In this document: one piece after another, positions 1 through 64,000 of the stretch | Numbering within the stretch: position 1 is the first letter of the stretch | Layout: every line of letters begins with the position of its first letter | Source of the DNA: Escallonia rubra | Lineage: Eukaryota > Streptophyta > Magnoliopsida > Escalloniales > Escalloniaceae | NCBI GenBank assembly: GCA_033065855.1 | Contig: JAVXUO010001270.1 | Location: forward strand, 186,001-250,000 | Direction of reading: 5' to 3' | DNA length: 64,000 nt | Notes under the pieces: model-generated | Told to the model about the DNA's origin: nothing | Seen by the model: the letters and a program-made list of their open reading frames with translations, nothing else | The model's database searches: none | Made by a program: the position numbers and the translations under genes

Positions 1-2160
1 AACCTCTCTACTTGTGTAATCAAGGTATCGATTGATAACGTCGTAGACCACTTTCAGTGCCATAGTTGTTATTTAGTTTTTGTCTTTCCTCTGTTTACTT
101 AACTTTATTCTTTCTTCTCAGGTGTGGGAACCAACCAAACTCTTTCTGCTAAAGGCAAAAAAGAATGTTATCACCGAAGGAAATCCCAAAAAAAATTGGG
201 TAAAGAGAGAATTGATGACCGAAGCTCAATAGCCAAAACTGATGGGCATGCGACCGCGCCAAACTAAAAGTCAATCAGCTCAGACTGATGCACCAGTTCA
301 TAGCGCAGAAAATCTAGCATCCAGAGTTGTTGAGGAAGATGAAGAAGAGGAAGACAATACTCCTCTTATTAAAGGAAAAACACAAAACCATCAGAACAAC
401 TTGCTTCTGAATCAGTTGATCCAGGATTGAAAGAGAAGCAATTCCTTTAAAGATGGTTCTGCCTGATACATCGACTGCTCGGCCTATTTCATCAGTTCCT
501 AAGCCTGCTTCACTAAACTCTCCCATATTAGCAACTATTTCTATTTTAAGCAAGATGAATGAACATATTTTAACCTGCACCACAAGCTTCGATCGACAAG
601 GGAAATGCTCCAGTGGTTGAGATGCCGACCACTGCTCTGCCACTATCTCCCAACTTGCATGTATCTACTGTTAAAGCTTCAAGTGTGGAGACTGCCACTG
701 CACTTACCCGGGGTAAATCGCTTACGACGAATACTCATAGCCGAGTACAAAAAATGGTTGATCCTAAAAGGCAAAAGACTCTTGCTCCCAGGACTCGCTA
801 TGGCCTTCGAATGACGCCTTTGAAAATTTCTTTCACAGTCTATGCATTATTCAATTTATGATTTTTTTTATGCTATAACTAATGAGATCTTACAGAATTT
901 TCATGGGATGTTCATCGATCTTGACCAAGAATAGGATCAGCCAGAGGAACCCCAATGGGCAGAAAACGAATCTAACCTTTTCGCAGCTGCAGATTCGCCA
1001 GGTATCCTAATAAACATTTTGAATCCTCATCAGGCGCTTTCTCAGGTGGAATCAATGAGACATTCTTTGACCAGGTTAAGGAAAATTCTCTTTCCAAGCC
1101 TTTTTTGTTTCTGCTACAAATAAAAGGCTTGTTACGCTCGTATGTTTATCATATGTAATTTGTTCATCTTATTTACCATACGTTTTACAGAACGAATCGG
1201 TATCATGGGATGTATATGGCGACATCGGATCTGGCGAGAATCAATCTATAAGCTCCAATTTACTCCCATGGAGACTACTGGACCTTCATCCACCACAAAC
1301 ATTCCTGAAGCTGGTCCAGATGAGGTTCCTAGAACCATTATTTACGACAATGTCGATCCCCTCCCAAGAGCTCTTTCCTTTTGGTTTCTCAATAAAGGAT
1401 ACTCCTTTTATACTGCAACAGGCTGCTTCAATCATCTATTCTCTGCCTCCACATGTTGAGTCTTCTCAAGCAACTCCTACTCCTCAACCGTCTATGCCCC
1501 TCACGTCAAGTCTTCTCGAACGATTTCAACTCCTTAGCTGACCTTGGTGACCCCACGTAATCAGGCTATCGAGGCTGCTTTGGTTTCTTTCAGAGAGCTG
1601 CTAGCTCATGATCTTACAAGCATCTCAACTGATCAAACACTATCTTCCAGACTGAACGAGCTGATCGATATCCTTGCTGACGACCCATCTTTACTATTGG
1701 AGTCCCAGACATAAGCGCTAGTCAATATGAAGCCATAGGTTGGTCTTATGCCATCTTCGTGGAGTTAGGGCATGAATATCAAAGCCGAGACAACAAAAGC
1801 GATAAGGGAAATTTTTACTGTGTCTTAACATGTACAAGAAAAACAATTGTTAAATAAAAAACTCTCAGATGACATCCAACAAGTGGTCGTAGAGATCAAC
1901 ACCCTGAAAATGAGAATAGCGGAGCTAAAACAAAAGGAAAACAACATGAGACAACAAAAGTTCACCATCTATTAGGAAGCTACCGATCTGGCCAAGACTT
2001 TGTACAATCGTTCAAGGGTGACATCGCAGATTGCCTTCACCGATTGAATCATCTCTCAGGCAGAGACCCATTGGAAGATTTTCCAAGCAATGTTCAAGGA
2101 TCAGGTCTTATGACTTTAGTTAGCACTCTCTTTCACCTATGTACCTTGACGTTTAATGAG
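1..2160 (+). pseudogene. Antisense-ORF remnant of the minus-strand gypsy element
   Basis: Broken coding blocks on the plus strand, opposite to the neighbouring pol. One acidic segment (242-430) contains a VVEEDEEEEDN run. A second block (about 1,190-1,540) follows a plausible intron acceptor at 1,190 (pyrimidine-rich, ending TTTTACAG). A third block near 1,560-1,715 reads QAIEAALVSFRELLAHDL and LNELIDILADD, then stops. Tat-lineage Ty3/gypsy elements are known to carry an extra, often antisense, intron-bearing ORF between pol and the 3' LTR, and the position and orientation fit that. I could not assign a domain; the C-terminal helical part resembles tails of plant-mobile-domain proteins, but this is inference. 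A captured host gene is the alternative. Confidence 0.4.
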
Positions 2161-2199
2161 CATTTTCCCTTATGCCGGTTTGTTTAATTTTTGACCATT

Positions 2200-3235
2200 C
2201 TATTTTCGTAAGCATGTGGTCTTTATATTTATGCTTTGCATTTTTTAGCCTCTTAGGCTAGTGCAATGTTGCTCTGTCGTTAGGTTCAAAACCTTCCCAC
2301 ATAGAGGGGAAGTACTTCTTTGGAAAATGCCCATTGATTGGTTTGAAATGAACCTGCCCTTTCGAAGACTTTAGCTAGTGCGCCTTCCTAGTTTGGAGAC
2401 CATTTTTCAAACTTAGGATCTTTGCTGCCGATGGGCGAGAGACTTTTCCATACTAAGTTGCTCAATACGAACGATTTAGGCAACACCTTTTTGTTGTAAG
2501 ATCTGCCAACTTTCAACTTCTGTGCATGTAACTTATCCAAGGCATCCAATCGATGCTCGTCTAAATCTTCTAATTTGATTGTCATAGCTTCGTTGTAATC
2601 TGTAACCGGCAAATTACTTTGCATGGCCACTCAAAAAAATTTCACCGTTATTTCCATAGGCGATACTGGATCATGTCCATATGTCAAGGCATATGACATA
2701 ACTCTCGTACTTGTTATAGGAGAAGTCCAAAATGCTTATAATACCTCAGATAACAATCATGCCTATCACTCGGTGTATCCTCAATCGTTCTCTCCATGAT
2801 ATGCTTTATAGATTTATTTGTAGCTTCGGCCTGCCCATTGGCATGGGCATAATACGGGGTTGAATTTAGGATAGTAAATTTATATTCTTTGCAAGCTCAA
2901 CTATTTGCCCTCCAGTAAAACAGAACCCCGATCGGCGGTGATTGTTTGAGGTAAATTGAATCGATGAAATATATTTTCTTTAATAAAGTTCACCACATCT
3001 TCTTGACTAACTGACTTCATTTCTCGGTCCACTTTGTAAAGTTATCAGTTGCTACGATAATGAAGCATGTTGTTTGGAAGATTAAGGGTGAATCTGCCCT
3101 ATCAAATCCATCGCCCAACCACAAAACGGTCATGGTTTTACTATCGATTGTAAATCAATACATGGTGCTCGATGAATAACTCCATGCTTTTGGCATCTTT
3201 GGCAACCTTTTGCATATTTTATGTAATCCTCCATT
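2200..3235 (-). pseudogene. Ty3/gypsy integrase remnant
   Basis: Read on the minus strand, it starts with a zinc-binding block (GCQRCQKHGVIHRAP, about 3,235-3,170), then the core (AMDLIG; IIVATDNFTKW in pieces; EDVVNFIKENIFHRF; ITADRGSVF), then NGQAEATNKSI and TYGHDPV, and ends with a clean C-terminal ORF (2,630-2,388) with DYNEAMTIKLEDLDEHRLDAL and GSKDPKFEKWSPN. The order is that of a Tat-type gypsy integrase. Several frameshifts and stops separate the blocks, so it is dead. It is the 3' part of the same pol as the RT and RNase H blocks at higher coordinates. Confidence 0.85.
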
Positions 3236-3724
3236 ATCATCGGCCAGTAATGACCATGCCTTCGGATCAACCATCTCATCTTCACAGCCAATTAATGTGC
3301 TCTGCAAATGCTTTCATGTACTTCGACCATTACTTGCATGGCTTCGGTTTTTCTAAGGCACAACAATGACCTTCTGGCATTCTCTTGAAATAATCATCAT
3401 TCAGCATAAATATTTCACTGCTCACAGTTTTACCTTTCCATCCACCTTAGGCTGTGGGTTTTGCAAGAACTGAATTATTGACAATCTCCAATCGTCTTGA
3501 ACCACATCAGCTGGATTAACCATTTCAATTTGTTTGTACCTTTCTCCAATTGATAGTAGATGTATCAATACTTTAACCCAATGTTCAATAACGCCTCTTG
3601 GAATTCTTAATCCTGATGCTAGTTATGTCATAACGTTGGAATCGTTATTTTCGATCCAGGAATGTGTGTTATAGTCGATCATCAAATTTGCTTAATAGAT
3701 ACATAGCATAACTGAAATACATTT

Positions 3725-4483
3725 TTAGACCGGCCGCACAAATTTGAATTCCCTGTTCAATTGCTTTACAACCAATTGGGAATCACTACAAACTTTTACG
3801 TTCATCACACGTATTTTCAATAATTTCTCCAAGTTGATCATCAATGCTTTGTACTTAGCTTGGTTCTTCACACAATCTTGAGTGATCTGAAATGCAAATT
3901 GATGGATAAATCCTACAGTTGATATCAACACTACTCTGGCCCCAGCTCCATCACTTATCTGTGATCAATCATACGTCATTTTCCAAGGAACGATACCAAT
4001 GTAAAGTTCCTCTTCTTTCATATCCTCACTAGGATAATCTGCCAAAAAGTCAGCAAGTACTTGGCCTTTAACAGCCTTTTAAGGAACGTATGTTAAACTA
4101 TAATCTATTAAGCCTACTATCCGATTGCCCATTTTACCTCTCAACACTGGCCTTGTTAGTATATATTATTTTAGATCAGTCCGTGCAATAAGTAACATCT
4201 GAAAGGGCAGCAAATAGTGTCTAAGTTTGACAGCAGTATGGTATAGAGTTAAACACAATTTCTCCACATCAGAGTACTTTTATTCTGTTAAATTCAATTT
4301 TTTACTGAAATAGTAAATCGACTGCTTGTAGCCTTGATTATTTTCCTGGGATAATAAGCTGCGAAGCGAACAATCCGCCACCGATATATACAGCTTCAAC
4401 GGTTTCCCAGCCCTTGGGGCCATGGAAGCTGGATCAGATAATCTATGATCAGTTGAAAAGCCTGTTGATGTTCTGGTTCCCAT
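3725..4483 (-). pseudogene. Ty3/gypsy RNase H remnant
   Basis: The block at 3,931-3,725 reads NQAKYKALMINLEKLLKI then VKVCSDSQLVVKQLN, matching the RNase H core (NxAEYEAL ... DSQLVV...) of gypsy elements, with the usual Glu replaced by Lys. The piece 4,483-4,280 (GKPLKLYISVADCSLRSLLSQEN, IYYFSKKLNLTE) is the connection domain between RT and RNase H, in another frame. The two pieces are no longer joined in frame. No function is expected; the blocks date the element as old compared with the insertions inside it. Confidence 0.8.
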
Positions 4484-5604
4484 CGATACTCAGAATCCCC
4501 TTTTAGTTCTAACAAAGCTGAGATTTTTTTTGTTTTTTCCCATACCAAATTAGCAATGAATTGACATAAGAAATTGACTTGGTCAAGGAAACGCTGAAGC
4601 TCTTTCTTATTAGAAGGAGGTTTAGCATTAATAATGACTTTTGCCTTATTCTTATCGATTTCGATTCCCTTTTGATGGACTAGAAACCCTAAGAAGTGTC
4701 CTGCGGATATAGCAAATGCACACTTTAATGGGTTCATTTTCGACCCATGTTGTGTTATCCTAACAAAGGCATCCTTCGAATGTCGTAGATGTTCTTGGTG
4801 ATCATCCGAATTGACCACTACATCATCAATATACACTTCTAAATATTTTTCAATCATATCATGGACAATTAAATTCATAGCCCTCAGATAAGTGGCCTTA
4901 GCATTTTTTTAAACCATTCAAACGTTCCAATCGATTCTAGACATCGCAATGCAGTTTTATGAATGTCATCTTGATCAATAAATATTTTATTATACCTAAC
5001 GTTACCATCCATAAATGACATTATTGCATCCTTTGGTGCTGAATCAACTAACAAGTCTACTACATGCATCACATATTGGTCTTTAGGAGTGGTAGTGTTT
5101 AAGTTTTTAAAATCGATGCATAATTCATAACTTACCATTCTTCTTTAAGACATGAACAATATTTAATAACCATTTGACATACCTTGTAGGTCTGATGAAA
5201 TTCGCCTTAACTAACCTCTTGACTTCCTCTTTGACCAACATGGTTACTTTTGTCGACATCTTTCTAGGAGCTTGAATAAAATTCTTGAAACCTTTTTTTA
5301 TCAGCAACCTATGTTCGACGAGTCTTATGTCCAAGCCTGACATCTCTTCATAGCTCTAGGCAAAACAATCTTTATACTCTTTCACCGTTATTGTTATTTT
5401 TTCCTGCACGTCATTTGGCAATCAAAAACTGATAAAGATAGGCTGTGGGTCAGCCTCCGTGCCCAAATTGGTTTCTAGCAATAGGTCTTGAACCTCTGCC
5501 TCTAGGTCATCCAATTTTACTACAAGAAGGGTTTTTAGCGATGGACTTTTAGCAACTGAAAACAATATGTCGCTAAAAGGAACTTTCACTACGGATAAAA
5601 CCAT
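4396..5604 (-). pseudogene. Ty3/gypsy reverse transcriptase remnant
   Basis: Three overlapping frames cover the RT. 5,604-5,422 ends in the pre-RT linker (NLGTEADPQPIFIS). 5,343-5,125 holds EMSGLDIRLVEHRL and VKANFIRPTRYVKWL. 5,138-4,884 holds CIDFKNLNTTTPKDQY and SFMDGN. 4,878-4,396 holds the catalytic VYIDDVVV box followed by LKMNPLKCAF-like and GHFLGFLVHQKGIEID. These are the RT motifs of Tat/Retand-type gypsy elements in the correct order. Frameshifts near 5,130 and 4,880 break it. No protease or gag C-terminus is present upstream because a CACTA sequence starts at 5,518. Confidence 0.9.
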
Positions 5605-5883
5605 CGGTAATTATCCGTCGCTAAAAGTATTTACCGATGGGGATACCCGTCGCTAAAAACCTTTACCAACGGTGTTTTAGTGACGAAAATTCTGTCGCTA
5701 AAAGCTTTTAAAATATTTTCTATTTTTTGGCCAAAATTCTGTAGAAAAATTTTAGCGACAGAATACGTCCGTCGCCAAAAAAACCATCGCTATAGCCTTT
5801 AAGATGGCCTTTTAGCAATAGATCATTTTGTCGCGAAAACTTCTGTCGTGCTTTCAGCGACGGACATTTCTCGTCACTAAAAG

Positions 5884-6050
5884 TCCAGTTATAAAAACAT
5901 TCTTCCTTCTCTCTCTTTCTCTCTCTCTCTCCATTTTTCTCACTCTTTCTCTCTCTTCTCCTGTGCCCACCAGGCAACTGCCTTTGGCGATCTCCCCTAG
6001 TGACCCCCCCCTCCGACGACAGCCCCCCAAGACACCACTGCCTTTCCATA
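5884..6050 (+). repeat. (CT)n-rich tract in CACTA element
   Basis: Imperfect CT/TTCTCT repeats followed by a C-rich stretch. Likely untranslated leader or spacer of the CACTA element. The open frames crossing it come from the simple sequence. Confidence 0.6.
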
Positions 6051-6055
6051 GCTCT

Positions 6056-6365
6056 TAATTAGCGCTAATCAACATTGATTAACCCTAATTAACTGTTAAT
6101 TAAACTCTAATTAAAACTAATTAGCATTAAGTTAGCCCTAATCACCCCTAATTAACCTAAGTAAACCCTAATTGCCTTGATAAATCCTAATTAACCTATT
6201 TAAACCCCAATTACTCTAAATAAACCATAATTAGCCCTGATAAACTCTAACTAAACCCTAATGAACCTTAAATAGCCCTGATTAACCCAAATGAACTCAA
6301 TTAACCCTAACTTAACCCTAATTAATCCCTAATACATTCCAATCAATTATCCTAAATACAACCTA
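6056..6365. repeat. Degenerate CCCTAATTAA-type repeat array
   Basis: About 300 bp made of variants of a roughly 10-base unit (CCCTAATTAA, ACCCTAATTA, CCTAATTAAC). It contains CCCTAA as in plant telomeric DNA, but the spacing is not the 7-bp telomeric unit and AATTAA is inserted. It lies inside the CACTA element upstream of its transposase, so it is element sequence, not an interstitial telomere. No gene. Confidence 0.7.
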
Positions 6366-7135
6366 ACCCTAATTATATACATAAACCACATCACAATCAC
6401 AAGTGGGACAATATCAACTTCGCGAATAAACTCCATATTCCACTGAGAAACGTGAGTCGGCTTCTCGCATTCGAAATATTCGTTGTTATTTTGTGAAGTC
6501 CATTGAAAACCAGTTGGTCCAACTCGTTGTCGAAAAATTCTAATTAAAGTGAATCATTTTGGTTATGGCATGTTCTTGCAAATTAACTTAATGATTTCAT
6601 CTTTCTGAAATTTTGAACGCATTCATGCATAAAAACTAATTACAAACTAATTCTTTGTTACTCATTACAAACTAATTCTTTGTAATGAGCCTTCGGATGT
6701 TCAGTTTGGACAATTTGGAAAAGTTAAGCGTTTATAAAACAGTATATCGACTCATGCTCCATGTTTTATGTCTTAGATATTCGGTACACGTTCTCCAATG
6801 TTTCTCCAGGTGCATACAAATCTGGTGTTCTAACATTTATTAAATCTTGCAAGAGCAAGATTAGACGAATGTTATGACACCTAATCGATGTCATGTACTT
6901 GGAGAAATACAGGGAGGTGCTGCCGAATTTTTTGTAGACATAGGACTAAGCATGAGTTGGTGATTGTTTTATAAACATGTGTTTTCCTGAATGGGATATG
7001 ACCACTATCTATTAGAGAATGGAAGGGGTATAGACATGTTGTCACATGCATGCATGCATTTTCATATCGACCCTACCTAATTATAGGTTTTAATTTAATG
7101 TGATATATAGTAATCTTAGTCGTCATGTCGGTCGA
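6366..7135 (+). other. CACTA internal sequence without recognisable gene
   Basis: AT-rich, no open frame of note. It contains a near-exact short duplication (ACAAACTAATTCTTTGT at about 6,640 and 6,667). Probably 5' non-coding sequence of the CACTA transposase gene. Confidence 0.4.
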
Positions 7136-7978
7136 TCGAAGTTAGATGAAAATGAAAAATGATGATGATTTTGAGGATTGCGTCGATGAATTTCTCGAGT
7201 TTGCTTACGCTCATCCTGCATATGTTGCCTTGAGAAGATAAGGTGTTCGTGCAGTAAATGTGAGTTGTTGTATTAGAGAAAAGAATGGTGGTAAAATGAC
7301 ATCTTTTCGGATCCAATTTTATGGGTGGATACACAAGGTGGACGCCACACGGGGAAACGGTAGTACTGTCATCCAACCCTGCTTGTCAAACTGAAGTTAG
7401 GGTGGAGGCACAGTATGATTATTGAGATTGATTATATATGTTGGGCATGCTAATTTTGACTGGGGCGACTACCGCGGTGGTGACAGTCCATAACAACCGA
7501 AAGAAGGGGCTCATTAGTTTTATGATTTGTTAAGAGACACCGAAGAGCCATTGTGGGATGGAATTAGGAAACACACATGGTTGTATGTGGTTAGTAGATT
7601 ATTATAGTTGAAATTGAACCATGGGCTGAGGGAGAAAGGATTTAACGAGTTCGTTATTTTTATCAAGGAAATTTTGCCAGATAGTGAAAAGAATAAGGAC
7701 TTGAGAAAATGTCCAGTACGTAATCATTCGAGGTATAAACCGGACAAAAGAAAGAAGAAAAACATTGCGTGGAAGGTATTGTGATATTTTTCGGTTACCC
7801 TAAGGCTTCAGTAGATGTACTACTCCTCCAATACAGTTGAACATATGAGGGCTCACTGTGAGACTCGTAGCAACGACGCTAATGTGCTGGCACAACTGCT
7901 GATGGAGAGGCGTGCACGGAGTTTGATCGCAAGCATCCAACCTTTGCTCAAGAAGTTCGAAATGTTAGACTTGGTTTA
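7136..7978 (+). pseudogene. CACTA transposase remnant (Transpos_assoc and Tnp2 parts)
   Basis: Conceptual translation gives DDFEDCVDEFLEFAYAHPAYVALR near 7,155-7,225, then GWIHKVDATRGN, matching the transposase-associated domain that precedes CACTA transposases. Further on, FYDLLRDTEEPLWDGIRKHTWLY (in pieces), GFNEFVIFIKEILPDSE, HMRAHCETRSNDAN, and finally EFDRKHPTFAQEVRNVRLGL just before 7,978, matching the conserved Tnp2 block. Stops and frameshifts are frequent (for example LL*LK near 7,600). It is oriented away from the left terminus at 5,518, as expected. Non-functional. Confidence 0.8.
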
Positions 7979-8505
7979 AAACCACTTCAATTTTACCCAC
8001 TCGTTCTGACCAAGTTCTCCACATTGGAAGGTGAATCGAGCGATATGTTCTATCATCGACTGAATACCTAATCCGTGAAAGAGGCTAAACTCGGGCATTT
8101 TCATCCCTTTTGAGATCTTCATTTGATCGATGATAACAAGATATGGCTTTCTATAGATCAGCATATCGATTGGCCTATACTGCCCAACACCGACATGGTT
8201 AAATTCATGATGTGTTTATACTACCATTCTTAGCCATATCGTTTCTCTCTCCTCAAGGTCATTTGGCCTGATTAACCCAACAGTCTCTTCGAACGTTGGA
8301 TTATCGAATCAAACATGCTTTTCCATCCCTCTCCTGTAGGGGGGAGTGTAAGCATTATCGATGCCTTGACCATCTTGACCATTTCTATTATTAGGTACTT
8401 TCAAATTATTAAGCCGAGTTGCAAGCCCTTTAGACCCATTGGTCCTAGCAAAATTTCTTTTGCTTGGGCCGAGGTCACCACTGTCGATGGGATTAGGAAT
8501 GAACC
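7976..8505 (-). pseudogene. Ty3/gypsy gag, central part (interrupted)
   Basis: Minus-strand reading gives IPNPIDSGDLGPSKRNFA, GLATRLNNLKVPNNRNGQ and NAYTPPYRRGMEKHV, then after a stop and frameshift KMPEFSLFHGLG, MIEHIARFTFQCGEL and WVKLKWF. The last blocks are the conserved gag core of Tat-type gypsy elements (PEFxxFxG ... EHIARFxxQCGE). At the upper end the frame runs directly into sequence at 30,224 if the 8,506-30,219 insertion is removed. At the lower end it is cut by the CACTA junction at about 7,978. Confidence 0.8.
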
Positions 8506-8569
8506 TGTAACGCCCAAAAAATTTAACGGTAGTTTTTTGGTAAAAATCCTAGTTGATTATTTATTTGAC

Positions 8570-8965
8570 CTTTAGTGATGAATTGGTGTGCATTGATTCT
8601 TCTAATCTTTAGCGATAATTTTTAGGAACTATAAACTGTAAATCAACGATATAAGTTATAAGCGATACTGATTTTAGTACTTAGTGACAATTATCGATAC
8701 CAAAATTTTTATCGGCAACTTTTAGCGACAATTTTTTTAGAAACCATAATTTATAGCTTAATGATAGCAGTTATAGGTGATGTCGATTTAGGTCTTAAGC
8801 GACGATTAGCCTTAATGATATTTTTAGAAGCCTTTAGAGACAATTTCGTACTTTATCGTTAGCAATGATATTATATTAACAACTTTTAGCGACAATATTC
8901 ATACACAATAGCGTCGATTTGCATGAGCAAAATTTTATCGATAACTTTTAGCGACAATTAGTTGA
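8570..8965 (+). repeat. TTTTAGCGACAATT subterminal-type repeats
   Basis: At least six copies of TTTAGCGACAAT/TTAGYGAYAAT variants about 40-70 bp apart. A related block in inverted orientation lies at about 28,000-28,330. In this position they would be U3 sequence of the outer LTR. The same core also occurs in the CACTA element at 5,518, so the motif alone is not diagnostic. Confidence 0.55.
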
Positions 8966-9505
8966 GCGCGTATTAGTTAAAGTTTATAAGAAATGTTTTG
9001 GGACTATAGCATAATTAAATTAAGTGAATACAAGGATCTGATTTTTTAGGCTTAGTCAACTCTTTATCTTTGGAAGCAAATCAGAGAGGAACAAACGAAG
9101 GGAATTATGGGGGACATTTAAACCTTACTTTAATTTGATAATCAGTTACAACTTAATCAAAAGGAAAGAAAATTACAGACAAAGAGAAAGAGAGAACATA
9201 TTACTTTTCGGTTACAGATAAGAGAGGAATAAAAAGGAGAGAAAGAGAGAGTTTGTGGGTGTGCTCGTAAAAAAGGGAGAAGAAGAAACACACACAGGAA
9301 AACAAAGAAACTGGGGCCAAACGAAGACTCGCCGAAATCTGGAAAAGTGAATCAATCTTCGGTAAGCCGTCTTGCAGATTTATTTAGTGTGTTTATATGT
9401 ATATTGCTACATATGAATACAATATGTGTGTGCAATGGGGTATAGCAATGAGAAAAAGAAGGGGGTTCGTGTAGAGGGTGCCATGATGGCTGTCGTGGTT
9501 GTGTG
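8966..9505 (+). other. Outer-LTR sequence, no gene
   Basis: Purine-rich stretches (AGAGAAAGAGAGAGTTT) and a possible splice-like CTTCGGTAAGCC near 9,360. No convincing coding region. The segment ends at TGTCACGACCCG (9,506), the end of the next insertion. Confidence 0.4.
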
Positions 9506-10078
9506 TGTCACGACCCGAACCCACCGGTAGGCCCACGAGCTAGGCACGTGACCGGTCGCAGACCCAATACACTCCAACCAAGGGCTCTGCCAGGTCTTAC
9601 TCGCTAGAATCAAAATAAGCTGCAGCGAAAATTAAAACTTCTACAACTTTAATTACATTATCATATTTTCATCTGAATACAACACTTATGCTAAACCTCT
9701 TCATAACTCCAATTTGTCAACAACTAAAACTAAATCAACAATCTAGTTATTAGTGACTCATTCAATGCAGTTCTCTATAGCTCCGTGCCAAATGCCCCTT
9801 CCTATGTTCCTCACCATCACTTTACTCTCAAACCTGAAATGATAAGTAAGGGATGAGCTTTCACGTGGTCAGTAAGTAACCAATGATTCAACCAGGTGGA
9901 CCATGGCATGCCAGAAAATAATTCACTTTAAATCATAGCAACATTTGAATCTTAAAAAATAAAGTAATCATCGGGTAAATGAAATATAGTACATGAAACA
10001 AAACTGAGGTATAAAATCATTAGCACAAAATCTCAAGATAAACAGCTTCATCCCAACATCAGTTCAAACGATATGATG

Positions 10079-10280
10079 CGGTCAGCGTACATGCCCCACT
10101 GACTAGGGCCCACAGTCCTTACCCCTTCCTGGGATAAATATTATTCGGTCAGGGTATACTCCCCCCCTGACTAGGGCCCACAATCCTTACCCCTTCATGG
10201 GATAAATATTATTCGGTCAGGGTATACGCCCCTCCTGACTAGGGCCCATAATCCCTACCCCTTCTCGGGATAAATATAAT
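10079..10280 (-). repeat. Three ~67-bp tandem repeats in LTR
   Basis: Three consecutive units start at about 10,079, 10,146 and 10,214, each with CGGTCAGSGTAYRY ... CTGACTAGGGCCCA ... CCTTACCCCTTC ... GGGATAAATATTATT. A decayed fourth follows (GTTGACCAGGACCCGA). On the minus strand it lies upstream of the AAAGCTCATCCCTT motif, the same place as the tandem repeat at 29,510 in the other LTR. Confidence 0.9.
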
Positions 10281-10439
10281 CTGTGGACGCAAGGGCGAAC
10301 TACAAGCAACAGTACTGTGCATCAACATACAAGCCCCGTTGACCAGGACCCGAAATCCAACTTTCCCCCGTTGGATATGGGGCACAGCAATCGAATAAAA
10401 CCAAATCACATTTTGATTCATCATAAACACAACCACTCA

Positions 10440-12315
10440 TCAACTGATGGTCAAACCATCCCCACGCTCCTTTCGAAAATTATCAAGATGTTCAATATTC
10501 ACAATAAAGTCAAATACCAAACATTTCAAATCGGAGTTCCATTTCAATTTCTAAGCAAAACATCATTTACATGCTGGTTCGGTTTTTCTTTAACGAGAAA
10601 TAAACAACTAAAAGATTTTTGGTAAATTAAGCGAGAGCAGTTAAACATAATTCAAACAGTCAATGTTGATAACTATCACTTTTAACAGTAGAAAACATAT
10701 ACATTACATGTAAAAATACTAGTTGAATCAAAGGGTCACTTACTTGACACTACGCATTCCTCATATCAAAATCTCCGAAGCGATGATCATGCTCCTACAT
10801 CCCTAAACGTGCTTTAACCCGAAAGCGTCATCGGTCAACACCATATCTCTTTTCTACCGAAACCTAAATAACAAATCACACGGATGTCATTCATTATCGC
10901 TCGAGCACGCCTAAGTATTAGGTTTCTCTTAAGTGAGTAAAATTTACCAAACCGCCCCTTGTACTTCGTAAAATATCTTAATCGACCCCGATGCCTAACA
11001 TACAATTATCCACCTAGATATAACCTAAAAGAATACTTTTAAACCACTGGTGGGTTTTTTGGACAAGAATAGCCGTTTCAGGGATTTTCTGCTCGAAACC
11101 CTAAACTGCTAATTACATTGAGCGCTAATGCTCATGTTCCAAAAATATATCAAACGGCACCGGAATGCCACGAAATTTCAGCCACTCAAGCGTCACAGTA
11201 ATTTTAGATCACTATAAAATTCTAGGCTAAAAATAATTTTGTTTACTATATTAATTAATTCAAAAACTTGTTTTAAAAATACAATTGTTTGAGACACTTC
11301 CCATGCCCAGAAAATTTTGAGAAAATAATTCCACCTCAAAGGTTTCACAAAAATAAGGGAAGTTTCTGTTTTGTACTTTTTCTAAATCTGCTTAGAAGAG
11401 GTTCTTAAAAATGATTTTGCAAACTGTGGTAACAGTTAAGCGTTACGCGATAATCACTCGGGCGCTACACCGCTAACGATGCTAAACTAGCAAACAACTT
11501 TAAAAAATTTAAAAACTTTAGAAACCATCTTATCTTAGCTACATAAGATTATTGTACGAATTTCAGAATTTAATAACTTAGTTTACTATTTTAAAATACA
11601 CCAAAATCTCCAATAAGGATAAAATTATTTAGCATGCTTCCTGATCTCAGAAAAATCTAAAATGTTCCCTGTGTGTAGATCTTGTAAAAATAATATAAGT
11701 TACTCTTTTGAGTTTTGTCCAAATAAATTCCTAAATATTTCTTAAAAATTCGGAAGGAAACTGCTAAAAGGGATTGCCATTAGCGACACTTTTAAGTTCC
11801 ATTTTTAAACCAAAACTTTTCCTTCTCTCTGTGTATCATCTTCTTCTTTTTTTTTGGGTGCAAATTCATCTTCTTCTTCATACCAACACATTAGCCTTCT
11901 TTACTCGAGACCACTTCACACTTACAACTCACACACTTGCAACTTCATATAGCCTTATCTAACATTTATACCCTACACTTATACATGTATGTATATTAAC
12001 ATATCTATTTCTTCCTCACACCCACTGCCATGGCAGTGGGTCTTCCCCTTCACCGTTCTTTTACGCTGCTTAACAGTCCATTCCATTGCACGCACTTGCA
12101 CTTCGTCACTCACTTTATATAAATAACCACACAGTCACTAACAATACACACACACACACACTCATATGTGTATACTCACACAAAGCATATCTATTGCCTT
12201 CATTCTCCGGTGAGTCTTTCCCAAGCTACTGCCTTACTGCAGTAGCCTCATTCTCTCTTCAAATCATTCATGGGCACAGCCCACACCTGCTATCCCTTCC
12301 CTTCACCTTTATTTT
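10440..12315 (-). other. LTR-derived non-coding sequence
   Basis: No gene seen. AT-rich with scattered short open frames. At 12,030-12,330 there are short palindromic CTGCCATGGCAG-type motifs and CA-rich runs (ACACACACACACTC near 12,148) that recur at 24,400-24,690 and 27,230-27,520, so these stretches belong to one element split by later insertions. The copia-like retrotransposon starts at 12,316. Confidence 0.4.
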
Positions 12316-12956
12316 TGTTGGAATAATTTAATAAAATAAAATGTATATTATAACATTATAATTATATTGCAATTTATGGCTCTATGGTATTTACTTACAT
12401 GTAAATTATGAATGAGTTACAAATGCAACGATGAGTATTATTAACTCATATTTGTTTATGGACTATATAATATGTTTTATTGTTTGACATTATTGAGAAG
12501 ATTATCATTATTTCATAAGTTACAAAAGCTTTTATAAGCTTACTTATGTGGCCAATAAATTGATTATGATTGGCCAAGTATATAAGGCCATGGGGTGTGA
12601 CATAGATGATTTGAAGCAATCATGCTTCCAAAGTTGGTATTTTTCTATATATCTATATATACTATATATTTTATACTTGGGCAACGTGATGGTGGATTGG
12701 TTCATTCCGTCTTCCTGTGGACATGCACATGGAGGAGACATAGTTGTGTCAATAAGTTTTATCTTGGAGACTTTATCTGCCGTCAACACCTGCACGTAGA
12801 GAGACGATAACGTTTTTAGGACAGCGACTTTGTCGCGACTCTCACGGACCAGCTATTTTATATTCTTTTACTACTCTAGATTATAGAATTTTATCAAGAG
12901 TTCATACAAAATTACTTTCGATTATTTATTATTATTTTGTTATGTTTAATCACCTA
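12316..12956 (+). repeat. 5' LTR, first part
   Basis: Nearly identical to 23,001-23,660, with a few substitutions and small indels (for example a 23-bp difference near 23,330). The CTA at 12,954-12,956 is the target site of the inserted TIR element; the LTR resumes at 20,116. Confidence 0.92.
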
Positions 12957-13203
12957 GGTTGTGTTTGGCGCACGGGATAAGACCCCAGATAAGATAAAAA
13001 TAATCATATTCGGCGTTTGGACACGCACTTAGTCCCCGGAGAAGGTATCCTTTGGCCTTGTTTTATCCCCTTGAGTGGGATAAAATAATACCTGGGGGGG
13101 GGTATAAAATTAGTCCAGATCAGTTTGGACTAAAATGAATGGGACCCACCCCACTTTTCTTCCTCTTTCCCTTCAACGCCATATATACATATACATTGCG
13201 CGC

Positions 13204-13246
13204 GTGTGTGTGTATATATGTGTGTATATATATATATACACACACA

Positions 13247-13287
<41 letters not shown>

Positions 13288-13444
13288 TATACGTGTGTAT
13301 ATACATATATATATACATATATATATGTAGATATATATATATGTATCTATATATGTATCTGTATATACGTGTGGTATATATATGTATATATATACATATA
13401 CATTATATATATACACACACACACACATATAGATATATATATAT

Positions 13445-13491
<47 letters not shown>

Positions 13492-13524
13492 TATATATAT
13501 ATACACACACACACGTATATACAG

Positions 13525-13571
<47 letters not shown>
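13204..13571. repeat. (TA)n/(TG)n compound microsatellite
   Basis: About 370 bp of TA, CA and TG dinucleotide repeats with GTATAC interruptions. All open frames here (IYIYIY or THTHTH) are products of the repeat. MULE A starts directly at its right edge. Confidence 0.97.
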
Positions 13572-13574
<3 letters not shown>

Positions 13575-13614
13575 AGCCGATCCCTGTCTACCGGTGGGAA
13601 AACGTTATTTCTCC

Positions 13615-13735
13615 ACCGAACCGCTGCAAAGAGCAGCGATTGAAGAAAAGAGGAAAAAACCCAACCGCAACAAAGTGTTGCGGTTGGCATCATTTGCTCC
13701 AAAAAGCGAACCGCAACACTTAGTTGCGGTTGAAG
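13615..13735. repeat. Subterminal palindromes AACCGCAAC-N-GTTGCGGTT (left arm A)
   Basis: Successive short hairpins: CCGCTGCAAAGAGCAGCG near 13,621, then AACCGCAACAAAGTGTTGCGGTT near 13,663-13,688 and AACCGCAACACTTAGTTGCGGTT near 13,709-13,731. The mirror copies lie at 19,248-19,365. The same palindrome recurs throughout the arms of MULE B. Candidate protein-binding or hairpin sites; function inferred only. Confidence 0.85.
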
Positions 13736-14579
13736 TAAAAAAACACGGCTGCCCATGTCCTTCCCCCCCCCCCACCCACCCCGTGGCCCCCACCCCATTG
13801 TCCTTTCCCCCTCCTTTGTTGCTAAAGGTGAAAATTTAATTAGACAGTTTTTCACAAATTTATAAAAAATAGCTAGAGCTAGATTTTGTCAAAGTACAAA
13901 AAAGAGACCCTAGTTATTTTTAAAATATCTATATGAGGGAAAAAATTCAGATTTGTTCAAAGACTGGAAAGGGGTTAACTCATACGGGGAACCTTGTATA
14001 ACTTTGTAGTGTAATTTAAAATATCAAGCTAGCGCGATTTCCCACGAAACTTTTATGAGAACCCTAAGATGTTGGGACGTTCCATTCCCCAGGAATTCGG
14101 GCCATTCTGAATTTGTTAGCTATTTTTTTGGCCGAACGGGCTTTTAAGCACTCGATCTGGACACCGGTTCGGGATTTTTGGGCGAAAAGTCCGTAAAATA
14201 CTTTTTAGATCAAGAATGAATTCAGGAAGCTAAAATGGCATTTCAAAGCACTTTCGAGATTTTCTGATGCCAGGGGGGCATTTTGGTAATTTGCCACCCC
14301 GAGAGGGGTATTTTGGTAATTTTACGGTGTTAAGTTTTTCAAAGGGCTTTTTAGTCCAGAAATGTAAGCAAAACACCTAAAAGGTTGTTTTGAAACTGAT
14401 TTGGGGGCGTTAGGGTGATAATGAACCCCCGGGGGCATTTCGATAATTTGCCACCCATCGGGGGTATTTTCGTAATTGAACATTGTCAAAATTTTCCGAA
14501 ACTGGAGGAAATAATTTTTATTTTTCTTTTATTTAATTCTATGACTTGTTGAGAATGATATAATTTTTATTTTTGCCAA

Positions 14580-15299
14580 TCCGTGCTCTTCGTCGGCTCC
14601 GAAGAACATAAGATATTTTACCGTAGCAGTGTGTATGGAGACTGAGTTTGTTAAATGCAACTGTCAACTGTTTGAGCATAAATGTTTACTCTGTCGACAC
14701 GCTTTGAGGTATTTTAGCGCCAAGAATGCTCGTGAAATACCTCCAGAGTATATCTTGGATTGGTGGACGAAGGAAGCCAATAGCATACATGGTCACATTC
14801 CTTACGTGCCCAATGTTTCAGTTGATTTCAAGCAATCTGAGACGCTGCGATATAATCACCTTTGTAACATCATGCACGGTTTATCATTGGATGCAGCGTC
14901 AACATTTGATGGGTACATGTATCAAGTTGAAGCAGCCGCACGGGATAAGGCTAACCTTGCACAGTATAGGATGGCATTACCAGAAAGACGGGACACTCCG
15001 ACATCTCGGACGACTCCAGCCGGTAGATTCAATCGAGCTTCACAGTCAGTCATTGACAGCACTAGCTTGCAAGGTGAGGAGGACGATATTTTTGATCCAA
15101 TTCTCTCTCAAACAAAAGGGCGAAAACGAGCACTACGTATGAATGGTCCGATTGAAGAATCAACGGGTTAAAAAAAACTGCGGAAGTGTGCGTTATGTAA
15201 TAAAATGACTGATCATGACAAGAGAAACCATTATAAAGTTCTAGGTATCGAACGTGGCAACATCGTCGTGGAGGAGGATGATGATGAGGAAGAATGTTA
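14580..15299 (+). pseudogene. MULE A transposase, C-terminal part only
   Basis: Aligns with residues from about 528 onward of the MULE B transposase: NPCSSSA-like start, SWIM-type zinc motif KCNCQLFEHKCLLCRHAL, then EIPPEYILDWW. The AAG codon here shows that the TAG in MULE B is a mutation. The main frame (14,629-15,171) stops at TAA 15,169-15,171, where B has CAA, then continues as KKLRKCALCNKMTDHDKRNHYKV to an acidic tail ending at 15,299. The DNA-binding and DDE catalytic parts are deleted, the junction lying just after the AT-rich tract that precedes the start codon in B. Non-functional as transposase. Confidence 0.88.
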
Positions 15300-15384
15300 G
15301 GGTCAATGTTTCAGTTGTTTAAATTGAACTTTTATAATGTTTAAATTTGTGGAATCTTTAATTTGTGATTAGGTTTATGGAATC

Positions 15385-16290
15385 TTTAATTTGTCACTTT
15401 TTCTTTCGCTCGTTGCACCTTAGGCACGCTAGGTAGCCCAATTCTATGAATTTTGGCGAAAATCGAGACAAATAATTTTTTTGGGTTTCCTATAAAAGGC
15501 CTATTCGCGCACACTTTATCGCCCAATTCATAGCTTCCGAAAAATGTTATAATTTTTTTGTCATTTCTTTTTTGCTCATTGGCCCTTAGGCACGCTAATT
15601 AGCCCATTTCTATGAATTTCGGAAAAAATCGAGACAAATAATTTTTTTGGTTTTCCTATGAAAGGCCTATTCGCGCACACTTTATCGCCCAATTCATAGC
15701 TTCCGAAAAATGCTGTAATTTTTTTTGTCACTTCTTTTTTGCTCATTGCCCCTTAGGCACACTAATTAGCCCATTTCTATGAATTTTGGCGAAAATCGAG
15801 ACAAATATTTTTTTTGGTTTTCCTATGAAAGGCCTATTCGCGTACACTTTAGCGCCCAATTCATAACTTCCGAAAAATGTTGTAATATTTTTTGTCACTT
15901 CTTTTTTGCTCAATATACCTTAGGCATGCTAATTAGCCAATTTCTATGAATTTTGGCGAAAATCGAGACTTAAATGGGCTTTGGGTTTTCCTACGACGCG
16001 CCTATTTGCGCACACTTTAGCGCCCAGTTCATAACTTCCGAAAAATGTTGTAATGTTTTTTGTCACTTGTTTTTGGCTCATTGCACCTTAGGCATGCTAG
16101 TTAGCCCATTTGTATGAATTTTGGTGAAAATCGAGCCACATAATTTTTTTGGGTTTTCCTATGAAAGGTCTGAGCGCGCACACTTTATCGCCAAATTCAT
16201 AGTTTGCGAAAAATTATGTACATTTTTTTAAGGGATTCTTTGCTCATTGCACCTTAGCCACGCTAGTTAGGATAATGGTAATGAAGGCAT
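15385..16290. repeat. ~168-bp tandem repeat array (MULE A)
   Basis: Five to six copies of a unit with landmarks GCTCATTGCMCCTTAGGCACGCT, TTCTATGAATTT, CGAGACAAATAATTTTTT, CCTATGAAAGGCCTATTCGCGC, ACACTTTAKCGCCCAATTCAT. Spacing of the GGCACGCT landmark is about 166-170 bp. The array lies exactly between the 3' ends of the convergent transposase and PMD-Ulp1 genes. A related array fills the same position in MULE B. Confidence 0.92.
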
Positions 16291-17917
16291 CTAGCTTCAT
16301 TCTTTTTCAGCTCCCAGGCTATCCTATACTTAAACGTCAAGGCATCCTTCCTAGTCCACGACGTATATTTGAGCACCTCCGAGCGAGCAATGTAGTCCAT
16401 GTACTTGAGGACGTAAACCCGCAATCGTGACTATTATATTGCTTTGGTCGGTCATGTATCATCACGACCGTCCAAGGCTCTACCGTCGAATTCCTGGTGA
16501 TGGATTCCCCCGAATAATCTCGGCACTCTAGCGAGAGGATAGTAGTCTGCATCCAACAATAAAAAAGGTCATCAAGCCTATGTAATCTCCGAATAATCTC
16601 CGGCCTCAATGGCTTCGTCGCTTGTCCTTTATCCGACGGATGCTTGGGCGCGAGGCCTGGATTCTTACTTGGGTCACCTGACTCTGGCGCTGAGAGTCGT
16701 ACGCGTCAGGAGGCAAGCGACTAGACGGCTCCCAGAATTCCCTCTGGGGCAAAGAGTCGTACGCGTTAGGAGGCAAGCGACTAGACGACTCCCACACCAC
16801 ACTCTGGGGCAAAGAGTCGTACATGTCAGGAGGCAAACGACTAGACGGCTCCCACACCTGACTCTGGAGATGAGAGTCGTATGTGTCAGGAGGCAAGCAA
16901 CTAGACGGCTCCCCTTGGTAACCCCGGTACGCAACACTAAAGTTGTGAACTTCAGTCTTGTACCTCTCAAGATGGTGGTGAGGGTCTACCCGTCTCCTCC
17001 TCCGGTTGGTCGTAGGCCCCCAGGCCCACACCCTAGGCCACGTGTCATCGGAATATTCCCGCGGTTGTGGACGACCCGTGGGTAGCCTCTCGTAAGACCA
17101 AACCTGTGAATGCAAACATTATATGAAATTAGTAATTAATCACGAATATATTGACACGTCAAAACAAGAATATAAATGCTCATACCTGTAATAGAGTCAG
17201 GCAGGCGCTAATAGACTTGGCACCCTTTCTCGTAGCCTTATGCAGTGCTTGATATAGGTGCGCGAGGACAGCTGAACCCCACGAATACGAGTATACCTCC
17301 TCAAGATCCTCCAAGAACACCATATACTTCGGATGCACCGTGTTTTTCGAATGCGTCGGAAGTAGTATAGCTCCAATAATATACAGAAGGAATGCCTTCG
17401 TATACATCACGAAATCATGAGGTGTGTATTCATCCGGTAGCACGCCGTACTGCTCTCTCAGCCATTTAAGTTTGATGCCATTTGTTGTAAGAGCTTCCCT
17501 CGAAACTCCTGGAAAATACTGCCTAGCCATATTCGCTATGGATGCAGACATTTTGCTCAAAGTAATGGGTCTACCGTGATATGGGATTCCAAGTATAAAT
17601 CTGACGTTCTCTAATGTAATAGTCATTTCACCAAACCGGAAGTGAAATGAGTTCGTCTCGCTCCTCCATCGTTCAACTAGAACGGATATAAGGCAATCGT
17701 CGTGCCGAGACCAAATCCCGCAATCGGTGAACATAGATAAATTTTGACGGTATAATAGTTGTATTTGTTCTTCGTTTAGTACCCACTCTTCGAGGTGACT
17801 TGTGATTTGAATTGTTTCCAAAACACCCCTATCGACACCGTCAAATACGTGCCTCGCGACGTGGTCATCGTCATCGTATAGGATTGATGTATCATGAGGT
17901 CCGGGGTTGAAATCCAT
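16290..17917 (-). pseudogene. MULE A PMD-Ulp1 fusion gene, internally deleted
   Basis: Exon 1 (17,917-17,186, ATG at 17,917) is open and encodes a plant mobile domain: CGIWSRHDDCLISVLVERWR, TNSFHFRFGEMTITLENVRF, ILGIPYHGRPIT, then a helix-rich part. An 82-bp GT-AG intron (17,185-17,104) leads to exon 2 (VWSYERLPTGRPQPREY...). Most of the C-terminal PMD and the start of the protease domain are deleted. What follows is a 20-residue linker repeated about four times (PSSRLPPDAYDSLPQS-like, 16,930-16,660), then the end of the C48 protease (PWTVVMIHDRPKQYNSHDCG, 16,490-16,410), where a 1-base loss near 16,424 shifts the frame. The protease His/Asp segment is missing. Confidence 0.85.
16660..16932 (-). 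repeat. 60-bp coding minisatellite (20-residue linker repeat)
   Basis: Four to five units of about 60 bp, each with GAGAGTCGTACGCGTCAGG, AGGCAAGCGACTAGACGGCT and CTCTGGGGC, encoding on the minus strand EPSSRLPPDAYDSLPQS.VW-like repeats. MULE B has fewer and more divergent units at 55,370-55,560. Confidence 0.9.
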
Positions 17918-18119
17918 ATCTCTAAGAACAAAATATAATCGTAAACCAACTTAGCGTCCATAATATTAACATTCCAAAACTATAACTGGATATTTAACCT
18001 AGCTTACCAACGCATTAGCAATAGTCATTATCTCATTATTTCAATGTATTCACACCATTCCTCACTTCCCACCACTCCGAACGCTTAATTACGCCAGTTC
18101 CCTAAAATTTAGAGCCAAC

Positions 18120-19411
18120 GTGGCAATTTACCAATATACCCCCCCCCCCCCCGATGGCCGCTACACCACCAACAGCTCAAAACCGCTATAAAACTACTTT
18201 TTAAATGTATTACATCAGTTATATACCAAATATTTATTCAGAAAATTTTAAAGGGAAAAGTTACCAAAACACCCCCAACTTTTGCAAAATATCCCCTGGC
18301 CAGCCATCGCCCCAACAAAAATCTCAGAACAACTTTAAAATAAATTTTCGGGTGTCTTACACCCCTTTTCGAACTAAAGGCCTTTCAGAAAATTTTGACA
18401 ATGTTCAATTACGAAAATACCCCCGATGGGCGGCAAATTACCGAAATGCCCCCGGGGGTTCATTATCACCCTAACGCCCCCAAATCAGCTTCAAAACAAC
18501 CTTTCAGGTGTTTTGCTTACATTTCTGGACTAAAAATCCCTTTGAAAAACTTAACACCTTAAAATTACCAAAATACCCCTCTTGGGGTGACAAATTACCA
18601 AAATGCCCCCTGGCATCAGAAAATCTCAAAAGTGCTTTGAAATGCTATTTTAGGCTTCCTGAATTCATTCTTGATCTAAAAAGTATTTTACGGACTTTTC
18701 GCCCAAAAATCCCGAACCGGTGTCCGGATAGAGCGCTTAAAAGCCCGTTCGGCCAAAAAAATAGCTAACGAATTCGGAATGGCCCGAATTCCTTCGGAAT
18801 GGAACTTCCCAACATCCTAGGGTTCTCATAAAAGTTTCGCGAGAAATCGTGCTAGCTTGATATTTTAAATTACACTGCAAAGTTACAAGATTCCCCGTAT
18901 CAGTTAATCCATTTCCAGTCTTTGGAAAAATTTGAATTTTTTCCCTCATATATATCTTTTAACAATAACTATGGTCTCTTTTTTTTCACTTTGGCAAAAT
19001 CTAGCTCTAGCTATTTTTTATAAATTTGTGAAAAACTGTCTAATTAAGTTTTCACCTTTAGCGACAAAGGAGGGGGGAAAAGAGAATGGGGTGGGGGGGG
19101 GGGAAGGAGGGGTGGGGGGCACGGGGGGGTGGGGGAAAGGACAAGGGAAGCCGTGTTTTTTGACTTCTTGGGGCAAGGAGGGGGGGGCCACGGGGGGGGG
19201 GGGGAGGACAAGGGCAGCTGCATTTTTTGACTTCTTGGGGCAATAAGAACAACCGCAACTAAGTGTTGCGGTTGGCTTTTTGGAGCAAATGATGCCAACC
19301 GCAACACTTTGTTGCGGTTGGGTTTTTTCCTCTTTTCTTCAACCGCTGCTCTTTGCAGCGGTTCGGTGGAGAAATAACGTTTTTCCCACCGGTAGACAGG
19401 GATCGGCTCCC
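18120..19411. repeat. Right inverted arm of MULE A
   Basis: Reverse complement of 13,572-14,500 with indels. It includes the AT-rich inner part, a G-rich tract (19,070-19,210) and the AACCGCAAC/GTTGCGGTT palindromes (19,248-19,325). A C-homopolymer at 18,139-18,154 marks its inner side. Small open frames here are not genes. Confidence 0.85.
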
Positions 19412-19544
19412 ATATATACATATATATATATATAAATATAAATATATTACTTTGTAAATTGCATATCTGACTTATAATCCGGACTTGGTCCAAACGCTGG
19501 ATAGGATTTCTTGCTTATCTGGTCTTATCCGACGGTATAGCTTG

Positions 19545-20043
19545 TGTAACGACCCGGTCCACGGCCCCACCACAGGGCATTGCCTCCCTCAAAAGGGCTA
19601 ACCAAGTAAGTACTTATGAGTTCATAGGCAAGGTCTTATAAGGCCAATCGCAAACTCTCCCACAATCGATGTGGGATATTACAATCTCCCCACCTTATTT
19701 CTTAGCGTCCTCGCTAAGGCTCGATCACACATAGCCCAGAATCTTCCTCTCTAGCCAATGTGGGATATACCCAGCTCGCCTTTCGTTACCCCAACCATCC
19801 TCTTGATGTGGGATATACCCGGGCTTGCTTTCGTTTCCCCCAACCATCGGCGACCCGACTGGATACCCTAGCCCGAGCTTTCGAGAGTCGGCTCTGATAC
19901 CATCTGTAACGACCCGGTCCACGACCCCACCACAGGGCATTGCCTCTCTCAAAAGGGCTAACCAAGTAGGTACTTATGAGTTCATAGGCAAGGTCTTATA
20001 AGGCCAATCGCAAACTCTCCCACAACCGATGTGGGATATTACA
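19545..20043 (-). mobile_element. TRIM (miniature LTR retrotransposon), TSD GCTTG
   Basis: Two 139-bp direct repeats (19,545-19,683 and 19,905-20,043) differ at only a few positions. Read on the minus strand each begins TGTAATATCCCACATCG and ends GGGTCGTTACA. The primer-binding site TGGTATCAGAGCC (complement of 19,890-19,902) lies two bases inside the right repeat, as for initiator-tRNA-Met priming, and a purine-rich AAGGTGGGGAGAT lies next to the left repeat. The flanks GCTTG (19,540-19,544 and 20,044-20,048) are identical. The element is 499 bp, has no coding region, and is recent. Confidence 0.95.
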
Positions 20044-20115
20044 GCTTGTCTGGCCTTATCCGCCCTTATCCTGTCATTATCCTTATCCTTATTCTAGTCG
20101 CCAAACGCAGCCCTA

Positions 20116-20171
20116 GTGTTGCTAATATTTTGTTGTGAAAAATACAAATCAAAGCCTAAATTCTTCCAACA
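20116..20171 (+). repeat. 5' LTR, remaining part
   Basis: Continuation of the 5' LTR after the CTA target duplication, matching 23,669-23,722 and ending in TTCCAACA. Confidence 0.9.
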
Positions 20172-23000
20172 GCTAAAGACGTTATTTTGGTATACACCGC
20201 ATGAGATTCCGTTGTGTTCAATTACTATTAGGATCATTATTTTTGTATGCCGGTTAGAAAACTAATAATAAAGTCTTTTTTTAGATAGTAGCATCTTTAC
20301 ATATATGTAAGATTATCGAGAGTTGGTAGTTAGTTTCACAAGTTAATCAAGTAATATGAAATGCAGTCATATTGCAAAGAAAAAATTACGAATTTAAGGA
20401 TTATCTACTACTTTGTGCTTGTGCTAAGTTGTAGATCTTGTGTTGTTTGTGACCCTTTTATCTAGTTATATTTATTTGAATTGACACTATGTGACATAGT
20501 GTGGGTTCCTTGCTAATTACATGCAAGTGATTTTTGAATTACTAAATTTGGTAGCGTGTTGGTTAAAAAGGTAATTGATTTGAAATCTCGTATCAAGGCA
20601 CTATTATAAGACAATATGTGTCTATTCTGTCTTGTATGAAATATTTTTATTTGTGTGAATTTTCAGGACTTCACCTTTGTGCTAATCAGCTCATTTTGTA
20701 ATGTCTGAAAATTACATGATTTAGTTTTTACGACCACTTAAAATAGTTTATAGCGGTTGTAATAAAAGGGACACTTTTCTTTTGGTAAAATATTTTTTTT
20801 TAAAAAAAGGGGGCTTCATTAAAATCGATTTTGCAAATAAATTAAATAGTTTTCAAAAGGTTTATGCTAAAGTAAATAAAAACTTGATATTTAGATTTAG
20901 TGATACCATGTTATGACTTTTTCAGGACATAATATTTAGTGACAATAACACATATGCCTTTATTTGTAAATTATTATGTTTGTCTATAAGTAGTTGTATT
21001 TTGAGTAATACCTACACTTATTTCTTTTTAATTTTTGATACATGGTTTTGGTTTGAAAAAAAAAAGAATGATTTTTTTTGAGATTTTAAGTAGAGTTATA
21101 GTTTGGTAAATCTCCTAAAGTCAGTGTTTGTGGAGTTTTCTTTCAAGAGAGGAAAATTTTCATGGGATTATCGGTTTTTGTAAAACAAGTAACTTGAAGG
21201 TGATTTTATTTTGCTAAGTGTGTCTATGAAATAAATTGTTTGATAAAAGTATGGAAATCCTTATTTCAATGTTAAATTTCTTGATAAATACATGACTGCA
21301 AAATGTGGGGGTACATGGTTTGAAAATAATTATAATTTCTTGAGTCCTGTATATACAAAGAAGATTATCGACATAGAGAACATCTATATATAATATGTTC
21401 TTAATTTTAAGACTATTTTAGCATGTCGCAAGCATGTACGCGTACTAAGATTATGTAATATATCTTATGCATGTATTTCTGTTTCTTGCACTTAGCTTTG
21501 CTAGCTCAGATCTTTAGGCATGGTTGTTCTGTATAATTGAGCAAAAATCGTGGAAAGGAAAAAAATTGCAAAGTGGATGTTGTCAGAATCTAGCGATTAA
21601 AATTATACTTTGGTAAAGATGTAAAAATCATGGTAACCGAAGTCTTTGATTTCTGATTATCTTGATTTTTAGTTGTGGTACTTATATGGCATCTAAGATT
21701 CTAAAATATGAATTGCATTAAAATTTTGATATTTTAAGTCTTGGATGCCAAATAAGTGTTGCAAATTGGAAACTATATTTGCAAGTGGATTTTATCTAAC
21801 TTTTACAAAGCTTGAGAATTGAAATTCAAAATTCTTGAAAGTTATCAGAGGATTTTTATAAAGTTGCTATCGATGTGAGATTATGTTATGCGAAGCATGA
21901 CGCATGTTGAGGAAAACGTGGCTCCTAGTAGGTGAAAGACTACTGGTCACAATATATTAAAAAGATTAGTTTCTAGTAGTAGACTACTGATCAAATGTTT
22001 GATTCCTAGTAGTGAGGCTACTGACTAGTATCATCTTTGATGCTAAGCGAAGTGGATGTTACCACTGAAACTTGATTTACTTGATGAGATCCATAATGTT
22101 GCTTTGATGTGCACTATTGGGCACTCAAAATTCTGCAGATTTGTGATACTTCATCGATGAAGAGAAAATAAGTTATAGAGGATTCATAAAAGTTGCGCAA
22201 CTTGCCTCGGGACTAGCACAGAGGCTAGATCCTTTTTCACCTGAGGCGGATGGGGTGAGCCCAGAGGGAGTCACCAGCGGGAGTAACCCATCCTTTGTGA
22301 TTGGAGATCCCATGAAGAAGGTTCAATGGGTAGAAACAACCCGTAGAGCGTGACTCGTGATAAAAGTAGCACCATTTTGTTAATAAGAGATTGTCTCCTC
22401 CCTATCCGTGCGGTGCTTGTGCTACTTAGTGTGACGTCCAGGAAGGGATTTTCCCTGAATGAGCCCGAGGCGAATATTTTCGCGAGGTACATGTCACACG
22501 TACCCTTGGAGGACTCACCTAAGTGAGAGTGGTCGTGAGGCTGCGACTGTGGGAACCATGGGCCATTCCCTAAAAACTCTCATGAGAATCAAGATAAGAG
22601 CGTATGGCCATTAATAGAGCTAACCCGCGAACTAAGTCCCATATCAGTATTGTGTGTATGACAACTGAAATTTGGCCAAGGGACCTAATTCAAGGCGTAG
22701 TCCATTACGGCTCTCTCAAATAGAAGTTGTCGACACTAAGTGTTGGTTCAAGCCCGGAAGGCACCAACACCTATTGCACAGTACAAGTTGCCCATCTTAT
22801 ATATGTATTTTTTATTTTTATTACTTAAAAAATAGTAATATAATAATAAAAGAGTTTTATTTTAATTTATCATTATTTTTCATTGATATTTTTTTTAAAT
22901 GCTTTAAATTTTGTTAGAATTGTGAGATTTATAAACATTTCATTAGTGGCTTTTTAAGTATTTTAAATTATCATTTTATTTTATCAAAATAGTAGGGGAT
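20172..23000 (+). other. Non-coding interior of the LARD-like retrotransposon
   Basis: No gag or pol homology and no long frame. The first 1.8 kb is AT-rich. Around 21,920-22,030 a short motif is repeated three times (CCTAGTAG...GACTACTG). A GC-richer block at 22,200-22,790 (GGCGGATGGGGTGAGCCC, GACGTCCAGGAAGGGATT, CAAGCCCGGAAGGCACCAACACC) looks constrained compared with its surroundings and may be a structured RNA or packaging region; inference. No initiator-Met primer-binding site is evident beside the 5' LTR. Confidence 0.6.
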
Positions 23001-23722
23001 TGTTGGAATATTTTAATAAAATAAAATGTATATTATAACATTATAATTATATTGCAATTTATGGCTCTATGGTATTTACTTACATGTAAATTATGAATGA
23101 GTTACAAATGCAATGATGAGTATTATTAACTCATATTTGTTTATGGAGTATATAATATGTTTTATTGTTTGACATTATTGAGAAGATTATCATTATTTCA
23201 TAAGTTACAAAAGCTTTTATAAGCTTACTTGTGTGGCCAATAAATGAATTATGATTGGCCAAGTATATAAGGCCATGGGGTGTGACATAGATGATTTGAA
23301 GCAATCATGCTTCCAAAGTTGGTGTTTTCTACTCTACTATCACAATGTATTTTTCTATATATCTATACTATATATTTTATACTTGGGCAACGTGATGGTG
23401 GATTGGTTCATTCCGTCTTCCTGTGGACGTGCACATGGAGGAGACATAGCTGTGTCAATGAGTTTTATATTGGAGACTTTATCTTCCGTACGTCAACACC
23501 TGCACGTAGGGAGGCGATAACGTTTTTAGGACAGCGACTTTGTCGCGACTCTCACGGACCAGCTATTTTATATCCTTTTACTACTCTAGATTATAGAATT
23601 TTATCAAGAGTTCATACAAAATTACTTTCAATTATTTATTATTATTTTTCTATGTTTAATCACCTAGTGTTGCTAATATTTTGTTGTGAAAAATATAAAT
23701 CAAAGCCTAAATTCTTCCAACA
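23001..23722 (+). repeat. 3' LTR of the LARD-like retrotransposon
   Basis: Uninterrupted LTR TGTTGGAATATTTT ... CTTCCAACA, the reference copy that reveals the insertion site of the 12,957-20,112 element in the 5' LTR. Confidence 0.93.
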
Positions 23723-23814
23723 ATTTTTCCTTTCCTTAAACCCATTTCTCACACCACATGCATACAACTATGGCCGCCCGTCCTTGCTGCTTATACATTA
23801 TTCCCATGCACCTT

Positions 23815-24328
23815 ATAGCAGTCCCATTTTTTTTTTTTTGGTAACAGGTCATTTTATTACCAATGAAAACCATTATCATCTTACATCTTCATCAGCTAGA
23901 TCCTATGCTATTTAACAGACTTTATATCAAAAAAATGCTTAACATTGTAACACTGTTAAAGGTAGGTTCCAATTGCAGCACAACTACTGATTGGTTCGAT
24001 TTGCCACAGCTTTTGGCCAGCTCAAGATTCTGTAGAACATCCATTTCTGTATTTTTGCAATAATTTCAGAGCTCCTTTGTTGCTTTCCACTGAAAATTCT
24101 CTGATTCCTCTCTTCCCAAATGCTATAAACTGCCACAGCCAGGGCTAGTTTACTCAATCTAGCCCTAAAACTCTTGCCTCTGAACTTGTGGCAAGCATGG
24201 TGTAGGAGTTGATGCCAAGAGTTGAAGTTCTGGTTTATTTGTAGTTTCCTACAAACCTGTTTCCATATGTCCTTTGCCATAGTGCACTCCATAAAGAGAC
24301 GCTCTTCTTTGCCATAGCAGTCCCATTT
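23815..24328 (-). mobile_element. 5'-truncated LINE with poly(A) and 15-bp TSD
   Basis: The minus strand encodes the C-terminus of a LINE-1-type ORF2 (24,292-23,984): IWKQVCRKLQIN, HHACHKFRGKSF, YSIWEERNQRIF. It is followed by a short 3' tail ending in a T-run on the plus strand (23,827-23,840), the poly(A) of the minus strand. Perfect 15-bp flanks ATAGCAGTCCCATTT at 23,815-23,829 and 24,314-24,328 prove target-primed insertion. Body about 484 bp; dead on arrival by 5' truncation. Confidence 0.93.
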
Positions 24329-25389
24329 ACAGTAGCCTTCCCCTTCTTTTCACACCTTTACATACAAAAAAAAAAAAAAAACACTACAAACACCTCACTC
24401 ACCTGCTGCCTTTTGGCAGCCTCATTTACAGTAGGTTTCCCTTCCTTTTACACCTTCACACACGCACAAAAACACCCCAACACACCATGCATAACCGTCC
24501 TCCATCCTCTTTCCTCGCACGCCAAAAACCCACCATACTCGCACAAACAACAAACACACGACACATCACCACAATTGCCCACCTTGGCAGCCCTTCTTTC
24601 CCCCTCTCCCTCACTCACAAACACTACTCAAACCACACAACACTGTCACAACAATGGCTGCCTCCCCATGGCAGTCTTTCTTCCTCCACCTTATTCCCAT
24701 AAAACGCATTGATGCAAAGGAAAGTGGGTTCGCAGTCGACGTGGAGGTGCCACAAGGAATGCAGTCCGAGTCAGATGCCAAGTGTACTGATGTGGGACAC
24801 ATCAAGGGTGGAACAAGGGCTTCCCAGACAGAGCCTGAGGGTGGCAGTGCTGCGAAGGCGATAGCGCATGATGAATATACGACGACAGTCACAGTCTGAT
24901 GCTTAGGTCCAAAGTTAAGGTCCTGAATGTTTCTCTCTCTAGGATTCTAGAGTGAGAAAGTGAAAATGTGAGAGTTCCCCCGAATGAATTCTTAAGACCT
25001 CTATTTATAGAGATTAAGATGATGATGTCATTAACCGACACGTGGCACTCCCCCGGGAATGACACGTCACCAAGTGGTCCACGGGTGTCGGTGCTCAACG
25101 GACTGTCGGATTGCATATTCACCCAGCCTGCTCCTCATAGCGTCGCTCTGTCCATCTGGAAAGACTGGCTCCCACAGCGTCGGTATGGCCAGAGAACCCC
25201 CTTGATCTAGCCACCAATCCAAGCACTTGTAGAGTCCCACAGGCCTAGCAGTGGTGGGGAAGACCCGACGCCCAACTGTCAGGCAGACTAGGCGCGATGC
25301 CTTCCGGAGACCTGCTCCCGTCTCGGAGTGACCCGGGGATCATAGTCCCTAGGGGTGCTGACGCAAGCCCCTAGTGCCGGAGTACGTAA
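24329..25389. other. LTR-derived spacer without gene
   Basis: CA-rich sequence with CTGCCWTGGCAG-like palindromes (24,400-24,690), then a mixed region with a TATA-like CTATTTATAGAG at about 25,000, readable on either strand. Open frames are short and unlike known proteins. Probably LTR or leader sequence of a further retroelement; boundaries not found. Confidence 0.35.
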
Positions 25390-26090
25390 GCCAGTCACGC
25401 AGACACCCTGGCGGAGATAGTGTCCCGGAGGAGTCGTCTATTCCGCGGGCCGAGGTAGCATCCCGGAGGAGCCGTCTACCTGGCGAAAGGGGAGTCTTCG
25501 TGCCGGAGCACTTAGAGCTCCCTGGCAGAGATAGTGTCTCGGAGGAGTCGCCTATCCCCGCAGGTGAGTCCTTGGGCCAGAGCACTCGGAGGCATCAAGG
25601 TTGCATCCCGGAGGAGCCGTCTACCCGACTGGCCGAGGTAGCATCTTGGACGAGCCGTCTACCTGGCGGAAAGGGAATTGAAAAACTCCATGACAGAGAT
25701 AGTGTCATGGAGAAGTCACATATCCCCGCGGGTGAGTCCTTGTGCCGGAGCACTCAGAGCGCGTCAAGGTAGCATCACAGAGGAGCCGTCTACCTGACGG
25801 GCTAAGGTAGCATCCCGGAGGAGCCGTCTACATGGCAGAAGGGGAGTTGAAAAGCTCCCTGATGGAGATAGTGTCCCGGAAGAGTTGCCTATCCCCGCGG
25901 GTGAGTCCTTGTGCCGGAGCACTCGGAGCGCGTCAAGGTAGCATCCCGGAGGAGACGTCTACCTGACGGGCCGAGGTAGTATCCCGGAGGAGCCGTCTAC
26001 TTGGCAGAAGGGGAGTCTTCATGCCGGAGCACTTAGAGCTCCCTGGCGGAGATAGTGTCTTGGAGGAGTCGCATATCCCTGCGGGTGATG
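25390..26090. repeat. GC-rich ~170-180-bp higher-order tandem repeats
   Basis: The landmark GAGATAGTGTCYCGGAGGAGTCG occurs near 25,411, 25,523, 25,695, 25,864 and 26,045. Within each unit a ~60-bp subunit GGTAGCATCCCGGAGGAGCCGTCTACCTG is repeated. Composition is far more GC-rich than the surroundings. The frames across it are repeat artefacts. Confidence 0.88.
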
Positions 26091-26380
26091 TACACTCCGG
26101 AGAGTGGGTCGAAGCATGTTCCACATCCAAGGCAAGGTGCACATGGTGTGGTGAATGAGTGTGGTGCTCGGGGGGCATGTAACATGATTGTGGCGCATGG
26201 GCACGATGAAGTGAGTAAGGTGCCGGGGGCACGTCTGTGTTAGTGACACGGCACATGGGCGCGACAGAGTGCGTATGGTGCCGGGGGCACGGTAGTATGA
26301 TAGAGAGCTTGGGGGCACGGCTATATAAGCGGCGCGGCGTATGGGCGCGATAGAGTGTTAGAGTGCGGCGCCCAGACGCC
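26090..26380. repeat. ~70-bp G-rich repeats (GGTGCCGGGGGCACG)
   Basis: Units containing GGTGCCGGGGGCACG or GCTCGGGGGGCATG and GCGCATGGGCRCGA repeat at 26,165, 26,220, 26,276 and 26,310. Includes GGCTATATAAGCGGCGCGG (26,321), which resembles a TATA box; no gene follows in a recognisable way. Confidence 0.7.
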
Positions 26381-26389
26381 GGCGACAGG

Positions 26390-26820
26390 GGTCACGGAGA
26401 CGACGTCCGGGCGACGGACGACGAGCGTCGCAGAGTTCGCGCGTGGGCGTGGGTGACGTCCAGACGACGGGCGACAGGGGTCGCGGAGATAACGTCTGGG
26501 CGACGGGGTCGCGGAGTGACGTCCGGGCGACTGGGTCGCGGAGTGACGTCTGGGTGATGGGGTCGCGGAGTGACGTCCAGGCGATGGGGTCGCAGAGTGA
26601 AGCCCGGGCGACGTGGTTATGTCCGGGCGACGGGGTCGCATAGTGAAGTTCAGGCGACGTGGTTGCAAAGTGATGTACGGGCGACGGGGTCGCGGAGTGA
26701 TGTCCAGACGACGGGGTCGTGGAGTGATGTCCGGGCGACGTGGTTGAGGATTGATGTACGGGCGATGGGGTCGCGGAGTGACGTCTGGGCGATGGGGTCG
26801 CGGAGTGATGTATGGTCCCT
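26390..26820. repeat. ~27-bp minisatellite (GGGCGACGGGGTCGCGGAGTGACGTCC)
   Basis: About 15 imperfect copies. They generate long open frames on both strands (up to 348 codons on minus, rich in TPRPRRPDI). These are repeat-driven and show no known domain, so I do not call a gene. Confidence 0.9.
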
Positions 26821-26844
26821 TGATTAAAAGTGAAGGTGTTAAGT

Positions 26845-26945
26845 ATGGAGGCCAAAGGCCTCCCCCTAAGGGGAGGCCGAGGCCGACCCCATAGGGAAGG
26901 CCAAGGCCAAGGCCGACCCCAAGGGGAAGACCAAGGCCAACTTCC
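26845..26945. repeat. AGGCCAAGGCCGACCCC tandem repeats
   Basis: Three to four units of about 30 bp (AAGGGGAAGACCAAGGCC variants). End of the GC-rich block. Confidence 0.8.
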
Positions 26946-28357
26946 TTGGGCAAGTGCCATGGTGCGCCGATGGGCGACATGCGAAATGCGACGATCGAAG
27001 TGTGATGAGGCGTCATGCAAAAAATGAGTTTCTTCGTGACGAAGACACGTAACGAAAGTGAGAATTGCAAGTGACTTGAGCGTGCATGCTTTGACCAGTT
27101 GTGAGCGTTGAATATTGACTGTTGGTTGTGCGGACGTGTCATGAAAATTGGGACCCCAGTGGGCCTTTGGGTGCGACCAGAATAGGTTGGGAACACCCAT
27201 TATATAATTCCTAATCTTTATCACAGCTACTGCCCCACGGCAGTAGCATATTTTCTCTTGCCAAAACCCAATCTCACAGCCCACTTCTCCCACCACCACA
27301 ACCGCAAGCACCGCCCACACCCACTGCCCCACAGTAGTGGGGTTTTCCTTCTCACCCAAGCCACGCCACTCCCGCCGACAGTGGTCTCTCTCTCTCTCTA
27401 TCATTCACGTTCCTCCATGCGGTAGCCATCATCCACGACATATCGTACTACGACAGCCCCGTTTCCATCTTACACTCACCACCCCACGGCAGCCATGGAT
27501 GCCCACATCCATGGCCGTTTCCCCTTATCATATCCACTCCAAAACTTATCCACGGCACCCACGTAACTCACTTCCCAAATCCCTGAACTTATCCGTCAAA
27601 ACCCATTAGTCACAGCCACCATGGCCGTGACTTGTTAAGTTTAAAGTTACAAACATCCCTGTTTTACACATATGAATCCATAAATAGTATGAGGAAGAAA
27701 GGTAGCAGCATACCGGAATCTCGCCGGAATTCTTTGGGTCCTTCTCCCTGTATTTGCCTAGGCGCTTCTTCCCTTTTGCCATTGCCGAAATGCTATGGTG
27801 ATAATTAGGGTCGGCTGGAGTGTAATCTATATACATATATGCATACGAAAAATGAACCTTAGTTCCATTAATTACCACAAGCCCCCTACTCTCTCATAAT
27901 TCATTTTTTTTATCTTAAGATTTTTATGATTCTGAAACCATTTTCAAAATCGTCGTTTACGGTAGTTAAAGATGCTAGCATAATTTAACGGTGTCTTATG
28001 TCCCCCGCTCTACTAAATTGTCGCTAAGAATGGTTCTAATAAAATAACGCTGCAAAATATAGATATTATCGTTAATGGTTCTAAATATCATTAACGCTAA
28101 TTGCCCTAAAGACCTCAAATAGTATTATTCATAATTACTAACGTAAATTATAACTTATGATTATGCAATTGTCGCTAAAGGTTCAATGAAATTCACTTGA
28201 GAAAATCGAGGCTAAATATTACGTATAATTATTGTCGCTCTGAGTCATTAAGGGAAATATACTAACGCTAATCAAGAGTTCGTCGCTAAAACTCAAAAGA
28301 ACATCACTCCTAGAAACTGTCGCTAAAGTGATAATAACCGGGGAACGGGGCATCACA
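26946..28357 (-). other. Inner-LTR sequence without gene
   Basis: Contains CTACTGCCCCACGGCAGTAGC-type palindromes (27,227-27,520), a gene-like but unassignable stretch (27,700-27,790) and TTGTCGCTAA repeats at 28,010-28,330, which resemble 8,570-8,965 in inverted orientation (compare AGCGACAATTTAGTAGAGCG with AGCGACAATTAGTTGAGCGCG). Confidence 0.45.
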
Positions 28358-30219
28358 CTGTGCGACTGTGTGCGGGGGACATTTGTGTGGGTTTTGGGTG
28401 TGTGTATCGGGGACAAGGGGTAGAAGCACATGAGAAGAAGAAGCAGCCACTACAGGAATGATAACAGCAAAAAAAAAATGTGTTTATACATTGTGCTTGC
28501 ACATCTGTACCACGTAATTATCAGCTGTTGTACGGTCATCGAAAATTTTTGAAACTTTACAGGATGGTTCTTAGTCCAATATTAATATTTCTGATATCGT
28601 TTGATATTTTTAATATTTTTGCAAGTGCAGCTATTCTAAAATTTGTTTTGAGCATTTGCAACTAATATTAAATTCCGAAAAAATTACATGAATGCTTTTA
28701 TAGTAAAAAGACAACTCAGCTTAAGTTTCATAAATTTCTAAGTTGATTTAGTACCTTAACCTGTGTTTTAAAATGGTTTCGTGCTTTTTAAATTACAATT
28801 CTGATTTCTGTATTTTTCTTATATATTATAAAGATATCATGAAAATTACGGGACTTTGATTTGAGTTAGAAGAATTAATTGTTATTTTTGACTTTTTCTG
28901 GTATTTAAGAAAATTATTTTTTTATTCAAAAAAATTCAAAAAATTCATATTCTTACTTATTATGCTATTTTAAGTTATAAAGGTATTTTATAAGAATTTA
29001 TTATGAAGTTTGGGATGTCTTAATGCTTTACGGGGCGTTAGGAGTTATCGGTTAAGTTGGCTGTTCGAGTGATCCGTTTCGTTTGGGGTTTAGATTGAGA
29101 GTGTCGGAGCGAGCGATGTTTAAGAAAGTAGCTTTGAGTTCATAGTATATGAGACTAAATTGTATTCTGATAATTAAATTGTCAATTTAGGTTGACTCGA
29201 GGATTTTGAACAAGTTGAATAGTAGTGCATAGCTTGGACTGAGGTAAGGGATTTTCTTTTGAACCAAACTCTTCATAATTGATTTCATGTGTTCTTCAGA
29301 TTCGTTATCGCTATTCTTTTGAATTTTGCTATTTTGATAAAGTCGCATTGTTTGCCTTATAAATCTTTCATTATTGAGCATTAAGACGTTTATTGAAACT
29401 CTTATTGGTGCTTATTAATTATTGTCCATCGAGCATTGAATAACATGTTGCATTATCGAATTGTTGTAATTCTTTCTATTGACATGAGATTTTGGAATGA
29501 TGTGTTTTGGCGGAGTTGGTGGGTATTTGAGGATTGGTGTTTGGTGTGGGCTAGTACCTTGATGGACTAGCCGGTGTATTGGTGTGGGTTATTACCTTGA
29601 CAGACTAGATGGTGTATTGGTGTGGGCTAGTACCTTGACGGACTAGCTGGTGCATATGATTATCAGTGTTAGTGCGCATCGCCTTTGTGGCTTTGATAAA
29701 TGATTATCTAGCACTGCCTGTGTGACTTTGCAATTGCTCATGTTCAATATTATTCGTGATTGTTTGCATTGTATCTGAAAAATGTTCTTATTTGTATCTA
29801 GTTTATGGCATTGAGCTGAATCTCCTCCATATTGCAATTGTATTAAATCTGTAAATTGTTCGTATTCCTTTACTAAATTTTTGAGCGGCTTTACTGAGCT
29901 CTCAAAAGCTCACTCCCTTTTTCCGTTCCCTTCTGCAGGTGTTAACTTAATAGATTTTTGGATTGGTTAGAGCCAGATGATGGAATTAGATTAGAATTTT
30001 TTTATTATTCATTTTACTTAAGCCCCTATGAGGGAATCAGTGTGTAATCTATCTAATTTAGTTCATTAATTTAGTTTTTCACTTAAACACGGTTAGTGAA
30101 GAATTGTAGAGTTCTAATATGAATATTATTGGGGTTTGCTTAGTGGGATTGAGATGATTGAATAAGTAAGAATTGATCGATTGGGTGGCTAACACTCCGA
30201 AAAATTTCGGGGTGTTACA
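28358..30219 (+). repeat. Terminal part of outer LTR
   Basis: AT-rich, no gene. It carries a tandem repeat at 29,510-29,650, an AAAAGCTCACTCCCTTTTTCC motif at 29,907 followed by TCTGCAGGT, and ends in GGGGTGTTACA at 30,219, next to the target duplication. Confidence 0.6.
29515..29652 (+). repeat. Three ~55-bp tandem units (GTGTGGGCTAGTACCTTGAYGGACTAG)
   Basis: Consecutive units at about 29,530, 29,575 and 29,617: GGTGTGGGYTAKTACCTTGAYRGACTAG followed by SYGGTGTATT. Same relative position as the unrelated 67-bp repeats in the inner LTR. Confidence 0.85.
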
Positions 30220-31600
30220 GAACCATCTTGATTCATGAGGATGGTTTGAAGTCAAACCATTAGGCTGTCTTATGCCATTTTCCAGTCTCACAGGGAGATT
30301 TCTACCTCTATTATATCATCATAAAGGGGAAACTTCCTTTTTTGTGATTTCCCTTCCACCATCTTAGTGATGGACAAAGTCTGTTGTTGGATCTCCTATG
30401 ATAGATCTTTAACCAAGTTATGTCAAGAGGAGTTTCTTTCCTCTGACATTTTTTTCGTTTCTTCCATGAGTTTGGAATTCGACTATTCCTGATTATTGGC
30501 AGCCTTACTGAAGACCAATGCTTGGTATTGCAATACGGTCATTAACTGAGAAAACATACTATAAAAATAGTAAGTACGTGAGCTGGAGAATTAACTTGAT
30601 CCACCAATTGACCCATCGTCAGATCATTTCTGTCGGGTGCACCGAGGTTACCCCATTTGCAACTGCTACATTGATATCAATACTTTCAGTAGTATTGCCA
30701 CTATCGGAACTTCATGTATTAGGAACATCAAATCCATTCCCTTCATTAGTGGCAAGAATAGTTCTTATTTCTCCATTGTGACCAACAACATTTTTTTCGG
30801 TGCCATGGTTGGCTCCATTGATCCTAACATGATTTCTTGTACTAAGCATGTTTCCCTTTTAGATTAAAAGGTCTCACTAGCCGTGCCAATGCTTGTGCTC
30901 GATAGCAAGCAACAATTAATGTGGTGTTCTTTTCGGCCTCTGGTCTGAGGAGTTCTCTAAATGTGAAACTTTCAATGAAAAGAGAATGACTAAAACAGAC
31001 TAATTGAATAGTCAAGTTACAGATTGCGCAGCCAAGACAATTGGTAACTTGTACCGACAAGTCAATTGACATAAACAAACCAGGAGCTTCTATCGATAGA
31101 AGGCAAGTGCACTTCATACAGAATGTTTAAAAGAAAGAAAAAGGTGAAGACTTCAAATCAAGTCATTTGTTTGAGTCGAGTGTTGAATGTCCATTTTCCG
31201 CTGATCCTTCTTCTCCCTTTTATAATGATTTCTTGCCAACTGGTCGCTCCAATCCTTTAGTTTGATTTTCAAAAGAAATCGATTGTAAACCGCTCATAAC
31301 TGTCACTATCAATTTCTTTATCGACCGTTATGTCAACTTCCGTAACTTATCTCTGACGCAAATTTCCACGTGTCAGTCATGCCAATATTATGGCCCCACG
31401 TTCCACAGAAACTTGAATCGCCATAAACTGTCTCATCATTATCTGATCCTGTCGTAAACCGTCATTACATCAGCATTAATGATACATTTAGCTTAATTTT
31501 CCAGGTGTTGGTTTGATTAAGTATCCATCATCTATTGGTCACAACTAATAAAGTTTAGACATGCCAACAGAACACTAGGAAGATACAAAGGTGTTCAACA
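30220..31600 (-). pseudogene. Gypsy gag N-terminus, leader and LTR-like region
   Basis: Minus-strand frame at 30,291-30,220 (RLENGIRQPNGLTSNHPHESRWF) continues in frame into 8,500 once the insertion is removed. Further upstream, gag-like pieces with stops extend to about 30,870. A TATA-like TTATAAAAGGG on the minus strand (about 31,217-31,227) and general composition suggest the 5' LTR of the same gypsy element at about 31,100-31,600. Exact LTR ends and primer site were not identified. Confidence 0.5.
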
Positions 31601-31609
31601 ATGGTTGTT

Positions 31610-31935
31610 GACTGCCATAACACTGACTTGACTAATGGTTTTCACCATTATCCTAATCGATTTGATAATAAAATTAAAGAAGTTGTTATAACTTTCTGGA
31701 TGTATGGTATAACTGAAGGAGGCTATAGTATTTGACATGATGTCCAGTGCATTCTATTTTGGGTGATCTTGTATCAATTGTTGTCATGTGTTACTAGGTT
31801 GTAGCAGCTAAAATGACTATGTAAAAGTTTGCTTAATGATTATGCATCCTAATTTGCAAATCCGATGGTGTTCATTGTGTTCTTTGTTGTTTCTGAACAA
31901 AGTAAATTTTCTGCTTTTACTTGTGGTTGTAATTG
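31610..31935. other. Unassigned AT-rich sequence
   Basis: No gene or clear repeat boundary recognised. Confidence 0.3.
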
Positions 31936-31937
31936 AT

Positions 31938-32150
31938 GTTGTGCTTGTGTTTGTACTTCATGTCTTGCTTGTGCTTGTGTTTGTACTTCATGTTGTGCTT
32001 ATGCTTGTGTTTGGGGACAGATATAAATTGCATAATGTTTCTACCATGCAGTTACCACCATGCACAAATACAATGCAGATCGATGCACAAACACAATGCA
32101 TATTTTTTTTGTGCATAATGCACAAACACGATGCAGATTTCATAAAAAAA
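31938..32150 (+). repeat. 30-bp GTGCTTGTGTTTGTACTTCATG repeats and ATGCACAAACACAATGC repeats
   Basis: Two and a half 30-bp units at 31,938-32,012, then four copies of ATGCACAAAYACRATGCA in 32,058-32,138. The second motif is close to an imperfect inverse of the first, so the region can fold back. No gene. Confidence 0.75.
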
Positions 32151-32449
32151 ACACTAAATTAAAATTGCACAAGATAACAGTAAACAAATTGCATAACACA
32201 GTGGAATACAAGAACATTAAAGAATATATATTCTCAGGTTGTAATCAGATCCCAAAAGTAGGCAGTGTTTCTAACTCTTCCAAAATACACAAATATATTA
32301 AGGTTGTACTTAGTTCCTAAAAAATCACAGTGCTTCTAAGTTTCCCATAATACACAGTGGTTTGATTACACAGTGTTTACAAAGGCTATCATACCCAAAC
32401 TAAGAAGCCCAAATTTTTAGTTTGTTGTTTCTAATCCTAGCTAAGGTTT

Positions 32450-32740
32450 CTAAACATTGGGCTTCTGCTGCTTCTTGTATCTCCATCTTGAGCAAGCATT
32501 TTCTTGACAGTTGTAGAGGGTCCTTGCTTTGGTGCAATGGTCTTAGGTGATTCAGAACAATTCACTGATGCTTTTCTTTTCACTGGTGTTCTAGGTTTAA
32601 CTGCTTTCCAACTCTTTACAGGTGCACCAGAACCTATTAAAGTGCTTGCTCTTTCGTTACAGGAAAATGACCTTTTAGCTAAGCCGGCAGAAGGTGATCT
32701 AAAAGTGACTTTTACCCACGAATTTTCCCGTCAATAAAAG
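32450..32740 (-). pseudogene. Basic, Ser/Pro/Lys-rich coding remnant
   Basis: Minus-strand reading contains SGAPVKSWKAVKPRTPVKRKASVNCS and KTIAPKQGPSTTVKKMLAQDG. Basic, low-complexity tails of this kind end many MULE and CACTA proteins. It borders TE-type repeats at 32,740. I do not recognise the family. Non-functional as it stands. Confidence 0.3.
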
Positions 32741-32905
32741 CCCGTCACTAAATAATTATGCCGGCGAAACATTCGGTCGGTAAAGATCTTCAAGGACGGA
32801 CTTTTATTGACGGAAAAGTTTGTCGCTAAATGTTATTTCTGAGTTTTTTTTCATTTATCCAGTATTTTTTTTCATTGACGGAAAAGTTTGTCGCCGGCTC
32901 ACTTT
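32735..32905. repeat. CACTA-like subterminal repeats
   Basis: Repeated GACGGAAAAGTTTGTCGC and CCCGTCAATAAAAGCCCGTCACTAAA motifs on both strands, as in subterminal regions of CACTA elements. No terminus was identified, so this is likely a fragment. Confidence 0.5.
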
Positions 32906-32999
32906 CGTCCTCTTCTCTTCTCTCTCTCTTTATCTCTCCCCCACACTGACTTATGCCACCCACCTCCCGCGCCATCCAATCCCTACCCGTTGCCCCACC

Positions 33000-33065
<66 letters not shown>
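33000..33065. repeat. (CT)n(TA)n(TG)n microsatellite
   Basis: CT repeat, then TATATA, then TGTGTG, directly abutting the MULE-type MITE end at 33,066. Confidence 0.95.
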
Positions 33066-33066
<1 letters not shown>

Positions 33067-33290
33067 GAAGCTGATCCGTTGATCGCGCTGACAAAATGAA
33101 CTAAGTTGCCCGCGCGATCTGTGGAAGGTCCAAATCTTTTTTTTTGCGTTTTTTTTAATCGTTCGCTACATAATGTAGCGGACGAATTTTTTTTGACGAA
33201 ATTGCCCTTCAATATCCATATGTTATATTTTTCAAAATATAGTCTGCTACATTATGTAGCGGACAATATTTTGGAAACAGACCCACGTTC
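33066..33290. mobile_element. MITE D: truncated MULE-type MITE
   Basis: Starts GGAAGCTGATCCGTTGATCGCGCT, the same terminus as MITE C (47,801-48,014) and close to MULE A. Carries the same palindrome twice: CGCTACATAATGTAGCG near 33,167 and TGCTACATTATGTAGCGGAC near 33,243. The right end is not recognisable and is probably lost in the following (CT)n tract. Confidence 0.7.
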
Positions 33291-33321
33291 AATCTCACTT
33301 TTCTCTCTCTTTAGAAAAAAA

Positions 33322-33324
<3 letters not shown>

Positions 33325-33400
<76 letters not shown>
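33325..33400. repeat. (CT)n microsatellite
   Basis: About 70 bp of CTCTCT with CTAT interruptions, ending TGTGTG. Confidence 0.95.
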
Positions 33401-33402
<2 letters not shown>

Positions 33403-33434
33403 TCACCGCTAACATCTTCGTCTCCCCAACCCCA

Positions 33435-33580
33435 AATCTATCATCGTTGGCATCGCATCTGTAGCCTCGGCGTCGCCGCTGTAGCCTCGGCATCACCGCT
33501 GCCACTGTAGCCTCGGCATCACCTCTGCCGCTGTAGCCTCAGCATCACCCAAAGCCGTCTTAGCCTTGGCGTCACCGCCA
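33435..33580. repeat. GTAGCCTCGGCATCACCGCTG tandem repeats
   Basis: About six units of 21-27 bp built on CTGTAGCCTCGGCRTCACC. The remaining sequence to 33,955 has no recognisable gene. Confidence 0.8.
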
Positions 33581-33955
33581 CTAGGCGGGTGGGGAAAGCT
33601 ACCGCTTCGTAGACAGCTCCGCTTCCGGCGACGACAGAGGAAGCAACCCGCCTACAGTGGCATCCCCATTTGCTTTGGAGTTGCTCTCCGATAGACTCTA
33701 AAGCACCACCAGAAACGCTACCGCTCGTTTTCGAAATAAGATCGAGAAAAGAAGCAACAATCTTATAATAAATTCGTGTCGTTAATATCCTTCTTTCCCA
33801 AAGCCCTCCGCAAACCCCAAAGAAATGACAAATCTCCACCTTCAAAAAAAAAATGTCATCTTTAAGCAACAAAAGAAGTGTTATAACTTACAATAAATTT
33901 AGAGGTAGAGAATAGTTTAAAGGAAAATTATACACGATATTTTTCTCCCGAAGCT

Positions 33956-33957
<2 letters not shown>

Positions 33958-33993
<36 letters not shown>
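33958..33993. repeat. (TA)n microsatellite
   Basis: Seventeen TA repeats about 470 bp upstream of the PAD4 start codon. Confidence 0.95.
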
Positions 33994-33995
<2 letters not shown>

Positions 33996-34171
33996 CAAAT
34001 CTCCACCTTAAAAGAATATATGGTACGTCTTTTAGCAACAAGAGAAAGTGATATAAAATATACTAATAAAGTTTAGCGAAAAAGGATAGCTTAAAAAACT
34101 ATCAGCGCCTTTGGTAAACTTCATTTAACTATAAATCAGTGTCAACATTATTGTAACTAACAATCTTATAT

Positions 34172-34358
34172 ATATGATCCGTGGGGTTTCTGTACGCGGC
34201 ATTATCTTGGCAATGACTTGTTTACTTTGAAAACATCAAACTAGTCTCTCGTGAGGTGAAGTCCATTTCCGTAGTTTACCAAGTTGGACTTTGAATGGCC
34301 GCGTTGACGGGGAGAGAGACAAGTTCCAATGCGCGTACAGAAACCCCACGGATCATAT
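34172..34358. promoter_or_regulatory. Perfect 27-bp inverted repeat in the PAD4 promoter/leader
   Basis: The left arm 34,172-34,198 (begins ATATGATCCGTGGGG) and right arm 34,332-34,358 are exact reverse complements over 27 bp, separated by 133 bp. The left arm overlaps a TATATATATG stretch that could serve as TATA box (34,168-34,176). The loop holds a W-box core TTGAC at 34,304-34,308, the usual target of WRKY factors in defence genes. It ends 107 bp before the start codon. It may be a remnant of a small inverted-repeat transposon or a regulatory hairpin; expression data would be needed to decide. Confidence 0.75.
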
Positions 34359-34465
34359 TCCCTTGCACGTTCAAGAATCCTCTCAAACTCTCCCACTAAA
34401 AGGGGGAAGGAACCAAGCAGCCTCCTGCAGGAAGAAGGAAGAAAGAAAGAAGGAAGGAAAGATCA

Positions 34466-37400
34466 ATGGAAGCCGAAGCTTCAACGTAAGTAAAAGCTGG
34501 ACCTAAACACCAAACTTTTGACTTAGAAATTTCGTAAGGCCGGTAGTCCTCAGTCATACCTACGTACTGTACGTGACAAACCATATAATGTTTATGCAGG
34601 TTTGAGACCTGTGAGATGCTGGCCACGTTTCTGGCCTCGACGCCGCTGCTCTCGGACTCGTGGAAGCTCTGCAGCCACGCCAATGCCACCGCGCCGCAGG
34701 GGTTCGTCGCGAATCAGGTCGAAGACGTTTGTTACGTTGCATTTTCCGGTGTCCAGGCCGTTACCGGATGGTACCCCGGTTGCCGGAATTTGGTGCCGCT
34801 GGATACCTCCGACAATGGCCCTTTTTCGGCGTGGCGTCGGCAAGGCGAGGAAGAAGAGCCTGTCATGGTCCATGCTGGGTTCTTACATATGTTTCTGTCT
34901 ACTTTTCACACAGAAAGCTTCCAAACCCAGGTTAGTTCCTTCATTTGATGAAACTCTCTGTCTGATGCATCTGTTTTATGCATGAAGCTGATGACCATCT
35001 CATAACTTACAGATAAACTTGTAGATTACAACGGAGATTATAGGCTCTTGTCGATGTTAGCACTCTAATACCAACACTGATAAGTTTAATTAGACTTGGT
35101 CCCTCTTATTGTTCACTTCTCTATGAGTTTTAATTCATACTTTTTTTTTTCTTTCTTTCTCCCTAAAGCCTTCAATATGGTGTTGATTAAGATGACCGTT
35201 AAATGGCGACTCTTAGGCATCTAATAGTTAACAACTGACTAGACATGTTCAAAAGCAGCCTTTGGTGTATTATAAATAGTCTGCTTTCGTCCGGAAGAAT
35301 AAAAAAAAAATGCATTCTCTCTCACTCAAATAATGTCAGTGTAGTTTTTACTCCATAAATAGCCACTAAAGCTAGCCTGTACTATTTTGAAAGACAGATT
35401 TGCCGTTAGCTCGTTGTGGGTAATCGGTGACGATTATTGTCAGCGTGCAACTCTCGTCGTTATTTATCCTTTCTAGTGAGATATTTTCGTCAAAACGTAG
35501 AACCTACGTTCTAATGATGTGACAATGGTGACAATGAACACTAATTTTATTAGTGCGCGAGTCTGTACCAACAGATGAAATTGGAATGTAGTGGAAGTTG
35601 ATTTCCTAAATCCTAACTTTGTTAGTCACCTCTCTGTTAGGTGTTCATTATCTGCTACTTATGGCCGTGTGCTTTCATCCCATTGAACAGATACATTCTG
35701 TCAACTGTCAATTCTTCTCTTTATTGCCAAATTCAGCAGCATTCCTGTAGACAATGTCTCACAAACAATTTGAGAACTTTTCAATTTCAAATGGTTGCAT
35801 CCATCGATCTTCTGAATAATCATTAATTATCTGCTTTGGGAAGTAAACTTCAACATTTGTTCTTTTGATTACATTCTTGTTTCCTGGGTAATCTTTCTGT
35901 TCTTTTTCGAAGCTTTTAAGAAGCCAAATGGAACCCACATTTGATTTTCAATTGAAAGGCGAAGAACTTGGCGAGCCCATATGAAGTGATTACGTTTTAT
36001 AGGAATGCGTCCTTAATGTATTTAAATGTTTGGGGCTCTCTATGTTGTCGTCTTGAACAAGTTCCTTATTTAGTCTGTGACTTGCATGCAGATTTTTGAA
36101 ATAATGAAGAGAAGCAAATCAGTGGTATTCACTGGCCATTCAATCGGTGCACCCATTGCTTCTCTTTCAGCACTTTGGTTCCTCTCACACTTCCAATCCG
36201 TTTCCTCTTCCCCTTCGGTGATTTGTATAACCTTCGGCTCGCCTTTGCTCGGAAATAAATCTCTCTCCCGAGCCATCCTCCAAGAAAGATGGGGTGGAAA
36301 CTTTTGGCACGTTGTTGCGAGACACGATATCGTGCCTAGACTACTATTTGCACCCCTCACTCCTCACCTACATTTCCTCCTACAACTCTGGCACCTATGC
36401 ATGCCTTCTCCTTACTTGATTGAGCCCGCCGTGCAACTGCATGAACATCAAACATCCGAGCTGTTTCGATTTGTTTCGGCCTATGTTGAAGCATCAACAA
36501 GAGAAGAAGGGGCGGTAAGACCTTTATTCTGCCCGTTTGGAAACTTTATGTTTTGTAGCAATGAGGGAGCAGTTTGTGTGGACAATGAGATGGCTATAGT
36601 CAAGTTGCTACATGTGATGTTTGTCTCGGGTTCGGCTGGTTCTAGCATTACAGATCATTTCGACTATGGAGATTACTTTGGGAAAGTTTCGTTGCAATTT
36701 TTGTGTACGAGAGGCTTCATGGAAGGGGATCTACCCGAGTCAAGCTACGAAGCAGGGGTTGAATTGGCATTGCAGTCCTCAGAAATACCTAGTCATGTAA
36801 TTCACAAGGACTCCCTATTTCAGTTTCAGAAAAGCAAACCTATGGCTGCTACAAGGTTAAGAGTGGCTGTGAGTCAAAATGTAGTACATCATGCATTTAC
36901 AAAGTGGACCACCATAATGCATGATGTACAACATATCAATGCACAGTCCTTGATAACTCGTCTATAGCAGCCACAAATTTATATTTCAGTCCAACTTACC
37001 TGTTTGACATAGTTATTAACACTTAAAACTCTCGTTCCTTTTGCTTCTTACGGGAACAGGTTTCTGGACTTGTCAAAGATTGCTTAAAGATGGCAAAGCG
37101 GATGGGTCTTACGCCTAACCTTAACAGCGCTGGTGTTGCTATTGCTTTATCAAAGATCACACCACTGAGAGCTCAAATTGAGTGGTACAAAGCATCCTGC
37201 GATGACTCTGATGATCAAATGGGGTATTACGATTCTTTCAAGCAAAGAGGTGCCTCAAAAAGAGACTTCAAAGTAAACATGAACCGCATAAAGCTTGCCC
37301 AGTTTTGGGATGATCTAATTGGAATGTTGGAGACCAATCAGCTGTCCCATGACTTTCATAAGCGAGCGAAGTACGTAAATGCTTCCCAGTTCTATAAACT

Positions 37401-37857
37401 CCTTGTTGAGCCATTGGACATAGCGGAATATTACAGAAGTGGAATGCACCGGGTGAAAGGCCATTACATTAAGCATGGAAGGGACAAAAGGTACGAAATT
37501 TTTGATAAATGGTGGGGAGCTAAAAAGGTTTTTGATGAAGAAAGTAATAAGAGGAGCACGTTCGCAAGTCTTACGCAAGATTCATGTTTTTGGGCTAGGT
37601 TAGAGGAAGCAAGGGAGTGGCTAGAGATTGTAAGGACTGAGGGTGACACGAGAAAGCTCTGTATGCTGTGGGAGAATATTGACAAGTTTGAACAGTATGC
37701 AAGGAGAATGGTTGAGAAGAAAGAAGTGTCAATAGATGTCTTGGCAAGAAATTCAAGCTACAGTTTGTGGATAGAAGAATTGAAAGAATTGAGACTGCAT
37801 CTGCAGCAATTTCCTCCTTCATTTCCTAGGCTTCTGGACGGGAGAGTGGTTCCTTAG
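34466..37857 (+). CDS. PAD4: PAD4-like lipase-domain immune regulator
   Basis: EDS1-family protein that pairs with EDS1 to relay signals from intracellular immune receptors and promote salicylic-acid defence (family knowledge). Four exons with GT-AG introns and matching phases: 34,466-34,485, 34,600-34,930, 36,092-36,796, 37,060-37,857; 617 residues. The ATG at 34,466 begins MEAEAST, joined by the first intron to FETCEML. The lipase-like domain (to about residue 340) has GHSIG with Ser134, HDIVPR with Asp196, and DHFDYG with His306 as candidate triad. FGSPLLGNKSLS and NFMFCSNEGAVC are PAD4-like. The C-terminal EP domain follows: YYDSFKQRG, KRDFKVNMNRIKLAQFW, ASQFYKLLVEPLDIAEYY, FWARLEEAREWL. 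Intron 2 is 1,161 bp. The exon 3 donor at 36,797 is inferred; the frame stays open to 36,967 without it. No disruption seen. It is surrounded by transposons. EDS1 or SAG101 are less likely because the EP motifs fit PAD4 best. Confidence 0.93.
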
Positions 37858-38405
37858 GTTCCACTCTAGCACACCAAACAAGCCGTCGTCTTCACGGCTT
37901 CACCGGCATGTTTGTTGGAACCACATGATATACATTTTCTTACTAGCCAAATAAATTACAATAGGCTACTTGTGATGTAAAAGGAAACTGAGGATACATG
38001 AAATGATAGATCCCATTCCTGAAACTCTCTCCAGCTCCTCTTTTAGTCAATCATCATATAGTAAGGATGGCCAAGAGGACGAGGCTCCCGCCACTAGAGT
38101 ATCCGGATAATTGATGTATACTTGTCCCGCTACTGTGGAGAGGCCGATTTCGAACTCCTGAAGCCACATGTCACTATGGATCAACCTCCTTGAAGACAAG
38201 GTAAGATTTGGTCCCAGAGAAATATCAGCCATTTTGAAATGGGAAGAAATAATTGACAATATTAAAAATGCAGAGCAAGCTTCAGCCTCTTGGCATAGCA
38301 GAGAGAAACCCTGGAATCACAGCTTTACAACCTTTGAGCACAGCAAAGTCTCTTGTCAAAATATCCAGTATCGTGTGATAAATGTACACAACAAATGCAG
38401 TTTAT
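37858..38405. other. PAD4 3' flank
   Basis: Includes the probable 3' UTR. A minus-strand frame at 38,259-38,047 (LGPNLTLSSRRLIHSDMW...) looks protein-like but I do not recognise it; it may be a fragment linked to the permease remnant next to it. Confidence 0.4.
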
Positions 38406-38429
38406 AATTATCAAACTTTTCCATTCTAA

Positions 38430-38880
38430 TTGTCTATGTACCTGACAGGCCCCTTAAACCTTTTGCTTGCATCTAAGGCCTCCCAAAACATTATTAGACC
38501 TAAAACAGCAGCACCCAGAGCGACCGAGGCACAATTGAAAGTTTCCCACTTTCACCCTGGGTCTTGAGAGCTATAACTATAATTACGTAACCTTTGAAAC
38601 TTCACACTGAGTATTGATATATGCTCGAGACTGTTCTATGTTTATAATAAGATTGCACATTCATTACAAGACATGAATCCCATGTTACTTACTACTCGTG
38701 GTGCACTAGTAGTGATTGAAAGTCCACCAAAGAAGAATGAGCCCCAGATGATAAAGAGTAGAATGAGTGGTCCGGTAGAATTATGATATCTCCCATGAAA
38801 TGCATCATAGAGTATTTGGGCTGGGACGATTACTTTTTTGGTGAAAGGTCCCTTATTCTCAATGAAGCTCAAAAAAAACT
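38430..38880 (-). pseudogene. BAT1-like amino-acid permease fragment
   Basis: Two exon-like pieces on the minus strand. The first, at 38,870-38,650, encodes AQILYDAFHGRYHNSTG and LLFIIWGSFFFGGLSITTSA with RVV before a GTAAGT donor. The second, at 38,535-38,430, encodes GLIMFWEALDASKRFKGPV then RYID. Both match consecutive C-terminal regions of plant BAT1/GABA-permease-type transporters, which have about 12 membrane helices. Intervening helices are missing and no start is present, so this is a broken copy. It is cut on its upstream side by the LINE at 38,893. Confidence 0.65.
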
Positions 38881-38892
38881 TACACTCATCAA

Positions 38893-39600
38893 CTATCAAT
38901 TAGGAAAAATACAGTAAAATTCAAGAGTGCATCACTGTTAGGGAGAGATTCCAGTTTTGGAATAGATGTTTGTTGGTCATAGATGCCAGTGCCTTTTTCC
39001 GGTTCAATACTCGATATAGGATCCCCTTCTGAACTTGGGCAATAAGTTCAGAGCTCCCTTGTTGGAGTCCAGTGAAAATTCTCTGGTTTCTTTCCTCCCA
39101 AACACCAAATTGTTTCAGCAATAGCTAACTTGCACAAAACAGCTCTGAAATTTTTATCTCTGAAGTTCCTGCAAGCATAAAGGAGCAATTGAAACCATGT
39201 TTTGAAAGCTTGACAAATTTGTAGTTTAGTGAGGACTTGAGTCCAGATTTCTTGGACAAAAGGACAGTCCATAAATAGATGGTCAATGGTTTCCAGATTT
39301 TGAGAACATAAACTGCACTGGTCTTCAGTCACCACATTCCAGGACTTGAGTTCGTCTTTAGTCCTTAGTATGATCTTGCAGAGCAGCCACTCTATGACGG
39401 CATACTTTGAAATGTGCCCACGAAACCAAATGATATTCCACCATGGCACAGCAGGGTTGCTGAGACGAATACTCTCGCAGTTTCATTCGATGTATCGTAT
39501 AGGTGGCTTGGATCCTGATGGCAGATTAAGGCAGTTAGATTTAAGAATGCCCTTTGTAGGAGTCTTTGGAAGGTCCTCCAATAATAGATAGAACATATTT
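38893..39600 (-). mobile_element. LINE fragment (ORF2 C-terminus)
   Basis: Minus-strand translation shows a zinc-type RT-associated domain: SKYAVIEWLLCKIILRTKDEL, CSLCSQNLETIDHLFMDC, FVQEIWTQVLTKLQI, then ACRNFRDKNF and a frameshifted WEERNQRIF. It is the same LINE family as 23,815-24,328 (shared IW.QV..KLQI...) but longer and more decayed. No clear poly(A) or target duplication. Confidence 0.82.
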
Positions 39601-39615
39601 GCCAAGAATAACTAT

Positions 39616-41347
39616 TGTTGGGATTTAATTAAGCCCCTAAAACAAGTATAGCTAACACAACAAGGAAAAGAAAAAATATAAAACTATCACACACAAAAAT
39701 ATAGACTCAGATCTTTAACCTGGTTCGACCTCGTGCCTATACCACAGGGGTGCCTATACCACAAGGAAGACAGCGAGAATTATGCACTATAAAGTAGAGA
39801 AGTTACAAGAGAATTTTGCACTATAAAGTAGAGAAGTTACAAGAGAACTTCCACTCAGTCACTCAGACCAAATTCTCAAATGCACCTAAATTCACCTCAC
39901 AATTTTTCTCTTCGCGAAAAAAATGCTCTGTGGTTTTTCTCGATCACTAGTGCTATTACAAAAGCACTATTCTAGCATTTGAGCTATAATCAAAAACTCT
40001 AAATGCCTAACACTCTTTTTAGCTCTCAGTAGCTAACTCATGGTGTATCACTACATTTAGCTCTGAATTGCTAAATGCTTCTCATTGTTGGTGTTTGGTG
40101 TTATATAAACTTTCAGCAAACTTCTCATTTTATATGGAAAAAAAATGTGTGAGTAGTTGCCAAATGTATAGTGTGTAACTCTTACTCACACATGACTTGC
40201 TACTTTAGGAATATTTACCAAGTTGGCTTGTGTGTAGGCCTGGCAAAATGGGTGGATGAGCTGAGTTTGAGTTTCAGTCAAATAGCTTTGTATAAAATGG
40301 GTGGCTAACCCATTTAGACCCATTCGTTTGTGGGCTAAATGGATCGGTCATTAAATGATTTGGTTTCACTCATTTACCTAACAGTGACCCATTAATATTT
40401 TTGTTACAAGAACGTAATATAAATTTTAACTTATCTCCTTCTCTTCATCTTCATCAACCTATTACGCCCCACCCATAGCCAATGTCACCATACCAAGCCG
40501 CCGCCACACCTACAACCACCACTTTCATGCCACAATTACCACCATACATGTAATCCATCCCAAAAATTGAAGAACACAAGAAATAGACCAAGCCCTCAAA
40601 GACATCCCCGTAATTGTTACTTGACAACTTTTGTGGTACTACGCTGATCCAACATTCTCAACCAAAGTTGTTGAAAGAAAGGAGAGATAGAACAGAAAGG
40701 AACAAAAACATTCGAGAGCTTCGTATTTGAGCTTAATCGCACCATCTCGGGCTGATTTCGGTGCGTTGGTTTCTCCGTACCTTTCGACTTGTTCATTGTG
40801 TTCTTGATTGGGCTTGATTTGAAGTGCTTTGTGTCTGGGTTTGGTTTGTGGGGATGCTGGTGGATGTTGGGTTCGTATAGATTTTGACGTTGTGTATTTT
40901 GGAGTTATTTCGGCACGATGGTTGGGTAATTAACCGACTGCAAAATTATTAAAAGCAAAAGATTAAGCATTATTTGGTTTGGAGAAACCCAAAATTTTCA
41001 TGCCTATGGCAACCCGAAAATGTGTGTATAGATTTTACTCTTTTAAAAAATCACCTTATGCATATGGCTAAATTTTTTTTGGGTCTGACCACCCGATATC
41101 CGGGTTCGAGCCGGGTGGGACCATATGCAACCCACTTAAACTTGCGAGTAATTGAGCCGTTAAATAAGTGACCCAATTATGAAATGAGTGGGTTTTGGTG
41201 AGTTTTAAGCGGGTGGATTTGGGCGGGTAACTGGGTTTTTAATTGCTACCCGTACTTGTGTGAATAAGAGATGCATTCTCACATTTCATCTCATGCTTAT
41301 CTTTGACAATTGAGTTCAAGACAAAAATGACCTACAACTATCCAACA
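39616..41347 (+). repeat. LTR-like segment TGTTGGGATT...CTATCCAACA, split by a hAT
   Basis: Starts TGTTGGGATTTAATTAAGC and ends CTATCCAACA; about 700 bp once the hAT element is removed. Contains CCTGGTTCGACCTCGTGCCTATACCACAGG, typical of plant copia LTRs, and a direct duplication of a ~45-bp unit (GCACTATAAAGTAGAGAAGTTACAAGAGAA at about 39,785 and 39,830). Flanking bases do not form a target duplication, so it is probably a truncated element or one end only. Confidence 0.5.
40235..41254. mobile_element. Non-autonomous hAT element, TSD CTTGTGTG
   Basis: Perfect 8-bp flanks CTTGTGTG at 40,227-40,234 and 41,255-41,262. The ends TAGGCCTGGCAAAATGGG and GGGTTTTTAATTGCTACCCGTA are of hAT type (TAGGNSTGGCAA). 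Both subterminal regions are rich in GGGT/ACCC motifs. The 1,020-bp body has no transposase; the middle (40,430-40,900) looks like host-derived sequence but I cannot assign it. Confidence 0.9.
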
Positions 41348-42345
41348 GGTTTCACAGTGAGGCTCAGTAAGTGTAAATTGCTTTGGCTGTTGTCATAATT
41401 CCAAATTTCAAATACAAGCTACTCTCATGGAAATGTACTACATTAAATTTTCTTAGCTTGAGCTACATTGCAGACCAGTTCAATCCGTATTTCAGCAAAC
41501 GAGAAAAAAAAAATGGTTGAAGGACCGATGAAATAAAAAATTCCATCCCAACTTTGTTCGAGATATATGCATTGACTAGTGAACTTTTTTGACACATCAT
41601 TCTTGTGGATTCAATTTTGGGAAACAAGAGAAAATGAGTTGTGACATAATACCATAAAGTAACTCGTAATGAAAATATTTTCTTCAAGCATGCTAACTAT
41701 TGCGAATAAAATCTCGTGGACTTTTTTAGCATGCCAAGAGATTAGCACAACAAGAGACAAACATGCCAGAAGGGTGTCTGGCGGAGGGTCTCCGATGCCT
41801 AACTCAGTTTCTGTATATGGGGAAAGGAGGAAAGCCGAATAGCGGAGAGAAGTTTGTCTAGACTATTAGAGCTTTGCTTTACGCCTTAAGCAGCCTTTAT
41901 AGAGGGAGAGCCTTTGTAGAGGGAGAGTGAGGAGGTTACCTTCTCATGATAGGATTAGACTACCTCAATGGTGGTTACTATTTAGGAATATTGTATCTGA
42001 TCCTTACCCATTAGGGCTAGACCCAAGTCCTTGTTAATCTCTAGAACATAATATATAAAAATAGCGTAATACCCTTAGTCTTATTTGACTATTACGGAGG
42101 ACACATGGAATGTGTAATTGGTAGCACATTTTTATCCTTAGCATTTTGCTCCGTACTCCCATGTTCACATGATTAAGAATGATGGAGTATTTTTATGAGG
42201 TGCTTAACTTTAATTCCAATTCTACCTTGGTGGCCAGCCAAGACGGAAACGAAAATAAAGCTAGCAACGTACTTACCCAATGGTTGACTGGTCAACCAAC
42301 TGACCCTCAAAGCGACATGTGGCTGAGCAAACAAGGAGGCAATAC
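41348..42345. other. Intergenic, mostly unassigned
   Basis: AT-rich to 41,740. From 41,765 to 42,140 the sequence resembles a decayed LTR (TATAGAGGGAGAGCCTTTGTAGAGGGAGAG duplication near 41,895). No gene. Confidence 0.35.
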
Positions 42346-42348
42346 TTA

Positions 42349-42975
42349 GGCTAGGTTTGACAAAAAAAATTTCCTCTTTTTTTTTTTCAGTTTTTAAAAA
42401 CTGAAAAAAAAGGAGCGTTTGGTAACCATTTTTTTTTCAATTTTAAAAACCAGTTTTTAAACTGAAGAATAAAAAAAAAAAACTCCAGAAACTGATTTTT
42501 TTTTTCACTTTTGGTTTTTTTTTCTTAGACCACCACCACCACCTTCCCACCGCCGGAAGCCACCTCAGGCGACCACCGCCGGAGACTTCCGGCCACCGGC
42601 GACCACCTCCGGCCGCCGGCGACCACCTCCGGCCGCCTGCGAACACCTCCGGTCGCCGGCGACCACTGCCAGAGACTACCGGCAGCCACCTCCGGCCGTC
42701 GGAGACTGTCGGCTGCCACCTCCGGCCACCGGTGCCCACCGCCGGAGACTGCCGGCAGCCACCTCCGGCCGCCGGCCACCACCACCCGCCAGCCACCACC
42801 ACCACCACCGGCCACCACCGCTACACCCCACCACCGCCATCGCAAACCACCAAAAAAAAAAAAAAAACTCAAAAAAAAAGGGGTTATCAAACACCCACTT
42901 GTTTTTATATAAAAAAAAAATTAAGCTACTCTTTAAAAACTGAAAACCAAAAAAAAAAATTTATCAAACGAACCC
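42349..42975. mobile_element. Harbinger/Tourist-like MITE, TSD TTA
   Basis: Inverted ends GGCTAGGTTTGACAAA and TTTATCAAACGAACCC (16 bp, three mismatches) are flanked by TTA at 42,346-42,348 and 42,976-42,978. A second inner inverted pair (GAGCGTTTGGTAACC / GGGGTTATCAAACACCC) suggests one copy nested in another. The centre (42,530-42,840) is a CCGGCGACCACCTCCGGCC-type repeat, giving Gly/Trp/Arg-rich frames that are not genes. Confidence 0.85.
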
Positions 42976-43568
42976 TTAGCAGTACTGTCTGCTACGTTCA
43001 GCTAGCCAAGCAAACCAAGAAGTCGAACGTTTGCCCCGCTGGCCAAGCAGATCAATAGGTTGCTTGGTTGGCTGAGCAGACCAAGAAGCTGTACGGCTTA
43101 ACATGAACAGCATGACCTTGTAAGACTAAAGTCCTTCTTCAGTGATGAAGGCCGTCATTAGGATGTCCTCGTCTTGCATCCAGATCTCATTGTAACCCAG
43201 AAGGCATCCATGAAGCTTAGGGGGCTGTACGTTTACGGAATTTGTTTTCGTGTTTTGTATTCTGTTTTTGTTTTTCAAAATTTAGTATTCAATTCTAAAA
43301 TCGTATTGTGTACTTTTAGTTTTTTTCGTATCTAATTTTTTCAGTTTTTTATGTACGTTTACTGTTTTCATTTTCATTTTCACCAATTTTTTTGGATTCA
43401 TTCTTGTATGTTTAGCATTTTTTACACTATTTATACCCATATTTTCTCATTTTAACCATACTCTTAACCTAACAAATTATTTTTATACCCTTCCCAACAA
43501 CCCTTCCATACCCACCTTTTACATCTCCCAAGAAAGTCAATAGTCTAACCATCACGTGGGGTCACCCC

Positions 43569-44485
43569 TAGAGATGGCAATTTAAATCCGATCCGGCGGA
43601 TATCCGCCCCGCTCCGCCCCGTTAGGAGCGGGTTTTTTTGACTTTGACCGGACTATGGGGCGGGTATGGTATTTAAAATTTTAACCCGCAGCGGGTACGG
43701 GTCGGATATGGTATTTAGTGTAGCCCGCCCCGGTACCCGCCCCGCCCCGCCCATAAGTATATATATAACCCTAATTCTCTAGTTTAATCACAACCGTCCA
43801 TCTTAGGTATAAGATGTCTTAAAAAACCCCTACACCTTCATCCCTTTCATTTGCCTCACAAGTCACAGCCGTCCTTCTTTCAGATTCTTTCTCTTCTCCA
43901 AAAAATGGCTGCTGAACCTTTGATCATTCTGGAAGCCTCGTGGGATTTCCTTGAGCCTTCTTGTTTGTCAGGGCATACCATACCATTTAATCTCACTAAT
44001 TTTCTTAGTTCATGTCCCATGTTTCTTGGTTCCCGAAGCACGTATGGGATCAGTTTGAGAAGGGGGAGTTGGGTGCTATGACATCAACCCGCTGCATTGA
44101 AGAGAAGGATCAAGAAAAGGCAGAGAGAATGTGTCTTGTAGCTTTGTGGTGTGTTCAGGACTCGCCAGATGCCCTTTTCGGATTTTGAACGTTAATTTGA
44201 TATCAGTCTACTTTAATTTTTGTGTTATAGTTTTGTTCAACATTTGTACTGCACAATTTTTGTAATACATGTTCAAAGTGTGAAACAGTTTTGCCAAAGC
44301 AAACGAAACGGAACGGGGCGGGGCGGTTCTTCTAAATGTGCTTAGGGTCGGTTATTGTATTGAAATAACATAACCCGGTGGCGGGGCGGGGCGGGGCGGG
44401 GCGGGGCGGGGCAGGGTTTTAGGACCACCGGGGCGGGTGCGGATTTTGTGAGATCCGCATCCAACCCGCCCCATTGCCATCCCTA
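43569..44485. mobile_element. Non-autonomous hAT carrying a kinase fragment
   Basis: Ends TAGAGATGGCAAT and ATTGCCATCCCTA are inverted, with 8-bp flanks GTCACCCC (43,561-43,568) and CTCACCCC (44,486-44,493), 7 of 8 identical. Both subterminal zones are dense in GGGGCGGGGC / CCGCCCCGCC, including a pure GGGGC array at 44,381-44,411. It lies inside the Harbinger-like element 43,220-45,315 and holds a receptor-kinase-like fragment. Confidence 0.87.
44031..44190 (+). pseudogene. Captured receptor-like kinase C-terminal fragment
   Basis: Translation gives FPKHVWDQFEKGELGAM, CIEEKDQEKAERMCLVALWC and VQDSPDALF. This corresponds to the last part of the kinase domain of LRK10L/PR5K-type receptor kinases (the LVALWC(I/V)Q motif before the conserved Asp-Arg-Pro, here lost). 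No catalytic loop is present. Two short upstream frames may be further captured exons. It lies wholly inside the hAT, so it is a transduplicated gene piece. Confidence 0.6.
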
Positions 44486-45318
44486 CTCACCCCATTATTC
44501 ACCTTGTCTCAGACTTCCCCTACCACTTCCTTACCATTGTTTTTCTCTTATTCTCTCTCAATTTCTCCGCCATCCACTCCTTCTCCCCCTTCCCCTCCTC
44601 CCACTCACAGAGACGATATTCAAATTGCCTGCATGTAATCAAATCAAATCCAAATCCAAATCCAAATCCAATCGCTATTCGTCACAAGATCGCAGCTCAT
44701 TGCTCCCAATCGGCGCTGAATTGCATCAACAATCATGTTCTTCTCCCCAGATTCAACCATTCCTGGAAGCCTCTTTGGGACGAAAGAAGGAAATTTCAAA
44801 GATGTAGTTACCGGAGATAAAGCTTGACTTTAGATTGAAAGGGAAATCAGATCGTTCTTTCTTCAACTTGATCGGGCACACGGAAAGCATTTCTCCTTCG
44901 ATTCGGTTCTTTTTAGTAAAAATCCTATCTTTTTGTTATCCCGCTCCTGAGCCATAGCCACTAGGATCAGAAGTAACGACTACTTACTTTGGTTTTATCA
45001 GCACCAATAACAACGCAGGCCTTCGACATAAATAAACCACAGACAGAGAGGGAGAGAGGGGGAGGGAAAGTAGAGCTATGACATGACTGCATGTAGAGGT
45101 TGTAAGAGAAAAGAGTGAACAGTGGAAACTCTGGTCAGTTTTCTCTGACACGAGTTGCAAAGGATTGAAAAAGGTTAAGGTGTTTTCACGTTTTTGACAC
45201 TGTTTGGATTTTTTAACCCGATACAAATATAGAAAATGGTAAAAGTACACGAAAAAAACATATTTTTCGTAATCATTACAAAAATGGAAAATAAATTTTG
45301 TAAACATACGCCCCCTTA

Positions 45319-45630
45319 ATAATTCATGAACAAAAGTAGCGCTCATCAAATGTTGATGCAAGAGAGAGGATGACTATCCTTTGGGCATGCTTTGTTGAAA
45401 TAGGTAAATTCGATGCAAATATGCCACTTGCTATAACATTTTGGGACTGTGACCACGTTGATGATCCACTCTCAGAACTCGATCTTCTGCATAAAACCAG
45501 CTACGAGGATCTTTTCTACCTCTTCCTTGATTTCAATGCAGTTTTTTGCTTGACTGAATTGTGCGATGGATTGATGCTGAGCCGATGTCATATAATGCTA
45601 GGTCAAAATTACTAACACTTTGAAACAATT
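45319..45630. other. Unassigned spacer
   Basis: An 81-codon frame at 45,370-45,615 has no recognised domain. Probably chance or TE remnant. Confidence 0.3.
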
Positions 45631-45634
45631 AGGA

Positions 45635-45897
45635 AAAAGTTTATATGTCGGCGATCTTGTGAGAAAGGTAATTGTGTAATTACTGAAAGACTGTAATGCA
45701 AAAATCAATGGATCTAACACCTTCTCGTTGGATGAATTGATTTGCTCCTAAATGACCTATGAGATGTCACTCGAATCACTACGGGAAAAAGGTCAAAAGG
45801 AGAAGAAGAAGTACATTGCTCTTAAAGCTTTATTAGTGATGGAGCAATCTTCTTCTTCACAAATGAGTTCCTCAAAGACTAAGAATGATCATTGAGA
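45635..45897 (+). pseudogene. Ty1/copia gag (UBN2-type) fragment
   Basis: Conceptual translation reads SLDELICS then MTYEMSLESLREKGQKEKKK, IALKALLVMEQSSSS and KTKNDH, the familiar copia-type gag stretch (LxELIGSLMTYEM ... EKKKKSIALKA). It contains stops and no pol follows. Non-functional. Confidence 0.55.
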
Positions 45898-46842
45898 GTA
45901 GCTCAAGGGTAAATATTACACTACCTTAATGACTTAAAATATGTAACACAATGTTTAACTTCACTGATCTCAAGAAAAGTAGCTTTAAAACGTAAAAGCA
46001 AATGCTAACAAACCTGTAATTTAACAACTTTAATTTGAAGATTCCAATATAGTGATATCCACAATCAAACCCTAAACATCACTACTTTACGTAGATATAG
46101 GATTAAAGAAAGTTAAAACTACCATATTCTGGGAACCCGTGGCCATCGCGCACAACCCCCGTCATCAGCGTAAATACCACACGAATACCTATGTCATAAT
46201 TAGAGAGGAAACCCATACAGTGGTAATTCTAGATTGACAAAACCCTCCGCGCGATTGGTTCAATGTGCAGCACACACCACATGGGCAAAATCCTCCCCAT
46301 GATCGTCTATGGTTAGAATGATACCCAATTTTTTAACTTTGACTCCCTAGTGCAAAATGACCACCAGTTTTCCCTCCAAAAACATCATTTGCAATGTGAT
46401 CGAATTTCCCTTACTAATTTGAGGAATGTTTATGCAAACACCATGTTTTTCAATAGGCAAAGCGGAGCACGAACGTTGCAGGACGTGCCATAGGTTAAAA
46501 TAAATTATTTTGGTTTGTTAGGGTGTTAATCAGCAAATGTGCCTTATGTTAGGATAATTTTAGCCAGTTAACCCTTGTTTGGACTAGTTCCCTATTTGCC
46601 TCTTAAAGGTGTGTCAACCTTCCATCCCATTCAGAACTTAACACCACAAGCCAGGTGCATGGCACATGAGACACCTCAAATTGTCTCCAAAAACCAAGGT
46701 TCATCCTGTATTCTAAGTTTCACTACTTAGCGCAAAATTGAATTTACAACCACATCATATAATGATCTTCTCATGGAATGGAGGGGAATATCAACTCTTA
46801 GCTGAGCCTATTGCGGTCTTGGATTGCCTCATGATCAAAAGG
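45898..46842. other. Unassigned, TE-like
   Basis: No gene recognised. Moderately AT-rich sequence without clear repeat ends. Confidence 0.3.
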
Positions 46843-47770
46843 CACTGTAATGACCCTAATTTTGGGAGAGATCCGGACGCGCTACTTGCAAAATCTTAAT
46901 CATTCAAATACCATAAATACCTGTAAAGGTAGAGCAAAATATTCTATACACCGTAAAACTTTCAATCTAACATTACTTCCATATTCCTTAACAACCAACA
47001 TACGTTTCAATAAAATATTTCAAGATATAACAAAGGCCACTTTAGCCATATCTTACAATCCATCCAACAAGAAATATTAAAAAAAAACTTTCTCTAGAAA
47101 TTTTGTTACTTAGTCATGCATTATAATCCTTTACACAACTGTGAGCACTTGATAATAAAAGAACAATAGTGGGATGAGCATAAGGCCTAGTAAAGATAAT
47201 TAAACACATGCACTCCCCGTAGAGTACAAAGCACGCTATATCAAAACCATTACTTTGAGTTGATAAAATAAGACGCCACGGTGCATGAGAATACCCAAAC
47301 CAATGCACTAACTTTAGATTCAAAAATCAGATTAGCAACAAAATCAAATAGCTTTTACCAATAGACAATATAATGTCAAAGTAACGAATGATCATAGTTA
47401 ACTGCATTTGAAGTGGGTTAAAAGGTTCTAATGTGCTAAAAAAAGATATGCAATTAAGTTTGAAACAATTCGAATAATTCAGATTACAATGTTCAATAAT
47501 TCAAAAAGACACTAATAAATTCAATAATACTTCATATAAGGTCAAAACATTTTCAAGTAAATCAGTTATCAAAATTCAAATCCTCAATTACAACAAAGAC
47601 AAAAAGCAGAGCCATTCAGAAATGTGTCGCACGTGCCATTATTAACACTTGAGATAAGGTTCAGAAATTAAGATCATGATCTCTAGCTCACCCTGCCGAG
47701 CTAACCCACGTTCCAATCCACGTGGGTTCGTCAGAAACAGATAAGTAACATAAAATGTGACATGGCTCAC
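46843..47770. repeat. Decayed LTR-like segment (TGTAATGACCC start)
   Basis: CTGTAATGACCCTAATTTTGGG at 46,845 resembles Ty3/gypsy LTR ends of the TGTAACNCCC type, and the following 900 bp has LTR-like composition, with GTGGGATGAGC near 47,169. The other end was not found. Confidence 0.4.
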
Positions 47771-47771
47771 C

Positions 47772-47800
47772 AGAGAGAGAGAGTGTGTGTGTGTGTGTAT
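47772..47800. repeat. (GA)n(GT)n microsatellite
   Basis: GAGAGAGA then GTGTGTGT, ending at MITE C. Confidence 0.95.
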
Positions 47801-48014
47801 ATCCGTTGATAGCGCTAGCAACTTAACCCAAGTTGCTAGCGCGATCTCGTCGTCCACGGGCGAGAATGGACGGCCAGATCGCGCACCACAACAGCAATTT
47901 TTTTCACCGTCCACTACATTATGTAGCGGATGGTAAAATATCGTCCGCTACATAATGTAGCGGACGGCCAAACAGCACTAGCAAGTTGCTAGTGCTATCA
48001 ACGGATCAGCTCCC
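47801..48014. mobile_element. MITE C: MULE-type MITE with paired palindromes
   Basis: Inverted ends: right end CTATCAACGGATCAGCTCCC (48,014), left ATCCGTTGATAGCGCTAGC (47,801; its outermost bases replaced by microsatellite). A sub-terminal palindrome CTAGCAACTT...AAGTTGCTAG sits at the left (47,815-47,840) and a shorter version at the right. A second palindrome occurs twice, CCACTACATTATGTAGCGG (47,911) and the 23-bp CCGCTACAT-A-ATGTAGCGG core (47,943-47,965). It is flanked on both sides by microsatellite. No coding capacity. Confidence 0.85.
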
Positions 48015-48023
48015 ATGTATATG

Positions 48024-48106
<83 letters not shown>
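48015..48106. repeat. (TA)n microsatellite between MITE C and MULE B
   Basis: About 90 bp, almost pure AT, separating two elements with related ends. Confidence 0.97.
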
Positions 48107-48110
<4 letters not shown>

Positions 48111-48870
48111 GATCCACCCACTAGTGGATGGTATCCACCGAACCGCAACACCTTGTTGCGGTTCGGTGGAATTGAATTTTTTTTTACACCCACCCACCCC
48201 CCACCCCACCTTTTTGTTTCTTTTTTTCGTGGCCCCCCACCCCCTTCCCTTTTTTCTTTCTTTTCTTTTTCTGTGGCCCCACCCCCTCCCCACACCGCAA
48301 CAAGAAGTTGCGGTTCTCCTTTTTTTCTTTTTTCCATGGGCCCCCACCTCCCTTTTCCCACCCTCACCCCCGGTTCCCGTTCTCTGTTTGTGGCCCCCCT
48401 TTTTTGTTTTGTTTTCTTTTGCGTGAATTTTTTTGCGTGTACTTTGTTGTTCCTTTTTTGTGTTCCTTTCTTGTTGTTTTATGTACTTTGTTGTTTCCTT
48501 GTGCGTGGCCTTTCACTTTTTTCTTTGTGTCCCCCACCCCCAACAACGCTTTGCCCCCTCCCAACGACACTTGGCTTCTCCCTACCTGCCCCCCACGAAT
48601 AAAGAAAGAGAGAAAGAAAACCCGTGAGTCTGTGATGGTCAGACTCACGGGTCTTCTTTCTTCTCTTTCCCTCGCTTTTCTCTCTTTATAATCCGTTCTC
48701 CCCAATTCTTTTTGGACAGAACCCTCTCTTTCACTCTACATCATCTTTCCCAACTCTTTTCTTCCATTTTCTTCATACTCCAAAGATTATCTGCATAATC
48801 TTCACGATAACATAAACAAAAATATTCTACGGTCAAAAATCGGTGGATAACCGCTAGAAGATTAAAACAA
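48107..48870 (+). promoter_or_regulatory. Left arm of MULE B: palindromes, TATA and 5' splice donor
   Basis: The palindrome GAACCGCAACACCTTGTTGC (first 20 bases; 48,139-48,163) recurs as ACCGCAACAAGAAGTTGCGGT at 48,293-48,313. C-rich tracts follow. A TATA-like CTTTATAATCC lies at 48,684-48,694, and a splice donor AACAA|GTAAGT at 48,871. Together with the acceptor TTTCAG at 50,759-50,764 this predicts a 1.9-kb intron in the 5' leader of the transposase. The same TATA and donor exist in reverse in the right arm (about 62,577-62,588 and 62,354-62,361). Confidence 0.55.
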
Positions 48871-49054
48871 GTAAGTATTTCGAATTTTCTTATAATTCAT
48901 TATTAATTTCAAATTATTCTTACCATAATTGTTCTTACCAGTAGATTGTTTAAATTGTGTTATGCTTACATTGTTCTTACCATAATCTCAAATTTGTGTT
49001 TTTTAGAGTTTAAAATTATGGATTGAACTAGCTTTTGGGTTAGGTGTGTTTAAT

Positions 49055-50242
49055 GTGAATACGAAACGTAACTGTCGCTAAAGGTGAAAACTTAATTAGA
49101 CAGTTTTTCACGAATTTATAAAAAATAGCTAGAGCTAGATTTTGCCAAAGTGCAAAACAGAGACCCTAGTTATTTTAAAATATCTGTATCAGGAAAAAAT
49201 TTCAGATTTTTCCAAAGACTGGAAAGGGGTTAACTGATACGCGCAACCTTGTAACTTTGCAGTGTAATTTAAAATATCAATCTAGCGCGATTTCGCGCGA
49301 AAATTTTATGAGAATCCTAGGATGTTGGGAAGTTCCATTTCCCAGAAATTCGGGCCATTCCGAAGCCGTTACCTATTTTTTTGGCCGAACGGGCTTTTAA
49401 GCGCTCGATCCGGACATCGGTTCGGGATTTTTTGGCAAAACTTTTGTAAAATACTTTTTAGATCAAGAATAAATTCAGGAAGCTTAAAATAGAATTTTAA
49501 ATCACTTTTGAGATTTTCTGAAGCCAGGGGTGTTTTGGTAATTTGCCACCCCGAAAGGGGTGTTTTGGTAATTTTTCCGGTAAAATTTTTCAAAGGACTT
49601 GTTAGTCCAGAATTGTAATTACAACACCTGAAATGTTGTTTTTTTAGTGTGCATACGAAACGTAACTGTTGCTAAAGGTGAAAACTTAATTAGACAGTTT
49701 TTCACGAATTTAAAAAAAATAGCTAGAGCTAGATTTTGCCAAAGTGCAAAACAGAGACCCTAGTTATTTTTAAAATATCTGTATCAGGGAAACATTTCAA
49801 ATTTTTCCAAAGACTGGAAAGGGGTTAACTGATACGTGCAACCTTGTAACTTTGCAGTGTAATTTAAAATATCAAGCTAGCGCGATTTCGCGCGAAACTT
49901 TTATGAAAACCCTAGGATGTTGGGGAGTTCCATTTCCCAGGAATTCGGGCCATTCCGAAGCCGTTACCTATTTTTTTGGCCAAACGGGCTTTTAAGCACT
50001 CGGTCTGGACACCGGTTCGGGATTTTTGGGCAAAACTTTTGTAAAATAATTTTTAGATCAAGAATAAATTCAGGAAGCTTAAAATAGCATTTTAAATCAC
50101 TTTTGAGATTTTCTGAAGCCAGGGGTGTTTTGGTAATTTGCCACCCCGAGAGGGGTGTTTTGGTAATTTTCCCGGCAAAGTTTTTCAAAGGACTTGGTAG
50201 TCCAGAAATGTAATTACAACACCTGAAATGTTGTTTTGAAGC
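49055..50242. repeat. 594-bp tandem duplication in the left arm of MULE B
   Basis: 49,055-49,648 and 49,649-50,242 are near-identical neighbours, both starting GTGMATACGAAACGTAACTG and ending at an AACACCTGAAATGTTGTTTT-type sequence; part of a third copy lies at 50,395-50,690. It would lie inside the predicted leader intron. Mirror copies occur at 57,600-58,030 and 61,640-62,170. Confidence 0.88.
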
Positions 50243-50771
50243 TGATTGCGGGGCGTTAGGGTGACAATGAATCACCGCGGGCATTTCGATAATTTGTCGC
50301 TTAGCGGGGGTATTTTGGTAATTTAACATTGTAAAATTGGAAGACTTACTTTTAGTTCGGGAAAGGGTGTAAGACACCCAGAAAGTTATTTTAAAGAATG
50401 AATTCAGGAAGCTTAAAATCCCGTTTCAAAGCACTTTTGAAATTTTCTGATAGAAGGGGGCATTTTGGTAATTCGCCACCCCGAAAGGGGTATTTTGGTA
50501 ATTTTACAGTGTTAAGTTTTTCAAAAGACTTCTTAGTCTAGAAATGTAAGCAAAGCACCTGAAAGGTTGTTTTGAGCTGATTTGGGGCGTTAGGGTGATA
50601 ATGAACCCCCGGGGGCATTTCGGTAATTTGCCGTTCATCGGGGGCTATTTTGGTAATTTTACATTACACAAATTTTCCGAATGACTTTTAAATAATTTTA
50701 TTCTTATTTTATTTAATTATATGACTTGTTGAGAATGATATAATTTTTATTTTTTAGATTTCAGTATAAAT

Positions 50772-52547
50772 ATGGATGCAACTGGAGGAAATATTTTTTG
50801 TGAAGATTCTGATCCACCTTACTTGGGTCAAGTTTTTCAAAGACTGGACGAAGTTGAAGCATACTATAGAGCATATTCGAAAACGATAGGTTTCGGTATT
50901 AGAATTAAGACGACTAGAAAACGGGCAAATACAGATCAAATTTGTGAAAGACTATTTGAGTGTCATAGAGGAACACCGCATGTACCCCCGGTTGTTCGGA
51001 TCAGTGACGAAGGGCCATCAAGACAAAGAAAATGGGACACATTTCCGGGTACCGGCTGCAAGGCCCATGTGTATGCAGTACAACGGAAAAAAGAAAACCA
51101 TTGGGTTGTGACGGGAGTGGATTTGAGCCATAATCATCAGTTGATGACCCCTAGTAAGATTGGTCAAATTCATCAGCACCGACAAATAGGTGCGGTACAC
51201 AGGGAACTGATATTTACAATGGCCGAGGCTAAAATTCCACCTTCAAAAATGATGGGATTTCTCTCAAGCCAGGCTGGGGGGATTGACAAGTTGAGTTTCA
51301 ACGCAGTTGACCTTCGAAATGAACTTCGTGTTCAGAGGAGAGAGTCTTTCGGTAAGAGTGATTCTCAAGCTACACTTGTTATCTTCAGGAGCCTTCAAAG
51401 TGAGAATTCGGGCTTTTTCTACAGTCTCCGACTGGATGACGAGAACCATATTAGTACTATATTTTGGGCGGATGCCCGTTCTAGAGCTGCTTACCAAAAT
51501 TTTGGGGATGTTGTGACGTTTGACACCACATACCGCACAAATAAGTACTCTATGCCTTTTGCTCCGTTCACTGGAGTGAACCACCACTATCAGTCAATCT
51601 TGTTTGGCTTTGCCCTGCTTAGGGATGAGACGGAGGAGTCATTTACGTGGTTATTTGAAACGTGGCTTAAAGCAATGTATCATATTCCTCCAAAGACCAT
51701 CATCACCGACCAAGATCTGGCAATGAAAAATGCAATCGCTAAGGTCCTGCCAGATACTCACCATGGCCTGTGCACATGGCACATAAGCAACAAATATCCC
51801 GAACGGCTTCACAATGTATATGCCTACCATCCGACATTCAAGACTGACTTTAATACATGTGTGAAGAAATCGTTGACGGTAGACGTGTTCAATGAGAGGT
51901 GGGCCAAGTTAATGGATGAATACTCTTTGTACAATCATGAATGGTTAAAATCGTTGTATGAGATCAAGACACAGTGGGTCGGTGCCTACACGAAGAAGTT
52001 TTTTGCAGCCGGAATGACTACGACCTCGAGAAGCGAAGGTATGAATTCATTCTTTGATGGGTACGTAGGCCATTCTTCTAGTATAACAGAGTTCGTACTA
52101 GAGATGCAGAAAGTCCTTGACAGGCAATTTTTCCTTGAGAGAGAAGCCGACGCGGCTACAGTTTACAGAGAAAGACAAATAGTAGTTTTTTCACCTTTGG
52201 AGGCTCATGCGGCTCAAGTCTATACCAAGGAAATGTTTAGAAAGTTTCAAGAGGAACTACTAAAGTCGAATCAATATAGCATGACAAAGTTGAACGAGTA
52301 TTCCACCATGGAGCTCAAGGTTTATGCTTTGACAAATGTGATGAATTTCGCCAATCCGTGCTCTTCGTCGGCTCTGAGGAACATAAGACATTTTACCGTA
52401 GCAGTTTGTATGGACACCGGGTTTGTTAATTGCAATTGTCAACTGTTTGAGCATAAATGTATACTCTGTCGACACGCTTTGAGGTATTTTAGCGCCAAGA
52501 ATGCTCGTGAAATCCCTCCAGAGTATATCTTGGATCGGTGGACGTAG
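50772..52547 (+). CDS. MULE transposase (FAR1/FHY3-like), ends at a premature UAG
   Basis: 591 codons from an ATG eight bases after a good splice acceptor. It contains a FAR1-type DNA-binding region (about 20-122: EVEAYYRAYSKTIGFGIR ... CKAHV ... DLSHNHQL), the MULE transposase domain (about 245-340: VVTFDTTYRTNKY, FGFALLRDETEESFTWLF, IITDQDLAMKNAI, HGLCTWHISNK) and a SWIM zinc motif (Cys554, Cys556, Cys566, His568). Likely DDE residues are Asp251, Asp313 and Glu422 (RSEGMNSFF). All catalytic and SWIM elements precede the UAG at 52,545-52,547. The related codon in MULE A is AAG, so this is a single A-to-T change. FAR1-family transcription factors derive from such transposases; the position inside inverted arms marks this copy as the element's own transposase. 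Confidence 0.92.
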   Translation: MDATGGNIFCEDSDPPYLGQVFQRLDEVEAYYRAYSKTIGFGIRIKTTRKRANTDQICERLFECHRGTPHVPPVVRISDEGPSRQRKWDTFPGTGCKAHVYAVQRKKENHWVVTGVDLSHNHQLMTPSKIGQIHQHRQIGAVHRELIFTMAEAKIPPSKMMGFLSSQAGGIDKLSFNAVDLRNELRVQRRESFGKSDSQATLVIFRSLQSENSGFFYSLRLDDENHISTIFWADARSRAAYQNFGDVVTFDTTYRTNKYSMPFAPFTGVNHHYQSILFGFALLRDETEESFTWLFETWLKAMYHIPPKTIITDQDLAMKNAIAKVLPDTHHGLCTWHISNKYPERLHNVYAYHPTFKTDFNTCVKKSLTVDVFNERWAKLMDEYSLYNHEWLKSLYEIKTQWVGAYTKKFFAAGMTTTSRSEGMNSFFDGYVGHSSSITEFVLEMQKVLDRQFFLEREADAATVYRERQIVVFSPLEAHAAQVYTKEMFRKFQEELLKSNQYSMTKLNEYSTMELKVYALTNVMNFANPCSSSALRNIRHFTVAVCMDTGFVNCNCQLFEHKCILCRHALRYFSAKNAREIPPEYILDRWT

Positions 52548-53063
52548 GATGCCAATAGAGTCCACGGTCACATTCCTTACGTGCCTAATGTTTCAGTTGA
52601 TTTCGAGCAATCTGAGACGCTGCGATATAATCACCTTTGTAACATCATGCACGGTTTATCATTGGATGCAGCGTCAACATATGATGGGTACAGGTATCAA
52701 GTTGAAGCAGCCGCACGGGATAAGGCTAAGCATGCACAGTTTAGGATGGCATTACCAGAAAGACATGACCCTCGGACGACTCCAGCCGGTAGATTCAATC
52801 GAGCTTCACAACCAGTCATTGATAGCACTAGCCTGCAACGTGAGGAGGACGACATTTTTGATCCAATTATTTCTCAAACAAAAGGGCGAAAACGAGCAAT
52901 ACGTACGAAGAATCATTTTGAAGAAGCAGCGGGTCAAAAAAATTTGCGAAGGTGTGCGTTGTGTAATAAGATGACTGATCATGACAAAAGAAATCATTAT
53001 AAAGTGTTAGGTATCGAACATAGCAGTATGGTCGAGGAGGACGATGATGAGGAAGAGTGTTAG
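52548..53063 (+). pseudogene. C-terminal extension of the MULE B transposase
   Basis: In frame with the preceding ORF across the UAG: VHGHIPYVPNVSVDF, CNIMHGLSLDAASTYDG, a linker, RRCALCNKMTDHDKRNHYKV (a CxxC ... HxxxxH-like knuckle) and an acidic tail EEDDDEEEC, stop at 53,061-53,063. Together the intact protein would be 763 residues. Read-through would restore it; the UAG context (ACG UAG GAU) is not a known leaky signal. Confidence 0.88.
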
Positions 53064-53149
53064 GGTTAATGTTTCAGTTGTATAAATTGAACTTTTATAA
53101 TGTTTATATTTGTGATTTGGTTTGTGAAATCTTTAATTTGTGATTTGGT

Positions 53150-54450
53150 TTGTGGATTACTGATATTTTTGGAAGGACCTATTCGGGCACACTTTAGCGC
53201 CCAATGCTTAGCTTGCGAGAAATGTTGTAATTTTGTTTTGTCACTTCTTTTTCGCTCGTTGCACCTCAGGCACGCTAGTTAGCTCATTTCTATGAATTTC
53301 GGTGAAAAATGAGACACGTAATTTTTTGAGGTTTCCCTATGAAGGGCCTATTCGGGCACACTTTAGCGCCCAATGCGTAGCTTGCGAGTAATGTTGTATT
53401 TTTTTGTCACTTTTTTTTTGCTTGTTGCACCTCAGGCACGCTAGTTAGCTCATTTCTATGAATTTTGGTGAAAAACGAGCCAAATTATTTTTTGAGGTTT
53501 CCCTATGAAGGACCTATTCGGGCACACTTTAGCGCCCAATGCTCAGTTTGCGAGAAATGTTGTAATTTTTTTTGTCAGTTTTTTTCTGCTCGTTGCACCT
53601 CATGCACGCTACTTAGCCCATTTCTATGAATTTCGACGAAAAACGAGACAAATTATTTTTTCGGGTTTTCCTACGAAGGGCCTATTCAGGCACACTTTAG
53701 CGCCCAATGCGTAGCTTGCGAGAAATGTTGTAATTTTTTTTTGTCACTTTTTTTTCGCTCGTTGCACCTCAGGCACGCTAGTTAGCTCATTTCTATGAAT
53801 TTCGGTGAAAAACGAGCCAAATTATTTTTTGAGGTTTCCCTATGAAGGGTCTATTCGGGGACACTTTAGTGCCCAATGCTTAGCTTTCGAGAAATGTTAT
53901 AATTGTTTTTGTCAGTTTTTTTCTGCTCGTTGCACCTCATGCACGCTACTTAGCCCATTTCTATGAATTTCGACAAAAAACGAGACAAATTATTTTTTCG
54001 GGTTTTCCTACGAAGGGCCTATTCGGGCACACTTTAGCGCCCAAGTCGTAGCTTGCGAGAAATGTTGTAATTTTTTTGTCACTTTTTTTTCGCTCGTTGC
54101 ATCTCAGGCACGCTAGTTAGCTCATTTCTATGAATTTCGGTGAAAAACGAGCCAAATTATTTTTTGAGATTTCCCTATGAAGGGCCTATTCGGGCACACT
54201 TTAGCGCCCAATGCGTAGCTTGCGAGAAATGTTGTAATTTTTTTTTGTCACTTTTTTTTCGCTCGTTGCACCTCAGGCACGCTAGTTAGCTCATTTCTAT
54301 GAATTTCGGTGAAAAATGAGACACGTAATTTTTTCGAATGCGTCCTATAAAAGGTCTATTCGCGCACACTTTAGCGCCAAATTCATAGCTTGCGGAAAAT
54401 TATGTACATTTCTTTTTTGTGCCGTGCTCTTTGCTCATTGCACCTTAGCC
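53150..54450. repeat. ~168-bp tandem repeat array (MULE B), eight copies
   Basis: The landmark TTGCACCTCAGGCACGCTAGTTAGC or variant recurs near 53,258, 53,425, 53,597, 53,766, 53,936, 54,100, 54,270 and, diverged, 54,436. Copies 3 and 5 share the variant CTCATGCACGCTACTTAGCCC, so pairs of units (~340 bp) have been duplicated together. Each unit has GGGCACACTTTAGCGCCCAATG and TTCTATGAATTTCG. It fills the gap between the 3' ends of two convergent genes. Confidence 0.95.
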
Positions 54451-54453
54451 ACG

Positions 54454-57229
54454 TTAGTTAGGATAATGGTAATGAAGGCGTCTAGCTTCATTCTTTTTCA
54501 GCTCCCAGGCTATCCTATACCTAAACGTCAAGGCATCCTCCCTAGTCCACGACGTATATTTGAGCACCTCCGAGCGAGCAATGTAGTCCATGTACTTGAG
54601 GACGTAAATCCCGCAATCATGACTGTTATATTGCTTTGGTCGGTCCTTTATCATCACGACCGTCCAAGGCTCCCCCGATGGCCGTTCGCACGCTAGCGAG
54701 AGGACAATAGTCTGCATCCAACAATAAAAAAGGTCATCAAGCCTATGTAACAAGAAGAATATACTATGAGCCAAGGTCAAAAAATAAATACTAACCACTA
54801 AAGTGATGTACTCGCTGTACATCTGTTCCAGCAGCTGTCCAGGATCGTCCTCCCTTAGGCTATCGTATATGTGAACCGTTCTGTTCGCTGGATGGAGAAC
54901 TAATAGGAACCAGTGGTTTGCATGATGATAAGGTATCATGATAAGGTTCGCAAGAGCAGCCTGACATTGATAGTTTGCGTTCAACATGCCTAACACGTTT
55001 CCAGCTGGTTTCCACTTACCCCTGCCTGCCCCTCGCCTCTACCATTCTGTGAATTTCCTCACCGTTAATTCCACAAAATAAGTGGGATACATGTTAAGCT
55101 TCAAATATTCAGAACGGTTAAACTGTAGCTCTCTAATCCGGAGCAGATCTATATAAGCATTCATGATAAAATTTGAAAGATCTGTCTCCGGCGCCAACGT
55201 TCTCATATCCTCATGACCTAGGAATGTCGCAAGAGGAAAGTCTATTGAATCGACAGACTCATGCCCGAAGTAGTGCCGGTCGATCCAACCCCGCTTGTCC
55301 GGCCTCAATGGCTTCGTCGCTTGTCCTTTGTCCGACCGGATGCTTGGGCACGAGGCCTGGATTCCTACTTGGGTCACCTGACTCTGGCGCTGAGAGTCGT
55401 ACGCGTCAGGAGGCAAGTGACTATACGGCTCCCAGAATTCATAGCTCTGCGGCAAAGACGCGTCAGAAGGCAAGCGACTAGACGGCTTTCCCGCCTGACT
55501 CTGGGGCTGAGAGTTGTACGCGTCAGGCGCTGAGCGACTAGACGGCTCCCCTTGGTAACCCCGGTACGCAACACTGAAGTTGTGAAGATCAGTCTTGTAC
55601 CTCTCATGGACCTCTTGAGACTGACAGGAGCCTGCGCGACATACCAGTCAAACGACTCCAGCTGCTTGAACACCTCAGTGCCCTGGTCAACCTAAAAAAT
55701 ATGCATAGAAAAATCACCGTCATCATTTCAGGCATTGTCGATAAGCTGTGCAAATAAATATTGAAACAACACTAGGGTGACTTACAATGTTCAATGCCCA
55801 GAACTGGTCATAGAAATCACGTGGCGCATACGATGTCTTCGTCGGCTGGGAAGGGCGATTCACCCTCGTGCGCGTCACCTTGAGAAACCATTGCAGGTAC
55901 TCATCAAGACTGGTGCCGTCGTGCTTGAGCGATACAAGGCTACCATACGTTTCTTGCCAAGTATTCCACTGTTCCACCTCGTCGCTCAATAAATTCAAGG
56001 CATCAGGCACCTCAAATTTCGGCCCTCCAACACTCCTGTATGGCCGCATGTCTACAGGGGGTTTTGGTATCCCTTGTAGACAGCCAGCTTGCTTCATAGC
56101 TCGATCAGGCATCTGAAACTCACATACTTCGAAGTGAATAAGCGGCACCCGAACCAAACCTGCCAGCACGTACGATACCGGAAGTTGCCAACACCACTCA
56201 TCTAACCGATGCATTACCTTGCCATATGGCTGCCACGTCACCTGGGGTGCATCCAACATATCTAGTTCCCCCCGATAGAACTGTAGATGGTTGTGAGGGT
56301 TTACCCGTCTCTTCCGGTTGGTCTCCGGCCCCCAAGCCCACACCCTAGGCCACATCTCATCGAAATATTCCCGCGGTTGTGGACGTCCCGTGGGTAGCCT
56401 CTCGTACGACCAAACCTGTGAATGCAAACATTATATGGAATTAATAATTAATCACGAATATTTTGACACGTCAAAACAAGAATATAAATACTCATACATG
56501 TAATAGAGTCAGGCAGGCGGCAATAGACTTGGCATCCAATCTCGTAACCTTATGCAGTGCTCGATATAGGTACGCAAGAACAGCTGAACCCCACGAATAC
56601 GAGTATACCTCCTCAAGATCCTCCAAGAACACCATATACTTCGGATGCACCGTGTTTTTCGAATGCGTCGGAAGTAATATGGCTCCAATAATATACAGAA
56701 GGAATGCCTTTGTATACGTCACGAAATCATGAGGAGTTTATTCATCCGTTAGCACGCCGTACTGCTCTCTCAGCCATTTAAGTTTTATGCCATTAGACGT
56801 AAGAGCTTCCCTCGGGATTCCCGGGAAATACTGCCCAGCCATCTTCGCTATGGATGCAGACGTTTTGCTCGAAATAATGGGTTTGCCGTGACATGGGATT
56901 CCAAGTATAAATTCGATGTCCTCTAATGTAATAGTCATTTCACCAAACCAGAAGTGAAATGAGTTCGTCTCGCCCCTCCATCGTTCAACTAGAGCGGATA
57001 TAAGGCAATCGTCATGCCGAGACCAAATCCCGCAATCGGCGAACATGGCCATGTTTTGACGGTGTAGTAGTTGTATTTGTTCCTCGTTCAGTACCCACTC
57101 TTCGAGGTGACTTGTGCTTTGAATTGTTTCCAAAACACCCCTATCGACACCGTCAAATACGTACCTCGCGACGTGGTCATCGTCATCGTATAGGATTGAT
57201 GTATCATGAGGTCCGGGGTTGAAATACAT
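54454..57229 (-). pseudogene. PMD-Ulp1 (C48 protease) fusion gene of MULE B
   Basis: From the ATG at 57,229, exon 1 (to 56,498) is a plant mobile domain (CGIWSRHDDCLISALVERWR, TNSFHFWFGEMTITLEDI, ILGIPCHGKPI). After an 82-bp intron (56,497-56,416), exon 2 (VWSYERLPTGRPQPREYF ... WQLPVSYVLAGLVRVPLI ... SLDEYLQWFLKVTRTR) ends at a GTAAGT donor near 55,785. An exon from about 55,690 begins VDQGTEVFKQLESFDWYV. Then comes a repeated linker (PSSRLPSDAS, PYSHLPPDAYDSQRQSQ) and a Ulp1-type protease: FIMNAYIDLLRIRELQF, then the catalytic trio in HHANHWFLLVL (His), VHIYDSLRED (Asp) and QYNSHDCGIYVLKYMD (Cys); the end is at 54,454. Disruptions: Tyr-to-stop at 56,738-56,740, a frameshift near 55,620, stop TAG at 55,039-55,041. 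MULE A is intact at the first site. Confidence 0.88.
55365..55560 (-). repeat. 60-bp linker repeats in MULE B protease gene
   Basis: Two to three degenerate copies of the unit that is amplified at 16,660-16,932 in MULE A, encoding PSSRLPSDA / SQPQSQAGK-like segments, one unit shortened. Confidence 0.8.
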
Positions 57230-57273
57230 ATCTCGAAGAACAAAATATAATCGTAAACCAACTTAGCGTCCAT

Positions 57274-58040
57274 AATATTTACATTCCAAAAATATAACTG
57301 GATCTTAAACCTAGCTTACCAACGCGTTAGCAATAGTCATTATCTCATTATTTCAATGTATTAAAACAATTCCTCACTTCCCACCACTGCTTAATTACTC
57401 TACTACTTAAAATTTAGAGCCAACGTGGCAATTTACCAATATACCCCGATGGCCGCTACACCACCAACACCACAAAATTGCTTTAAAACCACTTTTTAAA
57501 TGTATTACGTCAACTATATACCAAATATTTCCTCCGGATATTTTAAGGGGGAAAGTTACCAAAACACTCCAAACTTATGCAAAATACCCTTATCGCCCCA
57601 ACAAACATCTCAGAACAACTGAAAAAAATAACAGAACTAAAAGTAAGTCGAAAAATTTTATAATGTTAAATTACCAAAATACCCGCACTGAGCGACAAAT
57701 TACCGAAATGCCCCCGGGGCATCATTATCACCCTAACGCCCCGCAATCAGCTTTAAAACAACATTTCAGGTGTTTTACTTACATTTCTGGACTAAGAAGT
57801 CCTTTGAAAAAACTTTATTAGGAAAATTACCAAAACACCCCTCTCGGGGTGGCAAATTATCAAAATGCCCCCTGGCTTCAGAAAATCTCAAAAATGCTTT
57901 AAAATTCTATTTTAAGCTTCCTGAATTCATTCTTGATCTAAAAAGTATTTTTCGGGATTTTTTGCCCAAAAATCCCGAACCGGTGTCCGGATCGAGCGAT
58001 TAAAAGCCCGTTCGGCCAAAAAAATAGGTAACGGCTTCGG
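57274..58040. repeat. Inner part of the right arm of MULE B
   Basis: Inverse of the left arm sequences near 49,370-50,690 (CAAAATACCC, GGGGTGGCAAATTA, AAGCTTCCTGAATTCATTCTTGATC, AAATCCCGAACCGGTGTCCGG). Small open frames are shadows of the arm. Confidence 0.8.
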
Positions 58041-58709
58041 AAGGGCCCGTGCGGGCCACGAAGAAAAAAGTGGAAGGCCACAGAGAACCGCAAACTCCTT
58101 GCGGTTCGGGGGTGGGGGGCCATGCACGAGAAAAAAAAAGGATACGCAAAAGAAAACAAGAAAACAAAAAAGGACACGCAAGATAAAACAAAGGGCTAAT
58201 TACACATGTGTCCCTGAGGTTTGGGGGTAATTACACGCGAGGACACAAAGTTTCAAAATGTAACACTTATGTCCATTGACAAACGGAACCCTAAAAATCC
58301 TAACGGTTTTAACAAAATGACTTTATTGCCCTTATGTTAGAAAGTTATTTTTTTAAATGCCATTGTCTCTATTTTTTGTTGACTGTTTACTCTTCCCCAC
58401 CCTGATTCTCTCTCTCAAACTCCCCCCCAACTGCCGCACCCCTTCCTCGCCCCATCTCCATACCTGCAGACCCGTGGGCGTTGGTTTTATTTTCAGAGGT
58501 GGCAGTGGTTTGTGTCTTGCGTCATGGATTAGTGTACTGGCGGCGTTGCGATGTTGCTGGCGTGGCTTATGCGTGGCGGTGGTTTTATTTCAGAGGTGGT
58601 GGTACGTTGGTGGTCTTGGCACAAACCCGCCGGCGTTGGTTTTATTTCAGAGGTGGCACCGGCAGGAGCAATTGCACTTTAGATTTTTGGGAAACTCGGC
58701 CTAATCCCA

Positions 58710-58950
58710 GCTGAAACAACAATCCCATGGTTCTAAACTGGGGTGATTCCCCCTGCCGGAACATGAAACTATTGGGCAGACCCTTTCACTTGTACTGGAG
58801 CTGGCACTGATGGGATTCCCAGAGCACAGGAGATTTCAAGACTGGGCAAAGCCAGGGTCCATGAGCAAGCACTTCTTGAGATTCGAGAAATTCTTGGGCG
58901 AGTATGGAGATGTTGGCAAGGGCTGTGCTGCTGCCATGAAACAGATTAAG
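58710..58950 (+). pseudogene. Captured LHCA3 (photosystem I antenna) fragment
   Basis: Translation in two frames gives [25 protein letters not shown], then after a +1 shift [20 protein letters not shown] and [21 protein letters not shown]. This order and wording match the middle part of plant LHCA3 (Lhca-type chlorophyll a/b-binding protein, with the ...[17 protein letters not shown]... segment). Stops and a frameshift show it is not expressed as protein. It sits entirely within the Pack-MULE. Confidence 0.78.
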
Positions 58951-58964
58951 AATTGGGGTTTTGA

Positions 58965-59185
58965 AACCCTAATTTGCAAATTAGGGTTTTGAAGCCCTAA
59001 TTGGGAGATTGATAAATTAAATATTGAAACCCTAATTTGTAAATTAGGGTTTTGAAACCCTAATGTTTAAATCAGATCTGGAGAAGGAGAAGAGAAACCC
59101 TAATTTGAAAATTAGGGTTTTGAAACCCTAATTTTAAGGTTTCAAAACCCTAATTTTTAAATCAGGGTTTCAAATCCTCCTAATT
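58965..59185. repeat. AAACCCTAATTTGCAAATTAGGGTTT palindromic repeats
   Basis: At least six AAACCCTAATTT half-sites and their inverses (AAATTAGGGTTTTGAA) arranged head-to-head. AAACCCTAA is the plant telo-box. Strong local hairpins are expected. Confidence 0.85.
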
Positions 59186-59463
59186 TTAGGATTTCAAAAG
59201 CTTAATTTGCAAATTAGTTGCAAATCCTAATTTTAAAAAAATAAGGTTTAATTTGAAAATTATATTGTACAAGGGCAGTATTGTCATTTTTAAAATACGT
59301 AATGATGAACATTATATTTTTTGGATGGAACCCTAACGGATGGACACGGGTGATACATTTGAAACATTTTTTGTCACGGAATGTTACATTTTGAAACTTT
59401 GTGTCCTTGACTGTAATTACCCCCTAACCTCAGGGACATAGGTGTAATTAGCCCTAAAACAAA

Positions 59464-59835
59464 AAAGGAACCGAGGGGGGTGGGGGGCATGCACGAGAAA
59501 AAGAAAAGGATACGCAAACGAAAACAAGAAAACAAGAAAACAAAAAAGGACACGTAAAAGAAAACAAAAAAGGAACGGGGGGGCCACGGGGGGTGGGGCC
59601 CACGAAGAAAAAAGTGGGAAGGACAGAGAACCACAACCCCTTGTTGCAGTTTGGGGGTGGGGGAGGAAAGGGGTGGGGGCCCACGGGAGTGGGTGTGGGG
59701 GTGGGGGCCACGAAGAAAAAGTAGTCACAGAGAACCGTAACTCCTTGTTGCGGTTCGGGGTGGGGGATGGGGCCCCACGGGAACCGGGGGTAAGGGGTGG
59801 GGGCCACGAAGAAAAAGTAAACAGAGAACCGCAAC
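59464..59835. repeat. Right arm of MULE B, amplified GC-rich/palindrome units
   Basis: Tandem units with GGGCCACGAAGAAAAAG..., CACAGAGAACCGYAACTCC and TTGTTGCGGTTCGGGGTGGGG (about 59,620 and 59,730), each containing one AACCGCAAC/GTTGCGGTT palindrome. Frames reading Pro/Phe-rich peptides here are artefacts. Confidence 0.85.
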
Positions 59836-60710
59836 TAGTGAATCCTTCTGGGTAAATTCTGCAACTAAGGTCCAGTTTGTTAAAACATGTTCTGTTCTAA
59901 AATAATTTTTTTGAGTTTCCCCTCCAATGGCTTACATGTCCTAACTTGCTTTCAGAGGTTGTAACTTTGGACCCCACCTTCACACCCCAACCACAGAAAA
60001 AGAGTCCTAACCTAAAATTGGTTGGCTTAACCTCTCAGCAACTTATTGCGTTTTTCGACCCCAACTCCCCAGCTGGGGTGATAAATATATGGGATGCCAC
60101 TTCCTTAACAATAATGCGTGATGCAAGAAACAAGTGAACGAGCGTGGCTGCAAGCTAGTCCAAGAATGTACGATCCATTTTCCTTGATACATAAAGCATG
60201 CAAGGACTAGTGTCAAAGACAGCCAGTAATATATGAGGTTACCAATGGAGAAACTAGATAAACTTTGGGAGATTGGTACAAGATTTGCACAAAGAATTAG
60301 AACACTAAAGATGGAGGAAGCTTTAGAAAGATAAAACAGATTAAGTATAACATAAGAAGGTATTAAGTTGAGATAAGTAGATGCTTTGGTGATGCCACCT
60401 AAGAATGGTTGACTAGCAACTTCAACAGGACTATGAACACTAAGACAATGCCTGATAGTCAACAAGAAGTATATTTAAAAAGCAAACTAGAGCTATAAGG
60501 AGATAATAAAAGTCGCCCCAGCAAGAAGGGGACTAGACTTACAAGTAACATCACCAAGCCCTTGGGACTGAGAAATGAGACTCGAATATTTGAGAGCCAG
60601 TTTGAATCCAAAAAAGATATAAGACTTGTTAAACGAAGTCTGACCATCATATAAAAACAAAAAGCACTGACTGCATTAAAACTTAATAGAGTTTGAATTT
60701 CACCAATCAT
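59836..60710. other. Foreign segment in the right arm, unassigned
   Basis: AT-rich, unlike the arm on either side. A plus-strand frame (KSPNLKLVGLTSQQLIAFFD, 59,999-60,060) and minus-strand frames around 60,450-60,660 look protein-like but I cannot name them; the minus-strand part may be a decayed copia fragment. Clear insertion ends were not found. Confidence 0.35.
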
Positions 60711-60945
60711 AATTACCGCAACCCCTTGTTGCGGTTCGGGGGTAGGGGAGGAAGGGGGGTGGGGGCCACGAAGAAAAAAGTAGTTACAGAGAACCGCAAC
60801 TCCTTGTTGCGGTTCGGGGTGGGGGGTGGGGGGCCCACGGGAACCGGGGGGTGGGGGGTGGGGGTGGGGCCACGTAAGAAAGAGAAAAGAAAAAAGGGCA
60901 GGGGTGGGGGCCCACGAAAAAAAGAAAAAAAAGGGAAGCATTGTT
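60711..60945. repeat. Right arm of MULE B, further palindrome units
   Basis: Two more units (GCAACCCCTTGTTGCGGTTCGG at 60,718 and GAACCGCAACTCCTTGTTGC at 60,792), same structure as 59,464-59,835. Confidence 0.85.
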
Positions 60946-61600
60946 GATTTCTATAGTAATCAAGCCGAGTCGTTTTCCTAGTGTAAGTGAAATTTCCCAC
61001 CAGCCCCCCTCAGGTTTTTTAAACGGCAGTACAGTACTTATTAAAATTTGCTTCACAAGAAAATAATGGTACGATCCTCATAATAATTTTTAAGCACTTA
61101 ATGAGAATACTTCTTTCATAACATTTAGCTGAAAGAATACTTATCAGTTTTCCTGCAAAAGTTTTTAAGATTCAAAGAAATTGAAGTTCCTTATGCTCTT
61201 GGGTATCTGGTTGATGTAACTTATCGAAAAACTCTGAGTTGATGTTACAAGAAATATCTTCTTCGCTTGTAAGTTGCGCGTGGGTTCTTGAATGCACAAT
61301 TCTTACTGTGCAAAGATATCGATCGATTGATATACTAGTGCCTTGAAACCTTTGGTCACTGACCAGGCAGGTAGACAGGTAAAACAATGAGTTTAGGTAG
61401 GGCAATATCTGCGGGCTAAAAAGGTTATTTTCACTACTTCACAGTGAAGGTTAACACTTAGTCGTGGAAAAATAGAGAACAAAGTGATTAATTGCAAATT
61501 TTCTTTTTGTACGCGTCATGCACTCAATTATTTGCTTTCAAATATTGGTTGGTCAAGAGTCTATTAGAACAGCCACCATCGTTGACTTAACATTGTAGAA
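60946..61600. other. Unassigned insertion-like segment
   Basis: Not related to the arm on either side; no gene recognised. Ends at a 27-bp tandem triplet (TTAACATTGTAGAATTAACA) at 61,590-61,660. Confidence 0.35.
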
Positions 61601-61639
61601 TTAACATTGGAAAAATTTAACATTGTAGAATTAACATTG

Positions 61640-63160
61640 GAAAAATTTAACAGTGTAGAATTAGCAAAATACCCCTCTCGGGGTGGCAAATTACCGAAAT
61701 GCCCCCTGACATCGAAAAATATCAAAAGTGCTTTGAAATGCTATTTTCAGCTTCCTGAATTCATTCTTGATCTAAAAAGTATTTTACAAAAGTTTCGCTC
61801 AAAAATCCCGAACCGGTGTCCGGATCGATTGCTTAAAAGCCCGTTCGGCGAAAAAAATAGCTAACGACATCGGAATAGCGCAAATTACGGGGAAACGGAA
61901 CTTCCCAACATCCTAGGGTTCTCATAAAAGTTTCGCGCGAAATCGCGCTAGTTTGATATTTTAAATTACACTGCAAAGTTACAAGGTTCCGCGTATCAGT
62001 TAACCCCTTTCCAGTCTTTGGAAAAATCTGAACTTTTTCCCTGATACAGATGTTCTAAAAATAACTAGGGTCTATTTTTTGTACTTTGGCAAAATCTAGC
62101 TCTAGCTATTTTTTATAAATTCGTGAAAACTGTCTAATTAAGTTTTCACCTTTAGCGACAATTACGTTTCGTATTCACATTAAACACACATAACCCAAAA
62201 TCTAGTTCAATCCATAATTTTAAACTCTAAAAAACACGAATTTGAGATTATGGTAAGAACAATGTAAGCATAACACAATTTAAACAATCTACTGGTAAGA
62301 ACAATTATGGTAAGAACAATTTGAAATTAACAATGAATTATAAAAAAATTCGAAATACTTACTTGCTTTAAACTTGATATATTTTAATCTTCTAGCGGTT
62401 ATCTACCGATTTTTGACCGTAGAATATTTTTGTTTATGTTATCGTGAAGATTATGCAGATAATCTTTGGAGTACGGAGAAGATGGAAGAAAGAGTTGAGA
62501 AAGATGGAAGAAAGAGTTGAGAAAGATGATGTAGAGTGAAAGAGAGGGTTCTGTCCAGAAAGAATTGGGAAGAACGGATTATAAAGAGAGAAAAGCGAGA
62601 GAAAGAGAAGAAGCAGACTCACGGTTCTTCTTTCTCTCTCTGTTGGGCAAGCAAGCAGGAGAATCCAAATATGTGCTGGGGGGCCAACTTTTGCGGGGAG
62701 AAGCCAAGTGTCGTTGGAAGAGGGGTTGTTGCTAGGAGGGGGCAAAGTGTTGTTGGGGTGTGGGCCAAAAAAATTGGAAGGCTGTGAAGAAACTCTGCAA
62801 CCACCCACACACAGGGAGAAAAGGACAAAAGAAGGACACGAAAAGAAATAAAAAAGAGACACGCAGGGGAGGGGGGCCAGGAAGAAAAAGAGGAAGGACA
62901 GAGAACCGCAACAGACTCACGGGTCACAAGAAACAAAAAAGAAGGACAAAAAAGGAAAAGAAAATGGGGAAAGTACAGGGAAAAGAAAATAAAAAAGGAA
63001 GAAAAATGGGAAAGGACAAGGAAAAGAAAATAAAAGAGGAAGGAAAAAAAGGACAAAAAGGACACAGAACCGTAACACGGTTCGAGGGTGGGGGCCACGC
63101 ACAGTGAACCGCAACTCCTTATGGGGGGTGGGGGGTGGGTTGGGCAGTAATAATGTGACC
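61640..63160. repeat. Outer part of the right arm of MULE B
   Basis: Inverse of 48,400-49,640: ACTGCAAAGTTACAAGGTTCC, CTAATTAAGTTTTCACCTTTAGCGAC, the splice-donor region (AAATACTTACTTGC at 62,352), TATTCTACGGTC inverse, and the TATA region (GGATTATAAAGAGAG at 62,577). From 62,780 on it is G/A-rich with low-complexity frames. It could act as promoter for the minus-strand PMD-Ulp1 gene; inference by symmetry with the left arm. Confidence 0.8.
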
Positions 63161-63924
63161 CTGGTGTGTTCAACTTAATTATTAAAGAGGATTAATTAAT
63201 TATTAAAGAGGATTAATTTGCGTCTTTAGCTCCATTGTATAGCTAGATACCTTGTGACCATTATGTCTAGATTTCCTTACTTCACGTCGGTATTGCCTTG
63301 TTCATTACTTTCACCTTGCCATGAAGCTGATGTTGTTCATTTTCTTTGGTACGTTAAAATACCATAAATTTTTAGGCATAATTAAAAGAAATGTCATTTT
63401 AGTCACTTTAATGCTAAACTTACACAAATAAACACACACACACAAAAGCAAAGTTAAACTCCAATTAAATAAAGACATAAAGTCAACGTATTTAACCACA
63501 CAGTTTACACTTTATAAGGCGACAGAGCACACTGCCTCGGGGCTATGGCTGCAACACCGCATTCTCCGCCTTTGCCCTCACCCATTTTATCGTCTCCCTC
63601 CTCCGGCCGATCCACGTCTAGTGTAAGACTCGTGTTTGATTCCTACATAGTTGAATTCTTTGAACCCTTTCTTAACAATAAGTACAATTTTTTGTTTTAG
63701 TTTAGAATGATGGGATTAGGAACTTATAATTTCAAATTTTAGGAATTAAAAATTTGGGGATTTTGATTTTCAGATTGATAATTTGGCAATTGGGAAAGTA
63801 ACGATGGGGGTGGGGGGAAAGGACATGCAGGGGGGACCGCAGGTGGGCCACGTGGCAAGCAGGGAAGGGGGACCGCCTGCCACATGGCAGGCAGGAAGGG
63901 GTGGGTGGGTGGGTGAAAAAAAAA
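63161..63924. other. AT-rich segment between arm parts, unassigned
   Basis: No gene. Short duplication ATTAAAGAGGATTAATT at 63,180-63,213. Probably an insertion or a diverged part of the arm. Confidence 0.3.
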
Positions 63925-63996
63925 TAATGATACAAACCGCAACTCCTAGTTGCGGTCCAGTGGATAATATCCACCGGTAGACCCTGATCGGCCCCC
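63925..63996. repeat. Terminal right end of MULE B
   Basis: Contains ACCGCAACTCCTAGTTGCGGT, CCAGTGGATAATATCCACCGG and TAGACCCTGATCGG followed by CCCCC, mirroring the left end and MULE A. ATAT follows to the window end. Confidence 0.88.
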
Positions 63997-64000
63997 ATAT

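Follow-up and report, generated by a model that had tools for sequence, protein, structure and literature searches.

The DNA from 48,107 to 63,996 of the window (the whole 64,000-nt stretch of Escallonia rubra that was analysed, contig JAVXUO010001270.1, positions 186,001-250,000, forward strand) is a Mutator-like element (MULE) with long inverted arms and two convergent genes. We read this element, MULE B, as one degraded member of a large TIR MULE family in which a FAR1-type transposase is accompanied by a convergent gene joining a plant mobile domain (PMD), a linker and an Ulp1-type C48 protease, the product of which would be an anti-silencing factor like the VANC and KIU proteins; we put the probability of this reading at about 0.5. 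On sequence evidence, its descriptive parts are firm, namely the element itself, the gene order, the four-exon frame, the presence in three families, the retention of catalytic residues by the better-preserved copies, and an omega below 1 for both PMD and C48. Such a gene would unite, in one element-borne protein, a domain of host silencing proteins and a SUMO-type protease, and the PMD may be linked to the VANC anti-silencing proteins. If the reading is true, it offers handles on what PMDs do and on why Ulp1 recurs in plant transposons.

The Element and Its Transposase

The main features, apart from the exons of the fusion gene, are as follows.

48107..50700, + strand: left terminal inverted arm of MULE B, containing internal repeats; (TA)n at 48018-48106 adjoins it, and its inner limit is approximate
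50772..53063, + strand: MULE transposase (FAR1, DDE/MULE, weak SWIM) by Pfam, with an in-frame stop at 52545-52547
53172..54461, no strand: 168-bp tandem array of 7.7 units (87%), separating the 3' ends of the two convergent genes
58789..58911, + strand: fragment like the chlorophyll a/b-binding protein LHCA3 (phmmer against PDB chains, E 2.3e-12)
61637..63996, - strand: right-hand terminal inverted arm, bordered on the outside by TA repeats
13572..19411 (about), + strand: MULE A, on the plan of MULE B and internally deleted

The long inverted arms that the first-pass annotation had placed around both genes are borne out by the pairing of 48651-49594 with 61637-62618 at 89.5%, and the outermost pairing, of 48077-48202 with 63899-64024, reaches 77% with the TA repeat counted in. 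MULE B has the long terminal inverted repeats expected of a FAR1/Jittery-like MULE, and both of its ends also flank another element, L057. When the outer 591 bases of the left arm were used as the query against the genome, 40 of 776 candidate matches were scored. Since the ends sit in TA repeats (48018-48106 on the left, and just past 63996 on the right), a target site duplication of 8-11 bp is inseparable from the repeat.

The transposase had been described as having FAR1-type, DDE and SWIM parts, and Pfam agrees over 50739-52547 of the + strand, with MULE at 4e-33, FAR1 at 2e-14 and SWIM at 0.019, the last below its cut-off; in a relative, L007, SWIM exceeds it. We take this FAR1-type transposase to be Jittery-like. 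Of 2059 candidate transposase copies, 40 were scored, the window copy included, and the 39 others stand at 93-98%; the comparison of the MULE B transposase with that of L007 gave no usable dS. Repeats of the 168-bp array also occur beside other element copies, and the LHCA3-like fragment is presumably captured sequence.

MULE A had been credited with the same plan. The plan is indeed common to both, with the C-terminal part of the transposase on the + strand and remnants of PMD, linker and C48 on the - strand, but the N-terminal part of the transposase, much of the C-terminal half of the PMD and the first half of C48 are missing.

One Gene for PMD, Linker and Protease

The fusion gene lies on the - strand of MULE B, with its four exons separated by GT-AG introns.

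56498..57229, - strand: exon 1, with the start codon and the N-terminal half of the PMD (in relatives weakly similar to DUF1985); the window copy has a stop at 56740-56738
55786..56415, - strand: exon 2, the C-terminal half of the PMD (Pfam, copy alignment)
54796..55691, - strand: exon 3, the repeat linker and the N-terminal half of C48 with His and Asp; in the window copy broken by a stop at 55041-55039 and a frameshift of one base
54454..54711, - strand: exon 4, the C-terminal half of C48 with the Gln and Cys motif, and the stop codon (Pfam, copy alignment)

As the first-pass annotation had it, a PMD and a C48 protease are encoded here; Pfam places PMD at 5e-22 and 6e-18 and C48 at 5e-16 on the window pieces, in which the linker has no Pfam match. 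The pairing of this gene with a transposase in MULE B stands in so far as both genes are present, but both are broken, by the stops and the frameshift listed above. A protein made with intron 2 retained would stop about 20 codons past the PMD.

The gene can be read better in its relatives, all of which, like the families and tags below, come from the same genome as the window. Among 30 aligned copies, the window copy counted in, L013 alone is open through all four exons, and its 839-aa protein matches the Pfam models for PMD at 2.1e-69 (profile positions 15-346 of 347) and for C48 at 7.9e-21 (7-210 of 217). It is in L013 that the proposed single fused gene is seen as 839 uninterrupted codons, and that the proposed His, Asp and Cys motifs follow in order, together with a Gln; we take these four residues to be the catalytic ones. 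Intact relatives with PMD and Ulp1 always in separate genes had been named beforehand as the case against a fusion, and the two are fused in L013. The variable repeated linker, too, proved real when the copies were compared. Among solved sequences, those nearest to the C48 domain are SENP2/SENP1, and the domain was aligned to SENP2 (1tgz). The start codon is found in 30 of the 30 copies and the splice dinucleotides in 28 to 30 at each of the six sites, while L058 has lost the catalytic Cys.

The order PMD-linker-C48 is kept in two further families. The family 2 copies (L005, L041 and L042) have exons and introns as in family 1; the sequenced parts examined are open, and His, Asp, Gln and Cys are kept in all three. 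Family 3 is known from two loci, C1974 (both L006 and L044) and C1171 (L040), with identities of about 53 and 42% for the PMD halves and about 26% for C48. Its introns fall at the same codon positions (intron 1 in L040, intron 2 in both loci), and the Gln/Cys motif is present in L044. PMD, linker and C48 are thus, as predicted from these alignments, one four-exon gene in three diverged families.

A Possible Anti-Silencing Role

A weak similarity of the PMD to DUF1985 was missing from the first-pass annotation. The N-terminal half of the PMD matches this model at 6e-6 and 6e-7 (26.7 and 30.0 bits in two proteins, under the Pfam cut-off of 35.1 bits). DUF1985 passes the cut-off at 16 of 145 genome places, 12 of which do so only together with neighbours in the frame, and the match is weakly present in PMDs without C48 (L008, 9e-4; L043, 9e-3); in family 3 Pfam gave no DUF1985 match. 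DUF7745 outscores DUF1985, which the PMD model also exceeds by far.

The non-coding DNA of the element has a motif of its own. AACCGCAAC occurs 11 times in MULE B, 7 times in MULE A and 8 times in L057, compared with once in the 42 kb of the window outside the elements and an expectation of 0.36 per 64 kb; no copy turned up in the short flanking stretches of the family 2 and family 3 elements.

Because of the weak DUF1985 match, the repeat-peptide linker and the element-specific motifs, a VANC/KIU-like factor is the best model for the fusion protein. Under this model the PMD-linker-Ulp1 protein would act as VANC and KIU do for the VANDAL elements of Arabidopsis, that is, as an anti-silencing factor encoded by the element. 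The PMD half would guide the protein to non-coding DNA of the element itself, with the AACCGCAAC/GTTGCGGTT clusters of the ends, or else the 168-bp array, as candidate target sites, and the C48 half would strip SUMO or a SUMO-like modifier off silencing proteins or the transposase.

The same features can be turned towards transposition. The fusion protein might aid transposition itself, for example by deSUMOylating the transposase or repair proteins at the arms, with silencing uninvolved; the nearness of C48 to the SENP proteases and the fact that the fusion gene travels with the transposase would suit this, and so would the palindromic motifs in the ends, where the transposase would bind. With its palindromic form, AACCGCAAC is no less plausible as a site bound by the transposase. 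We nevertheless think this explanation rather unlikely, as the VANDAL gene taken as comparable acts on methylation (PMC5735166) and the Arabidopsis relatives of the PMD function in silencing (PMC5418596), according to the available portions of these two sources.

The anti-silencing model can also be extended into a broader proposal, which is tentative and on balance doubtful: PMD and DUF1985 would be branches of one mobile-element superfamily, and the MULE PMD-Ulp1 protein an anti-silencing factor that is guided to its element by short motifs in the ends and deSUMOylates the silencing machinery. If this were true, the host silencing proteins MAIN/MAIL would be domesticated counterparts, opposite in effect, of a module that elements carry against silencing.

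Selection on the Fusion Gene

The codon-position statistics inside family 1 are weak, with little third-position excess among singletons, and family 1 was therefore compared with family 2. Between L013 and family 2, omega is 0.44 (0.30-0.65) for the PMD and 0.56 (0.32-0.94) for C48; the linker, at 0.82 (0.41-1.94), is near neutral. For exon 3, the comparison of L005 with L041 gave 1.13.

These values bear on whether the fusion gene is a functionless passenger, a piece of host PMD and Ulp1 sequence that was captured and copied along. MULEs do capture gene pieces, as the LHCA3-like fragment inside MULE B illustrates; 29 of the 30 aligned copies are disrupted, by stops, by frameshifts or by the loss of splice sites, the linker evolves almost neutrally, and L057 has both arms yet is without a PMD. 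A passenger of this kind is nonetheless improbable, given that the gene order and the intron positions persist over three families with PMDs about half different and C48 only about 26% identical, that omega stays below 1 for both domains between families 1 and 2, and that the catalytic motifs are kept in L013, in the family 2 copies and in L044 of family 3.

Copy Number, Linkage and Orientation

The genome was searched with 30-base tags from the C48 and PMD exons, allowing ≤3 mismatches, and the C48 tag was found 712 times and the PMD tag 244 times; the same tags read backwards gave no match in the genome. The surplus of C48 tags may be due to divergence, since the PMD tag was fitted to family 1, but many copies may be without a PMD, as is L057. 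On contigs C1-C1086 there are 32 exact PMD tags, of which 26 are followed at 1-3 kb by C48 on the same strand, and at none of the 32 is it on the opposite strand or upstream; taken from the other side, an exact PMD tag is upstream of 21 of 100 exact C48 tags among the matches listed. The copy number and the fixed order led us to reject a chance proximity of PMD and C48.

That PMD and C48 are two head-to-tail genes, with the fusion an artefact of the gene model, is very improbable: it can draw on the early closure of the PMD frame when intron 2 stays unspliced, but the sites of intron 2 are canonical (donor GT in 28 and acceptor AG in 30 of the 30 copies), the frames on its two sides meet in phase 0 in families 1 and 2, a GT and an AG stand at the matching position in family 3, and the tags agree with one fixed order on one strand.

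The transposase and the fusion gene, or part of it, are convergent in 27 of the 40 scored transposase copies (24 assigned by C48 or the fusion gene, and 3 by a PMD/DUF1985 place only), with 13 having no assignment; none of the 40 has the two genes on the same strand among the matches listed. The tally was 15 of 40 at first and 23 of 40 with longer match lists, and four of four copies hand-picked from the other 17 were also convergent.

Comparison with Known Systems

The first-pass annotation had called the system little described. As far as the available text of the literature searched for PMD with Ulp1/Peptidase C48 and MULEs goes, no PMD-Ulp1 MULE was found described; its components, by contrast, have already been published, for there are Ulp1 MULEs, PMD MULEs and PMD-protease fusions, the last in one passing clause in the portion seen of PMC7156037. 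One co-mention of MULE, Ulp1 and PMD was rejected, because the abbreviation PMD there belonged to the name of a vector and Ulp1 appeared in the title of a reference.

The accounts that follow are those of the accessible parts of the sources. Ulp1 domains are known in MULEs in both orientations, including TIR and Jittery-like elements (PMC2528002), and the bearers include Kaonashi (KIU) of the Arabidopsis VANDAL elements and MULEs of melon, rice and grapevine (PMC2528002; reviewed in PMC13317346). In Kaonashi and the KI-MULEs, Ulp1 belongs to a second gene that runs opposite to the transposase gene (PMC2528002), the arrangement seen here in the convergent copies. KI-MULEs, however, are non-TIR elements with a mudrA transposase, whereas MULE B combines long arms with a transposase of FAR1 type, and its protease is preceded by a PMD.

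VANC proteins are reported to have DUF1985, variable regions of tandem peptides and target motifs in tandem in non-coding DNA (PMC5735166). The fusion protein may resemble them in its weak DUF1985 similarity, which stays under the Pfam cut-off in the two proteins scored, and it resembles them in its variable tandem-peptide stretch and in the clustering of motifs in the non-coding DNA of the element; it differs in that the PMD model scores well above DUF1985, and in that no DUF287 is among the matches listed.

PMDs within MULEs are known as well, and an anti-silencing role has been proposed for them (PMC5418596; PMC8616336). MULE B shares a PMD inside a MULE with the PMD-C proteins captured by grass and Amborella MULEs (PMC5418596), and a PMD joined to an enzyme domain with MAIL3 of Arabidopsis (PMC7156037). 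While the PMD of the MULE PMD-C proteins and of MAIN, MAIL1 and MAIL3 is described as joined to a transposase or a phosphatase, that of MULE B has a C48 protease as its partner, in a gene distinct from and convergent with that of the transposase.

Structure of MULE B and its fusion gene

The first-pass annotation had proposed a Mutator-like element, MULE B, at 48107-63996, with a transposase on the + strand and a convergent PMD-Ulp1 gene on the - strand. A search of the genome (566 Mb, 3222 contigs) and of the window bore this out: inverted arms, a frame with MULE and FAR1 matches, and four GT-AG exons were all found, and TA repeats lie directly outside both outer ends. The transposase frame, 50739-52547 (+), matches the Pfam MULE and FAR1 profiles, and SWIM under its cut-off. 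It is closed by a stop at 52545-52547, beyond which the remainder of the protein continues in frame; this stop is missing from the corresponding frames of MULE A (a related, internally deleted element at 13572-19411) and of locus L058. The fusion gene joins a plant mobile domain (PMD), a repeat linker and a C48 (Ulp1-type) protease domain, with GT-AG introns of 82, 94 and 84 bases.

Exons of the fusion gene in the window copy
57229-56498, - strand, exon 1; contains a stop
56415-55786, - strand, exon 2
55691-54796, - strand, exon 3; contains a stop and a one-base frameshift
54711-54454, - strand, exon 4

Because of the lesions in exons 1 and 3, the window copy cannot make the fusion protein.

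A 168-bp tandem array at 53172-54461 occupies the gap between the two convergent genes, and its repeats also adjoin other copies in varying number. MULE B further contains an LHCA3 light-harvesting-like fragment, presumably captured, at 58789-58911 (+). Elsewhere in the window, an EDS1-family gene lies at 36074-37857 (+), with Lipase_3 (2e-17) and EDS1_EP (5e-70) in two frames close to each other.

A single gene in many copies

The 2971-base fusion region was searched in the genome, and 40 of 1659 candidates were scored. All 40 contained it, the 39 besides the window copy being 93-96% identical in their longest block; 27 (window included) matched over the whole length in a single block, 10 as two overlapping blocks with part of the linker repeated, and 3 were shorter. 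The first 30, the window copy among them, were extracted as loci. In these copies, which form family 1, the start codon is always kept, as are the splice donors of introns 1, 2 and 3 in 30, 28 and 29 copies and the acceptors in 28, 30 and 29. Stops, frameshifts or lost splice sites occur in 29 of the 30; the single copy open throughout, L013, reads through all four exons, which supports the earlier claim that PMD, linker and C48 form one gene. Its spliced protein of 839 residues matches PMD and C48 over almost the entire profiles.

Order and strand were followed with 30-base tags counted genome-wide at up to 3 mismatches. The C48 exon 4 tag has 712 places and the PMD exon 1 tag 244, while the same tags read backwards, as a control, have 0 each in the genome. 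The C48 surplus may reflect a PMD tag tailored to family 1, or copies that have no PMD. The exact C48 list is complete for contigs C1-C1086, which carry 32 exact PMD tags. For 26 of these, C48 follows 1-3 kb downstream and in the same orientation (21 located with the tag, 5 through the Pfam list), and none has it upstream or on the opposite strand; the other six have no listed C48, and one of these six sits where its contig ends (C1019:906). Starting from C48 instead, an exact PMD tag lies upstream of 21 of 100 exact C48 tags. DUF1985 matches 145 places, which may include other families. For 26 of the 145 (20 of 64 up to C1086) a C48 is listed at 1.0-3.6 kb downstream in the same orientation, and for none is one listed opposite or upstream.

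Arrangement with the transposase and the arms

For the transposase, 40 of 2059 candidates were scored. A listed fusion gene or C48 lies within 2.5 kb of 15 copies; longer lists place C48 within 3 kb of 19, and 3 further copies have a PMD/DUF1985 place within 7 kb, every one of these partners being convergent. The two list sets combined give 23 of 40, and a convergent linker-C48 gene was found in all 4 copies picked from the remaining 17; a convergent partner is therefore present in at least 27 of the 40 scored copies. No same-strand partner is listed among the 40. Among the 40 grouped matches for the outer left arm, a listed gene, C48 or transposase lies on the inner side within 14 kb in 16, and nothing is listed there in the other 24. 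On contig C1019 the fusion gene is flanked by arm ends on either side. Locus L057 (C1063:65000-73100) is bounded by an arm end on each side and has a transposase convergent with the terminal part of the fusion gene (C48), without PMD.

Related families and other PMD loci

Thirteen loci picked from a PMD search were compared with four protein pieces by tblastn. Family 2 (L005, L041, L042) has all four pieces in unchanged order. In family 3, which comprises C1974 (one copy under two names, L006 and L044) and C1171 (L040, whose C48 match in partial sequence spans 16-108 only), PMD and C48 are joined by a linker dissimilar to that of family 1. All three introns are common to families 1 and 2; in family 3, intron 1 (L040) and intron 2 (L040, L044) sit at the same codons, intron 1 is lost in L044, and the C48 frame is broken near the third intron. 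L007 has a PMD beside a convergent MULE transposase, without C48, and within the locus sequences searched no C48 match lies beside the PMD in L001-L004, L008 and L043. In a tree of the 13 PMDs, all from this genome, families 1, 2 and 3 cluster, with L007 inside family 3, and the remaining six, all without C48, fall apart from them.

L001-L004 (C922:1278226-1296817) are four consecutive PMD genes, each one open frame of 643-689 codons, and are likely host genes. Repetitive PMD families whose open frames span 596 and 685 codons occur on C240, C1933 and others; L043, the one copy inspected, has no C48 in the 4.2 kb of its sequence that was searched.

Constraint and the protease domain

Between L013 and family 2, omega for PMD is 0.44 (dN 0.070, dS 0.159; bootstrap 0.30-0.65), and not one of up to 300 resamples reached 1. 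The values for C48 and linker are 0.56 (0.32-0.94; 1.3% of resamples at or above 1) and 0.82 (0.41-1.94). Inside family 2, exons 2, 3 and 4 give 0.53, 1.13 and 0.27. PMD is thus constrained, C48 less and the linker hardly, post-insertion decay shifting all values towards 1.

The closest solved sequences to C48 are those of SENP2 (4e-10) and SENP1, and its His, Asp, Gln and Cys fall at aligned positions. These residues, which we take to be catalytic, are retained in L013 and all three family 2 copies; the Cys is lost in L058.

Insertion sites and end motifs

TA repeats immediately adjoin 13 of the 16 arm ends inspected (48107, 63996, 13572, 19411; loci L045-L057), the background being 0.36% of window positions (21 of 5783); from these sequences, TA microsatellites seem to be the insertion target. 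By eye, an apparent second, mirror-image arm end lies at 47960-48020, to the left of the TA tract that adjoins 48107, and it looks as if two elements meet there.

The window contains 9 copies of the palindrome CCGCAAC-N5-GTTGCGG, all within MULE A or B; 100 shuffles gave 0. Counts of its half-motif AACCGCAAC are 11 for B, 7 for A, 8 for L057 and 1 for the 42 kb of window outside; those for the three elements are not independent, because the query by which arm loci were retrieved contained the motif and the three elements are related. Both cluster mostly towards the ends of A and B, with almost none in the remainder of the window; AACCGCAAC was not found in the L013 gene region or in the short flanking sequences examined for families 2 and 3.

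Motif clusters
13663-13731 and 19251-19317, in MULE A
48141-48315, 59747-60812 and 62904-63955, in MULE B

Comparison with known anti-silencing systems

Ulp1 in MULEs has been published (PMC2528002, PMC13317346), as have PMDs in MULEs, with an anti-silencing idea for element PMDs (PMC5418596, PMC8616336). A single clause of PMC7156037 mentions that a PMD may be joined to a protease domain. We found no paper describing a MULE with a PMD-Ulp1 gene in a literature search that covered few subscription journals.

We favour, at a probability of about one half, the reading that the fusion protein would be an anti-silencing factor, a model whose every functional step we infer. The known systems used for comparison belong to the Arabidopsis VANDAL elements. 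According to PMC5735166, VANC binds short motifs, tandem arrays in its own non-coding DNA, where it causes methylation to be lost, and VANC proteins have DUF1985 and DUF287 marked, with variable regions, often with tandem peptides. In the fusion gene, the N-terminal half of the PMD gives matches to DUF1985 that stay below the cut-off (6e-6 in family 1, 6e-7 in family 2); L008 and L043 show the match weakly, family 3 and the host-like PMD L001 lack it, and DUF7745 outscores DUF1985 on PMD. The fusion gene also has a linker of repeat peptides, of which a simple pattern counts between 0 and 3 across the 30 copies of family 1, 4 in MULE A and 5 in two family 2 copies. KIU genes, according to a review (PMC13317346), are VANC-type genes that carry an Ulp1 domain, and they act on the copies that bear KIU; the fusion gene likewise has an Ulp1 domain.
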